The notes under the pieces were generated by a model. The model made no database searches and had not been told where the DNA came from. It saw only the letters and a program-made list of their open reading frames with translations. The translations under genes were made by a program, and so were the position numbers. 64,000 nucleotides of DNA, from positions 289,051 to 353,050 of the forward strand of contig CAUYUJ010014593.1 in the NCBI GenBank assembly GCA_963575745.1. Direction: 5' to 3'. This document shows positions 1 through 64,000 of this stretch, piece after piece (position 1 is the first letter of the stretch; each line of letters begins with the position of its first letter). Source of the DNA: Prorocentrum cordatum. Lineage: Eukaryota > Sar > Dinophyceae > Prorocentrales > Prorocentraceae.

Positions 1-116
1 TCAAAGTAGTAGTATAAGTAGTAGCACTGGTTTAAATGATGGTAGCGGTGGTAATAATAGTAATAGTACTATGAATAGTAGCAACAATCGCAGTAGTAGT
101 AATAGCAGCAGTAGCC

Positions 117-176
<60 letters not shown>

Positions 177-189
177 CTAGTACTAGTAC

Positions 190-251
<62 letters not shown>

Positions 252-375
252 TCAGTAATAGGAGGCGTAATCATAGTAGTTGTAGGAGTCGCAGTAGTAG
301 TATTAGTCGTGGCAGTAGTAATAATGGAAACAATCGATATAGCAATAGCAGTAGTCGTCGTCGTAGTAGCAGTCG
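1..375. repeat. (AGT)n microsatellite with degenerate flanks
   Basis: The core from about 117 to 250 is nearly pure AGT triplets, interrupted once by ACTAGT units near 172-192; the flanks to 1 and 375 are decayed AGT/AAT/CGT triplets. Long poly-Ser and poly-Thr readings on both strands are artefacts of the triplet. The array ends just where copia-related coding sequence begins (about 388), so it marks the 5' truncation point of that fragment. Confidence 0.95.
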
Positions 376-387
376 CAAAAAAGTGTA

Positions 388-1310
388 GTAAGGTTGTGCA
401 GGGGGAGTTCGTAGGTCAAATCTTAGAGAAACATGGCATGTCCTCGGCCCACGGCCTCACTGCCGTCAGTATGGACCACCTCCCTGAGACCGAGGACCCG
501 CCATCAGAATCGGACCTCACAAAACTACAACAGCTTGCAGGAGAGTTCAATTGGCTAGCTACGAGAACAAGGCCAGATCTTGCATACTTCGTGAGCCGCA
601 TGGCCAGCACACTTTCGAAGTACAATGGGTGGTCGCAACAATTGGCCAAGAAAATACTCAGGTACATACAGGAGACCAAGCACCACGTCCTCATCTTAAG
701 AAAGACCGGCGGCATCCAAGATCTGAAGGCTTGGAGCGATGCTGGATACGGAGGCCCAGGCACCAAGGCCCAGACTGGGATGATCTTGGCTTGGGGCGGT
801 TCTGCTGTTCTTTGGCGGTCCAGCAGGCAGACGGTGTCCAGCTTCAGCACTGCAGAGGCTGAGCTGGGAGCCGCCGCTCTAACCTGGCAAGTGACGGAGG
901 GACTCCGGTTTCTCTTAGAGGAGTGGGGCATCGACATTCTCGTGGATAATGCCGCGGCCATTGCGATCGCTGATCATGGAAGCAACTGGCGCACGAGATG
1001 TTTTGGTGTACGTGGAGCGCGGCTCAAAGAAGAGATTGAACGAGAACTGTTACGACTGTCACACGCTCCTACCAAGGAGATGGTAGCTGACGCACTGCTG
1101 ACGAAACTTGCCACTGCAGACGTGTTGAAGAATCTTCGCTCCGCAATGGCAGGCGATATCACCTCGGCGACGCCAGCGGCGGCCGCAGTACTGAGCAGCG
1201 CCGGCGTGGAGCTGATCAAAAATATTCCCCGCCAGGGCCTTCCTTCTAAGAAGCGGGTCCGGCGTGGAAGGAAGACGCGAGTTCACCAATGTGACCGTCA
1301 GTGGTACTGA
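388..1310 (+). pseudogene. Ty1/copia Pol C-terminus (RT tail + RNase H), 5'-truncated
   Basis: The reading frame is open from inside the AGT array, but retroelement similarity starts near 390 with a stretch like the copia RT/RNase H connector (FVGQILEKHGM). It continues with the conserved TRPDLAYFVSRMAS block near 563-604 and ILRYIQETKHH near 655-690. The RNase H-like end follows: AWSDAGYGG (first acidic residue), the STAEAELGAAALTW box near 847-890 (Glu), and LVDNAAAIAIA near 940-970 (Asp). The last third (HAPTKEMVADALLTKLATADVL) matches the tail expected after copia RNase H. The catalytic RT palm with the Asp-Asp box is absent because the copy is cut at the microsatellite. The frame itself is intact to the stop at 1308-1310. 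In a full element this part degrades the RNA strand during reverse transcription. Confidence 0.85.
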
Positions 1311-1336
1311 ATGCCCAGCGCCGCTCCCTGCGCCGT

Positions 1337-1921
1337 TGTGCAGGGGGATGTTGTACCACAATATTTGCGTCACCTGAGCTGCACTTTAGGAATTCCAGTG
1401 GTTCACGTGAGCGTGTGCACATCGAGTGTTCAGCACGCGCACTGGCAGCCATCCCCGTTTGGTGAGAGCGCCCGAGCGCGAAGCACGCCTCAGCGCCCGA
1501 GCGTGATGATTCCTGGAGGCCATTGTAGATGTAGATCTCTGAGGGTTACATTCCCACAATAGGAGATAACTGATTTGAAAGGATGTTATGATATTGTGGG
1601 TCCCCCTCATCGGGGCCCAGATCATATCTGTTCCTCTCCTCTTCTCTTCCCTCTCTTCCCTTGCCCCCTGTACCCCCTTGAATTCCCGAAGCAAGCCCTA
1701 GAGCATGAGGCTGGGAGAAGCACTATAGAGTTAGCGTCGTGCGAGCACTGTGGTATAGCATCAGCAATCCCACTGAGTGGGATAACCTTTGGCGTGTAGC
1801 ATCAGCAGTAGCAGGGGAGAGAGACACCAATGCAGTGGGCTGTAGCATCCGTGATGGCATGTCGCGTTTTTTTTCACGCCACTGTTGCGGCTCAAGGTTG
1901 TTCCGCACATACGGAACCAAC
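1337..1921 (+). other. Candidate polypurine tract and 3' LTR of the copia copy
   Basis: Twenty-six bases after the pol stop lies GCAGGGGGA immediately followed by TGTTGTACCAC. A purine run next to TGTTG is the usual polypurine tract/LTR junction of copia elements. A possible LTR end is CAACA at about 1917-1921, which would give short inverted termini TGTTG/CAACA and an LTR of ~570 bp. There is no second LTR in the window to compare, so the boundary is inference. Confidence 0.35.
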
Positions 1922-2359
1922 ACGCATCCCAGCAGCGCTGACACAAAACTACTGTTGTTTCATCTCTTTACTTTCTTCACTCTTTACTCTTTTCTCGTAC
2001 TTGTAGTCTCAATTCCTAGACGATTCGATGGAGGATTCGCTTATGCAGTAGGGCCCTGTTCACCCAAGGCCCCTAGAAAGATCAAGTACCGATATGCCGC
2101 TGGCACACCAGGGGAGTGGCCCCAGTCCTGTCCAAGATCAAATCACAAGACTTCCGAGGCTTCAGGAACAACCCGGCAACCAGGCGGGATGCTGTTGGTC
2201 CCACGAATCGAATACCTCTTAAAATGGGCTCTCATCTCAAGCTCCTCTAGATCAAAACGCCACTGTGGAGCAAACTGACGTTGGTCGATCGTCTGCGCGC
2301 GTCCGACGATGAACTTCCAAAGCCGATTATCATGAAGCGAATGAGCAGTGTTTGCGCCA

Positions 2360-2905
2360 CTAGATCGGAATCAACGCGCGGCAAGTCTTCCAAGCCGAAG
2401 ACTCCCTCAAGCCCAACGCGCCGCCCCATCGAAACCCACCCATCCTCGCCTGCGAGCCGTCAGCCGCTTCTTCTGCCCCGACTTGAACTCCTCCTCCTTC
2501 CCACAATGCCCCGCGCCCTCCAGTCACATACCGTCGGTTCAAAGAAACGCTCTGCTCGTGGGCCCACCAGGGTCGCAACAGCGCCCGCTGCTGGCGTCGA
2601 AGAAAGCGAAGAGAGTAGCGCAGCAACGGATGTCCGGGATGCAGAGATACCACTGCTACCCCTTCAACATTGATGCGCAGTGACAGCGGAATGGGGCCTG
2701 TCAGCGTTGTTCGAAGCCTGGTAATGCCGAGGATATGCCCTGAACTCCGACGCCAGTCCCGAAGGGCGGCTTCGCCAGTCGCAACGTCTCTCATGGGTCC
2801 GCTGGGAGCAACAATGAACGCAACTGTTCCGCCACCATCTTCCGACAAGCGGGATGTTCGCTGACCCGCATGGGGGTCGGTGGCCGACTGCGGGGCTTCG
2901 GCCAT
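2360..2905 (-). CDS. Unassigned minus-strand ORF, possibly a retrocopy remnant
   Basis: This 181-codon frame is not simple-sequence and its middle (about residues 25-120) has a balanced, protein-like composition, with segments such as VAFIVAPSGPMRDVATGEA and LLRYSLRFLRRQQRALLRPW. I recognise no family. The 5' part overlaps other minus-strand frames up to about 3,167 with similar character, so a frameshifted minus-strand coding region of ~0.8 kb is possible. The surrounding 1.92-3.44 kb otherwise shows no recognisable gene. High GC makes chance ORFs of this length common, hence low confidence. Confidence 0.25.
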   Translation of the reverse strand: MAEAPQSATDPHAGQRTSRLSEDGGGTVAFIVAPSGPMRDVATGEAALRDWRRSSGHILGITRLRTTLTGPIPLSLRINVEGVAVVSLHPGHPLLRYSLRFLRRQQRALLRPWWAHEQSVSLNRRYVTGGRGALWEGGGVQVGAEEAADGSQARMGGFRWGGALGLRESSAWKTCRALIPI

Positions 2906-3439
2906 GCAAGAGCAGCCGCCGCGGGGGCGCGGCCCGAGGACGCCCTGGTGAGGAAACCGATGACACTTGCAATGACCTTCTCGTTAGCGCTGCCAGGCAA
3001 GAGTGGTCCTTTATATTCTGCCCAAATCTAGAGAAAGCTCCGATGGCCCCACCGACAGTGCCCCTGCGAGTCGGGCCTGGCTGGCGCAGCCCGCGCCATG
3101 AAGCGAACACCTCCTGGAACACATCGCGCTGAAGCCTGTCCCCAGGCCCGAATTCCCCATCGGCCACAGCCCCCTTTCCCCCATGCGAACAGCATTCCAG
3201 TCATCAGCAACAGGGGCCGTGCAATAAAAAAGCGGGAGGAGGAGACGCAACAATCTTCTGAAGGTAATGCTTGCGCATGCCGGCTGAGACACACGCATTG
3301 GGCGCATGCGCATTCACGATGGCAAGGCCCCCAGCGGGACCCGAACACATCACCAACATAACCCTGCCTTCCTCAACATCCACGGAAACACTTGCACTCA
3401 AATGCTCAAGGAACTGAGCAGAACTCCCACCAGCCCTCA

Positions 3440-4275
3440 GGGCGCAAGTGGTCGAACGAGGTCTTTCTTTCCTCTTCCAAAAACCCTCTTCCCCTTCGGG
3501 GAGGGGTTTTCCCCTCCCCCTGCGCCCTCCCCTGGACCTAGACGAGAAGGGGCCGCGATCGGTTGGAGCGTCCATGATGGCCTCAGGATGGCTCCAAGAG
3601 GGCCCCAGAGAGCACGAGATGGCCTCCGAGATCGTCAAGCTAGCCCAACATGGCTCAATATAGCTAACCACATGCCTCCAAGAGGCCCCAAGATGACCAC
3701 AAGACGGTTCGAAGTGCTCTCGGAAATCCCTCGGGACCCCTCCAAGAGCCCCAAATCTTCCACATAACTACGGACAATTTATGATTGTTGCCTTCTCGCT
3801 GTTTCGCTTCCGACGCGCTTCTGGGGCCTCAGATGACCCCAAGATGGCCCAACAACGGCCCCGAGAGGGGCCCAAAAGACCTCCGAAACCGCCCCAAGAG
3901 CGCCCAAGAGCACCCAGATAGCGCCCCAAGAGGGCTCCAAGAGACAGTTTTGACGGCCCCAGGGGGTGAGGGGGCGACCTCGATTGGGGCCCCCCCTCCT
4001 TTTGATCGATAGCCTCGAAGATGGCCCCAAAAGGCGCTCCAGGGCCCCCAAGAGAGCTCCAACAGAGCCCCAAGAGGGCCCCAAGAGGGTCCCACGAGGG
4101 CCCCAAGATGGCCCCAAGGGGGCCCACAGACACCCCAAAATAGCGCGAAGATGGCTCCAACATACGATTGTTTGAAGACTCCTGAAGGGGGGAGGGGGGG
4201 CGCATCGAGAACCCTTCCTCAGTTGATCGATGCTCTTCAACATGTCCCCAAGATGCCCTCCAGGGCCCCCGAAAG
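3440..4275 (+). repeat. CCAAGAG-family low-complexity repeat, copy 1
   Basis: Dozens of variants of GCCCCAAGAGGGC and CCAAGATGGCCCC recur at roughly 10-13 base spacing. Near 3,775-3,825 there is a short non-repetitive head containing GTTGCCTTCTCGC followed by CGCTTCCGACGCGCTTC. Related heads occur near 8,393, 24,655 and, inverted, near 59,105 and 59,497, so this is a dispersed family and not just local slippage. All frames are partly open because the short unit rarely forms stops. Confidence 0.8.
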
Positions 4276-4295
4276 GCCCCAAAGAAGGTTTCAAA

Positions 4296-4366
4296 ACCTC
4301 TTCGTCCTCGTCCTCACCCGCGTCCTCGTCCTCCTCGTCCTCCGCCTCCTCCTCTTCCCCTCGCCC
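4296..4366. repeat. (TCC/GTC)n microsatellite
   Basis: Imperfect TCCTCG/TCC triplets follow directly on the CCAAGAG repeat. Confidence 0.8.
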
Positions 4367-4467
4367 CTGCGCGAAGAGGCCTTCCAAGGCCACCCCTTTG
4401 CTCGCTTTGTTTCCCTAGATGTGTCTCTTCGTCCCTTTCCCGTCAGCTCTGAAGGGCAGGGAAACTA

Positions 4468-4700
4468 AATGGGCTGGTGGGGATACTTTTTTTGATCTGC
4501 GGCCCGCAAGGAAGAGTCCAGAGGGCGTGTCAATCAGGCTGACTGGGGCACAGAGCCAGATAATTCGTGCAACATGCAGACAAATTGGGGAACTGGTGGG
4601 GATACTTTTTTTGATTTGCGGCCCGCAAGGAAAAGTCCAGAGGGCGGGATGATAGGCAATGGGGCGCAATGCCAGAAGATTAACATGCAGAGACCCGGCG
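4468..4700 (+). repeat. Tandem duplication, two ~112-bp units
   Basis: The block CTGGTGGGGATACTTTTTTT plus GCGGCCCGCAAGGAA appears at about 4,474 and again at about 4,586. Shared downstream landmarks (GTCCAGAGGGCG, a GGGGC.CA.AG/TGCCAGA segment, AACATGCAGA) confirm duplication of the whole unit. Confidence 0.85.
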
Positions 4701-5281
4701 TGTGCCAGCGGACGAGTCGACCCGAGTGAAGCGGGCCAGAGGGGGGGCAAAGGAAGGCTGCAGACAGCGCAGAGAGACAGAAGCAAGTGGCGACGAGACA
4801 GACAGAGGAAACCCTCTCTCACGGAGCACCCAGTGCTCACGAGGACCGTCAACCACAACTGAAAGCTCCCTCGTCAAGATGGACTGGTGGAGATACGCGA
4901 AGCATGAAGAATTAACGCGGCAACTCAAGCCGCAACCTCATATGTCATAACATTGGCATACACATTTGGATGGCACCTGTGCGGAGCTCATCCGAGAGGA
5001 TCCCCATACAAACTGCGGGCCCATGCGTGAAACAACATCTTTGCCGGTCGAAATCGCGAACATGCCGTGGGGGGGCAGAAACAAAGGGACCCTGGGCGTT
5101 CCAGACGCAGAGAGTATGCGACTGAGCAGGGACGGTGTACTCCACCAGCAGCCAGAGACAGAGGGGGGACACAACTGCGGCACTGTCACCTGCATTAACA
5201 CTAACGCAGCAACCTGAAGACTGGGGCCCAGCTGAGTTCTCAGAAAGCGAAGGACACGCGCTACTCTCATCGAGCCCCGTC

Positions 5282-6334
5282 TCACTTGTGCTGTTGTCGC
5301 ACTCGCCTAAAATGGCGAATCTCACCGAACCGTATCTGCGAGCGCGGTGCACGCTGCGCTCCTCCTACCTCCTCAAGGCCCTCAGCATCAATGGCAGAAT
5401 GAACGCTGCCTGCGTTTGGACCGCATCTGCAATCAAAACCTGGACTCATCTGAAACGGGATGGGGCCGTCCCGAGGACATACGTAGCACCCCCCGAGCCC
5501 AGCGGGTCCAAAGATATTCGCCACAGCCAGCCTCATATTGCCTAAGTCGTAAGAAGATTCCTGGAGGCCGCATCGAACACGGAATTTGGTCTCGTCCACT
5601 CTCGGGATTCACGAACAGGTCTACAGTCGCTTTCGAGGAACGGGCGAAGCTTGTATCGTCGGGGAGTCGAGAAACACCTTCCCGTTGCAAGTGCAGTCCG
5701 TAACCTGGGCGCGGGGGGTCTCTGCAGCAGGCAACAAAAGGGGGCTTCTCGAAGACGTTGTTCACAACTTGGCGCAACGCCGTCTCCATCCGGACCCTCT
5801 TGGAACCCAAGAGCACCGCATGGGAATGACAACCGACTTCACCAAACTCAGCACGAAGCTGAACATACTGAGAGAAACCGTCACCTTCCCTCGGGGTAGC
5901 CGTCCCTTTCAGACTCTCCTGCGCCATATGTCGCACATCGGCAGACTCCTCATCCATCGCATCAATCATCCCCGCCAACCCTTTCTTCGAACCAGATCCC
6001 GTCACTTCGCGATCCTGGATGGCTTGCAATAGCGCCTGTTCTTGGATGGCGTCAGCGGAGAGAACGCATCAGCATATTGATCTCTGACACACCACGACCA
6101 AACTGAATGGACAAAGTGTCGGCCGCCGAAAGGAGCGACCGGATGAGACTCCAAGCGTGCGGCCGCGGCATGGCCTGGCGGCCCGCCTCCATGGCTGGAG
6201 GGGGAGAGCGGCCGCCAGGAGCAAAGAGATAGAGAGAGAGAGAGAGAACAACCGCACAGGGCCAGGGGGCGCGACCACGGCCCGCCACTGGCGCCTGGCC
6301 ACTTAAGAGAGGCTTGGAAATTGAGGACCACGCC
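5282..6334 (-). pseudogene. Probable SL-containing retrocopy of an unidentified host mRNA, decayed
   Basis: Immediately upstream on the minus strand (6,335-6,355) is a spliced-leader relict, which implies that this DNA derives from a mature trans-spliced mRNA. Several minus-strand frames cover the body: GTG-led 6,331-6,002, a 198-codon frame 6,029-5,433 and a further frame 5,599-5,282. The 6,029 frame contains protein-like stretches such as FSQYVQLRAEFGEVGCHSH, RMETALRQVVNNVFEKPPF and DLFVNPESGRDQIPC, without simple sequence. The frame seems to shift near 6,050, 5,700 and 5,590. I do not recognise the family. No intron signal is evident, as expected for a processed copy. Confidence 0.45.
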
Positions 6335-6355
6335 CCTGAAGCCAAAATGGCGACG
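6335..6355 (-). other. Relict dinoflagellate spliced leader (18 of 21 positions)
   Basis: On the minus strand this matches the 21-base core of the dinoflagellate spliced leader at 18 positions. The central GCCATTTTGGCT is perfect; the differences are one base in the 5' part and two in the last four bases. SL is added by trans-splicing to mRNA 5' ends, so a genomic copy joined to a gene body indicates reinsertion of cDNA. The SL 5' end sits 5 bases from a GAT triplet array. Confidence 0.65.
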
Positions 6356-6360
6356 GAACG

Positions 6361-6690
6361 ATGATGATGCTGATTTCTGAGCTGATAGTTATTATGGTGG
6401 TGGCGGTGGTGGTGATGAGGATAAAGATGCCGATGACGATGACAATAATGATGGTTGGCGGTGGTGATGATGATGATAATGATAATGATGATGATGGTGA
6501 TGATGATGATGATGACGATGGTGATGATGACGATGCTGATGATGAGTATGATGATGCTGATGATGATGATCATCATGACAATGGGAATGATACTGATACT
6601 GCTGATGGTCAGAGGCGATTGTGATAATGATGATCATGGCGAAGATAATGATGATAAGTGTGATTGTGACGGCCATGATGATTACGATGG
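6361..6690. repeat. (GAT)n imperfect microsatellite
   Basis: About 330 bp of GAT/GAC/AAT triplets. It abuts the SL relict at 6,335-6,355. A short GA dinucleotide run lies nearby at about 6,227-6,246. Confidence 0.9.
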
Positions 6691-7219
6691 GGTCATGCGG
6701 GGGGGCAGAGGCAGGCATGAGAGGGAGGAGAGGGACGAGGAAAGAAGAAGGGTGGGCGGCGCGGGCCGCTGCTGACTCAACACGAGGACCCAATGCCGCA
6801 AGATAATTGGAAAACCATGTCATGGACGGAACGAAACATGCCAACCACAATGAGTCGCCGACTCCCTCCAACATCGCAATCTGGCAATATTGAAAAACGG
6901 ACGGGCAAGAGCGTGGCGAAGCTGGAACAACTGCATTCGGAGCATCCGGGTCCTCGCCCACCGATGCGGGATCCTGCGCGAGTGGCCAACGTCAACAAGA
7001 GACTACATGAATGGATTGTCAAATCGTGGAATCGCTTATGCGTGAACCAAGTTATACGACGCGCTTCGACGCAACCCCTCACTGGAAATACCGTAGCACC
7101 CCGCAGATACGGGTAAGAGTGAGGGGGCGGTGGGGACGCCTGCAGTCTGCGACTCTGGAGAAGCCCGCCGCAGGCGCCCAAGTTTCACAAATCGTGCAAC
7201 GAGCCCGCCGTCAAACCAA

Positions 7220-7640
7220 TATGGGTAGGTCGCGGGTGGGTCGCAAATGGGTCGCGGGTGGGTCGCGGGTGGGTCGCAGGTGGGTCGCGGGTGGGTCGCA
7301 GGTGGGTCGCAAGTGGGTCGCGGGTGGGTCGCAAATGGGTCGCGGGTGGGTCGCGGGTGGGTCGCGGATGGGTCGCGGGGTGGGTCGCCGGTGGGTCGCG
7401 GGGTGGGTCGCGGGCGGGTCGCGGGGTGGGTCGCGGGTGGGTCGCGGAGTGGGTCGCGGGTGGGTCGCGGGTTAGGTCGCGGGGTGGGTCGCAGGGCCCG
7501 GGGTGGGTCGCGGAGTGGGTCGCGGGGTGGGTCGCGGGTGGGTCGCGGGTTAGGTCGCGGGGTGGGTCGCAGGGCCCGGGGTGGGTCGCGGAGTGGGTCG
7601 CGGGGTGGGTCGCGGGTGGGTCGCGGGTGGGACGACGACA
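7220..7640 (+). repeat. GGGTCGCGGGT minisatellite (~11 bp unit)
   Basis: About 38 units of GGGTCGCGGGT with variants (GGGTCGCAGGT, GGGTCGCAAAT, GGGTCGCGGAG). A longer higher-order unit of ~88 bp (TTAGGTCGCGGGG...GGGCCCGGGG) is duplicated at about 7,470-7,625. Long Gly/Arg/Val frames are by-products. Confidence 0.95.
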
Positions 7641-7692
7641 ACAAACAAACAAACAAACAAACAAACAAACAAACAAACAAACAACAACGACA
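7641..7692. repeat. (ACAA)n microsatellite
   Basis: Pure CAAA tetranucleotide repeats follow directly on the 11-bp minisatellite, then degrade into CAACGA units. Confidence 0.95.
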
Positions 7693-8190
7693 ACAACGGA
7701 ACAACGCAACAAGCAGAATCCTCACCACGGATCCCCACTTGAGCCACACACCCAAGGACAATGAATGAGCGTTCGGCCCCCTCACTCTGATGATTACTAC
7801 ATGTGTCGTGGCACTGGCTCCCCCTCCACATCACCATCAGGGTTATCAAGACTTATTCCAAGACTGCCCTTCGCTCTTGTGAGACTGGCCCCATCATGGC
7901 CACATAAGTGGACAAAACTCGATGAGCTACTATGGAACGTGATTGCTGTCACCGATGTGCCACATTCGGACGCACCTGCAGGTGGAATAGCGACAGTCGG
8001 TCTGGCAATTGCCATGAACTGGGTGGCCTCAAACTTCGCGCAAAAATCGCCGGCCCGACGGGCCAGAGGCGTGCTGAGATCTCCTGTAACAGGCGTAGAA
8101 CATGTCTAATTCGCGCGCGCGTGCCGCCCCTGGGGGTCGCCAGGCGAAAGTACCCCAGCCGATCTCTGGCGAGGTTCCATCAGAGGTGGT
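7693..8190. other. No recognisable feature
   Basis: Unique, moderately GC-rich sequence. Only short frames are present and none looks like a known protein. Confidence 0.5.
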
Positions 8191-8194
8191 TCTG

Positions 8195-8835
8195 CTCTGG
8201 GCGCCGCCCTCGGGGCTCCCCAGAGAGCCCCAAGAAGGGCCAATAGGGCCCCCAAGAAAGTCCAACAGTGCTCCGAGACGTCACAAGACCGCTCAAATAC
8301 GCACAATATGGCCACCAGACAGCCCAAAAGGCCTCCAAGATGCTCCAAGAGGCCTCCCAGAGCGCCCCCAAGAGCGCCCCAAGAGGCACAAATCGTAGAT
8401 TTCCCACTGGTTGTTGAAAGATTGTGGCATTCTCGCCATGACGGCGTCCCGACGCTCCAAGACGGCCCAAGAGGCCCCCAAGATCGCTCCAAGACGGCTC
8501 CAGAGGCCTCCAAGAGGGCCTGAAGACGGCCCAAGAGGGTCCCAAAACGGCTCAAGAGGCTTCCAAGACAGCCCCGAAAACCCCAGAACGACCCAAAAAG
8601 GTAGGGCCCAATGGGGGATCCCGAACAGAACATTTCTAGCCCTCAGCCCCAAGAGGCGCCCAGGAGGCCCCAAGAGGCCCCAAAGAGCCCCCAAAATATT
8701 CAAGACGCCCTCAAGAGGCCTCAAGAGAGCACAGGAGCCCCCCAAAATGCTCCCAGGACACTCCCAAGAAGACCCCAAACTGCTCCCCAGGAACCCCGGA
8801 GAGCCCTCCGAGGAGACCCCAACAAGCCTCCACGA
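8195..8835 (+). repeat. CCAAGAG-family repeat, copy 2
   Basis: Same CCAAGAGGCCCC/CAAGACGGCCC units as at 3.4-4.3 kb. A non-repetitive module at about 8,393-8,462 (AATCGTAGATTTCCC, then GTTGTTGAAAGATTGTGGC, CGACGCTCCAAGACGG) aligns along its length with the reverse complement of 59,497-59,565. This gives a conserved ~70-bp head followed by a repetitive tail. Confidence 0.8.
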
Positions 8836-9850
8836 GAACTCTGACCCACAACTGCGGCACGGAGGCGGGCAACCGGGAAGCGGAGAAAGGAGCGGAGATA
8901 TGCGAGAATTGATTCTGGCGTTCCCGTACGATCACGTTCATAAACCGCCGACCCTCGCTCCCGGACGGAGAACTCCATGTGAGATCATGTGTAGCCGCCC
9001 CGCTCCCCCCGCCACCTTCCCCGAAAGCGGGCGATTTGGCCACGGGCCACTGACGACCCCCAAGGCAACCCACCCAAGAACAACTGCACAAGAACTGCTG
9101 CGCCTCTGGCCTCTGGAACTCCACCAGCGCCTTCGCAGCGCCGCAGGGGTAACGAACACGCGGGCAAATGCCAGCGATGCAGCATTATGGGCTGGTGGAG
9201 TGAGCGAAGCGGTTAACTGAAACTAATACCTGCCCCACAGCACATGAACAGAAGCCTCACCTGAAGATCATAAAGCCACAACATTTGGTTTCGACATACG
9301 CTCGCTTCCCAGGAGCAAAACATCACCATCTAGCAATCTAGCAGGCATGTTCGTCCCAGACGCCTAGCATAGGAGCAAGAAAAAGGAGGAACGCATGGAG
9401 AGGGAGGGAGGGAGGAGGTCACGTAGTAAGAGACCGCTCCAGCGCAGTCATACAAACAACACAAAACCTCCGCGCGAGGGCCCGCTGGCAAATAAGCCCA
9501 GCTCGTGGCCAGCCCCGGAAACGCTGAACCCCAATCTACTATGTTTCCTTGGGAGGCATGTTTCGCCTGCGCCGCCTTCCACCAACCTTCCACAAATGTT
9601 TGCAGGCTTCCGCCAGCGGAACCATTCCCCTTTTGCATCCTCCGCCTTCCGCCGGCCTCCCTCCAAAAGAAACTCGTTGATCCTTTGAAAACGATGGCCA
9701 TTCTAGAGCGCCCCAAGAGGTAATCTTCCCAATGGAAACGACGCGTACGGCGATGGCGTCCGAAACCTGCCTGGTCGGAACCGCCGGTGGTTCGAATATC
9801 TGCAAAATCCAGGCGCTGCCGCGACGCCTAACGCCTAAAGTGTGCCTAGT
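8836..9850. other. No recognisable gene
   Basis: Frames of 60-130 codons exist on both strands but none shows family motifs or a clear advantage over its antisense frame. GGGCTGGTGGAGTGAG at about 9,188 resembles the start of the duplicated unit at 4,474. Confidence 0.4.
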
Positions 9851-9852
9851 AG

Positions 9853-9895
9853 TATTCAGTAGTAGTGGTGGTGGTGGTGGTGGTGGTGGTCGTGG
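9853..9895 (+). repeat. (GTG)n microsatellite
   Basis: Twelve or so GTG triplets, then decayed GTC/AAC triplets to about 9,925. Confidence 0.9.
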
Positions 9896-10394
9896 CCGTT
9901 GTCGTCAACGTCAACGTCATCCTCATCTTCCTGCTGATCTGTCTCCTTCCTCCTACTCCTCTTCCATCCCCTTCACCAGCATGAGAGCGTTTCGTGGCAT
10001 ATTATCCACGCAAAACGCACGCCCAATCAAACACGATCTGCCGCAACATGCCTCGTGTAGTACGACTGCGTCAGTCTCAAGCAGCCTTGGCTCGGACGTA
10101 AGCGCCGCCTCGAGAACTACAGACCACTCGCCTGCACAGCTACCTCGAGCGCACTCGGCAGCAATGTGGATACGATCACTGAGCCACGCGTTTACCTGAT
10201 CAGCGGGTTTTTTTTGGCTACAAGCTCTCCGACACCCGCCTGCCGGGGGTGAAAAAGCGCGTGAGATGATTCATTATCACCCCTCTCCCTTTCTCCCTGA
10301 CCTGGGTTTGCAAATCCCGTTAAAGGGGCGAAACATTATCCTGGCGAAGGACCCAACCATATGCAATTGTGACTAGCGCAGTTGTGAGAACCGT

Positions 10395-10930
10395 ATTCGG
10401 TGGAGCGTCGTATGGGGCCACGAAACGTGTGAGGGGTGGGGCAAAGCGGGGGTGACGCCCACATGTGAGCACTGCCAGGTGGAGCCCCCTATGGAGCCAC
10501 GACGCACGTCAAGGGTGTGCCGAAGCACTGCCATTGGCGCCTTCGGTGGTGGAGCTCCCTATGGGGCCACGAAACGTGTGAGGGGTGCACCGAACCGAGG
10601 GTTACGCACACATTAGAACTGCACGACTGGGGCCTTGAAGTGGAGCTCCCTATGGGGCAGCGAAACGTGTGAGGGGTGTGCCAGAACGGGGGCGACGCCC
10701 ACATGCGAACTGTGCCACTAGGGCCTTGTGTGAGGCTCCCTAGTGTGCCACGCAGCGTGTGAGGGGTGCGCCGAAACGGGGGCGACACCCACATGCGAAC
10801 TGTGCGGCATCAGGTGGAGCTCCCTATGGGGCCACGCAACGTGTGAGGGGTGTGCCAAAACGGGGCGGCGGCTCCATGCGAACCCTGTCACTGGGGCCTT
10901 AGGTGGAGCTCCCTACAGGCCTCGGAAAAA
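10395..10930 (+). repeat. ~88-bp tandem repeat, about six to seven units
   Basis: Units carry CTATGGGGCCACGAAACGTG, TGAGGGGTGTGCC, CGGGGGCGACGCCCACATGC and GGTGGAGCTCC. Starts fall near 10,408, 10,487, 10,559, 10,650, 10,736 and 10,823. Diverged copies in the opposite orientation occur at about 27,575-27,780. Confidence 0.85.
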
Positions 10931-11254
10931 TAGCGAACACTCATGCCACATTCATATGTCAACTCCTCCCCCTCCTCGCAATGTTCAGAATTGGCGGTGA
11001 GTCTGATGAGTTGCACCTCGACCGCAGTCTCCCCCGCGCGTGCCAACTTTGAGCTTGGGGGGCTGGGGGAGTGTTTTTAATTGTTTCCCTCTGCCGTCTC
11101 ATTTCTAAGTTTGGTCCGCCATTCGTGGGTAGCCCGAGCGATTGTGCGGGTAAGGATTTCTGCAAGACAACAGGCGGAATGACATGTAATGACACAGCTA
11201 GCATGTCAATCAGACAGGCTGCCGACAAGGCAGCTCAGAAGGGCATGGTTCCCT

Positions 11255-11830
11255 GGTTGCGGGCGCGGGTCTCCAGCGCGAGATGCGGGCCCTGGTCATG
11301 AGCGCGGGTCGCGGGCGCTGGTCGTGAGCGCGGGTCGGTCGTTAGCGTTGGTCGCGAACGCGGGTCGATGGCGCGAGTCGCGGGCGCGGGTGGCAGTCGC
11401 GGGTCGCATGTCGCGGGTCGCACCTGCTTCCTTGTTCGAGGCAGCCCGCGAGGCAGCCAACCAGGTAACCAATCAGGCAGCCGACGAGGCAGCCAACCAG
11501 ACAGCCAGCCAGGCAGCCAACCAGGCAGCATACCATGCAGCCAATGATGCAGCCGACGAGGCAGCCAACCAGGCAGGCAGCCAGGCAGCCAACCAGGCAG
11601 CATACCACGCATCCAATGATGCAGCCGACCGGGCCGCCACCCGGCAAGAGCGGGCACGTTTCGCAGGAAACCAGTCATTGAGGCAGCCACCAAGGGCGCA
11701 CGTCGCCTGTCGCGGGCGCGGTGTCCAGCGCGGGTGGCCGACTTTGGTCGTGAGTTCTGGTCGCGGACGCCGGTCGCGAGCGCGGGTCGCTGGTGCGAGT
11801 CGCGGGCGCGGGTCGTGCGCGCCCTGCTCG
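11255..11830 (+). repeat. GGTCGCGGGCGCG repeats flanking a 72-bp GCAGCC tandem repeat
   Basis: Short units of GCGCGGGTCGCGGGCGC occupy about 11,260-11,420 and 11,700-11,830. Between them, 11,440-11,650 holds AGGCAGCCAACC units with a 72-bp higher-order period: the same CCAGGCAGCATACCA block begins at 11,521 and 11,593. The + frame reads an Ala/Asn-rich peptide, but I treat this as repeat and not gene. Confidence 0.85.
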
Positions 11831-12199
11831 GGTCACCTCGGCCCGTGTGAGCACGGCCAGCTTTGCCCAGGGTGCCGCGGACGGGGGAGCGGGGTGGGGG
11901 CACTTGATTTCTAGGGGGAACCTTGCGCGGCCAAGTGCGCCAGGTGCGCTGGGTTCACCAAGTGCGCCAACTTCAGTCTGGTTCGCCCGTGCAGCCACTC
12001 GCGCCAGGAGCCCCCAGTGCGCGGCTTGGCCGGATATGCCAGGTGCGCCAGACTCGCGAGGTGCGCCCCGCCCCGCCATTCTCCCATCTCCTGCCAACGC
12101 GTGGACTCGCGCTCGCGCGGCGTCCGCCCGAGTCGTCCCGCGCTGTATTTTTTCGTGAATCCCTCGTATCACTCGACCCATCTTTCACTATTTTGACTG

Positions 12200-12279
12200 C
12201 ATCACTCGTATCACTCGTGAAATAGAAGACTTCATTAGAGTAACTATGTTCTATTTCAACGAGTGATACGAGTAATATG
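12200..12279. repeat. Inverted repeat able to form a long hairpin
   Basis: The arm at 12,200-12,227 (TCACTCGTATCACTCG, then GAAATAGAA) is nearly the exact reverse complement of 12,249-12,279 (TTCTATTTCAACGAGTGATA, then CGAG). The loop is 21 bases. Further loose ATCACTCG/GATACGA copies lie at 12,165-12,180 and 12,305-12,320. It is AT-rich compared with its surroundings, which fits a small non-autonomous element or a structured site. Confidence 0.75.
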
Positions 12280-12584
12280 TGAAAAATCAGGAGCGATGGG
12301 GCGAATGATACGAATGATACATAACAAATAAGGTGGGATGCGCGGGGTTCCGCCCGGGGTGTACAGGGCCGCTGGGGTGGGGGCGCTTGACAAAACTATA
12401 CGCATCCGCTTTGACCCCGTCTGCCTCGGCGCCCGAACGGAGCAGCTTCGCGGTGTGCGCGTGTACCCAGCCAAACAGCATGGAGGAATTACACGGATGG
12501 ATCGGTCGAGGAAACGTTCTCTGTCCACCGCGCCTTGTCCAGCCACGCCGGGGTGTGGAAAATGGAGTTAGACAGGAAGTCAGA

Positions 12585-14410
12585 TCGGACAACCTAGAAT
12601 TAGATAGGATTCTGGCCATCCGGGGCCAAGAAGGCAGATGGAATTAGAAAGGAAGTTGAATCGAAAGTCCTAGCGTTAGAGATGATTCTGGCCATTCGGG
12701 GCCAGGAAGGAAAATGGAATTAGAGAAGAATTTAGATCGGACATCCCATAATTAGAAAGGATTCTGGCCATCCGGGGCCAGGAAGGTGAAGTTAGAGGGG
12801 AATTTAGATAGGACGTCCTAGAATTAGACAGGGTTCTGACCATTCGGGCCCAGGACGAACATAGAGTTAGAGAGGACATTAAATCGGAATTCCTAGGGGG
12901 CCAGGAAGAAAACTGGAGTGAAGGAACATGGAGTTCGAGAGAAATTTCGATAGGATATCGTAAAACCAGAGAAGGTGCTGGCTATCCACAACAGAAAGGT
13001 ACATGGAATTAGAAATGAACTTTGATCGGAAATCCTAGAATTAGAGATGATTCTGGCCATTCGGGGCCAGGAAAGAAAATGGAATTAGAAAGAAACTTGG
13101 ATCGGAAATCCGCGAGTTAGGAAAGATTCCGGAAATTCGGGGCCATGAAGACAAATGAAATTAGAGGCATGTAAATCGAACATCCTTGAATTGGAAAGGA
13201 TTCTGAACATCTGGAGCCAGGACGGCAAATGGAATTATAGAGGACTTTACATAGGAAGTTCTGGAATTAGAAAAAACTCTGGAGATGACTCAAATAGGAA
13301 ATCTTGCAGTTAGAAAGGATTCTGGCCCTTCGAGGACAAGAAAGGAAATGGAGTTAGAGCGGAAATTGGAATTGGAAATCACAAAGATACACAGGATTCT
13401 GGCCATCCGGAGCCAGGAAGGAGGATGGAGTTCCAGGGGAATTTAGATGGAAAAATCGTAGTATTCGAAAGGATTCTGGCCATCCGGGGGCCAGGAAGGA
13501 AAATGAAATTAGAGAGGACATGTGATTGAACATCCCAGAGTCTGAAAGATTCGGGCCATCCAGGGCCAGGAACGAAACTTGAGTTCATGGGAAATTTAGA
13601 TCAGAAATCCTAGAGTTAGAGAGAATCCTGGCCATTCGGGGCCAGGAAAGAAAATGGAGATAGAGAAGAAATTAGATCGGAAATCCTCGAGTTAGGAAAG
13701 ATTCCGGCAATTCAATCGAAACTCCTTGAATTGGAAAGGATTCTGAACATCTGGAGCCAGGACGGCAAATGGAATTATAGAGGACTTTGCATCGGAAGTT
13801 CTAGACTTAGAAAGGATTCTGCCCATCCGGGGCAAGGAAGGACAATGGAGATAAAGATGAGTTAAATCGGAAATCCTGAAATTAGAAAGGACTCTGGCCA
13901 TTCGAGGACAGGAAAGAAAATGGAGTTCGAGCGGAAATTGGAATTGTAAATCCCAGAGTTAGACAAGATTCTGGCCATCCGGGGCCAGGAAGGAGAATGG
14001 AGTTCCAGAGGAATTTAGATGGGAAATCGAAGTGCCCGAGAGGATTCTGGCCATCCGGGGCCAGGAAGGAGAATGGAGTTCCAGAGGAATTTAGATGGGA
14101 AATCGTAGTGCCCGAGAGGATTCTGGCCATCCGGGGCCAGGAAATAAAATGGAGTTAGAGAAGAAATTTGATTGCACATCCCAGAGTTTGAAGGGAATCT
14201 GGTCATCCGGGGCCAGGAACGAAACATGAGTTTGGGAGACATTTAGATCGGAAGTCCTAAAATTAAAAAGGATTCTGGCCATCTGGGGCCAGGGAGGGAA
14301 ATGGAATGAGCTAAGATTTTGGATCGGAAATCGTAAGAATTAGAAAGGATTCTGGCCATTTGGGGGCCAGGAAAAAATGGAGTTCGACAGAAATTTAGAT
14401 CGGAAGCCCG
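12585..14410 (+). repeat. ~75-bp satellite array, left arm
   Basis: About 24 diverged units of 72-77 bp. Consensus landmarks in order are GGATTCTGGCCATC, CGGGGCCAGGAAGG, AATGGAGTTAGAGAGGAATT, TAGATCGGAAATCCTAGA and GTTAGAAA. Spacing of ATTCTGGCCAT (12,609, 12,684, 12,761, 12,833) gives the period. Long minus-strand frames across several units simply reflect a period close to a multiple of three. Confidence 0.95.
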
Positions 14411-14640
14411 AGGGAGTCCCCACGTCACGAGGGATGGTCCTACGAGGGGCGGGGCGGTTGCGCCTCGGCGCCGATAACAATGTAAAACAGATCACAAGCA
14501 GGGGACACGGCCAGCAGGCTCACTCTTTTGAGACCATAAAATACTATCCGGCGCAATGGCTTGCCAATCCTCTCCGAAAGCCGTGTGGATGAATGTTGCA
14601 ACGTCATCGAGCCAACTTTTATTGGGTCGATGTTGCAACC
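14411..14640. other. Spacer between oppositely oriented satellite arrays
   Basis: This unique GC-rich segment has no satellite units. It separates two arrays of the same satellite that point in opposite directions. No gene is visible. Confidence 0.8.
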
Positions 14641-17460
14641 TCCCGAACCCTAGGATTTCAAATCTAAATTCCTCTCTAACTCCATTTTCCTTCCTGGCCC
14701 CGGATGGCCAGAATCCTCTCTAACTCTAAGATTTCCTATCCACATTCCTCTCAAACTCCACTTTCCTTCCTGGCCCCGGATGGCCAAAATGCCCTCCAAA
14801 TGTAGGAATTCCTATCTAAATTCGTCTCTAACTCCACGTTCCTTCCTGGCCCAGGTTGGCCAGGATCCTCTCTACTCCTAGGACGTCCGATCTGAATTCC
14901 TCTCGAACTCCATTTTCCTTCCCTACCCCAGTTGGCCACAAGCCTCTCTAACTCTAGGGCTTCCCATCGAAATGCCTCTCCAACTCTATGTTTCTTCCTG
15001 GCCCTGGATGGCCAGACTCCGTTCTCACTCTAGAAGCTCTGATCGAAACTCCTCTCGAACTCCATTTTCCTTCCTGGCCCCGGATGGCCAGAATCCTGTT
15101 TTTCTCAAAGCTTCCGATCTAAATTCCTGACGAACTCCATGTTCCTTCCTGGCCACGGTGGCCAGAATCATCTCGAACACTACGGATGGCCAGAATCCTT
15201 CCTGACCCCGGATGGCCAGAATCCTCTCGAACTCCATTGTCCTTCCTGGCCCCGGATGGCCAGAATCCTCTCTAATTGTAGGACGTCCTGTCTAAATTTC
15301 TCTCTAACTCCACTTTCCTTCCTGGCCCCGATTGGCCACAAGCCTCTCTAACTCCAGGATGTCATATCAAAATTCCTCTCTAACTCCATTGTCCTTCGTG
15401 GCTCCGGATGGCCAGAATGCTCTCTAACTCTAGGACGTCCCATCAAAATTCCTCTCTAGCTCCACTTTCCTTCTTGGCCCCAAACGGCCAGAACCCTAAC
15501 TCTAAGATTTCAGAACAAACTTCCTCTCTAACTCCATGTTCCTTCCTGGCCCCGAATGGCCAACAGGCTTTCTAACGCTAGGATGTCAGATACAATTTCC
15601 TCTCAAACTCCACTTTCCTTCCTGGCCCCGGATGGCCACAATTCGGTTTAAAAGAGAGCTTCCGATCTAATTTCCTCTCGAACTCTGTTTTCCTTCCTGG
15701 CCCCTAAAGATCAGAATCCTCGCTAACTCTAGGACTTCCTATCTAAATTCCTCTCTAACTCCATTATCATTCCTGGTCCTGGATGGCCAGAATCCTCTCT
15801 AACTCAACGCTTCTATAAATCTAAATCCATGTCGAATCTAAGTTCCTCTCGAACTCCATTTTCCTTCCTGGCCCCGGATGGCCAGAATCCTGTCTAACTC
15901 TAGGATGTCCAATCTAAATCCCTCTCGAAACCCATTTTCCTTCCTGGCCCCGGATGGCCAGAATCTTGTCTAGCTCTAGGATTTCCGATCTAAAGTCCTC
16001 TCTAAGTCTACTTCCTGCCTGGCCACAAATGGCAAGAATCCTGTCCAACTCCCCGATGTCCGATCTAAATATCTCTCTAACTCCATGTTCCTTCCTGCCC
16101 CCGAATGGCCGGAATCCACTCAAACTCTAGAAAGTCCTAAATTCCTCTCTAACTCCATCTTCCTTTCTGGCCGCGTATGGCCAGAATCCTCTCTAATTGC
16201 AGGATGTCCGATTTAACTCATCTCTAACTCCATAATTCCTTGTCCCAGATGGCCAGAATCCTTTCTCATTCTAGAACTTCCTATCTAAATTCCTATCTAA
16301 CTCCACTTTCCTTCCTGGCCCCGATTGGCCACAAGCCTCTCTAACTCTAGGATGTCATATCAAAGAGCAACATTCCTCTCTAACTCCATTGTCCTTCCTT
16401 GCCCCAGATGGCCAGAATGCTCTCTAACTCTAGGACTTTCCATCTAAAGTCCTCTCTAACTCCATTGTCTTTCCTGGTCCCGAATGGCCAGAACCCTCTC
16501 CAACTCTGAGATGTCCGTTTAAATTCCTCTGAATCCACTCAAACTCTAGGATGTCATATCACAACTAATCTCTGACTCCATTTTCCTTCCTGCCCCCCAG
16601 TGGCCAGAATCCTCTCTAACGCTGGGACTCCCTATCTAAATTTCTCTCTTACTCCGTGTTCCTGTCTGGCCCTGTGTGGCCAGAATCATCTCAAACTCTA
16701 GGATGTCCGATCTACATGCTTCTCTGACTCCATTGTCCTTCGTGGACCCAGATGGCCAGAATCCCTTCAAACTCTGAGATGTCCTCAATAAATTCCGCTC
16801 TAACTTCATCTTCCTTCCTGGACCCGAATGGCCAGAATCCTCTCTAACACTAGGATTTCTTATCAACATGCATCTCTAACTCCATTTTGTCCTGGCCCAG
16901 GCCCGAATTCTCTCTGACGCTCGGATGTCATATCAAAGTTCCTCTCTTTCTTAATTTTCCTAATGGCCAGAATGCTCTCCAACTTTAGGGCATCCGAACA
17001 AAACTCCTCTCTAACTCCATTTTCCTTCCTGCCCCCCAATGGCCAGAATCTTCTCTAACTCTAGGACTTCTTATCTAAATTCCTCTCTAACTCCATTGTC
17101 CTTCCTGGCCCCGAATGTCCAGAATCCGATCTAACTCTAGGAGTTCCCATCTAAATTCGCTTTTGACCACCCTCGCTTCCAAGAGATACCAAACGATGCC
17201 AAATTGCAGCCTGTACTGGTCAGGCCGCTTGACGAGGAGGCGCGTGGTATGGCTTGGTTTTGCCTGGAAGCGAAAGCGGGGCAGGTAATTCACGCTCTGA
17301 CTAACTCCAGTTCATTCCTGGCCACGAGTGGCAAGAATCCTCTCAAACTCTAGGACGTCCGATCTAAATTCCTTCCTAAGTCCATTTCCTTCCTGGTCCC
17401 GAATGGTCGTAATCCTCTCTAACTCTATGATTCCCATTCAAAATCTTACTCTAGGAATTT
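14641..17460 (-). repeat. ~75-bp satellite array, right arm (inverted)
   Basis: The consensus is the reverse complement of the 12.6-14.4 kb array: TCTAACTCTAGGATTTCC, GATCTAAATTCCTCTC, TAACTCCATTTTCC, TTCCTGGCCCCGGATGGCCA, GAATCC. Roughly 37 units are present. The pair of arrays is therefore an inverted repeat of about 1.8 and 2.8 kb. Confidence 0.95.
17153..17291. mobile_element. Small palindromic insertion in the satellite (MITE-like)
   Basis: The satellite register breaks at 17,157 and resumes at about 17,287. The inserted ~130 bp begins with CTCGCTTCCAAGAGATACCA and ends with GGTTTTGCCTGGAAGCGAAA; the outer CGCTTCCA/TGGAAGCG and inner ATACCA/TGGTAT are inverted. AATTC is present on both sides and could be a target-site duplication. 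There is no coding capacity. Confidence 0.5.
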
Positions 17461-17667
17461 GAAGCTAAAGTCCTCACCAACGAGTCAAATCCTTGGCATG
17501 TGTAAGCTGTAACTTCCACCGCACGGATCGGAAGTCTAAGTTCATTCATTTGGAACCTATTGTTAACGTCCCGAACAACTACGACGGCGAAGCTCGCGCG
17601 GGGCGGCGACGAAGATGGTAGACAACAAATCAGGATAGGCGCAGGCGGACAGCGACGGCGATCACAC
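17461..17667. other. No recognisable feature
   Basis: Unique sequence leaving the satellite. No frame of note. Confidence 0.5.
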
Positions 17668-17729
17668 GACTGAAATAATCAAAATTCCGACGTGGCGGCT
17701 GAAATAATCAAAATTCCGACGTGGCGGCT
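17668..17729 (+). repeat. Perfect 30-bp tandem duplication
   Basis: The unit GAAATAATCAAAATTCC plus GACGTGGCGGCT occurs twice head to tail without a mismatch, which suggests a recent event. Confidence 0.9.
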
Positions 17730-18039
17730 CATTACAAAGATCTGTCTGGCTTTGGCGCCCCGGCCAGGAACATACCCAGTATGATTCGGACGAGCTGCGT
17801 TCTCCTGTTGGAGATGAAGAGATGGTGGCCACAGCGATGTTTAAGGTTGGCGGTGGCGTGGGGCGGCGCTGGTGACTTGTGCCAGTGACAGCGCTCAGGG
17901 TGGCGGCGATGACGAAGCAGGGGGAGCTTGCGTCTGGGAGCCCAGCGCCGATCCAAGAACTCCGCGCGGACCACCGAAAGTGTTTTCCACAAACAGCGAT
18001 TGCACTTGGGCGTTCTTCTCCTCCTTGGGCACTGGACGG

Positions 18040-18270
18040 GTCAGTCGAGGTTGCGCCTGGTGCCCCGCTGGTGGGAGCCCGTGGGCGCCTCGTTTGGGTG
18101 TTGCCTCGCACGCGGGCGCCGCATGGGCGCCTCGTGCTGGGTGGCTCAGCCGAGGTTCCGCCCGGTGCCCGCCAGGTGGCACCTCACGAGCGCCTCGTGC
18201 GCTGGTGAGTCAGCCGAGGCTTCGCCCCGGTGCCCGACCGCGGCCGCCCGCGGGCGCCTCGTGCGCTGGG
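18040..18270 (+). repeat. GGCGCCTCGTGC tandem repeat (~65 bp, diverged)
   Basis: GGGCGCCTCGTTT/GTGC recurs at about 18,085, 18,127, 18,190 and 18,254 with shared GGTGCCCG and CAGCCGAGG blocks. Confidence 0.7.
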
Positions 18271-18284
18271 GAGTTTGTACCACA

Positions 18285-18500
18285 CATGGCTCAGGCCACG
18301 TGGCGTGCACCACGCTGCCTACGCCACACAGCACGCACAACAACTTATTGCACCGCACAGCTTGCACCACACACATGTTGCACCACACAGCTTACAACAC
18401 ATAGCTTACACCCCAGGCATTGCACCACATAGCTCGCACCTCACAGTTTTTACCACATACGTTCCATCACGTAAAGTACACCACATAGTTCGCACATCCA
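18285..18500 (+). repeat. CACCACACAGCTT short tandem repeat
   Basis: About ten imperfect ~18-22 bp units built on CACCACA(C/T)AGCTTGCA. Confidence 0.75.
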
Positions 18501-18778
18501 CAGTGCAATAGCTTACGAGTCGGGATCCACGCTGGCAAAACTATGTACGTATGCTGTTGCTGTTTTTTCGAGCGGGGCTGTGCAGGTCACGTTGGTGGCA
18601 AAGCGCTGGAGCTGATGACCAGAGACGAGGGCCAACGCGCAAGCGGTCCTGCGCTCGGCCCGCGTCCCAGTACGACTCGCCGCTCCTGCGTGTGCTCATG
18701 TGCAAAGCAGGTGAGGATACAGACGCCAATATCACTCCTTTCTCTCCCCCTACCCGGTCCTACCCTTATTACCTGTTG

Positions 18779-18972
18779 CGGTTTGCACTCTCGCACACTG
18801 GTTAGCATGGTTATCGAAGCGTGACAAGTTGTCCATGCATGTGCGCGCAACGTTCCAAAGAAACAAAACTCACCCCTGCACCCTCGCACGCTGGTGAGCA
18901 TGGATATCGAGGCGTGACAAGTTGTCCATGCAAGTGCGCGCAATGCCCCAAAGAAACAAAACTCACCCTTAT
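18779..18972 (+). repeat. Tandem duplication with 93-bp period
   Basis: GTGACAAGTTGTCCATGCA begins at 18,821 and 18,914. The flanking TCGCACGCTGGTGAGCATGG and AAAGAAACAAAACTCACC blocks are present in both units. Confidence 0.9.
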
Positions 18973-19089
18973 CAAGCGACCAACTGCACTCTCGACCGAA
19001 CGCCTGAATCGCTGTCGTCCAAATGTCGGAATGGAATCGGCTAGAGCCGGCCAGAATCGGCATATAATCGAATCGATCGGATAACAAGT

Positions 19090-20723
19090 GACCCTGGATG
19101 GTGGCTCTGACCTGTGCGTGCCGTTCTCCTCGGCTACCAGACGAAGGACGTTGGAAAGGAGCCTACGGCATCACCTACGACCTCACGTCGGGCACGTGGT
19201 ATTCTACTCTCCGTGGCCGCCGCCAACGACTGGAGCCTGGTCACAGGGTGACGTGACGAGCGCCTTCCTCCAGGCGAGCGACCTGAAGAAGGATCTCGTC
19301 GTCAAGGCGGACGAGGCTCTCTCATCGGCCTTCGGGGTCAGAGCAAGCGAGGTCCTTCGTGTGGTAAAGCTGGGCTACGGAATTGAAGAAGCTCTTCGGC
19401 AATGATGGCAGACGGTGAAACAGGATTTCGCAAGACTGGGTTTGTCGGCCTGCTCGTTGGAGCCCTGCCTCTGGAGCCTCAGGTGTCGCTCGTCAGGGCG
19501 GCTGATCGGATTCGTCATGTGTCACGTGGATGACTTCATCGTTTGTGGAGACAGCAGTCGTCCTGCGTGGGCCAAGGCCCTGAAGGACATCCAGGAGCTG
19601 TCCACCTGGGGCACCTGCGAGGACATGGCGATGAACGCCCAGTATGGCATCTTGATCGAGCGGAGCGAGAACGGATTGTTCCAGCACCAGCGGGCCTACA
19701 TTGACAAACTGATGGAAATCTTTCCGCACAAACTGACAAACAAATTGGTGCGGTGAGCTATCTTGGTTGGGAGTGAATGCCCGACCATGGGTTTCAGCGT
19801 GGGTGGCAGACGTTCAAAGCAAGATTCCTGGTGGCGACTGTCGCCTCTTCTCCATCGCTAATGGTATCGCGAGAATGGTGAAATTCAACCGGACCGACGG
19901 CATCCAAACCTTCAACCACGCTGTCCCAAGATGCGGAGTTGGCTCGGCCGACTTCCGTGTCTTCACCTGGTGCGACGCGGCCCTGGCTAGCCGCCCTGAC
20001 GGCTACTCTCAGGGAGGCCACCGCCCTCAGCAACGCAGAGAAGCTCTTCTCCGAGGTGTCCAACTGAACGGTGTTGGACCGAAGGTCTCGCAAGCTGAAA
20101 CGGGTTGCCAGGCCGAGCCCCGTGGCCGAGATCCAGGAGGCCAATGACGCGGAGGGAGAGCAGATGATGGTTCGGCTCGTGCTGTACGAGGTTCTCTACG
20201 GGGGACTTGATCCGCAGGACGGGTGCAAGGCCCTACACCAGGTGCCGACTACCCTGGTCACGGACTGCAAGGCCTTCTACGCCGGTGTGGTCAAGTCCGA
20301 ATCCGCGGGGCTCTGGTTCGACGAGAGGCGAACGGCCATCAAGGCGCTCGCCCTGAGGCGTGCCCTTGATGAGGGCAGCACCTTTGTCCGGTGTGTGCAC
20401 ACACCCACGCCCAGAGTCGGCTGATGGTATGACGAAGGCTACTGCAGCCAGCAGGCGTTCAACGTGATCCACGCCTTCCTACTGCAGCAGCGCTGGAAGA
20501 TCGTGCCTGACGAGAGGTTCCTGTCAGCTCGAAAAAGATCGCGCTCCACAAAGTGATCTTCGCCGAGACTCACGAAGGTAACGATGAAGATGCCGAGAAG
20601 AATCTAGACAGTCGACGTCGTAAACCCCCATGTTTTGGCCAGGAGGTGACTACCGATTTTGTGCAGTGGATCTGGGAGAGATTCCACGAGAGTGCCAAGC
20701 CGACTTTGTCTCCCCCTGTTTGA
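19090..20723 (+). pseudogene. Ty1/copia reverse transcriptase and RNase H, frameshifted
   Basis: The RT part is readable in order: QGDVTSAFLQASDLKKD near 19,240-19,300 (first palm Asp), then, after a stop near 19,405, the CHVDDFIVCGD box near 19,520-19,555 (the copia Asp-Asp catalytic motif). After further shifts come a degraded SDA-like RNase H start near 19,965 (FTWCDAALASRPDGYSQGG), the SRKLKRVARPSPVAEIQEAN block near 20,080-20,145 (Glu) and TLVTDCKAFYAGV near 20,250-20,285 (Asp). A TGA at 20,422-20,424 interrupts the frame before QQRWKIVPDERFLSARKRS, and a terminal frame ends at 20,723. At least four frame changes or stops make it non-functional. It differs clearly from the copia tail at 0.4-1.3 kb. 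Confidence 0.85.
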
Positions 20724-21740
20724 TTGTGACGTTGGAGAACGTGTGATATCGGCTTGTGCAGTGCCCTCCGTCCTCAGCCATTTGGGTTTGGCAGGACGGG
20801 CGGGCGGGTTCTCACATACAGCTTGCGGACGCAGGCCAGAGTAATTGTACTGGGGTAGCGACTCGATCTGGGAGAAGCAGCAGGTGCTTTACTCCCGTGG
20901 CTAACGCCACTACCGACGTCTAAGAATCTTCTTCGAGGACCTCAACGGGCCGTCTTGTATTCAGACGGGGGAAAGAGTTCCCGAGAGGGGGTCCCGGGTC
21001 AGAATACGGTTCCCCCGCCTTCGATTCCCGCGTAGCCTTCGATCGAAGCTGGCCCTCCTCCAGCAAATCCGGTCCAAGATAATCCAACAGAGGCCCAACA
21101 GGGTCCAGAGTACCCACAAAGATCGCCCAAACACGTCCAAGATGGCCTCCAAACGGCCCGAAACGCCTCCAAGATGCCTCACGCGGTCTCCATGAGCGCT
21201 CCCACGAAAGTACCAAGAGGTAGTTAACCTGTGACGTACCCAACCCATTTGCATCAACTGACAAGAACAGCTGGCCCAAATTTGCCCGGACAGTGGCACT
21301 GTAGGCGCCGTTCTGTGTTGTGCAAGCTACATGGGATGCGCTCACGTGGCGCGACGCACATGACAAAAACATAAGGTCGAGGAGCGAGGGCCCAGGCTTG
21401 AGGAGGACATGGATGGGGGGGAACGAAGGGCAGGAGAAGGACGCGCGGGGGGCCGAACCGTCAGCGCGGCAGCAGCAAAGGGAAGGTGACAAGGGGCAGG
21501 GAACGACGAAAGTGACGGGAGGAAACCGCAGTGTTGCTTTTGTCGGTAGCGCGCTGAAGATGCAGCGTTGCCTGCGCCATTTCGCCGCGGCGCTCGACCA
21601 AATGATTAAACCTGCTTATAGCGATTGCAAGAAGCGAACGAGGCCTAGCTCGCACGCCAAATTCCTTGCTTCTTTCCTGCGCTTCAGTGCGGGAAATAAC
21701 CGATCGAAGGCGCGCCGCCAGGTCTGCAGGCGGCCCGCGA
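20724..21740. other. No gene; short CCAAGAG-family segment at 21,040-21,230
   Basis: A brief stretch with CCAAGATGGCCTCC and CCAAGATGCC units belongs to the repeat family described at 3.4 kb. The minus-strand frame 20,920-21,492 and the plus frame 21,320-21,754 have no recognisable domain. Confidence 0.5.
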
Positions 21741-22770
21741 CAGCACCTCGCTGAACCCCCAAGCAACCCTCGAAACTGGCGACAATTTCGCATGTCGCAG
21801 CACCCCCAGGATGATAACGAATCTGAATCTGCGCAGTGCGTCACCATGCTGGACCCACCAGCATCCCCCGAAAGTGGCGACAGATCCTCATATCGCAGCC
21901 CCCCAGGGATGGCGAGGTCTGATCTGCGTCTGGGTGGTGCCTCGCTCCGCTGGACCCCCAGCAACCCTCGAAAGTGGCGACAATGTCGCAAATCGCAGCC
22001 CCCCCCAGGGATGGCGAGGTCTACTCTGTATTTGGGTGGTGCCTCACTCCGCTGAACCCCCAGCAGCCCTCGAAAAAGGCGACAATGTCGCAAATCGCAG
22101 CCCACCACGGATGGCGAGGTCTAATATGTGTGGGTGGTGCCTCGCTCCACTGGACCCCCATCAAGCCTGGATAACGGTGTTAGCTTCGCATGTCGCAGCC
22201 CCCCAGGGATGGCGAGGTCTAATATGAGTCTGATTGGTGCCTCACTCCGCCGAATCACCCAGCAACCCTCGAAACTGGCGACAGTCTCGCAGGTCGAAGC
22301 CCCCCTGTGATGGCGAAGTATGAATCTGGGTGGTGCCTCGCTCCGCTGGACCCCCCAGCAGCCCTCGATAGTGGCGACAGGCTCGCAGATCGCAGCCCCC
22401 AAGGATGGCACTGTCGAGTCTGAGCCTGGGTGGTGCCTCGCTCCGCTGGACCCTTTAGCAGCCCTCGAAAGTAGCGGCATCTTCTCAGATCACAGCCCTC
22501 CAGGGATGGCGAGGTCTAATATGAGCATGGGTGGTGGTGCCTCACTCCGCTGGACCCTCCAGCAGCCCTCGAAAGTGGCACCATATTCTCAAATCGCGCC
22601 CCCTCAGGGATGGCGAGGTCTAACTAATCTGAGCATGGGTGGTGCCTCGCTCCGCTGGACCCCGCAGCAGCCCTCGAAAGTGGCAACATGTTCTCAAATC
22701 GCGCCCCCCCCAAGGATGGCGAGGTCGAACCGAATCTGGATGGTGCCTCACTCCGCTCAAAATCCAGATA
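21740..22770 (+). repeat. ~101-bp tandem satellite, first block
   Basis: About ten units with GGGATGGCGAGGTCTAATCT, GGGTGGTGCCTCGCTCCGCT, GGACCCCCAGCAGCCCTCGA and AAGTGGCGACA. GATGGCGAGGTCT falls at about 21,908, 22,010, 22,111 and 22,208. Long frames cross it because stops are rare in the unit. Confidence 0.95.
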
Positions 22771-23075
22771 CGCATCATAGCCAGCTCAACAACAAAAGAG
22801 GCATCATAGCCTCATCAATCTAGATTGGTCCACTCACGGATCCACTGCACTTGATTCTCATTGAATCCATTCCATGCGTAGCATGCTCTCCCCTAGTGGA
22901 CCGCGAACGGGACCCAGTCCCCTGCCGGTCGCCTAGTGCCGCCATCATAGGCAGCCAAAAGGGCCATCATAGGCACCTCGCACCTAATTCGGGGCCATCA
23001 GAAAGGCTCGTTCTGGGAAGAAGGAACATCACAGGCCTTCGCGCTCAATTTGTTCATTGTACGCAACTTTCTCAT

Positions 23076-23077
23076 CG

Positions 23078-23169
<92 letters not shown>

Positions 23170-23170
23170 G
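23076..23170. repeat. (CAT)n microsatellite, ~30 units
   Basis: A near-perfect run of CAT/ATC triplets, read as poly-His, poly-Ile or poly-Ser depending on frame. Confidence 0.98.
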
Positions 23171-23268
23171 TTTTCCACCTCATCCTCATCCTTCTCCTCC
23201 TCCTCCTCCTGGTCTCCACCACATCGGAGCCGCGATACAGGCAGTGCGGGCAGCACCTCGGCCTCGAT

Positions 23269-23673
23269 CGGATCGTGCTCGTGAATTTCACGGTGTCCGT
23301 GGTCATGGGTGTGTTCACAATGCGTTTCAGGGAGTCCGTAATCATAGGTCGGGTCGTGCTCGTGAATGTCACGGTCTCTTCGTTCATGAATGTGGTCACA
23401 CGGTATTTCACGGAGTCCGCAATCATAGGTCGAGTCGTGCTCGTGTGTGTTCACGGTCTTCGTGATCATGAGAGCGATCACAAGGCATTTCACGAAGTCC
23501 GCAATCATGGGTCGGGTCGTGCTTGTGAATTTCACGGTTTTCGTGGTCATGAGCGTGGTCACGGTGCGTTTCACGGAGTCCGCAGTCATAGGTCGGGTCG
23601 TGCTCGTGAATGTCACGGTTTTCTTGTTTAGGAGTGTGGTCACAGTGCATTTCACGGAGGATGAGCACGGTAG
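23269..23673 (+). repeat. 81-bp minisatellite, five units without indels
   Basis: GGTCGTGCTCGTGAATTTCACGG-like starts lie at 23,269, 23,350, 23,431, 23,512 and 23,593, an exact 81-base period despite many substitutions. Frames on both strands stay open through all five units. The + frame reads a hydrophobic 27-residue repeat (VLVNFTVFVVMSVVTVRFTE type). The minus frames read Thr-rich or His/Asp-rich repeats. CGTGAATTTCACG inside each unit is itself palindromic. Confidence 0.9.
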
Positions 23674-23984
23674 ACGTTGTCGGTGGACGTCCACCCTTGC
23701 CCTCTCCCCCCCCCGTGAGGACCATCATAGGCCTTACCAGTGAGGACCACCATGTGGCCTCACACCCCTCGCAATTTCCATAATTGGGACTGCGGGGGTC
23801 GAACCAAACCCCCACAAACCTGGCACCGTACGTGCAGTGCCAGGGGCGGCGGCCCGTCTTCCAATCCTACCATCATAGGGGGATGCGAAGTCCCTGAAGA
23901 CGGGACGGGGTGGGCACGAGCGGGCATCATAGCCGGCTCGTGCCACTGCAATTTATTCTTTATTGAATCCATTCCAAACCTAGC

Positions 23985-24520
23985 ATGCTCTCCCCCAGCA
24001 GCCCTCGAAAATGGCAACACATTCTTAAATCGCAGCCCCCCCCGAGGATGGCGAGGTCTAATCGGAGTCAGGGTGGTGCCTCACTCCGCTGAAGCCCTCA
24101 GCACGCCTCGAAAGTGGTGGCAGTTTCGCGAGTCGAAGCCCCCCCCCAAAGGATGGCGAGGTCTAATCTGAGCATGGGTGGTGCCTGACTCCGCTGGACC
24201 CCCCAGCAGCCCTCAAAACTGGAACCAGTGTCGCAGATCGCAGCCCACCAGGGACCGCGAGGTCTAATATGAGCCTTGGTGGTGCCTCACTCCGCTGGAC
24301 CACCCAGCAGAGTCTAAAGTGGCGACATGTTCTCAGATCGCAGGCCCCCATGGATGGCGAGGTCTAATGTGAGTCTCGGTGGTGTTCAACTCCGCTGGGC
24401 CCGCCAGCAGACCTCGAAAGTGGCGACAGTTTCGCAGATCGCAGCCCGCCCAGGGATGGCGAGGTCTAATCTGAGTCTGGGTGGTGCCTCACTCCGCTGA
24501 ACCCCCAGCAGCCCTCGAAA
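23985..24520 (+). repeat. ~101-bp tandem satellite, second block
   Basis: Five to six further units of the same satellite as at 21.7-22.8 kb, with GATGGCGAGGTCTAATCTGA and CTCACTCCGCTG(G/A)ACC landmarks. Confidence 0.95.
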
Positions 24521-24639
24521 GTGGAGAGGTAAAGGCAGGAGGGAAGAGGAGATGAGGAAGGATGCGGGAAGGAAGGACTGACGGAGGTGTGCGACCGCAG
24601 TGCTCTATTCAAAACGAATACCCAACGCAGGAGGATTGG

Positions 24640-25160
24640 GAGAAATAATGTACAGGCCCTAAGCTTTTCAATGAATTTAGCGTTGCTGCCTTTTCGGCTT
24701 TTCGACGCTCCAAGAGGCCCCAAGGCCACCCCCGAAGCAGCCTACGAGGCCGCCACAAGGGCGCGGAGACGGCCAAAGAGGCCCGCAAGACGGCCCAAGG
24801 TGCCTCCCAGGCGGCCGAAGAAAACTCCCAGACCGTCCCAAGAGAAGCCCCAGAGGGGGAACACAAACCGACATCTCGAGCTCGCCGCCCCAAGAGTCTC
24901 GCGGGAGGCGCAAACAAGCTCCCAAGAGGCCCTCAAGAGGCCCCAAAAGGGACCCCAAAAGGCTCCCAAGACGCCCCCAAGAGGCTCTCACGAGGCTCAC
25001 AAGCGGCCTCACAGCTGCTTACAAAGCCCCCCGAGAGCTTTGCTAAGAGAGCCCTAGAAGTATCAAACCTAAGATGGACCCTATATAGCTGAAAGACAAT
25101 ACAAGATGGCAGCACGAGGCCGCCAGAAAGCCTGAAGAGGCTCCTTGAGCCCCGAGAGTT
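24640..25160 (+). repeat. CCAAGAG-family repeat, copy 3
   Basis: A head segment (TTTAGCGTTGCTGCCTTTTC, then GGCTTTTCGACGCTCCAAG) precedes ~450 bp of CCAAGAGGCCCC/CCAAGACGCCCC units, the same order as at 3.8, 8.4 and (inverted) 59.5 kb. Confidence 0.8.
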
Positions 25161-25162
25161 CT

Positions 25163-25300
25163 CCGCTTTTTCCTCCTCCTCCTCCTCCTCCTCCTCCTTG
25201 TTCCCCTCCTCGATCGCCTCGTCCCCCTCCTCATCCTCCTGCTGCTGCTCCTCCTCCTCCTCCTCATCCTCCTTTTCCTCCCTCTCCTGATTGTCCCCTC
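25163..25300. repeat. (CCT)n microsatellite
   Basis: CCT triplets with TCG/CTG interruptions lie directly downstream of CCAAGAG copy 3. Confidence 0.9.
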
Positions 25301-25919
25301 TTCCTCCCACAGCTACTGCGAAAACACATCGTCAGAGAGCTTGGCCAAGCTGTGCTCCTCGTCAGACGGTCTTGGGGACCTTATGGAGCTTCTGGGGGGC
25401 TCTTCGGGGCGACTGGTCCCGACCCTGCCAACACGTCTGGCTGCCACCTTCATCATGCAAGTCTTCCTCCAAGGTCGGCACCACCAACCGTAAGGCCCTC
25501 TCAATATCGAAATCGCATCGGATCAAACTGGCCAAAATCGATATCGATACAGATCGATCGACCGGATCGAAATGGACACTGCGAGGGCACCTGAAAAGCG
25601 CCTGAAGTTGGTGGCGTGCGCCAGGGGGGAGCGCGAGGGGGTGGTCTTCTAAAGAGGCGGGGCATTTCCTGGAAGGCGTGCACCTCCTTCGGAGGGACCG
25701 GAAACTTCTGAGAGGGCTTCTCAAAGGCGGGAGAGCTTCTGAGCAGGTCCTGGCTTCTTCGAAGCACCCCGCCTTTTCGGCCTGCCGCCCGCATCGCGCC
25801 ATCCTCCTCGTGGGCGCCGCCAGTGAAGACCACCGGGGGCGCACTCGAGAGCCTCCGAAGCCCCGCCGAGGCCGGCTCATAAAACCCACCGAGGCGCGGG
25901 CAGGGCTGGGCGCGCGGCT
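25301..25919. other. No recognisable gene
   Basis: Long frames run through on both strands (404 codons on +, 246-258 codons on -) because they continue into the adjacent triplet tract. A short AT-rich spot at 25,500-25,560 has ATCGATATCGATAC-type near-palindromic sequence. Confidence 0.4.
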
Positions 25920-26790
25920 CCACGCCGACGACGAGAACGACGGCAAGGACGATGACGGCGAGAACGACGAGGACGAGGAGGATGAGGAGCACGACGACGA
26001 AGTCGACGACGACGGCGGCGGCAGCTGCGAAGACGACGAGGACGAGCACGAAGACAACGAACACGACGGCGAAGTCGACGAAGACGGCGGCGGCAGCTGC
26101 AACGAGGACGAGGGCGAAGACGACCACGACGGCGGACTCGACGAGAACGACGGCGACGACCTCCAGACCTGCCCAGGGATGCGCCCCGAGCAGAACTCTC
26201 AGGGGGGAGCCCGGCCATGGCGACGAAAGCGCCCCGGGAAGCCCAGCAGGGCCAGGAGCACCCAAAGCCCCGCCCACTCGACATCACCCCTCGAGCCTCG
26301 ACGACGATTGCGACGACGTGGACACACGTCGTCGTCGTCGTCGGCGGCGGCGGTGGCAGTGGCGGCGGCAGTGGCGGCGGCGCGGCGGCGGCGGCGGCCG
26401 CGGCGGCGGCCGCGCGCCGCGCGCCGTCCCCGCCGCCACCAGCGGCGCCGGCACCGTGGACGACTTCGCCGAGGGGCAGGGCGAAACTGGCGGCGCCCCG
26501 GGCGTGCGCGGGGGCACCTGCCACGGTGCCGGCCATCGCCGACGCCGCCGACGCCGCCGCCGCCGCCGACGCCGCCGACGACGACGACGCCGACGCCGCC
26601 GCCGCCGCTTCCGCCGCCGACGACGACGCCAGCGCCAGCGCCGCCGACGCCGCCGCCGACGACGACGCCGACGACGACGACGACTACGACAACGACGACG
26701 ACGGCCACGACGACGTCGGCGGCAACGACGACGACGGCGACGGCGACGACGACGACGACGGCGCCGAACATCATCGCCTCTTTCTGTGGC
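25920..26790. repeat. Large GAC/GCC/GGC triplet tract (~870 bp)
   Basis: Almost all triplets are GAC, GAG, AAC, GCC or GGC in one phase. Most of the six frames are open, giving Asp/Glu, Thr/Ala and Arg readings; these are not credible genes. The segments change composition in steps (GAC-rich, then GGC/GCG-rich, then GCC/GAC mixed). Confidence 0.9.
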
Positions 26791-26992
26791 AACTCGAGGC
26801 TTGAGGGAGCCTCCCCTGTCATCGAACTGGCTCTTGCGAATCGACGTGAACCGACACTGATCGAACGCTTCGTCGAGGCCGATCGGCGATAGCTCGGCGC
26901 TCTCTCATCAATCACAAAACGCCACCAACGTACGCTTACGCGCTCTAGAACCGGAATTGGGAGGACATGCGAGGTTCCCATGAGCTGCTAAC
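26785..26992. repeat. Dispersed repeat with inverted partner next to triplet tract
   Basis: GGCAACTCGAGGCTTGAGGG, CCTCCCCTGTCATC, TTGCGAATCGA and TCGGCGCTCTCATC resemble 33,179-33,300 in the same order. GACATGCGAGGTTCCCATGA at about 26,963 resembles the reverse complement of the start of that same module. Both copies lie directly beside a triplet array. Confidence 0.5.
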
Positions 26993-27404
26993 TGCCGAAA
27001 CATTGGTCGGGGCGCCAAGGGGAGCACCATTGCGGGCCTGGCGAGAGGACGAAGAAGCACCATTGCGGGCCTTGGCGGGCCCTGACAGCAGTAGAAGGGC
27101 ACGACGCTGGCGCGGTCGTCGCCGAGGTTTGGGGATCGAACTTGATGGGCGCCCTCGGGCCTTGCTGGGCCTCATGGGGCGCCCTCGTCGCCTCCCTTAA
27201 GGGATTCCGGTCGGGGCGCGGCGCACCCCCTGAGCGCGTCCAGGGATCGTTGTCGTCGTCGACGAACGCGGCCGCCGCCGTCGTGGTCGATCGAGGGTCG
27301 GGGGCGGATGACCGAAAATTGTCCCAACCCTCCCGTGGTGTCGGCCCCCCGCTTTGAACAGCGCCTCACCTCGCCTCTTCGCCTCTTTGTTCTCCTTTTC
27401 CTCC
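26993..27404. other. No gene; short GCACCATTGCGGGCC duplication
   Basis: GCACCATTGCGGGCC(T)TGGCG occurs at about 27,022 and 27,056. Nothing else is recognisable. Confidence 0.4.
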
Positions 27405-27472
27405 TCCTCCACCTTCCCCTGCTCCTCCTCCTCCTCCTCCTCCTCCTCCTCCTCCTCCTCCTCCTCCTCTCT
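27400..27472. repeat. (CTC)n microsatellite
   Basis: About 20 CTC triplets. Confidence 0.95.
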
Positions 27473-27574
27473 CCCTCGTCCCATTTCCCCTGCCCCCCTT
27501 CCATTTCTACATGTTCCTCACCGATGGTGCCCCTAAAGGAAGTTCACCCACGGCCCAGGCGGGCAAGTCGGCAT

Positions 27575-27785
27575 GCCGCCGCCAAGCCCCGTTTGCCACA
27601 CCCCTCACCTCACACGGATAGTGCCCCACAGGGAGCTCCATCTACGTTCGCATGCGGGCCCCGAACCCCCTCGGCACACCACTTGCACGGATCTTGCCCC
27701 ACAAGGAATTCCACCTACGGGGGCGCGCTCGCATGCGGCTCGGAGTTGCCACCACCCTGTGCCCAACTGCCCCGCATCGAGCACT
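27575..27785 (-). repeat. Inverted diverged copies of the 10.4-kb ~88-bp repeat
   Basis: CCGTTTGCCACACCCCTCAC, CCCCACAGGGAGCTCCA and TTCGCATGCGGGCC are in the order expected for the reverse complement of the unit at 10,395-10,930. Two to three diverged units are visible. Confidence 0.65.
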
Positions 27786-28240
27786 ATGTCAAGGGCGAGC
27801 CCCGCCCTGCGCTACACGCAGATGCATCGGTATGGGCCCTCTGCCGACAAAACTTGGATGTGCTCGGGTCTTCTTGACCTGCCGCAGCGCCCTGATCACC
27901 GCTGTCGGACTCACCTCGAAATTCCTCCCAGAACGCATCCCTGGACAAGTCCACGGGTCGTCGTCAACAACAATCGGGTTGGACGGAATGTGGGGGGGGT
28001 AGCAAATCAGCTCACGAAGTGGCTTGTGGCTTTCCCGGCGCTTCTCGGCGTCGGAGGCGCCCCTGCATCGAGGAAAGCGCCCAGCAGCAGGCATTTGCCG
28101 CGAAATCCGATACCTTTCCTCGCCGATCAACGGTCCAGGCAACTCGATGAGAGGCGGGGGAGAGACATGCGTGACCATGTCGGGGAGGTGAGACTCTCCA
28201 CTGGCGCAGCCGCGCGTCAGGGCGACGAGGCCGACACAGA

Positions 28241-28573
28241 TCAGGGAGGGCCTGGTCGGGGGGGAGGCGAAAGAGGAAGAGGAGGAGGAGGTTCAGGCCA
28301 AGGTCGAGTGCGTTGGCGGCGACTCCGAGAGGGGTTGGGCCTAGATCTGGCACAGGCCTGCTTGGGGCGCCCTGCAGGCTTTTGCCGAACATGGGGCCCT
28401 GCTGCAAACGGCCATCGCCGAGCCATGCTCTCTAAGACAACGTAGGGCCTCCATGGCTCTGGCATGGCGACGGTCCACTCCTGAATGGTGGGCTGGTAGT
28501 GCGGCAGCGTGTCGAAATGCTGGCGCCGTACTCCATGGTATCTGGCGCCGATCGGATCAGCTAGCTTCCACAC
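28241..28573 (-). CDS. Unassigned minus-strand ORF
   Basis: The first ~65 codons are protein-like (IGARYHGVRRQHFDTLPHYQ, EWTVAMPEPWRPYVVLESMA); the rest becomes Pro/Arg-rich over a GGA-rich stretch. Together with minus frames 29,608-28,799 and 28,178-27,789 it may be one decayed minus-strand coding region. I recognise no family. Confidence 0.25.
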   Translation of the reverse strand: MWKLADPIGARYHGVRRQHFDTLPHYQPTIQEWTVAMPEPWRPYVVLESMARRWPFAAGPHVRQKPAGRPKQACARSRPNPSRSRRQRTRPWPEPPPPLPLSPPPRPGPP

Positions 28574-28798
28574 TAAACTGGATTCTTCGGACGTGCGTTC
28601 AGAATTCGGCTCGTCGAAGCGAACGCGTTCACGACGAGTCCCGCAGCCCTGGCGTCAAGCTCAAGTGCTTTCCAGGATCTCGACGGGTCTTCAGTGTGTG
28701 CCATCTGTCCCTACTCTCTGGCGACGACCTCGCAGCGTCGTCCGAGTTCGCCGATGGCGGCGAGGGAGCCATTGCCCTGGGGAGGGGCGGTGAGCCTA

Positions 28799-29608
28799 TC
28801 ATGGTCCCATCATGGCTAGACGGGCCCTCGCATCGGTTCGCAGTGAAGTCGGTAGTGCAGCCCCCCCAGCATCGTGCAGGGGTCTTTCAGTTAAGCCTGG
28901 GGAATACGCCGAAGGTTGTTCCATGGCACTGCGAAGGGAGCACAACGTGGTGGACGCCATCACGTCAGCCAGAGCCCAGAAATTGTCAGGATGAATTTGA
29001 TGAAAAACCTCCTGCACGAAATGCTCCGGGCCCGTCTGGTGAAGCCAATCGACCGCAACAAGCCGCTCCATGCGCATGGCGAGCAGCAGCTCGGCGCTTG
29101 TCGCGTTCTCCGCAGCCGAATTATGCACGTCAGCGGCGGGGTGGCCAACGTTTGCATGGATATCTCCGCCCCCTGTCGCACTCCGTCCGAATTCGCAGCT
29201 GGAGCCGCCACCGATCACCACGAAGCTCCTAGCTTTAGCGTTTTGCGCGGCTCGCTGCCCCCAGGAGGCAAACTTGCAGACCGCCGCCTTCCAGCGATCC
29301 AATTGCTGTCGCCGAGTGAGAGGAGAGCACACGACAAGGATGACGAAACCGAACGTCTGGCAGCGTAGTCGACTTCCCCCCACCCGCCCAGCAAGCTCTT
29401 TCGCGGGTTCGAGGGCCGCCTGGACGTGGGAGCGGCGGAAGACACGGGAGCGAAAGAACATGCTGCAGCCCGCCCGCGCTCTTGTTGGTGTACTGCCCTT
29501 CTGTCTGCCGAAATTGAGCACCATGCGTTTGGCGTTTTCTGAATCGTGGCTCCGTCTCCTGGCCGCCGCTTCTGTTGGGTGCCAGGGCAGAGCACCATGT
29601 CCAGACAT
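28799..29608 (-). CDS. Unassigned 269-codon minus-strand ORF
   Basis: This is the longest frame in the 28-29.7 kb interval. It has no simple sequence and contains segments such as LVAVDWLHQTGPEHFVQEVF and HQIHPDNFWALADVMASTTL. Plus-strand frames of similar length overlap it, so strand choice rests on composition only. There is no recognisable domain and no spliced-leader relict upstream. Confidence 0.3.
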   Translation of the reverse strand: MSGHGALPWHPTEAAARRRSHDSENAKRMVLNFGRQKGSTPTRARAGCSMFFRSRVFRRSHVQAALEPAKELAGRVGGSRLRCQTFGFVILVVCSPLTRRQQLDRWKAAVCKFASWGQRAAQNAKARSFVVIGGGSSCEFGRSATGGGDIHANVGHPAADVHNSAAENATSAELLLAMRMERLVAVDWLHQTGPEHFVQEVFHQIHPDNFWALADVMASTTLCSLRSAMEQPSAYSPGLTERPLHDAGGAALPTSLRTDARARLAMMGP

Positions 29609-29787
29609 CCAAAATGATCAAACGTCCGCCATGAGTTAGTCGGGGGGGAGGGTTATGAGAGCACAGTCTGGAGTAAGGAAGCCTGCCTGGTTGGTGGGGG
29701 CGGGTCCGCAGGCGAAGGCATTACCCTGCGACGCTTCCGCGCAAGAGGCGCGCTCAATCCCTGGCCGGAGCGAGAAGGGCTACTGTA

Positions 29788-29890
29788 GTAGGAGGAGGAG
29801 GAGGAGGAGGAGGAGGAGGAGGCAAAGTGTTCCTCCTGGAGGGGGAGGGGGAGGAGGAGGAGGAGGAGGAGGAGGAGGAGGAGGACGACA
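29788..29890. repeat. (GGA)n microsatellite, 3' flank of the SL retrocopy
   Basis: Two GGA runs are separated by CAAAGTGTTCCTCCTGGAG. The minus-strand retrocopy ends within about 5-35 bases of it. Confidence 0.9.
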
Positions 29891-29894
29891 AGGA

Positions 29895-31202
29895 GGAATT
29901 ATGGGAATGGAATGGGATCGATGACTCAAGCATAATCATAACGCCCCTGGCCCCCTCGGGCTCCGAGAGCGAGAAGCCGAGCACCGCGACGACGGTCAAG
30001 GAATTTGGAATCAACTCCGCGTGCAAGTGTCCGCGGTGGGCGCGGCCGAAGGCGAAGCGGACGGCGGGCCCGCTGCAGAGCGCCGGCGTGGCGGAGCGAC
30101 CGCGCTCTCTCGGTCTGCCAGCTCACATCACCCAGCGCGGTGCAGTAGACCGCCCTCTGGGAGTCGACTTCGGCGTCGAAGCGCACCCGCCGCCGCAGAA
30201 AGGGCAGCGGCCACCACCCCGCGGCGCGGGCGGCGCACGCGGCCGCGAAGCGCAGCAGCTCGTCCCGTCGCTCCTGGGCGCACAGCGCTTCGGACTCGGC
30301 TCCGTCGCTCCTGGGCGTCGGATTCCGCGTCGCCGGCGTCGCTCCGTTGGCTCCCGCGCTCGACCGCCGCCGCTGCCGTTAGCCGCATGCCACTCTCAGA
30401 ACCTTCTACTGTGGGGGGGACGGCATCAGCTGGAAATTGCGCCCTCGGCGCGCCGGGCTCGGCGTCGAGCTGCACGTCGGGCTCCACTGCAGCGCCTGCG
30501 GAAGACACGACGAACGGCCCCGCCGCGCCAGTGAAGGCCTCAGCGCCACATGCACAGCGCACTCCGCACGCGACGCCCTCCCCTGGGAACATCACTTGCC
30601 AACGCCGTGCACCTGGAACGGAGTCGGCCGCCTCCGCCCGCAGCCGCACGGGTGCCCATGCTCTGTGCTCGACTCCTCGACTTCACCCCACGGCTCGTGG
30701 CGGGCCTTGTCGCCCGCTGCCTTCATGGCCATGCCCTCCAGCAGCACCGCGTTGGGCACGCTCACGAGGCTCGCGAACTCCCTGAGAGCATCCCCCAGTC
30801 GGTGCCTGCGGTGCCCCAGTCGCTCGTCAAGTCGGCGGTGCAAGAGCAGCGTCCTGCCCGAGGCCTCCAGCCGCGCACTCAGCTCCTGGGAGAAGACGCT
30901 CTCGAGGTCGAGGTTGTGGACTGCTACGTGGACCGCACTGGACACTAGATGTGTGTCCGCGATCTGTGCTGAGCTCGCTCGCGTCGCAATCGCCGCTCCC
31001 AATTGTTAGCTGATTTTCTCGCCTGGGCCTTGCCTTGGCTCTCCTTCGCAAACTCACGCTCGAGCCAGAGGCCCCGCAAGTCTCCCGAAACAATCACCCT
31101 CAAAAAGACAAGAACACCGAAAACAATCGCCGCCTGCTGCACCGAACGGTAACCCTCACCATGCCGGCTTGAGGAACGAGGCTGTCGCACGTTGTTGTGC
31201 GG
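29895..31202 (-). pseudogene. Processed retrocopy of a trans-spliced host mRNA (unidentified protein)
   Basis: It begins on the minus strand directly after a near-perfect spliced-leader relict, so the body should be a cDNA copy. Minus-strand frames cover it: 31,190-30,945 (GTG-led, with a hydrophobic stretch AAIVFGVLVFLRVIVSG near residues 20-36, possibly a signal anchor), 31,002-30,592, 30,649-30,128 and 30,186-29,926. The second reads like a globular helical protein (NLDLESVFSQELSARLEASG, LGDALREFASLVSVPNAVLL). The fourth begins RFDAEVDSQRAVYCTALGDV. The frames overlap rather than join, so at least two or three frameshifts are present. I do not recognise the family. No introns are apparent. 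Purine-rich GGA arrays lie at both ends. Confidence 0.6.
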
Positions 31203-31223
31203 CTTGAGCCAAAATGGTTACGG
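31203..31223 (-). other. Relict dinoflagellate spliced leader (20 of 21 positions)
   Basis: The minus strand matches the 21-base core of the dinoflagellate spliced leader at all but one position (an A for G at the sixth base). The leader is normally supplied in trans from SL RNA genes. Here there is no SL RNA gene context: the leader's GT splice donor is not present after the final G (CCGCAC follows). It is therefore a relict fixed by reverse transcription of an mRNA. Confidence 0.85.
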
Positions 31224-31345
31224 AGGACAAAGCGGAGGATGAGGAGAAGAAGGAGCAGAAGAGAGAAACGGGGAGGCAGGGAGCGAGGGATCAGAGACAA
31301 GCAAGGAAGGAGGGAAGAAGGAAGAGCAACATAAGAAGAGAAAAG
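31224..31345. repeat. GGA/GAA-rich purine tract, 5' flank of the SL retrocopy
   Basis: AGGAGAAGAAGGAGCAGAAG-type imperfect triplets start within a base of the SL relict's 5' end. Confidence 0.8.
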
Positions 31346-33170
31346 GGCTGCACGAAGCCAACCAAGTACCAGACCAGCGAGCGGAAACTCCAACATCGAG
31401 CCGTTCAGGTACACGGTTGGCGTATGGGGGAGGAGGGAAGTGAAGCGGGAGGAAGGGCCCATGACTGACGCGGATGCGCGGTCGTGCGGATACGTTCCGC
31501 GCGGGGCATCCGCGGGGTCGCGGCCTAGAGGCCTTGGCCCGCAAGGCCGCGGATACGGATGTATGTTCGCCAACGACTGAGGGCCCCCGGGAAGGGGGTG
31601 GGCGCCGTTCGGGGGCCCCCGCGTGCCCTCCCTGAGGGGGACGACAGGGGGAGACTGCTTCAGAGGAGGAAACGACGACCTGGAATCGGCGACGTTGAAG
31701 GGGCCCTGGGACACACAAACAAATAGGCACAATTAACAGGATTCCCCATGTGTTGCCATATTTTTTGGATTTTCGTCTCCCCCCCGCTTTCCCATATTTT
31801 CCCATACTTTCTGGGGGGCCGACGATTCATTGTGTCTGTGTTTTTTGTCCCTCCTGAGATGTGGTCGTCGATAGGTCGGCAATGGGGCCTCGATATCGAA
31901 ACCGTGCGCGCCTGGGCAGGCTGGGACACCGAGGCCCCGATCGGCGAGGAATGGGCGATTGGCAAGCGGTGCTCCCTCCCTGGACCACAGTCAACATCGG
32001 AAGAATGCGCGATAAGGATGCGAGGGCCTTGGAAGCCCATCTCGAAGCTTTTTGAGCAGGGCGCGGCCAACGAAAGCGGCCGAGCATGGACCGAGGATGC
32101 AAGGATGCAGGGGAACCCTTTGGAAGGGTGCCCATCCTTAATGCGCGGGTTGACTGTAGCTCCCCACATGCCGGTGCCCCCGAATGCCCCTCCCTGGGGG
32201 TCCCAAAACCGTATCGGTGACAGACCGTGCGGCGACCTCGAGCTCCCGAAGAACCTCACCGCGCGGTCCGTCACCGCACCGTCTTGTGAGCCCTGGGGGC
32301 CCCGATTGCCCGAGACGTCCTCGGAAAACGACCAAAAACCATGCGGTCACCTCGACTCCCCACTGAATCACCACTTACCTGGCGGCCGCTTGGGACGATC
32401 CGGGCACCCCTAGAACGCTCTGGGCGAGGCGCAGCTGCTGGAACGAATCCCGAGGCAGGAAAACCCCCAAGAACCGGCGAAGACTTCCGAACACCCCGAA
32501 CACCCGACTGAATGGTCACCGCACCGATTGTCGGAGCAGGGCGAGTTGAGACAACGGCAGCTCAAACTCGAGACCTGGACTCTGGACCCCTCCTGGGGTC
32601 CAAACGCACAAATTTTCCGAGCTGCGTCCAGCCGTGGCGACAAGACCCCCCCCCCCGAAAGGCCAAGTACCGTTGTCTCAATCGGCTCTCCTCTTAGTTT
32701 GGGGGGGACCCCGCCTCCCCATTGAAAGACACGCGCTTGGGAGGCGCGCGAAGCATCGTGGCTTCCACCTCCGGCGGGTACAAACGAATGAGCGCTGCGG
32801 GGGCGCTGGGCGTCGGCTCAAGGATAACCCCGCGCCGGCCCAAAAATTCGGAGGACGACTTCGACGAGGACACGTGCACAGAGGGGGGGAACGAACGAAA
32901 GGGTCACAAAGGAGAGGCAAGGAACACAGGACAGCGCACAAGCGCTCGACCCCGCGCGCCGGCATCCCCGCCTGTGCTCGGCTGGGTAAGGAGAGCGAGG
33001 GGGAGGGGGAGAAGGAGGGAGGAAGGGGAACGGCGGGGGAGGCGGGGGAGAGGACTTCCCGCCCGCAGCGGCATCGACAGCAAGCTCTGTCCAACATGGG
33101 CAAGAACTGCTGCTGGTATTCGCCCCCATCCTTTCGTACCCAATACGATCGTGCCGACCACAGTGCCCCA
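31346..33170. other. No recognisable gene
   Basis: Frames of 100-220 codons occur on both strands without family motifs. A pyrimidine/AT-rich spot with CCATATTTT repeated lies at 31,755-31,810. Confidence 0.4.
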
Positions 33171-33174
33171 CCCT

Positions 33175-33300
33175 TATGCGGCAACTCATGGGAGCCGCCC
33201 ATGTCATCTTGGTGGCCTTTGCGAATTGAAGCTGGCCGACGTTAAATCGACGCGAAATCTACGCTAATGAACGCTGCATCGGCGCTCTCATCGACTTTCA
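33175..33300 (+). repeat. Second copy of the 26.8-kb dispersed module
   Basis: GCGGCAACTCATGGGAGCCG, CCATGTCATC, TTTGCGAATTGA and TCGGCGCTCTCATC match 26,785-26,905 in order. The copy lies immediately upstream of the CTC array at 33,327. Confidence 0.5.
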
Positions 33301-33326
33301 GACGCTGGCGCACGCGAGAATGCACT

Positions 33327-33545
33327 ACCTCCTCCTCCTCCTCCTCCTCCTCCTCCTNNNNNNNNNNNNNNNNNNNNNNNNNNNNNNNNNNNNNNNNNNN
33401 NNNNNNNNNNNNNNNNNNNNNNNNNNNNNNNNNNNNNNNNNNNNNNNNNNNNNNNNNGAGGAGGAGGAGGAGGAGGAGGAGGAGGGGGAGGAGGAGGAGG
33501 AGGAGGAGGAGGAGGAGGAGGAGGAGGGGAGGGGAGGGGGGAGGA
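33327..33545. repeat. (CTC)n - 100-base gap - (GAG)n
   Basis: Pure CTC triplets run up to 33,357. Exactly 100 N occupy 33,358-33,457. GAG/GGAGGG triplets follow to about 33,545. The two flanks are complementary, so the true sequence could be a triplet palindrome, or the scaffold join may be wrong. Poly-X frames across the gap carry no information. Confidence 0.95.
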
Positions 33546-33814
33546 GGAAGCGGAGGAGGAGGAAAGGGAGGAGGAGTGAACGCCCATGTCGGCGTCGATG
33601 AAAGCAAGCCCGCCCTCAGCCCCTCAACGCAATCTCAACAAACTTACCTTCATTTACATTCGCAGGATTTACTCGGGAACCCCCGAATTAGCACACTGAC
33701 GTGTACGGCATCCAAAAAACGTGGGTATAACAAAAATACACGAAATTCACGCATGACACTGTCAAATTTCAAGTCCACCCGGGGGACTTCGAAACGAGAG
33801 GGTTGCAGCCCTCG

Positions 33815-34000
33815 GCATAACCTGGGGGGGTGTCGGAGACCCCCCCTTGGGGTGTCGGAGAGGGTGTCGGGGACCCCCCCCCGCAGGTGTCAGTGCGGCT
33901 GTCGGGGCCACCCCCCGCGGGTGTCGGAGCGTGCGTCGCGTGCACCCCCCGCGGGTGTCGGAGGGCGTGTCGGGAGTACCCCCGCCTCTTCCCCGGCCCG
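33815..34000 (+). repeat. GTGTCGG...CCCCCCCGC minisatellite (~50 bp)
   Basis: GTGTCGGAG/GTGTCGGGG alternates with ACCCCCC(C)GCGGGTGTCGG. About four to five units precede the large retroelement. Confidence 0.8.
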
Positions 34001-34059
34001 ATTTGTATGTCACCCCCCAAACCACGCTCAGCCATCCACCCAGGGGCACGTGTATGCTG

Positions 34060-34679
34060 CAACTCCAGAAGCAGTTGCGACAAGTATTCACCAGAGCATT
34101 TTTTCGCACAGGTTGATCGCCCCCTTCAAGGCGCATTGGGCGCGGCACCCACCAGTCGGCACAAGAAGCCCTAACGGAAGAAGCATAACATCAAATAACG
34201 CAGCCATAACGGCGGATGACGCATGCGCGCGCCTACAAGACGCAGCAGGAAGAAGCCCCGACGCAGGCGGGCCGGCGAGCCCCTTCTCCCCCCTAACCGA
34301 AGGGGTTCTTGAAGAAATGCTCTCCGTGGCCGCCGGTAGCAGTCCCGGCCCCAGCCCCAGCAGGCTGAGGACAGTTGACCCCGCCTGGCCCAACCTCAGG
34401 GGAGACCCGCCTCTGGGGAGTCCCGCTGAGCGACCCTCGCAGGAAGCCGGGGCAGTGCCCCCCCCCTCAAAAAAACAACAACTTCCCAACAGAGGAGGCT
34501 GGACACCGATGGGCAGCGTGCAGGAGCCAGCGCGGCCGAGGGGGCCACACCACAACACCAGCCTTCAGACCAGGCAGAACGAAAGGGCAGAAGCAGGGCG
34601 CGGAGGGGCTCGGTACGACCGCAGACTAGGAGCCGAAGCAGGCGGACCCAACAAACAGGCCACCGGGAAACTAGGCTAA
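34060..34679 (+). CDS. ORF1-like low-complexity region of the LINE
   Basis: A continuous frame ends at TAA 34,677-34,679. It is rich in Pro, Ser, Ala, Gly and Arg (for example SPGPSPSRLRTVDPAWPNLR) with no recognisable fold, and may be a disordered nucleic-acid-binding leader. The formal frame begins upstream across the assembly gap, but sequence before ~34,060 is minisatellite, so I start the feature there. A second open frame, 34,694-34,999, overlaps the start of the methyltransferase frame. Confidence 0.35.
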
Positions 34680-34833
34680 GACGCAGGGCAAGGATGGGAG
34701 CGCCAAGGACGGCAGAGAACAACCCCCGGACCCTGATAACATTGTGGGAATCTCACCCGGTAGCTCCAACACAGACGCGACCTGGAAGGGGCCGCGCGCA
34801 CCTTAGCGGAGCAGCAAGGAGCAAGAGAAATAA

Positions 34834-36562
34834 CAAGAAGGGCAAGACCGAGAATCACCCCCCCCGATCCCCAGTGAACCCACCGCAGCCCCTCAACCGA
34901 TTGACGTTCTCCAGCAGGTATGGTCGCAGCACAGGGGCAGCGAAACTGGGCTCGCCCCAGTGGCCCCCCCCAACCAGGTACTTGCCGCCTATCAGGTAGC
35001 AGGATTGGACAACAGTACCATCCGGGAGGCACTTCAGTCCCTGCATGAACAAGGCGCCATCCGTTTAGGACCTGACCAAGCAGCCGACGCCATCACGGGC
35101 AGGCTACACGTTCAGGAAGTGGCGGAACGGGATTTCACACAGCAGGAACAGAGGACAGGCGGAGACGGACATGCAGCGCAGCACTCCCGCACGGGCGAAA
35201 GCTCCCCCCTACACCTGGTGTCGCTATTCGACGGCTGGGGTATCGCCAGACTCGCGGTAGGGGGCCTCGCACGGAAACTAGACGGAGTTAACAACTTCCG
35301 ATCATCTGTATTTGTGGAACACAACAGGACGGCAGCAGAGGCGGCGGCGCGCAGATGGGCAAATGCACCAGACCCCTAGAAGGAGGCCCCCAGCATAGAC
35401 AAATAGCGGAAGACGTTTGGGACTTGTTCAGGCGGAAAGACCCCCGCGACAACAGATCCCTTTGGGAGAAGCACCTGGACTCACTCGAGCAAGAAAGCAC
35501 CCTCCTAATAGTGGCAGGACTCCCGTGCAACAACATATCGGCTGCTGGCGCGCATGCTGGCAGGGGTGGACTGGCAGGAGCACAGCCCTCCCACTTCTTC
35601 GCTATCCCAACAGCATGGTACCTCGCGAACAAAAGGAGACCAGACGTTACCATACTCGTCCTCGTGGAAAACGTTGCCTCCATGCAGCCTGTACACCGAG
35701 ATGCTACGAGGACTGCCATGGGTGAACTTAGCCCGGAATGGGCGGTCAAAATGAATGCAGGGGGCCACGTGGCCAGTCCAAGGGAAAGGCTGCGGATGGC
35801 AAACTTCCCCCCCCCCCCCCATCCAGCACGATAACACACGACCGACTCCCCAGCCCTTGGGAGCCCGGATGGGCATGCAGGCTTGGCGGCCGAATCCCCA
35901 GGTGGACGCAATCCAGGACAGCCCAGGAGGACCCGGGCGCCATTCTACCCTGTAGCTACCAGACCCATCTCCTCTGCCTTCTATACCATGAATACAGCAG
36001 CTATAGGTGGTCTCTTCGGAATCCGACAGATCTGAAGCAAGGGGCGAGGCAGGTACTCGGCGAGCGTGGCGCAGAACAACCGTTTCCAGGGTGCACAGAA
36101 GGCCTCGGGCCGGTAATGCCCAGTAAAGAAAGGAAGAGCCCGGCCGCGGGGGCCAAGGTCAAGGCGCGGGGGAGGTGGCTAGTTCAAGAAGGAAGAACCC
36201 ACGGACTCAGACCCCCCAGTGCCGACGAAAGAGCAAGAACCATAGGCTTGGCGGGATGCCACCGTGGACCCGGAGTGAGCGACAAGGCTCTCTGCGACGC
36301 GGTCGGCATGCACTTCGACCCTCGCTGCCTCCAACGCAGAATAGCCACAGCAATGCGGGCCTGGAGCGCAGGGGTGCAACGGGCGCCAGCCTGCCCCCCC
36401 GCCTCGACAGGCCCCCAGATAGCAAGCGCGCGGGCAGCAGCGCGAGCATATGCCGGAAGACAATGCCCGCGGGCACAGCTCAGGAACCACCCGTTCCCAG
36501 ACGACATCGCAGAGCAGTTGGGGCGCGAGGAAGCCCTCCTTCCTGAGTGGACACGCCCCTAG
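34834..36562 (+). pseudogene. C5 cytosine-specific DNA methyltransferase domain
   Basis: The protein would transfer methyl from S-adenosylmethionine to carbon 5 of cytosine. Motif I is LVSLFDGWGIARLAVGGL (about 35,215-35,268, SAM binding) and motif II is FVEHNRTAA (about 35,311). Motif IV is VAGLPCNNISAAG with the catalytic Cys codon at 35,526-35,528. Motif VI is VLVENVASM (about 35,658-35,685) and motif VIII is SPRERLRMANF (about 35,777-35,809). Motifs IX and X are in RPPSADERARTIGL and ALCDAVGMHFDP (about 36,210-36,330). The ~200 residues before motif I are unassigned. The frame is broken after motif II, at CCCC near 35,370, where one extra C would keep the frame, and again at a 14-C run (35,807-35,820). 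All signature motifs are nonetheless visible. The 3' frame ends at TAG 36,562, and the endonuclease follows in the same frame. Confidence 0.8.
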
Positions 36563-37828
36563 ATTCGACCAGGGGCCCCAATACGTTCCACAGAGCGCTG
36601 GGGTCCCCCCCCCCGACACGCACTAGTGCCGGGGATGCGCGCGCTTGCCAGGGCACAGGCACGACGCGCGCTCAACGAAGCACTCGAAGCCAGGTGTCAA
36701 CACAAGATCCGCGGACCAAGAAGCCTCTGGTCTCTTCTACACACAGACCCCTGGTCACAACCCGCATGGGAAACCGCGTGTGGGAACCTCACACTCGACG
36801 ATGCGACGCAAGCTCTCAACGCCACCCCCCGGAGCAGCCTCCCCAGATTTAGCTGCTGGAACGTGAGATACCTCAGAAGCTGCGCTGCCAGTGAGAACCA
36901 GATCAAACACGCATGACTGACACAAGTCACGATGAATAACAGGATCGCTCTAATTCAAGAGACCCACCGGTCCGAACATGAGACCGAAGTGTGGGAGACC
37001 ATGTTTCCAGCGAGGACAGTAGTGGCCTCTCCCGGCTTCCTCGGGCCGACCGGGGGCCTCGCCAGAGGAGTAGGCATCCTCCTCCCGCATGGGACTCCCC
37101 TCCTGGAGCAGCGAGACATAGTCCCAGGCTGCGCAGTTGCTGCTACTGTTCAACAGGGCGATAGGAGGGTCCGCCTTGCGTCAATTTACCTCCCCCCTAC
37201 CGGGGAGGAGGAAACCCTTGTCGACATTGCCATGGCGGTTGAGCAGTGGGAGCCGCTCGACGCATACTGGGGAGGGGATGCCAACCTACAACTTGAGCAC
37301 CCAAGAGACGGAGAGCTAGAGGCAGCTGCCCTCCTGAGGGACATCCTGACCAGCTCTGGCTCGGCTGCCGTGCACATGCATGGCCCCGCTAGAATTGACA
37401 AGGATAGTGAGTCCCAGATTGACATGTGTGCCTGCCCAGTCAGTCATATTTACGCTTCAGAGCCTCGGAAATCCTGGAGGCCCACGCTGTCAGACCACGC
37501 TCTCGTATCGCTCGAACCCCAGGGCGCGAGGGGGGCAAGAAGGGACGACACCGAGAAAGCCGCAGACCTCAGGAGCCTCCCAACCGCGGCGCACGTGGAG
37601 CTCTGACAGCTGTGCGCTCACCTTGAACTCTCCTTTGGCGTACCGCCCGTCAACCTAAGCGGCCTCGTCCAACCCGCTGACTGGATTAGACCTGCCCGCC
37701 CAGGTGGGTTCCCCGACCAACGCCCGGACAACGATGATGGTGACACCTCCCGCAAGCCCACCGACCCGACACACCATGTGCCAAGAGAGCCAAGTGACGA
37801 CGAGCCAGCCCCGCCCATCCTCCCACCC
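36563..37828 (+). pseudogene. LINE AP-like endonuclease (exonuclease-endonuclease-phosphatase fold)
   Basis: In LINEs this domain nicks target DNA to prime reverse transcription. The domain begins with SCWNVRYLRS (about 36,850, the N of the WNVRGL-type motif). It continues with IALIQETHR (about 36,944; catalytic Glu), GVGILLPHG, VRLASIYLPP (about 37,170), YWGGDANLQ (about 37,265; GDxN-type) and LSDHALVSL (about 37,490; the terminal SDH). One frame covers everything, interrupted by TGA at 36,914-36,916 and TGA at 37,604-37,606; the same frame then continues about 70 codons to TGA near 37,830. Flanking domains are the methyltransferase upstream and the RT-related region downstream. Confidence 0.8.
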
Positions 37829-37830
37829 TG

Positions 37831-39090
37831 ATGAGGTTCGGCAGGCACGCCCTCTCCTCGGCTCTGCATGACTGGTGGAAGAAGTGGAAGGCACACAGAG
37901 CGCGGACTTCCCCAGGCCTGCTGCTCGCCGCAGCCAGTCAAAAACAAGAAACGACGCGCCCAGTGGGAGCCCTGGCAGCCTGGTTGTACGAGTACGGGTG
38001 GGACGGGCAGGACCTAACCCCAGAGCAAGCTGGACGGCGGCTCAGAACCTGGGACGCCGCGGTCACGCAGAGAAGAGCTGCCCGACTTTCCCCCGCACAA
38101 AGAGGCCCAGGAGCTGAACGGCCCCCCCCTGCAGCCCACCGCAGAACTGGGCGGGGGATATACAAGAAGACCCACGCAATCCTAGGCGTCCGGGACCGCA
38201 ATGGTACATGGCACGACAGGCCCAACCAGATTGACAACGTCCTTTGGGACAGTCGCAGTGCAATATGGCACTCCGCCCCCCCCCCCCCCCCCTACCTGGC
38301 TCAGCTGGCAGGCTCCTTGACCTCTATTTCTAAGGATACCCTGGGATTGACATCCCCAGCAGGCCAAGGCCCAGGTGGGCCAAGCTTGCTTCTACCGTCC
38401 TCACACCCAGCGGGAGCGCCCCGGGGGTGGACGGGATACCCTATCAGGTTTATCATCCCGGGGGCAAGGTTCGTCGCCTGCCTCATTGCCCAAGCATGGT
38501 ACGCCGCGGACCTCAACCCATCACTCATCGAGGAGGTGCCAGGGCCCTCCGTGGACCTCTTGGCATGGATTAGGAAAAAGCTTGGCGCCGAAGGTCCCAA
38601 CGACATGAGACCGTTGCAACTCCCCACATGCATTCGACGACTGTACGGCGCATCCCTGGCCGACCTAGCGCTGCGCGCTGCCATCGCCCTCCCCTGGGCC
38701 GCCAAGGCCGCCGGTCTCCTGGTCGAGGCACGCAGATGCAGGGGCACACGCACGGAGGATTCGCCTACCCTCCGTGCTGCGCTGGAGGAAGTCCCCGTTC
38801 ACTTCGAACAAGACGGGGACAGCGTGCTCATCTCAGGGCTACCAGGAGACCTGATCAAGGCACTCGCGGAATGCAACGCAGGAAGCCGAGGCCCGATCCG
38901 GTGTTCACCCTATCAACACGTCTGCAACTGCACCTTCAAGACAGCGCTCGTCCCGGCTGGCAACCATGATTGGCCCTATGCAAAGGCACGTGGGACCGCC
39001 CCCTTCCTAAACTTAGGGAGAGAGCCCTTGCTTTGCACCTGGCCAAAAGGTCCCCATCCCGCACGGCCGCGGCCTGGAACGCCTACCTGA
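37831..39090 (+). pseudogene. RT-related region of the LINE (catalytic box not seen)
   Basis: A 419-codon frame. Residues ~110-150 (ILGVRDRNGTWHDRPNQIDN) match the linker that precedes LINE RTs. GWTGYPIRFI and NDMRPLQLPTCIRRLY resemble the PG.DG.P and RPI.L finger motifs. I find neither the D..KAF nor the F/YxDD palm motif in any frame between 38,600 and 39,000, so the palm appears deleted or replaced. A 17-C run (38,276-38,292) sits in the middle and reads as poly-Pro. Assignment rests on order (endonuclease before, zinc and RNase H after) as much as on motifs. Confidence 0.5.
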
Positions 39091-40620
39091 TTTCCCTGGC
39101 TCCCTACGCCGCGCACTACGCCCCCCCCCCCCCCCCCCCCCCCGACATGGGACAAGAGCGTGGACTACGGGCCCAACTGAGGACTGCTCTCGGGTTGGCT
39201 GGGGCCTCTTGGGTCCCTGACTTAGTGCTGACCGGGCTGGGCATCCGCTTCCAAGTACAGGGCGCTCCCAGGTGCCCTGTTGCGACGGCCCGCGCGGTCG
39301 CCGCAAGAGCATTCGCACTCAACGACTTCTGGGGGCCCAGTACCGTCAAAAAGCGAGCAAGCATCAGATGGAACAAGCTGCTGAAATGGGGAGCCCGCGC
39401 AGCACGGATGCCCGAGACATCCCCCCCGCGACCCAAGATGGTCACCGAACGAAAGGCCGCCCGGGCCCTGCTCCTCACGAGACAGCAACCCCACCTACTG
39501 GAAGGCAGATACTTCGGCAGGATCACCTACACTGTTACACGGCGGCCTGGGCCCAAATGAATAGCCGACACTTCTCAGAGTGGCTCCAGAACACCAGCCA
39601 AGGAAGAAGATGGCAGCCCTCCAGAAGGGAGGAGTGGCAATTGCTACGCCACTGCTCCACCTTCACCGCTGCACCTCACGCGATGAGGATCCTTTGCGAC
39701 GGCCTTCCTGGCTCGGCAAGACGCAGGGGAGACGACGAAAGAATGCCCCACAGGTGTCGCTGCGGGGCGCCGGCCAGCAAAGTGTGGATCACCGCCGGCC
39801 CGAACGACGAGGGGGCGGCCTGGTGTGCAAGATGCGCCGGCACCGGCCCGCACACCTTCGCCCTCTGGTAAACCCTACCCCCCGACATGCTCCCACTCCC
39901 TCTAAGGGTTCAGGCTGACGCATATGTAAGTACGGGGGGGCGCCTACGGCCACCCGTCAGAATAGGACTCTATGGGCGCTGCTGTGGGCTGGGTGAGGCG
40001 ACCACAGAGCACGTCTGGCATTGGTGCCCAGCAGCAGCCCTTGTCTGGGGCACCATACGGGGGCCAGACGACCCACCGACCCTCGCCCAAGCCATTTCCA
40101 GCGAGGGCGAGCATCAGCCGTTACTCGCCAAGATTCTACATCAGATCTCCTTCAGATACTGCGTCAACCTCACAGCTTCCCCCCTCGAAGCAGGTGGCGC
40201 CGCCAGACTCATCCTGCGCGGGTTGGCCACGCTCGACGCTGATCACCACGAGGAGAGCGATGAAGAGGAGCACAGGGACAACGAGCCCCCAAGAATTAGC
40301 AGTCCAGACGAGACAGCCGTGTGGACCGTCCTGCGGGACACATGTCGCACGTGCAACCCCTGCCCCGCCCCCGCTGGTTCGGTCCGTGGCACGGCCAGGC
40401 CCCGCCTACAGCGGCGCGCGGGCAGGGCAGGAGGCGAGATCCGCAGGCTCCCGATTGTCACCAGACACCACAACCCAGAGGACAGAATAGTGGTTTTGCA
40501 GTCCCCCCACACGCGGGCTGCATGGATGCCTCCGGGCAGAAGCTGGTTCCCTTGCCCAAGGACGGACAACTTCCCCACTGCCAGCTGGTCGACCATCTTC
40601 TGCCGGGAGGTGCAGGCTCC
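39000..40620 (+). pseudogene. LINE post-RT region with Cys/His zinc-binding segment
   Basis: Three consecutive frames are used: 38,970-39,560, 39,272-39,871 and, past an in-frame TAA, 39,887-40,702. The first contains RTAAAWNAYLISLAPYAAHY and the helical ALNDFWGPSTVKKRASIRWN, reminiscent of the thumb/connector of dinoflagellate LINEs. The second has MPHRCRCGAP and GAAWCARCAGTGPH, paired CxC/CxxC. The third has GRCCGLGEATTEHVWHWCP (about 39,975-40,030), which matches the C-C-H-C zinc-binding segment after LINE RT domains. A 23-C run (39,121-39,143) interrupts the first frame. Confidence 0.6.
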
Positions 40621-40622
40621 AC

Positions 40623-41372
40623 GCTATCGCGCTAACGGCCAACGCGAGACTCGAGCCTGGCGACGAGGTCACTGTACGCGATTCTCCCTTCCCCGACTCT
40701 GACTCCACCAAATGGCCGTACGATGTCACCTTCGACGGAGGGGCAATAACCATTGGAAACTGTGAAAAGGTGTCGGGCGCCGGGGCCATCCTCTGGCACC
40801 ACAACCCTAACACCGGGTCGCCCCGGGTACTCGCCATAACCATCGTTGCACTCCCAGACTGCAGCAGTGCTTAGATGGCAGAGGTGGCAGGTTGCCGGGC
40901 CGGGCTGGCGCTGCCCCCTCACCTAGATAGCCAAACCCGGATGGCTCGGATCGTGGGCGACAACCTGGCGGCCGTGAGATATGGGGCCGGCACCGCCAGA
41001 TACCGAAGGCCCCACCTGGCTCAGCAGATGGAGGACGCCTTAGCACAAGTTGAAAGTGCTGGGCGGGTCCTCACGTGGCAGGCCGTCAGACGCAGACTGA
41101 ATAGAGCTGCTGATAGCCTTGCCACCATTGGGGTTTACTTGGCGGACTCCCTCCGCAGGGAAGGCGTCACAGCTGCCACCTCTCATATACAGTGGAATGG
41201 TAACACCCCCTCTCAGCCAGCGCACTTTCCCGACATCGATCTTCGGGAAAGAAACCTCTGCGACCCTATCGCGGCAGCAGAAGCTGCTCACTTGCTCGTG
41301 CACCCCCCTTCCGCTCCCCTCTCTGCCCCGCTTCGATCCGATCGTCGAGCGACCGATCGCCGCAACATCTGA
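40623..41372 (+). pseudogene. LINE RNase H domain
   Basis: RNase H removes the RNA template strand after first-strand synthesis. VTFDGGAITIGN (about 40,725; first Asp) is followed by SGAGAILWHH, then MAEVAGCRAGLAL (40,875; Glu), RIVGDNLAAVRYG (about 40,948; Asp) and RRLNRAADSLATIGV (about 41,095; the terminal Asn/Asp). One TAG at 40,872-40,874 lies just before the Glu-bearing helix; the frame is otherwise intact. All four acidic positions of the family are present, which is striking beside the missing RT box. Confidence 0.8.
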
Positions 41373-41464
41373 GTTTCCGTCGCGGTGGCTCAAGATTTCC
41401 CCCCGCGCGCCCATTTGCCAGTAACGCAGCTATCGGCCGCGCTTCCCCCTTACGTTCCAGCAGG

Positions 41465-44400
41465 ATGCCAAAGGAGAAGAAGAGCAACAACGGGCCCCTG
41501 GCCAGACGGCCTTCCCCCATCCAACGCTGCGAGCAAGGTCCCCGCGCAGAAGACGCTCTCCGACCCTTCCGTGCTCGGGGATGCACATGGCTCAGATGGG
41601 CACATTTCAACCATGAGTGGTGCTGGTGGTGTGAGATCTGCCAGAAGTATTGCGACGGCAAGGAACACTTCCTGGGCGGGGGCCACTTCGCGGAGGCCGC
41701 GAAGCAGAAGGGGGCCGGGTGGCCGGACCCCAGAATATACACTCAGCAAGGCAACCTCTGGACCAGGACCCAAGGATCGACCACAGGCAGCGTGACAGGT
41801 CTCAAAATTGAGAGGCAACTATGGCCAGGCTGGGAACTTCCTGGCCCAGTCAAGGACGGCGGCCGCGCGTGCCTACCAGGCTGGACCTTATCCGAGGACT
41901 GGGGCCACGTACCGGTCAACTTCCCCTTTCGCGACGACAAGTTCGACTTCTCCATTTCCACCGACGCCATGCGCTCGACTGACCTCCGACCGCCCAGCCA
42001 ATGCCGACATGGATGGGGGGTCACCCCATGGCGCACTACAGGAGCCTGGGGGGGCACCGACCCGCCCCCCCCTAACCCGGCCGCAGCAGGGGGGCCGCGC
42101 GCCCCGCCGACTCAGAAGGAGAGACACGCTGGCTCCAGCAGGGCCTCTTCGCAGGACCCGTTGGATCGGACAGGGCAACCGCGAGGGGACGAGGACAACT
42201 GGGCAAGCGACGCTCCCCCCCAAGACAGCTAGACGACACCAGACTCTCTTGCAGTCGCAGCAGCTAAGGCTATCATACGGCTATACGCCATGCCCGCTGA
42301 CAGCCCAGGGGCTCAATTCCGCCTGCACACCCCCCTGGGCACGGTTCCCAACGGAGTCAACCTGCCAAAGCACTGGGAGCAGGATCCACGACAAAGAGGC
42401 TGCACTCTGTGCAGGCTAGCCTGGGCCGAGTGCATGGCAGCCACTGAAACAGTATGGGACGGCTCCGCGAAGGCCAGAACATATTTGGCACGTAAAAAGA
42501 GCTGTGCCCTGGAGGCGACGGTCACCCCCATCAGCGAGCGGTCCACCTGCTGCCTTCTCGACAAGTACAAGCTTCGCAACGCTTCCCCCCCGCGGGGCGG
42601 AAAGCTGCTTTTGCGTCTACAATGGCCAGTCGAGTTCAAGCTGATGCTCCGAGGATTGGAAGGGGGACTGGACGCGCAGTCACGCACATTGCTTCTCAGT
42701 CTCACCAGCCCAACGGAGGACCAGATTACTACCCTCAAACTCGTGCGGCCCCCGGACCTCGGAGGCACCATTCCCCACAACGAGTGCGACGTCATCGGAC
42801 TAAGGGCAGGCTCCAAGTACCTCGCCAACCAATCCCTGGCCTGGTGCGACTCCAGCCAGATTGGGGAGTTACTCCCACACGGAGCGCCCGCGAAGTCAGA
42901 CAAGGAAGGTGACGTCGTGCACCGAGTGGACAAAGCTCCCCCCGAGCTGCAATACTGGCGGATTTCGAACGCCATCAGTGAGATCTACAAACTGCAGCAG
43001 GCCCCCGACGATCTGGTAGGTGCACCGCTCGACGTCATTACATTCCTGCTCAACCACCGCGCCATCGACAGAAAGGACAGGGTACGGGCTAACGAAGTGG
43101 AGAATACCAGAACGCGCAGCAGCTCCCTTCTTTCCAGGGCGAGAGCCACCATCGAGGCCAAGGCACTCAGCTTATCCCACGCAGTCGAGGTAGACGGCAC
43201 GGGACAACTGCAACAGCAGAACAAGGGGCCATCTGCCTTCCCATTCACGGACGACGAAGTTGACAGCCCTACAGGACAGGTTCCCCCCGCCACCAACCTG
43301 AACGACGCCGCCCAACGCCGCCGACTCAATGAGGGCGCTACCAAGGCCCTGGTCGCCACCACTCGACACCACGTCACGGTGGTTCATGGGCCCCCAGGGA
43401 CCGGCAAAACATTCTTTTCAGTTGCCACAATGGACGCCTGGGCAAGCTCGCTTCCCAAGGGGCAGGCAGTGGCCCTCACGGCAGGGTCGAACACAACCGC
43501 CGACAAACCCGCCATCGGCCTTGGGGTTGCGCACGAAGAGGGCAGGTTGGCGCCCGGAGCCTGCTTCCCCAACAGGTGCGTCAGGCAAGCCAAGGACGCA
43601 CGTGTTGCGCAGAAGCTCGCCCGCCTCACAACTGGGGGACATTTTCACAGAACGCACAACCGCCCCCCTCACCAGAGCGGACCCTCGAAGGAATTCATCG
43701 CCTTCCGCGCGCAGTTGCTGGGGGACGCCAAGATGATCATCGCAGCGCACGAGGCGGCAGAGCCCCTCAAACTTGCCTCCCCGGTTGCCCTGCTCATTAT
43801 CGACGAAGCAGGGCAGGCCCGCGAGCTGATGGCCGCAATGTCTCTCGTCAGCGTCATGCGATCTGGCGGGCACCTATTGCTGGTCGGCGACAGCTTCCCC
43901 CCATCGCCCTCTCCAGCAAAGCAGCAGACCGCGGCCTGCGTCTCGATATTCGACCCGCTGCGCAACGCGCTAGGTGAGGGCACCTCAGCAGTGGTGCAAC
44001 TGACCCTCTGTTACCGCATGCACCCCCTCCTCCTGTCCTGGCCCAGCGTGGTCTTCTACAACAAGGCAATGCGGACAGGACTCATCGACCCACCCAGGCA
44101 AAGGCCACTGGTAGCAGGACTACCGTGGCAGGAGATACTGCCCTGGGGCAGGGCACGGCTCATTGAATTGGCAAAGGCCACCGAGTCCACCCCGGAGGAC
44201 CTGGAGAAGCTATTGAGGGACCTTCAGCCTACTCCACAACACCTAGAGGAGAGACATCGTTTCCTCCTGGTCGACAACCCCTCCCTCGAGGTCTCGTCCA
44301 ACCTCCGCTCTGGGTACGCGAATCTCCCAGAGGTTGCGCAGGCGGTGGACATCGTGCGGGCGCTCTTGCCCGCCATGGAGAAGGGGGCCACAGTCCGCGT

Positions 44401-45169
44401 AGTGGTTGGCTATCAATTGCAGTGTGCTGTGCTCGAGAACGGATGGCCTCAGACAGGGCGCAGCATCAGCGGCACCCTGGGGCAGACCAAGGCCAGGGAG
44501 AAAGGAGTCGGCAAATATGAGGCAATCAGAGCAAGCGGTTGCACCTCTCTCCCCCCCGAGCGCGACAGCGACCACAGGGGATACGAACGCGTGTTCGAAC
44601 AATGGAGTTCCCCCCTCACTGGAATCGACCTACGCTTCCAAGGGCTGCGTCAAGTTGCAGAGGAGTACCTGGCCAACGGCAGACTGACGATCTCCACCAT
44701 AGACTCAAGCCAGGGCGGGGAGGCGGACATTGTGATCTACCTGACCACGCGTTCCAACTTTTGGCACGACTGGGGCTTCATGGACAACCCCAACAGAGTG
44801 AACGTCGCAATCGCGCGGGCCACCTCCAACGCGGTCATAATCGGGGACGGAAGGATGTTCGGCGCTGCCACAGGAGCACACCTTAGGGAGCTCTCCGAGT
44901 ACGGGAGGCTGGCCAATCTATGGGTCCGCTTCCAGGGGACCAACCTGGGCAAGAGAACCACGCTACGCATTGATCAGAAATTTGACCCCATCGTGGACCT
45001 CGCGACATGGATTCCCCCCGCTCCCACACACAGGGGACGACAGCATACAAGGCCTAGACGACGCCATCAAGAAGGCCAAAGCCAGTATGGAGATCACCTT
45101 CGCAGACCGCATCGCGGCAACACTCGGTCCTCAGTTCTCTTGGGACAAGCTGAGTGGTGCTCTCTCTGA
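41465..45169 (+). pseudogene. Zinc-finger UPF1-like SF1 helicase
   Basis: One frame runs from 41,465 to 45,169, broken only by TAG at 42,230-42,232 (~1,235 codons). The N-terminal part has CWWCEICQKYC...HFLGGGHFAEA, a C2H2-like finger (about 41,625-41,690). Counting from the Met at 42,290, helicase motifs are: Q-like LNEGATKAL, motif I GPPGTGKT (residues 367-374), Ia LTAGSNTTADKPA, II DEAGQ (505-509), III LLVGDSF (~529-535), the YRMHP box (~575), IV VVVGYQLQ, V TIDSSQGGEADIV (~803) and VI NRVNVAIARA (~835). Order and signatures are those of UPF1/SMG-2-like RNA/DNA helicases, 5'-3' translocases. Every ATPase motif is intact. It begins ~90 bp after the RNase H frame, on the same strand, which links it to the retroelement. 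Confidence 0.85.
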
Positions 45170-46136
45170 TAGCATGCAGAAGTTGGTTGACGACCCCGCA
45201 GTGGCCATCCTTCTGTACACAGTGTCAGGGCTACACCCCCACCAGTGGCAAATTGGGGCCACCCCCAGGCAGCCGGGCAGCTTAGACAGGAAGGCCTGGA
45301 GTCACCTTGGCTACTGCTTAGATGTGGAAGTCGGAATCGATGCCAGCAACCTTGTGTATAACCTCACATGGGCAGCCCTGGTCTGGTTCCTTGGACTGGG
45401 TACGCCGTGGCGCGACAAGCAGTTCGGCGTCGCATACGACTCGCTCCCACCGCTGCCCCACATGGTTGGGGACAACCGCCGCCCCAAGGCCTCAAGCCGC
45501 TGTGCCCCCCGGAGCACGCTCCCACAGTTTCCCGCGGCCTGGAGCAGCCCCGCCTGCCGGTGCAGACGCCACAGGGTGCACCCAGGAATGAAGAACCTTC
45601 ATTCCCTACTCAATACCGACAAGATCGATACAGATTTCACGCAATCCTTAGTATGAGACGACGGGCTGCCCCTCAATCCCCTCGCATTCAGGGTGCTACT
45701 AGTGGTGATGGTGCTGCAACTACGCGAGCCCCGCGCCACGCTCTGGCCCTTCCCGTACCCAGAGGCCACAGGCGACATCCTGGAGGCCATGCTGGGCCTG
45801 TGCCTTCCGTGGCAGGATGCACACAAAGAGTTCCGCACCCAGTTCGCTGAGACGTGGGGTTTCCAGCTCGCGGACCTCGCCCCCCTACGCACCAGGCTAG
45901 CGGAGGTCATACACCACACTAGCACCTTGGCCACATATGCCCATCACCATAAGGTTGCAGCCAAGCATAAATGTCCGAAGACATGGACAGGAATGCAGGC
46001 ACACGACTTCACCCTGGAGGCCCCCCTGCGCGTGCTGGAAACTTTAGTCCGGCCTGCCGACGTTACGCAGCCCGCATACCATGGGCGACCTCCGGTACAT
46101 TGGGGGCGGCATAGCAATCTCCAACCACCGACTTGA
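45019..46136 (+). pseudogene. Unassigned C-terminal extension of the helicase polyprotein
   Basis: After the helicase frame meets a C6 run (45,014-45,019), the alternative frame reads on smoothly: GLDDAIKKAKASMEITFADR, GYCLDVEVGIDASNLVYNLT and, after a TGA at 45,654-45,656, LREPRATLWPFPYPEATGDI and ETLVRPADV. It stays in one frame for ~370 codons apart from that TGA. It is rich in helices, contains no repeats and has no domain I recognise. One extra C in the run would join it to the helicase, so I read it as the same ancestral polyprotein. Confidence 0.5.
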
Positions 46137-46530
46137 CGAGGACATCCCGGCCTCCCCGGCCCCAGGAACAACGCTGTTCCCCCCAATAGTACGCGACGAA
46201 CGCTTCTGCAGGCGGCAGAAGGATGCTACCTACAATTGCGACGGATGCACCAGCGTCGGACTACATGGCAGCAGGCACCTGGGAAGACGACGACACACGG
46301 GAGCTGCTAGCCCAGAACCGTGCGCAGGCGTACACGGAAGGAAAGAATTGCAGATGGCTCTGCGAGCGCTGCTGGGTCAGCTCGCTGGAAAGGAAGGGGG
46401 TGCACGTCCCCGAACCCGACGCGACAGAGCGCAGTAGCAGGAAGTCCATGCAGTGGCTATTACAAGAACACAAACGCAGACTGGATGAACACCGCGCACG
46501 GAAAAGGGCCAAGACACTCAGCCGAGCGAC
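46137..46530 (+). pseudogene. Putative zinc-ribbon tail
   Basis: Two overlapping frames carry paired cysteines: RFCRRQKDATYNCDGC (about 46,203-46,250), CRWLCERCW (about 46,350) and HCAGCRNRVSW (about 46,545). Between them is a basic helical stretch, QWLLQEHKRRLDEHRARKRA. This looks like a nucleic-acid-binding end of the element, but no family is recognised. Confidence 0.35.
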
Positions 46531-46921
46531 ATCGACGTCGCTGCATTGCGCCGGCTGTCGAAACCGAGTCTCTTGGATCTCGAAAACCTCCAGCAATCCC
46601 ATGGAGTTCTTCGTCAGCATCGGCTTCGCCGGGGGCTGCTACAGAGGTTGGAGCTCCATGTGCCGTCTGGGACCCACGAGTGGCACGCGCTGTTCCCATG
46701 GGAGCCTGGCGCACCGTTGAATATCGGGGGGCGGGGCGCCGATTGTCGTGTCGACGATGCGTTTGTCTTGCGCGCCATTGCGCGATCACTGGAGTGCATG
46801 GGAGTCTTCACCACGCATATCAATGACTTGGGACAGCGGCCTGCGGTGACAGCGTGTGTCGAATGATGCGAACGCTATTGCGCGGAATTGTCGGGCGTGC
46901 CGGATGAACGAGAACTCATTT

Positions 46922-46957
46922 TGTATATATATTTATATGTATATATATATATATATT
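46922..46957. repeat. (AT)n microsatellite
   Basis: TATATATATATTTATATGTA and following TA repeats, unusual in this GC-rich region. Confidence 0.9.
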
Positions 46958-46959
46958 GG

Positions 46960-47580
46960 GCCCCAGCGATCTCGCGACCACGTGGGCCCGCGTCGCTCTC
47001 CGACGGTCGATGTTGTTCGGCCTCGGCGCCCGCGGACAGCGACAGGCCATCTATGCGCGTGAACGGCGGCGCGAAATTCTTCGGCTGGTACTGGGCCATT
47101 CCCGCGCAGGGCGACGCCATTGAGACGGCCGCGAGGACGCTGGCGGAGCGTGCGATCATGGACCTGGCCGGGATACCGGTCATCATCAACAGTGACCGAG
47201 GGCAAATGTTCGCCCGTTCTGTTGTCGAGGATTTGGCGCGAACATTTGGAATCGAGCATAGTTTCGGGGCGCCCATTCACCTGCAGTTCCCGTTTGCCGC
47301 GGAGCGGCCGCGCATGGGGGCGCAAGACATCGACGCGAGCATTCATGGGGGATCGACGGGATTGGGATGCAGTTGTGGCAGTGTTTCAATGGTCGGTCCG
47401 CGCCCCAGCACACCCCCCACGATATCATCACGGGCATGAAGCCGAGGGTGCTTTTGGATCCGACACAGTCCACGCCGACATTTGCGAAGCAGGTTTCAAT
47501 CACCGACTAAGTGAATACTTTTGCGGAACACGCACAGAACGTTTGCAAGTTCGCGTCGGAACAGCACGATCTAATTCATT
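46960..47580 (+). pseudogene. Gypsy-type integrase core remnant
   Basis: FFGWYWAIPAQGDAIETAAR and LAGIPVIINSDRGQMFARSV (about 47,075-47,225) match the region around the second catalytic Asp of retroelement integrases; FGIEHSFGAPIHLQFPFAAE (about 47,250-47,305) corresponds to the HPQ...E block that carries the catalytic Glu. After frameshifts near 47,330 and 47,400, DWDAVVAVFQWSVRAPAHT and DIITGMKPRVLLDPT resemble the NxSxHxxTGxxPxE/LxxG tail of integrases. Integrase inserts LTR-retroelement DNA. The zinc HHCC domain and the first Asp are not visible; the 5' side ends at the AT microsatellite. Confidence 0.65.
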
Positions 47581-48035
47581 CGTGACAGGGAGAGCTCCAG
47601 GTCCGCGAGCACGGCAGGGGGGGATTTCTCACGCGTGGGAGATGATTGCTCGACTGCGAGGCCAGCCCATCAGCGGGGCTGGGATGAGACTAAACGTCGC
47701 GACGATGTATATCATATCGCTGAAGTTCTTGGACTGGCAGGCGATGCTCGCGCATGCGCAGTTGCAGACGCCGCAACAGGCAAGCGCAATGATTTGGGTT
47801 CCCACGGCCCAGTTAGCGCCGTCAGTCTTGTGCCGATCGAGGCGCTACCGCTGCGAGTGCCAGACGGCGAGACACGGGCGCGCGCGCAGATGCATGGCCT
47901 GAGTGGGACAGTAGCGAATCAAGGCGCGGATGGGCGCGCATGCATCCGGCGGGGCGACGTTCCGGCAGAGGCCAGGCCAACGCTTGTGTACCTCACGCAG
48001 ACCAACTACAGGTGGCTGCGCTGGGCAGGCTCGGA
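47581..48035. other. No confident feature; possible 3' continuation of the gypsy pol
   Basis: The + frame 47,635-48,378 contains KRRDDVYHIAEVLGLAGDAR and TLVYLTQTNYRWLRWAG, plausible but unassigned. Confidence 0.3.
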
Positions 48036-48178
48036 TCTGGCGGGCACGTTGGGCCCCGGCGGACTCCTGGCGGGCGCGCCAGATGCTTGCGAACTCCTGG
48101 CAGGCGCGCCGGGTTGCAGCGCTCCCGGCGGGCGCGTCGGGATGAGGCCAACGAAGGTTTGGCGGGCGCGCCGGATGA
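48036..48178 (+). repeat. CTCCTGGCGGGCGCGCC degenerate tandem repeat
   Basis: Five to six copies of TGGCGGGCGCGCC(A/G)GATG, spaced 25-40 bp. Confidence 0.7.
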
Positions 48179-48294
48179 CCTCTCTACAGCGACTGACTGC
48201 GCCCGCTGCTCTCTTTCGCATACAGGCGCGGTCGCGCAACGACGCGGGGGCGGGCGCTGCGGCGGGCCCCCGGGCCCAGGTTTTGAACCCCCGT

Positions 48295-48520
48295 CTACAG
48301 ACCACGTGCAGCATCAGAGCAGGAAGGGTGGCATGTTGTACAAAAGCACCAGAGCAGGAAGGGTGGCACGTTGTATAGAATTAAGCCTTAAGGCGATTCT
48401 GAGGTTGTCGGGGGTGCTACCCGCGATGAAACATCCCGCATCTTTGCTGGTGCGACAGAAGCCCGCTGGCGCGACGGAAACCTGCCGGTGCGACAGAGCC
48501 TGCCGATGCGACAGTCCAGC
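48295..48520 (+). repeat. Two short tandem repeats
   Basis: GAGCAGGAAGGGTGGCA(T/C)GTTGTA is duplicated at about 48,318 and 48,352. GCTGG(T/C)GCGAC(A/G)GAA/AGCC recurs four times at about 48,447-48,515 with an ~18-bp period. Confidence 0.75.
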
Positions 48521-48859
48521 CGCTCTGCAGAGATTCGCACGGCGACGGCAACTGCGCTTAATCTTGCATTTACAGTTTAAGCGTCATTTTGCCACATATA
48601 CTTGTGTCAGGGAACGGAAGCGACGGCAACCGTATCCAGTAGCTCAAGCCACGCGGATGGCGGGCGCGCCGGCCGAGCTAGCAACCGAGCTGCACCAGGC
48701 GCGCCGGCGCGCCAGTCCGGAGCAGCAATGTTTTTTTTTTTCCACATCCTGAGTGGGGATTCTTGTTTTCTCTGGACACCCTCCGCGCAGGATCTCCCCA
48801 CCCCCTCTCTCTCTCTGTCTCTCTCTTCCTCTTCCTCTCTCTGGCCGTTACCATCATCA

Positions 48860-49195
48860 GTCACCTTCACTCATCATCATCCTGATCATCGCTACCATCA
48901 TTACCCCCGCACCCCTTCACCCACCATCATCATCATCCTCATCATCACCACCCATCGTCACTAATCATCATCCTCGTCATCGTTTCCATCATCGTAATCA
49001 TCACACTCATTCACACTCACACCATTATGATCCTCCTCATCAACAACGTCATCATAATCCGACCAATCATCATCATTATCATCATCCTCATCAACACCAT
49101 CATCATTCTGTCACTCATCACCATCATCACCACTCATCATCACCAGCATCATCCTCATCTCCACTCGCTCAATCATCACTTCGTCATCACTCACT
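48860..49195. repeat. (ATC)n degenerate microsatellite
   Basis: About 330 bp of ATC/CAC triplets with scattered substitutions. Confidence 0.9.
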
Positions 49196-49204
49196 CCCTA
49201 GTTT

Positions 49205-49410
49205 GAATATGAAGAACGCCTAGAGCGGGAGCCTCGTCTGTGAATGAATTGAGAGGAAGTCTCAGGCGGGACCCCCTTCCATATGGGCTCCGCACTTCAC
49301 GTTGGCAATCCGAGCAGGTCATCCTCAAACGTGTAATTGTCGTCACTTTTGGGCTCCTGAGGCCTGACTGCGGAGGAAGTGCCAAGCGGGGGCGCTGTCT
49401 GTGGGTGAAT
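49205..49410 (+). repeat. ~160-bp satellite, isolated unit(s)
   Basis: GAGAGGAAGTCTCAGGCGGG, TTCACGTTGGCAATCCGAGC, AGGTCATCCTCAAACGTGTA and TTTTGGGCTCCTGAGG occur here once, in the same order as in the array at 51.3-52.7 kb. Confidence 0.85.
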
Positions 49411-51310
49411 TTTGGAATCCACTGCCCCTCTGTTATGAGGCCGCTGTATAGGAGAGGGAACAGAGGACAGAGTTTTTACACAGCTCTGAGGAATTAGTGA
49501 ATTTAGTAAGGGTCCGTCTTGAAGTGCCTCGAAGAAAGCGCGCGCGCCCGAATCGCAGGCATGTGGCTATATGCGGACCCAGGACACTTTGCTTCCCGTC
49601 GTCGTCCTCGCCCTTGCTCCGTTCCCCTTCCTTTCCTCTCTCCCCTGGATGGTGTCGAAAGCGTCCGCGGCTCGGGCGGGGGAGCGCCCCTTCCCACCTC
49701 CCTCGTTATTCCTCGTTGCTCTTTGCCTCCCTGCTCCACCATCCGTCGTCCTACCTCGCCCGCCCCCCTTGCTCGAAAAGTGAAGTCCCTGGCGCCGCGT
49801 GCCCGCGTCAGCGGTGAATGCTTTTTCGATATCCGAGCGCAGCGGCGCAACCAGAGGGGATTGCCAATGCGAGAGTTCGGGGCGCGCCCAAAATGCGGGC
49901 GGCACGGCCGCCGAGCACAGTCGCATCGCAAACATGTAAATTATAGGTGCCTGCGGGAAGGTCCGCCCCCCTTGCCAGAGCTGCGATCTATATGGCGACG
50001 CGCGGAGCTTTGACGGTTAAGAGGTCCTTGACATGTGACATCCCTCGTGTTTTCGGATTGCTGCGCGGCATTTTTTGGGGCCCTTCGAAGCCTTTTGGGG
50101 CGTCTTCGGGCCGTTGGGGGCCGCTTTGGCGTCGCGTTGCACCGCGGCCGCCCTGGGCCAGGGAAGCGCGCATTTGCGGCTCTCTCGGGGGCGCCCTGGG
50201 CCGGGGAAGTGCATATTTGCATTCCCCCCCAGCTGGGCACGTCGACCTCGGTTCTGGGTTGGCAAAGTCGGGGCGCCCTCGAGGTGGCGAGCGTTCACCG
50301 TTTTCGAAATGCACAGATAAAGGTGTGATCTGCGTACACAGCTCGTGTCTTCAATTGTGTATTTTCGTGCTTGTGCCCGCTGTTTGCACAGATCGTGGTG
50401 TGATCTGTTGGCGCAGATCTCGTTCCCATTTGTGTATTTGGAGCGTGCCCCTCGCGGGTGGTGTTGAATGGGCGGGAACTGTCGCGTTTCTCTTCCGGCT
50501 GGTCCAGGGTTGGCGTCGTGCGCGGTGCGGGCGAAATGCGCAGCTCGCGTCTTCAACTGTGCATTTGTTGTGCGCCTCTCGCTGGAGTGGTCCCCGGGCG
50601 GGAGTTTCCGCGGGTCTACCGGCCGGTCCAGGAGGGGGCCGTGGTCTGGGCGCGCAAAGGCGCGGGGGGGTGGGGGTGGTGGGCTGTGGGAAGGAAGGGG
50701 TTTGATAGGTGGGGTGGCCGAGGGGCCAAGGATGAGCGGGACTGGGCGAGAGCGGAGGAAGAGAGCCCAGGAGGATCTGCATCATCGGCGTCAGCATCAC
50801 GAGGGCGAGGGAGGTGGGGGGGGGCAGAATTTTGGGGCATGATGCGCACTAGGGCGTAGAGGATGGGAGGAGGGCAGGCATGTGGACGATGGGGGAACGA
50901 ATCCGGCGCAGGAGGACGACGAGGAACGACGTGAATTGACGCATGGGGGGGGGGGCAATGCGGATGAAGGGCGGGATGAGGACCGGGGCAATCGGAGGGG
51001 CATGAAGAAGGTGGGGCCGCAGCGAAGGGATATTTAAACGAGGTGGGGGATGGGGCATGAGTTCGAGGCGGGCGCCAGCTAACGATTAGCTGAACAGTTC
51101 TTGCGTGTCCGCGCGCCCCCGGAGCGCAGGGACTGGTTGCAGAACTTCCTGATGCGGGTAATCGTGCTCTCCGTGCTTCCAGGCCCAAGGCTCGAGTCCG
51201 CGACGCCTCTTGGCGTCGCGATGATGCCGCCCCGATCTGCCAGACCGCATATGCACAGATACGCAGAATATGTGTTGCAACGCTTGTTTGCATGACACTC
51301 TCTATACAAA
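49411..51310. other. 1.9-kb segment interrupting the 160-bp satellite
   Basis: No confident gene. It contains a local duplication (GCCCTGGGCC(A/G)GGGAAG, about 50,150 and 50,189), a run related to the CCAAGAG family in inverse orientation near 50,060-50,130, and three diverged copies of a TGTGATCTG...CAATTGTGTATTT block at about 50,326, 50,400 and 50,533. A plus frame 50,458-50,859 and its minus counterpart lack family motifs. Confidence 0.4.
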
Positions 51311-52680
51311 CAGACCCACGTTGGAACCCAAGGTGAATGCAGAGGAAGGCTCAGGCGGGGGCCCCCAGCCCCTACGGGGGCCGCATTTCATGTTGGTAAT
51401 CCGAGCGGGTCATCCTCAAACCTGTAACCGTCGTAACTTTCGGGCTCCTGAGGTTAAAATATGGAGGAAGTCTTCGGCGGGGGCCTTGTCTGTGGGTGAA
51501 TTGCGAGGAAGTCTCAGGCGGGGGCCTCTTCCCTATGGGGCCGGCACGTCATGTTGGTAATCCGTGCGGGTCATCCTCAAACTTGTGAGCGTCGTCAATG
51601 TTGATCTCTTGAAACTTGAATATGGGGGAAGTATCAGGCGGGGACTTTGTCCGTGAGTGATTTGCAGGGAAGTCTCAGGCGGGGGCCCCTCCTTATGAGG
51701 CCTGCGCTTCACGTTGGTATTCCCAGCGGGTCATCCTCAAATTTGTAATTGTTGTCGATTTCGGGCTCCTGAGGCCAGAATATAGAGGAAGTCTTAGGCG
51801 GGAGCTCCGTCTGCGAATGAATTGTGAGGAAGTCTCAGGCGGGGCCCCGTTCTATATGGGCCCCGCATTTCATGTTGGCAATCCGAGCAGGTCATCCTCA
51901 AACGTGTAATTGTCGTCACTTTTGGGTCCCTGAGGCTTGAATTTTGAGGAAATACCAAGCGGGGGCCTCGTCTGTGGGTGAGTTCTGAGGAAGTCTCAGG
52001 CGGGAGCCCCTTCTCCTTATTGGGGCCGCACTTCATGTTGGTAATCCGAGCGGGTCATCCAACACTTGTAATTGTCGTCATTTTTGGGTTCCTGAGGCTT
52101 GAATATGGAGGAAGTATCAGGCGGAATCCACGACTGTGAGTGAATTGCGAAGAAGTCCTAGGCGGGGGCGTCTTCCTTATGGGGCCGACATTTCACGTTG
52201 GTAAACCGAGCGGGTCATCTTCAAACCTGTAATTGTCGTCACTTTTGGGCTCCTGAATCTTGAGTATAGGAGAAGTATCAGGCGGGGGCCTTGTCCGTGA
52301 GTGAATTGCAGGGAGGTCTCAGGCGGGGCCCCCTCCCTCATGGGGCCGGCATTTCATATGGGTAATCCGAGCGGGTCATCCTGAAACCTGCAACTGTCGT
52401 CACTTTTGGTTTCCTGACGCCAGAATATGGAGGGAGTCTTTCGCGGAGGCTTCGCATGTGGGTGAATTCCGAGGAAGTTTCAGGCAGGGGCCCCTTCCCC
52501 CGATGGGGGCCGCATTTCATGTTGGTAATCCGAGCGTGTCATCCTCGAACTTGTAACTGTTGTCACTTTCGGGCTCCTGAGGCCAGAATATAGAGGAAGT
52601 AGGCGGGGGCCTTGTCTGTGAGTGACTTGCGAGGAAGTCTCAGGCGGGAGCCCCCTCCCTATGGAGGCCCCTCCATATGG
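51311..52680 (+). repeat. ~160-bp satellite array, eight to nine units
   Basis: GTCATCCTCAAAC-type blocks fall near 51,408, 51,567, 51,732, 51,890, 52,055, 52,215, 52,376 and 52,536, a period of 159-165 bp. Each unit holds two GAAGT(C/A)TCAGGCGGGGGCC blocks, so it is itself a diverged dimer. Confidence 0.95.
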
Positions 52681-52741
52681 GCCCCCCTCCCTACGGACAA
52701 CGGCGCCGTGATGGTCGTGGCCGTTTCGAACGCGCAGGCGA

Positions 52742-54407
52742 AGAACATCTCCACGGAGACTGCGAAGGCGAATTAGAACGCTGCACAACGCCTGTGCCCT
52801 GCGAGCCCAGAAATACATCAACGCGAAGATGAGACCGGGGGGCATGCAGAACAGGTTGAAATTGTTGTGGGAGCACGTCCGCGTTCTGGTCGTCGAGGAG
52901 GTCAGCATGGCGGCGGCAGCTCTGTGCAACGCGCATGGCCTTCGCGCCTGCCACGGGCGCAGTTGCACGCGCGACGTGCAGGAGCCCACCTACAAGCGGC
53001 TGCACCACCTTCGGGCGCGCCCCCATCGCGCTGCACCTCGGCGATTTCCTGCAGCTGAAGCCCACCGGCAGCATCGGGCTCCCGACGGACGTGAACGAGC
53101 GCTTGGACGACGGAAACGGGTCGCAGAAGTACGCGGAGCCGCCGACGGTGGAGATTCAGCACGCCATCGAGGTCTTCACTTTGATCTCCTGCGTCTTCGG
53201 GCTGAAGGGCGCGAAGCGCTTCGAGCCCGGGGGCCCTCTGATCACGCTCCTTGGCTGCGTGCGCGAGGGCAGGCCCTTCCCACCAGAGGTCTGGTCTTCC
53301 CGGGAGAAGACGTTGGCCTTGGACAACCAGGGCGCCCTGGGCCCTCGGCACCAGCACGAGAACTTTCTGTTCGGCTACGGCGTGAGCATCTACTGGGAGA
53401 CGCTGGCGAGGTGGATCAACGCGCGTGCTCGTCGCGACGCTCGGCGTCTGGGCGCCCCCGTCGTTTTCTTGCAGGCCGTGGACGAGCGCGGCGCGATTCG
53501 GGGCGATCCCGACGCGCGTCGGCGCCTCCTGAACGTCCCGAACACGCACAATGCGGGTGACATCCACGGCGTCTTGCCGGCCCACGTCGGCATGGAGGTG
53601 CGATTCACGGCCGCGCAGGAGGAGCTGAAGAAGAAGTTGGGGCTCGTACAAGAGCAACGGGCCACCATCGCCCCCTTCGAGTTTCAGTTAGACGACGAGC
53701 GAGAGTACGAGGAGCGCGCGCCGGACCAGCTCTTGCGCCCCCGCTACCCACCGCAGGGGATCTGGCTGCAGGTGCGCGGCTTCCAGGAGTCCCCGATCTA
53801 CCAGGAGGTCGCCGAGGTGCTGCTGCAGAACGCCGAGGGCGCTGGCGACGACGGCGAGGCCAAGGCGCGGGCGAGGAGCTCGCTCATGTTCAGGCGAATC
53901 GAGCAGCAGCTCACGCGGCAGAGCTCGGGGGCGCACGCTGTGCGCCGCTCGGGGTTCACCATGGCGCGCGCGCCCCACTTTTCCTCGACGCTGTCGCAAG
54001 GCCACACGCTGCGCAAGGGCGTCGCCATCGACTGCGCCAGGGATGAGGACGCTGGCCGCACGGGCATGTCGGACGAGCAGTGGCGGCTGCACTTCTACGC
54101 CATGTTCTCCCGCGCCACGAGCAGGCGGAACATGCTGATCCTGCGGCCGCCCGCGCGAGAGGTCCTGGGGCGCGGACCGCCGGCGCCCCCGCGAAAGGCG
54201 GTCCAGGAGTTCGACAAGAGAGCGGTGGACTCCAGGGTTGAGGCGGAGCAGCTCGCGGCAGAGCTGGGCCTCGTGCTGCCTCCCGCCTGGGCGCCGCGGC
54301 GCGCGCCTGGAGGCACGCGGGGCTGCCCCAACGGTCTGGCCCGCGGGGTTGCCCCGACGGCCTGCCCTCGCGCCCCGGTGGCCCGCGGGATTGCCCCGCA
54401 GGCATGA
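52742..54407 (+). pseudogene. PIF1-like SF1 helicase, 5'-truncated and frameshifted
   Basis: Sequence similarity begins about 52,745 (RAQKYINAKMRPGG). RVLVVEEVSM (about 52,880) is the Walker B motif of PIF1 helicases. A frame change near 53,008 leads into LHLGDFLQLKPTGS (about 53,031; motif III). Later come LPAHVGMEVRFTA (about 53,571) and STLSQGHTLRKGVAIDC (about 53,982) with MFSRATSRRNMLIL (about 54,100; motif VI). PIF1 enzymes are 5'-3' DNA helicases; they occur as host genes and as parts of Helitron transposases, and copies are abundant in dinoflagellates. The Walker A region is missing because the copy starts where the 160-bp satellite ends. No Rep or OTU domain is seen. The C-terminus runs into GGCCCGCGGGGTTGCCCCGA repeats (54,320-54,440). 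Confidence 0.75.
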
Positions 54408-54574
54408 CTGGCCCGAAGGGCTGCCCCGACGGCTTCGCGATCTAGCTGTCGGCAAGCGCGCGCGTGCTGGCCGCAACGGCGACGGCGCCGAGGAAAATCA
54501 CCTTGCTTCCCCCGACCAGGGGGGAGGGGAGGTGCACATGGAGAAGGAAAGGGTGGGGGGAGGGCGATGATGAG

Positions 54575-54640
54575 GAGGAGGTGGAGAGAGAAGGAGGAGG
54601 AGGAGGAGGAGGAGGAGGAGGAAAAGGAGGGGGAGGGGGA
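54575..54640. repeat. (GGA)n microsatellite
   Basis: Imperfect GGA triplets grading into GGGGGA. Confidence 0.9.
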
Positions 54641-55783
54641 GAAATAGAAACATAGGAAGAACAGATGGCTGAGGAAAGGGCGAGAGGAGGGTGTTTGCTA
54701 TGGCCGGTGGGAAAGGGATAAGGGCAAGCTAAACATATTATCGTGCGGGGCCCTTCCGTCGGAGTATTTTTTCGACCTTTGGCCACGCAGGCCACTTTTT
54801 GAATATACGCGTTTACACCGACACCGCGACTCTAAAGAAGGGGGTCGCGTTTCTCGGAAGGCCAAGCCAGAGGCACAACGTGCCAAGACGCGCCGCTTCG
54901 AAGGCTATCGGCGTGATACGTGTGGCGTCGACGTGTAGTACATACGCCACATATTCCTCGTTGCATTTCTTGGTTCGACATCGCATATGTTGTTGCAGAA
55001 GTCAAATCAGAGACCCACTATGAAGAAAAGACATATACGGACCCTCCGCCAACAAACGAGCCGCGCCCAACCGAGGCGACGCAAAGGCCCGCGGCCCCAA
55101 AATAACAGAAACGCCGTGGAGGAGGCGGCCTGAGGTGTGTCGAGGAGGGAAGGGTATTATTTGGTTGTCTTGGTGGGGTGCTCTGATCGGTTTCGCGGGG
55201 CCGTGTTTCTTCGTCGTCTTTTCGTGCTCCTCCTATTCCCCGTCACGCTTGGATATTTGGTGTCGTTCTCGGTGTCCGAGACCGAAAACGGCGCCCCATC
55301 GCAAAACACCAAACCCTATAATGGTCCACCGAACCCGCGTCTTGAAAACTTTGATATCGGAAAACATTTCCCCTCTGGGAAATGGTGAAACATATGCACC
55401 GCCCCCCGCGCGGGCCCGCAGGGCGTTCACAGGGCCTCGCCGGGAGGCCCCAGAGCCCACCTGCACCAAGGTCTGACGCCACAGAAGGCCCGCGGACGCT
55501 CATGTCCGGGACGACGTGAGGGGGGGCGGGGGGGGACAGGCTCAGGCGGGACGCGTCGATTGCCAATCGCTTGCTGATCGCCGATAGGGGGCCAGGGTCC
55601 GATAGCTCACCCGCCCAGGAACGATCGGTTTCGCCATCGGGGGCTTGTGTCCGATCTATCGGCGATGCATCGTTGATTCCAGGGAGATGTTTCTCCCCTC
55701 AACCAGTCCTCCCGATCGTTCCCCCTCAATTGGTGGTGATGCTCTCCTTTTCCCTTCTTCGGGATTTCCGTGGGTGGCTCCAG
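54641..55783. other. No recognisable gene
   Basis: Mixed composition and short frames only. Pyrimidine-rich sequence before 55,783 could be the end of an intron leading to the exon that follows. Confidence 0.4.
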
Positions 55784-55905
55784 GAGTACGACAAGCTCAT
55801 CTGGATGGACAACGACGCGGTCCTGTCACGCAGCGTCGATCGCCTCTTCTCGAAGGAGGGCACGTGGGCGCAGCAGGACCCGACGCGGCCGCAACCGCAG
55901 CTACA
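55784..55905 (+). CDS. Candidate exon of a glycosyltransferase family 8-like enzyme
   Basis: The frame reads EYDKLIWMDNDAVLSRSVDR and then LFSKEG. This matches the segment of GT8/glycogenin-type transferases around the metal-binding DxD motif (here DND), where a Tyr-Asp strand precedes it and a VDxLF helix follows. These enzymes transfer sugars from UDP-sugars. Splice sites fit: pyrimidine-rich CTCCTTTTCCCTTCTTC upstream with CAG at 55,781-55,783, and GTGAGA at 55,906. I see no neighbouring exon in the adjacent 2 kb, so it may be an isolated exon, a far-spaced gene or a fragment. Composition is less biased than in the surrounding repeats. Confidence 0.5.
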
Positions 55906-57700
55906 GTGAGATTATGTTTCCTTCCTGCTCTCCCCCCCCGTGCGCGCAGAGCACCGTGGGCGATACGGGGTCTCAGCCTTGATCTGGATTGGGGCCTGGA
56001 GCGTGGCTGACCCCTGGTTAGAACCGGCCTGCATGCGGCGTGGGCTGGACCGCCTTCCTCCAAGTCCATAGCCCCCGATCGAGCTTGTCCCCTGAAGGCC
56101 GCTGCCACGCGCACAGTTTTCACGCAGAGCCCGTCGCCCCTACTCCCCTCGAAATTTTCAAGGCTGACGCAATGTGACCGCGCGAAAATGCACACGCAGG
56201 GCCGTTGCAGAATCCCGTGGTTGGAAACGGGTTTTCTAGGAGGATAGGGCACACAGCCACTCACATGCAGACTAGCTGCGTCGGGAGACCAGTTCCCAAT
56301 CGAGGCGTTGGTGTTTAGCTGTCGTGCCGCTTTTCAACAGCAGTCCTGGCCTGCATGGTACTCCTGGCCCTGAGGAGCTGGTCCCTGTTGAGGCGTGGGG
56401 AAGGGGGAGAGGCAGTGGGGGAGGCCAGAGACGCCACGATGCGACCGAGGGGCAGCGAAGGGCGAACCCAGACTTCGACGATATGCTATTCAAATCTCCG
56501 TCTATTCCCATGATACAACGAATGCCTGCCGTAGCCTGGCTCACTAGAGCGCGCGTGCGGATCGCCTCTGCTGCGCTGCGACGCAGAAGGTGTTTTCCCA
56601 CGATTTCGGCCTCGGGGATTCGTTTTCGGGCACCGGGAGCAGCACCACCAGATCCGAGGCGAAACGTTAGTCTCAGAGAAAGGGTCGTGGGTCGGGGATA
56701 ATATCAGATCGACGGATTTCGAAACAACTTGAGGACCGCTTTTTGGAACCAAGTTCCCGATGAGTTTTGATTCGTTGGGCCGTCTAAGGCGCGGTCAGTG
56801 GACCAACAGGTTGGCGTGTCTGTGCGTAGTTTTTTTCCCGTGAATACTGCAGCACCGACGTATACATATTATAGATACCCGCGTGTAACATGAAACATAC
56901 ATACACACCTGTTTAGATGTTCGTATACATATTTATGTATAGAAACAGTTGAATAACTATGTACTCGTATATGCATGATGGGCAGGTCGCGGCCTCCAGT
57001 TCTGGCTCCATCGGGTGAATGCCTTGGGTTTCTGCCGTGGGCACGAGCTCGACAAGGCCAGGCGTCAGGGGCTGGCATGGAAACGAGCTATGTTGGTGGA
57101 GCCTTACACGGCGATATATTTTGCACGTGTGGGCTTTGCCGTCCCAAACGCGTTGGGGGGGGGGAAGCCAAGCACCCGAGGAACACACGGGGTGGTGGGG
57201 CCGATAAGTCTTCCTCTTCCGAGCAGGTTCCTTGGCTTCGGTTACGCGTGCAGAACCGCCGCTGTTCAGACGACGAGATCATCGGATGTTCCAACAGCCT
57301 GCCCGTAGAGGGCGACCTCTCGACCCAACTCCAGCAACGTGGATTTTGACGGAGTTACCCTTGGTGTGGGCGCTATCGGCCTCATCCCTGGCAGAGCTCT
57401 CACCTCGGAGGGTTTTTTCTTCACAGGTAGTGGTCTAGGATTCAGATCCGAGTGCTCCTGATGCAGGCCTCCACACTACGTGGCATTTTGGGTTCACGCT
57501 TGTTCTGGCCGGGGAATTAGCAGGCCTAGAGCATTGTAGTCACAATGAAAAGTACTCGTATTAGTCTCTGTGGAACGCAGGATATATACATTCATCGCTG
57601 CATGATCAATGATACGAACGCCTCAGGAAATGTAGAGCAATTGCGCGAGTGAAGCATTCGTCCATCTTGGTCCCCGCAACTGGCACTCCTGCCCAGGCAA
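55906..57700. other. No confident gene
   Basis: AT-rich patch at 56,860-56,970 (TATACATATTTATGTATAGA) amid GC-rich DNA. Frames such as 56,324-56,701 (+) and 57,015-57,308 (+) have no family motifs. Confidence 0.4.
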
Positions 57701-57701
57701 T

Positions 57702-58160
57702 CTACCAATGAGAAAGGACAATCATATTTCCCAACCGTGGCCACAAACGCCCCTGGTGGGAAAATGAAGTGTTAGACTTCTTTTTTCTACTTCCATCAAC
57801 GAATAACGCCTCCCAGGATCTAGCAACATGTTCAAGAAGATCGGAAGATTGATCTAGGTGGGTGTAGAGTTGGTGAGCTTGCCCAGCCTCCAGGGAATCC
57901 TTGATGCATTCTGGGCTGAAGGCCTGCTCTCGTAACGGCCGTTTGCACGAGCATGGCAAGGTTCTGTGGAAGGTAGTGTCCGGCACGTGGCAGAAAATAC
58001 ACATTGGTGGGGAAATGACACACCACATCGTTTCGAATTGACACAAACGGGCCAACTCCTTGCGATATTTGATTTAAAGTAGCTCTCGGGTTCCCCCATA
58101 ATCTTTGCCAATGAAGGATTGAATTCTCCGCGTGCACCCAAAACCTGCATTTTCAAGCTA
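57702..58160 (-). pseudogene. LINE zinc-finger/RNase H-start fragment
   Basis: The minus-strand frame 58,055-57,702 has PPMCIFCHVPDTTFHRTLPC, a C-x2-C-x7-H-x4-C zinc segment typical after LINE RT domains. ARSWEALFVDGSRKKK follows ~55 residues later, where FVDGS resembles the start of a LINE RNase H. Overlapping minus frames 58,137-57,832 and 58,156-57,854 add short upstream fragments. No RT palm is present, the RNase H is cut off, and the region is more AT-rich than the LINE at 34-46 kb. It is a second, unrelated LINE relic. Confidence 0.5.
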
Positions 58161-58450
58161 CCTAGCTACAAGACGTAGACGTTGGGTTTCCTTTGAACAT
58201 TCGTTGTTGGCGTATTCTGTCATTCATGTTTTGACAATGCGAGTTGGTGGTCAATCCGCTAAGACCATTCTCGTCTCTGTGCGAAACACGAATTGGACAT
58301 CTTATGCTCCATCTTGCTCCATGTTTCCCAGAGCACGGCATCTGAGATATCACCTTGGCTTTGAGCAGCCAGTTTTGCTTTGGTCGCAACAACCTAGTTA
58401 ATCAGGGGCCGCTCAGAAAGCATCATATAGCGTGCGTGTATATGCATTTA

Positions 58451-58491
58451 CTAGAACCATCTCGCGCGCTTCGCGCGCGCTCAAGTTCTAG
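58451..58491. repeat. Hairpin: CTAGAAC...GCGCGCTTCGCGCGC...GTTCTAG
   Basis: Outer 7-bp arms CTAGAAC (58,451-58,457) and GTTCTAG (58,485-58,491) are perfect reverse complements and enclose a GCGCGC/GCGCGC stem around a TTC loop. The flanking sequence is AT-rich. Confidence 0.7.
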
Positions 58492-58819
58492 CTAGGCTTG
58501 ATAGGCTAACTCATGTAATCTAGTTTGGGTCGCTTCTTGCGCCCAGGGACTCCCTTGGAGGCCCTGCGCATGTCTCGGAATCGTATAGAAGGGGATGTGT
58601 GGAAACGCAGAATTCATTAATCTCCTTGATGTATTCAACGATTTGGGGTCTCAAAGGCTTCCTGGGTTCTTTTTTGAAGGGGTCTGAATTGTGGTCTGTT
58701 GTGCAAGAGTAGACCGGTGGCCAAACTTAAAAAACAAGGAATTGCGGGATTTGTTTTCTGTTCCAGTTCTTCGGCGCTGTTCGGCGCTGTTTCTTGTTTG
58801 TGCCTCGCGGGTTTTGTTA

Positions 58820-59745
58820 GCCGGGCCCCATCAGGGGTGTGGGATCTTCCGGACCCCCTGGGGGTTCTGGAGGCCTCTTTGAGGCCTGGAGAGCCGTCGG
58901 AAGGGTGTCTCGGGCTGCGCGGGAGCGTGTTGGACTGTTCTTTACGTTCTGGAGGCTTCTTGAGGTCGTCTTTGGCTGTCCTTGGGCGACTTGGGGCCCC
59001 CCGGGAAGCCGGGAGGCGCGATACCAGCCAGACGTCAGGGGATGTGTGGGATCTCCGAGTAGGAGTCCCATTTTTAAAAAAAAAGATTTGTTTTTTTTAG
59101 GGGGGGTGGAAGCGGGAAAACGCGAGAAGGCGACAAACATTTGACAAATCATGGGACATCAAGGATTTTACCCTCTTTGGGCTCTCTCGGGACGGCTCTC
59201 GCAGCTCTATTGGGCTGTTCTTGGAGCCTCGCCGGGGTCTTTTTAGGGCCTCTCAGGGATCGTGTGTGTGTTGGGAGCCTCTGGGGGGTCCCAGAGGCCT
59301 CTCGCAGGTCTCTGGAAGCCTCCTGCTCCCACTCTTGGGCCCATTTTGGGCGTGTTCTGGGGTGGTCTGTGGCTGTCCTGGGCGCTTCTTGGGCAGTCTT
59401 GGAGCCTTTTTGGCCCGTCTTAGGGCTGTCCTGAGGGTCTCTTGGGTGAGCTTGGGGCGGTTTTGGGAGCCTCTTCGGCGCTCTTGGATCATTGGAAGCT
59501 CGAAAACGCGAGAAGCCGAAAACATTAAAATAACCAACGAACATCTACGATTTCAGCTTCTTCGGGCCGTCCCGGGACGCCTCTCGGACCTCTCTTCGAG
59601 AGCAGTCGGAAGGCTGACTTGGGCTGCTTAGGAACGTCTTGGACCATCCTTTCGCATTCTGGGGGTTCCTGGGAGGCGTCTTGGGCCCTCCTGGGGCGCT
59701 GTGGAGGCTCCCCGGAAAGGCCGGGGGAGCGGTGCCGGGAGCGTC
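58820..59745 (-). repeat. CCAAGAG-family repeat, inverted block of three units
   Basis: On the + strand this reads GGGTCTCTTGGG, GTCTTGGAGCC and GGGGCCTCTTGG units, the reverse complement of the family at 3.4, 8.2 and 24.6 kb. Head-like modules with CGAAAACGCGAGAAG lie at about 59,110-59,145 and 59,497-59,565, so units are arranged head to tail. Confidence 0.8.
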
Positions 59746-60128
59746 CCTGAGATGTCACGGGGAGGTGTGAGACCCGGGGCCAGGGGGACACGCGCGGGTT
59801 AGAGGCGCGGGAGCGCGAGGTCGCCGAGCAGGGCGAAGGGCGCGAGAAAGGTGGCAAGCCTGGCAACTCTAAAGTGAGCTGAGGGACGTCAGGAGCGGAA
59901 GCGAGCGTGCGCCCGTGGCCGTCTTGGTTCAAGCGGCCGGCCGTCTAAATATTGTCTGCGCTTCATCGCGAGGCACACTATCGCTATCGATACTAAAAGG
60001 CATCCCCTTTTACTTGACAGAGCTTTCCCTCTTGCGTTGGAACTATCGCTACTACGATACAGCCGAGCTGGAGCTTGGCTTCGCCTGGGGCGAAGCTGCT
60101 GGCGGGGCCTCCCAGCCCCCTTCAAACT

Positions 60129-60143
60129 TGGTAGCGGAGCTGG
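60129..60143 (+). promoter_or_regulatory. Candidate tRNA primer binding site of the copia-like element
   Basis: TGGTAGCGGAGCTGG resembles the complement of a eukaryotic initiator-Met tRNA 3' end (TGGTAGCAGAG...) with few mismatches. The preceding CTTCA-AACT fits an LTR ending in CA followed by a short spacer. If correct, the 5' LTR ends near 60,123 and Gag starts after it. Confidence 0.35.
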
Positions 60144-60207
60144 CCTATGGTGGTCAGCTCTAGCGCTACTCCTCACCATCCACGGCACTATCTGGTGGAC
60201 TACAGCT

Positions 60208-61440
60208 ATGGTGGAACATCAGGGTGCAGTGGCATTGCGCGGAGGAGTGTACATATATACGCAGTACCACAAGGAAACTTGCAGCGGCACCTCTGCTTCA
60301 GGGGAGGTCTCTCACTCCTATTCTACATCCTTGCGCTATTACACTCCTGAAGTCCACCCACCTACTCCAACTGGAAATTTCTTCGAATGTATAAAGCATG
60401 GAAACATGCGATACGATATACTGCCGCCTCCGACCCCTCGCAGACTTACGACGACAAAACACGAGTCTCCACCGATTACACCCGATTACGACCTACGAGG
60501 CCATTGGATTGGGGCTACTATCTTTGGGCTCATATGGGTTGCTCTTGGATGTGCGGTGGGACATATGCGGGGCGGAGACGACGCTAGGACGACCGGCCCC
60601 CATTGGGACCCGGCCGGTCAAGTACCATTTCGCGATTTTGTTCGCGAGGTGCACGCCTGGATCAACGTGGCCACAGGCAACGTGACTCCCTCCCAGCAGG
60701 CCGCCGCACTTCAGCGCCGTCTTGGATGGCTCGCACGGACCATGGCCATGAGAATTCTCCCAGCAGTCATCAATTTTGGCGTCAATATAGGTGGTCGCCA
60801 CACCGATGGCGCCACTTACATTATGTTCCTCTTAAGTGCGAATTTCGAGTACCTAGAAGAGGAACGCCAACTCAACTCTGGTTCGGCTCTCATTGATTTT
60901 CGTGTCCATGCAGGAGAAAGGATCGACCAGTCGTTAGCACGGTTCGAGATAGCCCGCTACGAAGCAGAAGCCGCCGGCTTCAACATCCCCAATTTCCAGA
61001 TATTAGCAGTAATATTATTCAGAGCTCTGGGAGTGGGGACGTCGCGGGCACAGCAGTTCCTGCAGCCTCTGAACCACCATGCGCCGAGGGACCGAGCACA
61101 ATTTGACGCTCTCCTCGAACGCACGAGGTCATATGCTCACATAGCTGAGAGACCCCCTGGCAATATCGGTGGTATTTTTAGTCGCGGTCACCGAACCGAG
61201 ACCTTCCATGCAGAGGCCAATGCAGGGCAACCTGCTAACAACGTCTGGAGCGATGATATGCCGCCGTCTGGGACCACTACATTGTTGGCCCAGAATGGCG
61301 GCACGGCCTCGGGGTCTCAAGACCCTTGGGCCAGATCTAGGGGACCACCTGACGCGGTCTCCCTTGTACAAGCTATGGCCCTCATGGGCTCTGCGGGGCA
61401 GCCCGCCGAGTCCGACTTCGACTTCGGTACCGTCTTCTGA
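60208..61440 (+). CDS. Gag of a Ty1/copia-like retroelement
   Basis: The frame is open from 60,037, but the first in-frame Met after the candidate primer binding site is at 60,208, which I prefer. Residues from about 60,610 (WDPAGQVPFRDFVREVHAWI) to 61,150 are helical and match the layout of copia Gag domains in dinoflagellates: VTPSQQAAALQRRLGWLART, then YLEEERQLNSGSALIDFRVH with a GERIDQSLARFE helix and the PRDRAQFDALLERTRSY end. Gag packages the element RNA. A hydrophobic segment, WIGATIFGLIWVALGCAVGH (about 60,510-60,570), is unusual for Gag. The frame ends at TGA 61,438-61,440; the downstream part continues in another frame. Confidence 0.65.
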   Translation: MVEHQGAVALRGGVYIYTQYHKETCSGTSASGEVSHSYSTSLRYYTPEVHPPTPTGNFFECIKHGNMRYDILPPPTPRRLTTTKHESPPITPDYDLRGHWIGATIFGLIWVALGCAVGHMRGGDDARTTGPHWDPAGQVPFRDFVREVHAWINVATGNVTPSQQAAALQRRLGWLARTMAMRILPAVINFGVNIGGRHTDGATYIMFLLSANFEYLEEERQLNSGSALIDFRVHAGERIDQSLARFEIARYEAEAAGFNIPNFQILAVILFRALGVGTSRAQQFLQPLNHHAPRDRAQFDALLERTRSYAHIAERPPGNIGGIFSRGHRTETFHAEANAGQPANNVWSDDMPPSGTTTLLAQNGGTASGSQDPWARSRGPPDAVSLVQAMALMGSAGQPAESDFDFGTVF

Positions 61441-61862
61441 TGATGAAGCTACTACGCTGGATTACTCTGATATGCCTACCCACCTTACTGTAGAGCAGCG
61501 TGCTCAGTGGTTTTTTTGGGGCTATCAAAAACACAAGCGCCGTTGGCGGAGATTCACGAAGAAACCAGTCAGCAAAGTAAGACGCATGGCACGGCGAACA
61601 CTCACAGGAAAAGGCAAGGGTCGAAGTAAAGGCAAAGGCAAGCGTCGGCGACTACACGGTAGAGGCAGACTAGCATTCCTAGCATCTCTCACTGGGCCTC
61701 AGCATGAAGAAATGTTTTTTTGGCGCTGGCAGGAACCGTGGGCACACGTCAGGTAAAGGTGAAGGGCGACGAGGGAACCCAAAGGATGCCAACGGTACAA
61801 CTATGGAGTGCGACATATGCCACAGTACACAACATGTCCGACGCGAATGCCCTCAAGGCGAT
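61441..61862 (+). pseudogene. Gag C-terminal basic region and CCHC zinc knuckle
   Basis: After the Gag stop, the frame 61,169-61,756 reads AQWFFWGYQKHKRRWRRFTK followed by a GKGKGRSKGKGK basic tract. The frame 61,704-61,970 then gives CDICHSTQHVRREC (about 61,808-61,852), a textbook C-x2-C-x4-H-x4-C zinc knuckle that binds RNA. Two frame changes are needed to connect these to Gag. A 24-G run (61,863-61,886) follows at once and breaks the frame again. Confidence 0.7.
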
Positions 61863-61886
61863 GGGGGGGGGGGGGGGGGGGGGGGG

Positions 61887-62514
61887 CAGGGGTCCGTCAA
61901 TGCATTTGGCTCAAACGGACTCCGACATGCAGTGCGTCGACTGGGTGTGTTTTATGGCCGACCCTGCTGACGGCTCAGCCACAGTCATTCATTTCATGGC
62001 TGCCAGGGATTTGCGTGCCAGCATGAACCTCGAGGATTACGCCGACGATCTGTTCGAAGAGGTGTTCACTGGCCGCGGTGACATCGACTTGGCAGAGTGG
62101 CTGGGTATACCCACCGCGGGGCAACCTACAGAGATTGAGTTCGTCGACAACTTCCACATGCCTTTCGAAGATGACTTCGGCATGGCGGGGGCGCCCGCGG
62201 ACTTTGAGTCTACCATTCCTGCAGCAGATGAAGAAGTTCGTGCCATGCTCTATCCTCGGGCGATTGGAAATCCGACAAACGTGGAATCGATCAATGATGA
62301 TCCATTGCGGGGAAGCCCGCGAGACGCTGGTGACCTATCCGAACGCATTCAATGTGAGCTTGGACAATATGAAGAATGTAAGTGCACTTCTGTTGCGTCA
62401 GATCGGTCTGCGATCACTCCGAATCAATCGCCGCGTCGAGTACCCTTCATAAAGAAAAAGACAGCACGACGATCCAAGTCTGTCGCCAATGGACGATGGA
62501 GACGAACGCGATGA
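61887..62514 (+). CDS. Post-zinc-knuckle acidic region of the copia-like polyprotein
   Basis: The frame runs through the 24-G tract and then ~200 codons. It is acidic (NLEDYADDLFEEVFTGRGDI, DLAEWLGIPTAGQPTEIEFV) with a basic end (IKKKTARRSK). This is where copia elements carry the Gag-protease linker, but I see no D(T/S)G protease signature. Confidence 0.4.
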
Positions 62515-62633
62515 CCGCGTGGTCCGTCGCGATCGAGCCCCCAGCTTCTCACGGGCTCGGGTGCGAGCCCGCTCCAGCGGCGCTCGTTCGAGCGGTGTTC
62601 AGCGCCCTCGCCCTCCTGAGGCAGGGGCTCTAA

Positions 62634-63521
62634 GTGGCCCGCCAGGGACGGCGCCGAGAGCGCACGCCCCCCCCCCCCCCCCCCCCCCCAATGGGGGAAC
62701 TGCTGCTGAGAAATGAAACTGCCTCGAGACGACCAGCATTACGAAGAAGAACATTCAGGCGGCCACTTGCAGAATTTAAAGGGTTTGGAACAAGCCTGGA
62801 TTGGCTCGTCAGCAAATACCTGCTGAGACGATGCAGTACTGGCTGGACAGAAATTGGACAGAACATCAAATCCGACACTGGTCATCTCTTCGCCAAGTTA
62901 CACGGAACGACGATGGCGCTATCATTCAATCAAAGAAGGGACAGACTAAAGAAAAGGTAATCATGCGTAATCACAGAAATGGCCACCATCGAGGATCGAC
63001 ACGCGCATCGAGGCGCATGCTGTACATGCCCCAGCTATGCCGACCACAGGCTCGGCTGTCCCATGAGACACCCATCAAAAAGTCCAAACTTCAAAACGAC
63101 ACCGTGGGTTTTGTCACATGGAGATGGTCGGGGCAAATGTACGGATCCCAACAGAACGCCATTCCATAAACGGATGACTGAAGGGAATTACCTTCCTGCC
63201 ACAGCGACAGAAATTGAACGAACGAATGCGATCCAGAATAGCTTGACACCTATTCATCCTCTGGTGCAGTTCAATCGCGCTTGGCATGCAGGGAAGAATG
63301 CCGGTTATACGCCAGAAGAAGATTGCCGGCCAGATGTCTATGAAGCTGAAGATGAAGATGCTGAAATGGCGGACGAGGTTGATCCTGCGGATGCCGCCCT
63401 TGGCGACGGTGAAGCAAGTGGCTCGGGTAATACAGACGGTGCGTGTGATTCTGATACTCCGATCGACCCCAAACGCGTTGTCGCAAGAGACATGGATCTC
63501 TCTCGGCAGGCGCGTTGCTGA
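62634..63521 (+). CDS. Downstream ORFs of the retroelement with Cys-rich motif
   Basis: Frames 62,634-62,960, 62,801-63,169 and 62,979-63,521 overlap. The last contains HRGACCTCPSYADHRLGCPM (about 63,005-63,065), a possible Cys/His zinc motif, then a folded-looking HPLVQFNRAWHAGKNAGYTP and an acidic tail. A 23-C run (62,667-62,689) lies at the 5' end. No protease, integrase or RT is reached before the window ends. Function unknown. Confidence 0.4.
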
Positions 63522-63634
63522 CCGAGCCGAAGGTGTGGGCTGGATCATTACTTGCATAGCTGAACGACGTAGCGCAGACAACTAACTATTTACTTGGCGA
63601 AAAAAGAGATCAACACCAAGTTCCTTTTCAGAGC

Positions 63635-64000
63635 ATGGCCCTCAGGAGGCCAGGTGGTGAGGATTTGAATCCTGGCCGGGGTCCCATAAAACGTGGTCGC
63701 CGGTTTGCTCCTGGAATACTGGCGGGAGCCACGGCAAAGGCAGCGCCCAAACAGAAGCCCGAAACGATCGTTTTCCCCTCGTCTTCTGATTCAGATTCTA
63801 GCTCAATAAGCCCATCTCTTGGCCCTGATCATCCCAAGCCTAAGGAGAAGAAGCGTAAGGGCCCAGGTGATGATCGTAACCTTGGGGATGTCAAGAGATA
63901 TGCAGGGCAACCTGCTGAGCAACACGCTGATCGACAACGATCTAGAGGTCCAGCAGTGGCTGCTGCAGCAGCCAGGTTCCAGGGCGCCAGTGCGCCTACC
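63635..64000 (+). CDS. Partial ORF running off the window
   Basis: From ATG 63,635 the frame stays open for 122 codons to the window edge. It is basic and Pro/Ser-rich (GRGPIKRGRRFAPG, PSSSDSDSSSISPS, KPKEKKRKGPG), nuclear-localisation-like, with a poly-Ala stretch at the end. It probably continues the retroelement; no domain is visible in this part. Confidence 0.45.
   Translation, partial: MALRRPGGEDLNPGRGPIKRGRRFAPGILAGATAKAAPKQKPETIVFPSSSDSDSSSISPSLGPDHPKPKEKKRKGPGDDRNLGDVKRYAGQPAEQHADRQRSRGPAVAAAAARFQGASAPT

Follow-up and report, generated by a model that had tools for sequence, protein, structure and literature searches.

Organization of the locus

The window, that is, the whole 64,000-nucleotide stretch of Prorocentrum cordatum DNA analysed here, carries on its forward strand parts of a probable DNMT, a putative AP-type endonuclease, a reverse transcriptase (RT) remnant, an RNase H and a UPF1-like helicase, in this order (Table 1). 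A sequence-only reading had described these ordered domains on one strand as a unit at 34060-46530, limits that proved nearly exact since homology to other copies runs from 34043 (34040 in one alignment) to 46519. The unit is single, as claimed, but its size of about 12 kb is that of a doubly truncated copy: other copies, in which ORF3 continues about 2.6 kb beyond the break of the window copy, point to a full length of about 19 kb or more, with some 2,500 residues in ORF3. Judged from its sequence, the window copy is dead, with RT motifs A-C deleted and both ends missing. The ability to copy itself, which had been ascribed to the element, does not extend to this copy because its RT catalytic core is deleted and its frames are broken.

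The C-run-rich composition reported for the unit is borne out, as the element contains 14 runs of at least seven C against a mean of 4.4 and a maximum of 10 in 200 first-order Markov simulations, and C-runs stand to G-runs as 53 to 7 in seven other copies. The GC content of the element is 62%. The observed/expected CpG ratio is alike in ORF1, ORF2 and ORF3 (0.73-0.77), with 0.756 for the element and 0.914 for the rest of the window; across seven copies it spans 0.746-0.780 and in the flanks of six copies 0.775-0.996, values as low as that of the element being seen in two of the six flanks (0.775 and 0.788) and in the window's repeat array (0.658). A 34-nt tandem repeat at 33828-33983 was rejected as a candidate 5' UTR because it lies beyond the homology to other copies, and neither tandem nor inverted repeats in the window marked the limits of the element.

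Table 1. Features of the LINE copy and of related sequence in the window
Feature	Position	Strand	Evidence
One LINE copy, truncated at both ends	34043..46519	+	Nucleotide homology to other copies starts and ends there
ORF1 part, probable cytosine-5 methyltransferase, in two frames; FDGWG, VEHN, GLPCNN, LVENVAS, RERLRMANF	34834..35831	+	PF00145 below cut-off; DNMT3A profile match
Conserved region between DNMT and endonuclease, function unassigned	36062..36562	+	Co-linear in copies
Putative AP-type endonuclease of ORF2; WNVR, QETH, GGDANLQL, SDHAL; in-frame stop at 36914	36857..37603	+	Motifs and alignment of copies
Reverse transcriptase remnant with the fingers retained and motifs A-C lost	37798..39087	+	Comparison with copies
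ORF2 sequence downstream of the RT, in two frames, with Cys/His motifs	39221..40699	+	Co-linear in copies
RNase H domain and ORF2 terminus, with the stop codon at 41370-41372	40716..41372	+	RVT_3 3.1e-5 (24.3 bits, cut-off 21.6; X entered at one stop)
ORF3 N-terminal part, Cys/His finger WWCEICQKYCDGKEHFLGGGH, TAG next at 42230	41465..42229	+	Conserved in copies
ORF3 UPF1-like SF1 helicase, 978 open codons	42233..45169	+	Pfam, structure-profile and motif matches
ORF3 sequence continued in other frames, with about 66 nt lost near 46067 and a break at 46519	45024..46519	+	Comparison with copies
Two tandem 3' tails resembling those of this element	4400..4648	-	Comparison with element copies

ORF1 and ORF2

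ORF1 probably holds a DNMT3-like methyltransferase, as suggested by its motifs, which stand in the order of a DNMT, and by scores that lie under the thresholds. The region in the window reaches an E-value of 0.027 against PF00145, below the cut-off, and this family is matched by three of eight aligned DNMT pieces, at best with an E-value of 0.005. A profile of the copies finds DNMT3A as its best match in the PDB (E-value 0.017), and a PDB search with ORF1 gave no relative.

The first of the ORF2 domains is a likely AP endonuclease on the strength of the four motifs listed in Table 1, which we take to be those of this enzyme; neither Pfam within the window nor the PDB, searched with a profile of four sequences, returned a match. 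The RT likewise has no Pfam match in the window because about 549 nt that include motifs A-C are missing at 38666/38667, and about 145 nt more are lost at 38973. In another copy, C19488, the RT region matches RVT_1 above the cut-off (1e-7), and in one further copy below it (2.6e-4). No relatives were found in the PDB for the endonuclease-RT frame or for the RNase H profile.

The ORF3 helicase

ORF3 begins about 100 nt 3' of ORF2 with a short Cys/His finger, for which Pfam offers zf-met alone (E-value 0.11). The assignment of the enzyme that follows as a UPF1-like SF1 helicase with SF1 motifs I-VI is strongly supported by profile and motif matches. In the window copy, Pfam finds AAA_12 (3.2e-25) and AAA_11 (6.8e-12) and UPF1 is matched at 2.5e-14; motif I (GPPGTGKT) lies at about 43388 and motif II (IIDEAGQA) at about 43808, motif III is corrupted and motif VI altered. 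Among seven other aligned copies, GPPGTGKT is exact in five and GDPxxLPP is present in all, and VAITRATS is kept in the four that reach motif VI. With UPF1/NAM7 and IGHMBP2, ORF3 shares the sequences GPPGTGKT, DEAGQ, GDPKQLPP, YRMHP, QGGEAD and NVAITRA, kept by the majority of copies that extend to them. However, Pfam recognises in it no cysteine-histidine domain of the UPF1 type, and the N-terminal finger and a long C-terminal extension, unrecognised by Pfam, set it apart from both proteins. The C-terminal pieces tested had no Pfam or PDB relative, and ORF3 residues 1-560 had no match outside their own genome at an E-value of 0.01 or better among 7998 scored proteins.

The best solved relatives of the helicase are UPF1/NAM7 (8e-27), followed by SMUBP2 (2e-23) and SEN1 (2e-20). 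Nidovirus helicases match at 8e-5 to 1e-3, and copy C19488 passes the cut-off of PF01443 Viral_helicase1 (1.1e-5, 25.9 bits against 21), matches that could be taken to mean capture from an RNA virus, as in the insect TRAS and Jockey LINEs. However, the UPF1, SMUBP2 and SEN1 matches are far ahead, the PF01443 match of C19488 is a weaker one that overlaps its matches to AAA_11 (5e-24) and AAA_12 (1e-23), and the window copy has no PF01443 match at 0.01. We regard a viral origin as very unlikely.

The helicase as part of the element

The sequence-only reading had assigned the helicase to the element and proposed a search for co-linear copies, which were found in the same genome assembly (4.13 Gb) at scores of loci. 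Among the matches listed, 95 of 149 other RNase H matches are followed on their own strand, after 67-647 nt, by an ORF3 start, and an opposite-strand ORF3 start occurs within 20 kb of none of the 149. Nine of the 54 RNase H matches with no listed ORF3 were read and all nine have it, so that the tally covers the 95 and these nine. Similarly, among the matches listed, DNMT and RNase H are paired 67 times at distances of 4.2-6.5 kb, and DNMT and ORF3 55 times at 5.9-7.1 kb, with no pair of either kind in opposite orientation. Could the helicase instead be a separate gene or element that adjoins a LINE copy, or was inserted beside it, by chance? Of 20 fetched helicase copies, 14 have RNase H directly upstream and seven the whole series from DNMT to RNase H, and the five in which ORF2 is absent directly upstream would fit such a separate origin; we interpret one of them as an internal deletion and the other four as 5' truncations. 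Spacing that hardly varies across 95 loci, with no case of opposite orientation, argues against a separate origin, and so do the co-divergence and the TSD-enclosed ORF2-ORF3 unit described below, which make a chance neighbour extremely unlikely. A misjoined or chimeric scaffold, for which a 100-N gap at 33358-33457 might speak, can be dismissed with near certainty, as this sole gap lies outside the copy and the identical junction recurs in scores of other contigs.

The start of homology differs among copies, from ORF1 to inside ORF3, and the copies read do not stop before ORF3; ends short of 41.4 kb would have spoken against the helicase as part of the element. One copy, 5'-truncated inside RNase H, reaches the 3' end with ORF3 and is flanked by clean 33-nt target-site duplications (TSDs), a feature that had been suggested as a check. 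Both junctions were read in five copies, of which this is the one with a clean TSD; three (C16362, C13975 and C17620) yielded nothing convincing, and an ambiguous 68-nt repeat in the fifth (C7825) was discounted, as it sits in a nest of tail repeats. The 3' ends of copies bear a short A-run only. The hallmarks of a LINE are thus seen in RT and endonuclease (by motifs), 5' truncation and a TSD that is clean in one copy.

Pairwise distances in the RNase H region and in the N-terminal part of ORF3 are correlated with r = 0.974 (13 copies), and those in endonuclease plus RT and the same part of ORF3 with r = 0.932 (10 copies), each equalled in 0 of 5000 permutations; within ORF3 the comparison takes in the N-terminus and 133 codons at the start of the helicase frame, short of the catalytic core. 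The helicase has a median dN/dS of 0.215 (27 pairs from eight copies, no pair at or above 0.8), the calculation of distances and dN/dS dropping locally dissimilar codons, which lowers dN; without this filter, and with duplicate copies included, the median is 0.256 and individual close pairs have values of up to 0.62 and 0.86, as would be expected of dead copies. Medians elsewhere are 0.125 for the DNMT stretch 35292-35831, 0.126 for both endonuclease and RT1, 0.177 for RNase H, 0.19 for the part before it and 0.37 for RTc. The degeneration of single copies and the looser N-terminus of ORF3 (0.274) might suggest a passive passenger retained by hitch-hiking alone. This is highly unlikely, given that the helicase median holds over synonymous distances of 0.1-1.5 and stands beside the 0.126-0.37 of other domains. 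Purifying selection acts on the helicase, whose median dN/dS rounds to 0.22. Thus, co-linearity, co-divergence, purifying selection and one TSD-flanked insertion show that it belongs to the LINE. We are highly confident that the copy at 34043-46519 is a dead member, truncated at both ends, of a three-ORF dinoflagellate LINE family to which the helicase belongs, a confidence that covers identity and membership and not the role of the helicase.

Relationship to known LINEs

The closest layout is that of SymbioLINE-Dnmt, a dinoflagellate LINE of Symbiodinium with a DNMT in ORF1 and endonuclease, RT and RNase H in ORF2, which has TSDs, no poly(A) tail and a CG-poor sequence, and whose DNMT is under purifying selection (de Mendoza et al. 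2018, PMC5890265). The element described here shares this layout, with a DNMT that is only probable. However, SymbioLINE-Dnmt is described as having two ORFs, in a main text that does not use the word helicase (PMC5890265), whereas here a third ORF of roughly 2,500 residues is added, in another host genus. Because ORF3 comes after ORF2, the element would be a variant or relative of SymbioLINE-Dnmt and not a plain member, in a comparison based on layout and not on RT trees.

LINEs that encode an SF1 helicase are also known: insect TRAS (R1 clade) and Jockey elements have kept over long times one of the type found in plus-strand RNA viruses, which lies in ORF1 or is fused to ORF2 (PMC5563155, PMC6338049). 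In contrast, the helicase here is UPF1-type, forms a separate ORF3 and occurs in an alga, and the consulted portions of those reports mention no DNMT for TRAS or Jockey. The earlier statement that no LINE with a UPF1-type SF1 helicase is known stands for the UPF1 type within our literature search, and has to be qualified by these virus-type examples. Our literature search found neither a LINE with a UPF1-type helicase ORF3 nor one that joins helicase and DNMT.

A protein search with the helicase beyond its own genome gave four generic SF1 matches and no close relative, the viral contigs and genome contigs searched outside that genome held none, and the endonuclease-RT frame of another copy has one ENA protein relative, matching at 44% across 64% of the query. 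The absence of relatives means little, because the protein search scored only candidates of similar length sharing most words and because transcript-based models containing transposable elements were taken out of the P. cordatum gene set (PMC10666404).

Proposed role of the helicase

UPF1-like helicases are motor proteins whose usual task in host cells is RNA surveillance. We suppose that target-primed reverse transcription mobilises the element and that ORF3, in the RNP of the element, would act as a motor that removes RNA structure and bound proteins, the stripping of which would let a 19-kb, GC-rich (62%) transcript be copied. A motor for copying the long transcript is the role that we tentatively put first, at somewhat less than an even chance.

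The next likeliest role, although an unlikely one, is that ORF3 shields the polycistronic transcript from host UPF1/MOV10-type RNA surveillance, as a decoy or antagonist of UPF1/NMD or of MOV10-type restriction and not as a motor in cDNA synthesis. UPF1 is the closest relative of the ORF3 helicase, and a three-ORF mRNA would perhaps seem aberrant to NMD. Host UPF1 and MOV10, a UPF1-like SF1 helicase that restricts LINEs, sit on human L1 RNPs and alter their fate (PMC4982230). However, the catalytic motifs of ORF3 are largely retained, which a decoy might not require.

Motor and shield come together in a broader proposal, to which we give an even chance: a giant three-ORF dinoflagellate LINE family may have domesticated its own UPF1-family helicase, the host counterpart of which normally binds and polices LINE RNPs, and may need it to copy or protect a very long, methylation-linked transcript. 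A LINE with its own UPF1-type helicase, selected beside a probable DNMT, would make the effects of helicases on retrotransposition comparable between elements. It also suggests that LINEs can attain a size of at least about 19 kb, and offers a lead on the content of giant dinoflagellate genomes.

The helicase as part of the LINE

Translation of the window gave, all on the + strand, the domain order that the sequence-only reading had described, namely DNMT-like motifs, endonuclease motifs, RT fingers, RNase H and a helicase with an open frame of 978 codons. Pfam and PDB support is strong for the helicase and adequate for RNase H; for the RT, endonuclease and DNMT of the window it was absent or below threshold. 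The sole N gap of the window (33358-33457) lies outside the unit, which speaks against a misjoin.

The assembly searched, which includes the window, comprises 4,128,499,153 bases in 21,875 contigs (published Prorocentrum cordatum genome: 4.15 Gb, 22,724 scaffolds, GC 59.7%, PMC10666404; window GC 59.0%), and the helicase is repeated in it, with at least 55 match rows from the 47 of 3776 first-look candidates scored. Upon reading domains over 10 kb upstream of 20 helicase copies, RNase H was found immediately 5' of the helicase ORF3 in 14, seven of which carry the complete DNMT-endonuclease-RT-RNase H series at nearly constant spacing. One further upstream stretch (U021) retains ORF2 minus its RNase H piece, another (U022) has the DNMT joined to ORF3 through an internal deletion, and four (U014-U017) showed no LINE sequence within these 10 kb. 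The start of homology differs between copies, from ORF1 to within ORF3, a pattern expected if LINE copies are truncated to varying extents from the 5' side.

We also compared match coordinates, without drawing on fetched sequence, using the best matches only: 150 scored among 1394 candidates for RNase H, 150 among 1192 for DNMT, and the best 150 rows for the ORF3 start (149 of 13861 candidates scored). Among the matches listed, window excluded, 95 of 149 RNase H matches are followed on their own strand by an ORF3 start at a distance of 67-647 nt, with two further same-strand pairs at -11.7 and +15.9 kb and no opposite-strand ORF3 within 20 kb of any of the 149. Likewise among listed matches, DNMT pairs with RNase H 67 times at 4.2-6.5 kb, plus two pairs at 15.4 and 17.5 kb, and with ORF3 55 times at 5.9-7.1 kb, plus one pair at 16.2 kb, never on opposite strands. 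Including the window, 93 of the 96 listed RNase H-ORF3 pairs are distinct by lengths and gap, and duplicate contigs are therefore few. Nine of the 54 RNase H matches without a listed ORF3 were read, and ORF3 was found in all nine. Co-linear copies in the assembly thus bear out the proposal that the helicase belongs to the element.

Co-divergence, selection and CpG content

Nucleotide distances for the N-terminal part of ORF3 (its N-terminal 255 codons and the first 133 of the helicase frame, without the catalytic core) correlate with those of the RNase H region (r = 0.974, 13 copies) and of EN+RT (r = 0.932, 10 copies); the positive control, EN+RT against the RNase H region, gave r = 0.942 (9 copies), and 0 of 5000 permutations attained the observed r in each comparison. 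When each copy enters once, the helicase has a median dN/dS of 0.215 (27 pairs from 8 copies, spanning 0.15-0.67). The corresponding medians are 0.274 in the ORF3 N-terminus, 0.125 in DNMT, 0.126 in endonuclease, and 0.126, 0.37, 0.19 and 0.177 in the ORF2 segments RT1, RTc, the part before RNase H and RNase H, with no pair at or above 0.8. Both the distance and dN/dS computations omit codons of locally dissimilar stretches, which lowers dN; unfiltered and with duplicate copies included, the helicase median is 0.256, individual close pairs reaching 0.62 and 0.86. CpG observed/expected is 0.734, 0.744 and 0.765 in ORF1, ORF2 and ORF3 versus 0.914 for the remaining window, but it is 0.658 in the window repeat array and 0.775-0.996 in the flanks of six other copies.

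Ends and minimum size of the element

The window copy begins at 34043, where other copies extend further upstream (two such stretches, U013 and U024, are 89% alike up to the fetched edge), and stops at 46519, where six other copies run on co-linearly. In other copies ORF3 extends ~2.6 kb past this point, terminating in DFDRK, DFARK or GSARK followed by a stop in four (the stop is absent at this position in a further copy, C15497), and a 3' UTR with internal repeats comes next. The 3' end of another copy, C16610, reads CATATCAAAAAAGTG and is followed by a 33-nt sequence found also directly before its 5' junction, a truncation within RNase H; a partial second copy of this sequence (27-28 nt) lies between it and the element. 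Given this duplication at both ends, the RNase H remnant, ORF3 and 3' UTR were carried by a single insertion event. Counted from the helicase start, and pooling different copies, the element extends 9.6 kb upstream and 9.4 kb downstream, which suggests a full length of at least about 19 kb. Frame segments taken from the window copy and from C16610 together suggest an ORF3 of roughly 2,500 residues. The single ~12-kb unit proposed earlier thus stands as one element copy (34043-46519), albeit truncated from a longer element.

Decay of the window copy and neighbouring repeats

The window copy is dead. At 38666/38667 it has lost the stretch that holds RT motifs A, B and C, ~549 nt long (one comparison gave 544), and at 38973 a further ~145 nt. 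Across the former stretch another copy, C19488, whose RT frame matches RVT_1 at 1e-7, reads FCDQNKAFER, GMGGTASPLLW and CVDD. The window helicase has a corrupted motif III and an altered motif VI; among other aligned copies motif I is exact in 5/7, GDPxxLPP is present in 7/7 and motif VI is kept in all four that reach it.

Sense-strand C homopolymers up to 23 long occur in the LINE (35807, 38276, 39121 and other sites within 34043-46519), and long ones also in four fetched LINE-copy stretches (L009, L020, L024, L025). Seven copies hold 53 C-runs versus 7 G-runs of at least 7, and at one matched site the C-rich tract is 22 nt long in the window and 14 in C19488, compared with 6-7 in six copies, some of which contain a single T. 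Slippage or sequencing error at these homopolymers could be a source of frame breaks.

Repeats and element fragments elsewhere in the window
Feature	Position	Strand	Remarks
Two tandem 3' tails of the same LINE type	4400-4648	-	each closes with an A-run and TATCCCCACCAG
76-nt repeat array	12562-17158	opposite orientations	long imperfect inverted repeats
Weak integrase core match	46867-47439	+	rve 1.1e-4, below cut-off; just past LINE break; perhaps an LTR element remnant
161-nt tandem repeat array	51333-52670		~8 copies

Similar sequence comes after the tail in several copies, which suggests either that the element favours certain insertion sites or that insertions are nested. In L035 and L041, a ~120-nt short repeat, SINE-like in look and ending in CCGAAAAAAATATCCC(A)ACCAG, adjoins the LINE tails.

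Identity of the helicase and DNMT

A profile of eight helicase sequences searched against the PDB best matched yeast NAM7/UPF1 (7.8e-27), then human UPF1, followed by SMUBP2, SEN1 and DNA2, with nidovirus helicases far weaker (8e-5 or worse). The C19488 helicase also exceeds the Viral_helicase1 cut-off, through a weaker, overlapping match. The element helicase looks like the cellular UPF1/SEN1 kind, in which it differs from the virus-type SF1 helicases already described in insect LINEs (PMC5563155, PMC6338049). ORF1 carries a probable DNMT: copies with longer frames show LVSLFDGWGIARLAV, VEHN, GPPCNNLSAAG, LVENVASM and RERLWIAN, the closest solved relative in a PDB profile search is DNMT3A (E 0.017), and PF00145 matched 3 of 8 DNMT pieces (best 0.005), whereas three ORF1 frames from other copies gave no match to it at 0.1. 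Symbiodinium LINEs with a DNMT in ORF1 have been described, in a paper whose main text does not contain the word 'helicase' (PMC5890265). Among the titles and abstract openings listed for open-access papers (12 of 211 and 15 of 16 papers for two of the queries), there was no other report of a UPF1-type helicase in a LINE or of any helicase in a dinoflagellate LINE.

Proposed mechanism and role of ORF3

The element would move by target-primed reverse transcription, given established LINE biology, the truncations and the target-site duplication. According to a review (PMC4982230), UPF1 associates with L1 ORF1p and ORF2p RNPs, its depletion raises L1 expression and lowers retrotransposition, and MOV10, a UPF1-like helicase, restricts LINEs. 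ORF3 might be a shield from host UPF1/MOV10 surveillance, which we regard as the less likely of two roles. Our tentative preference, held at somewhat short of even chances, is that ORF3 may act as a motor holding the very long GC-rich template open.
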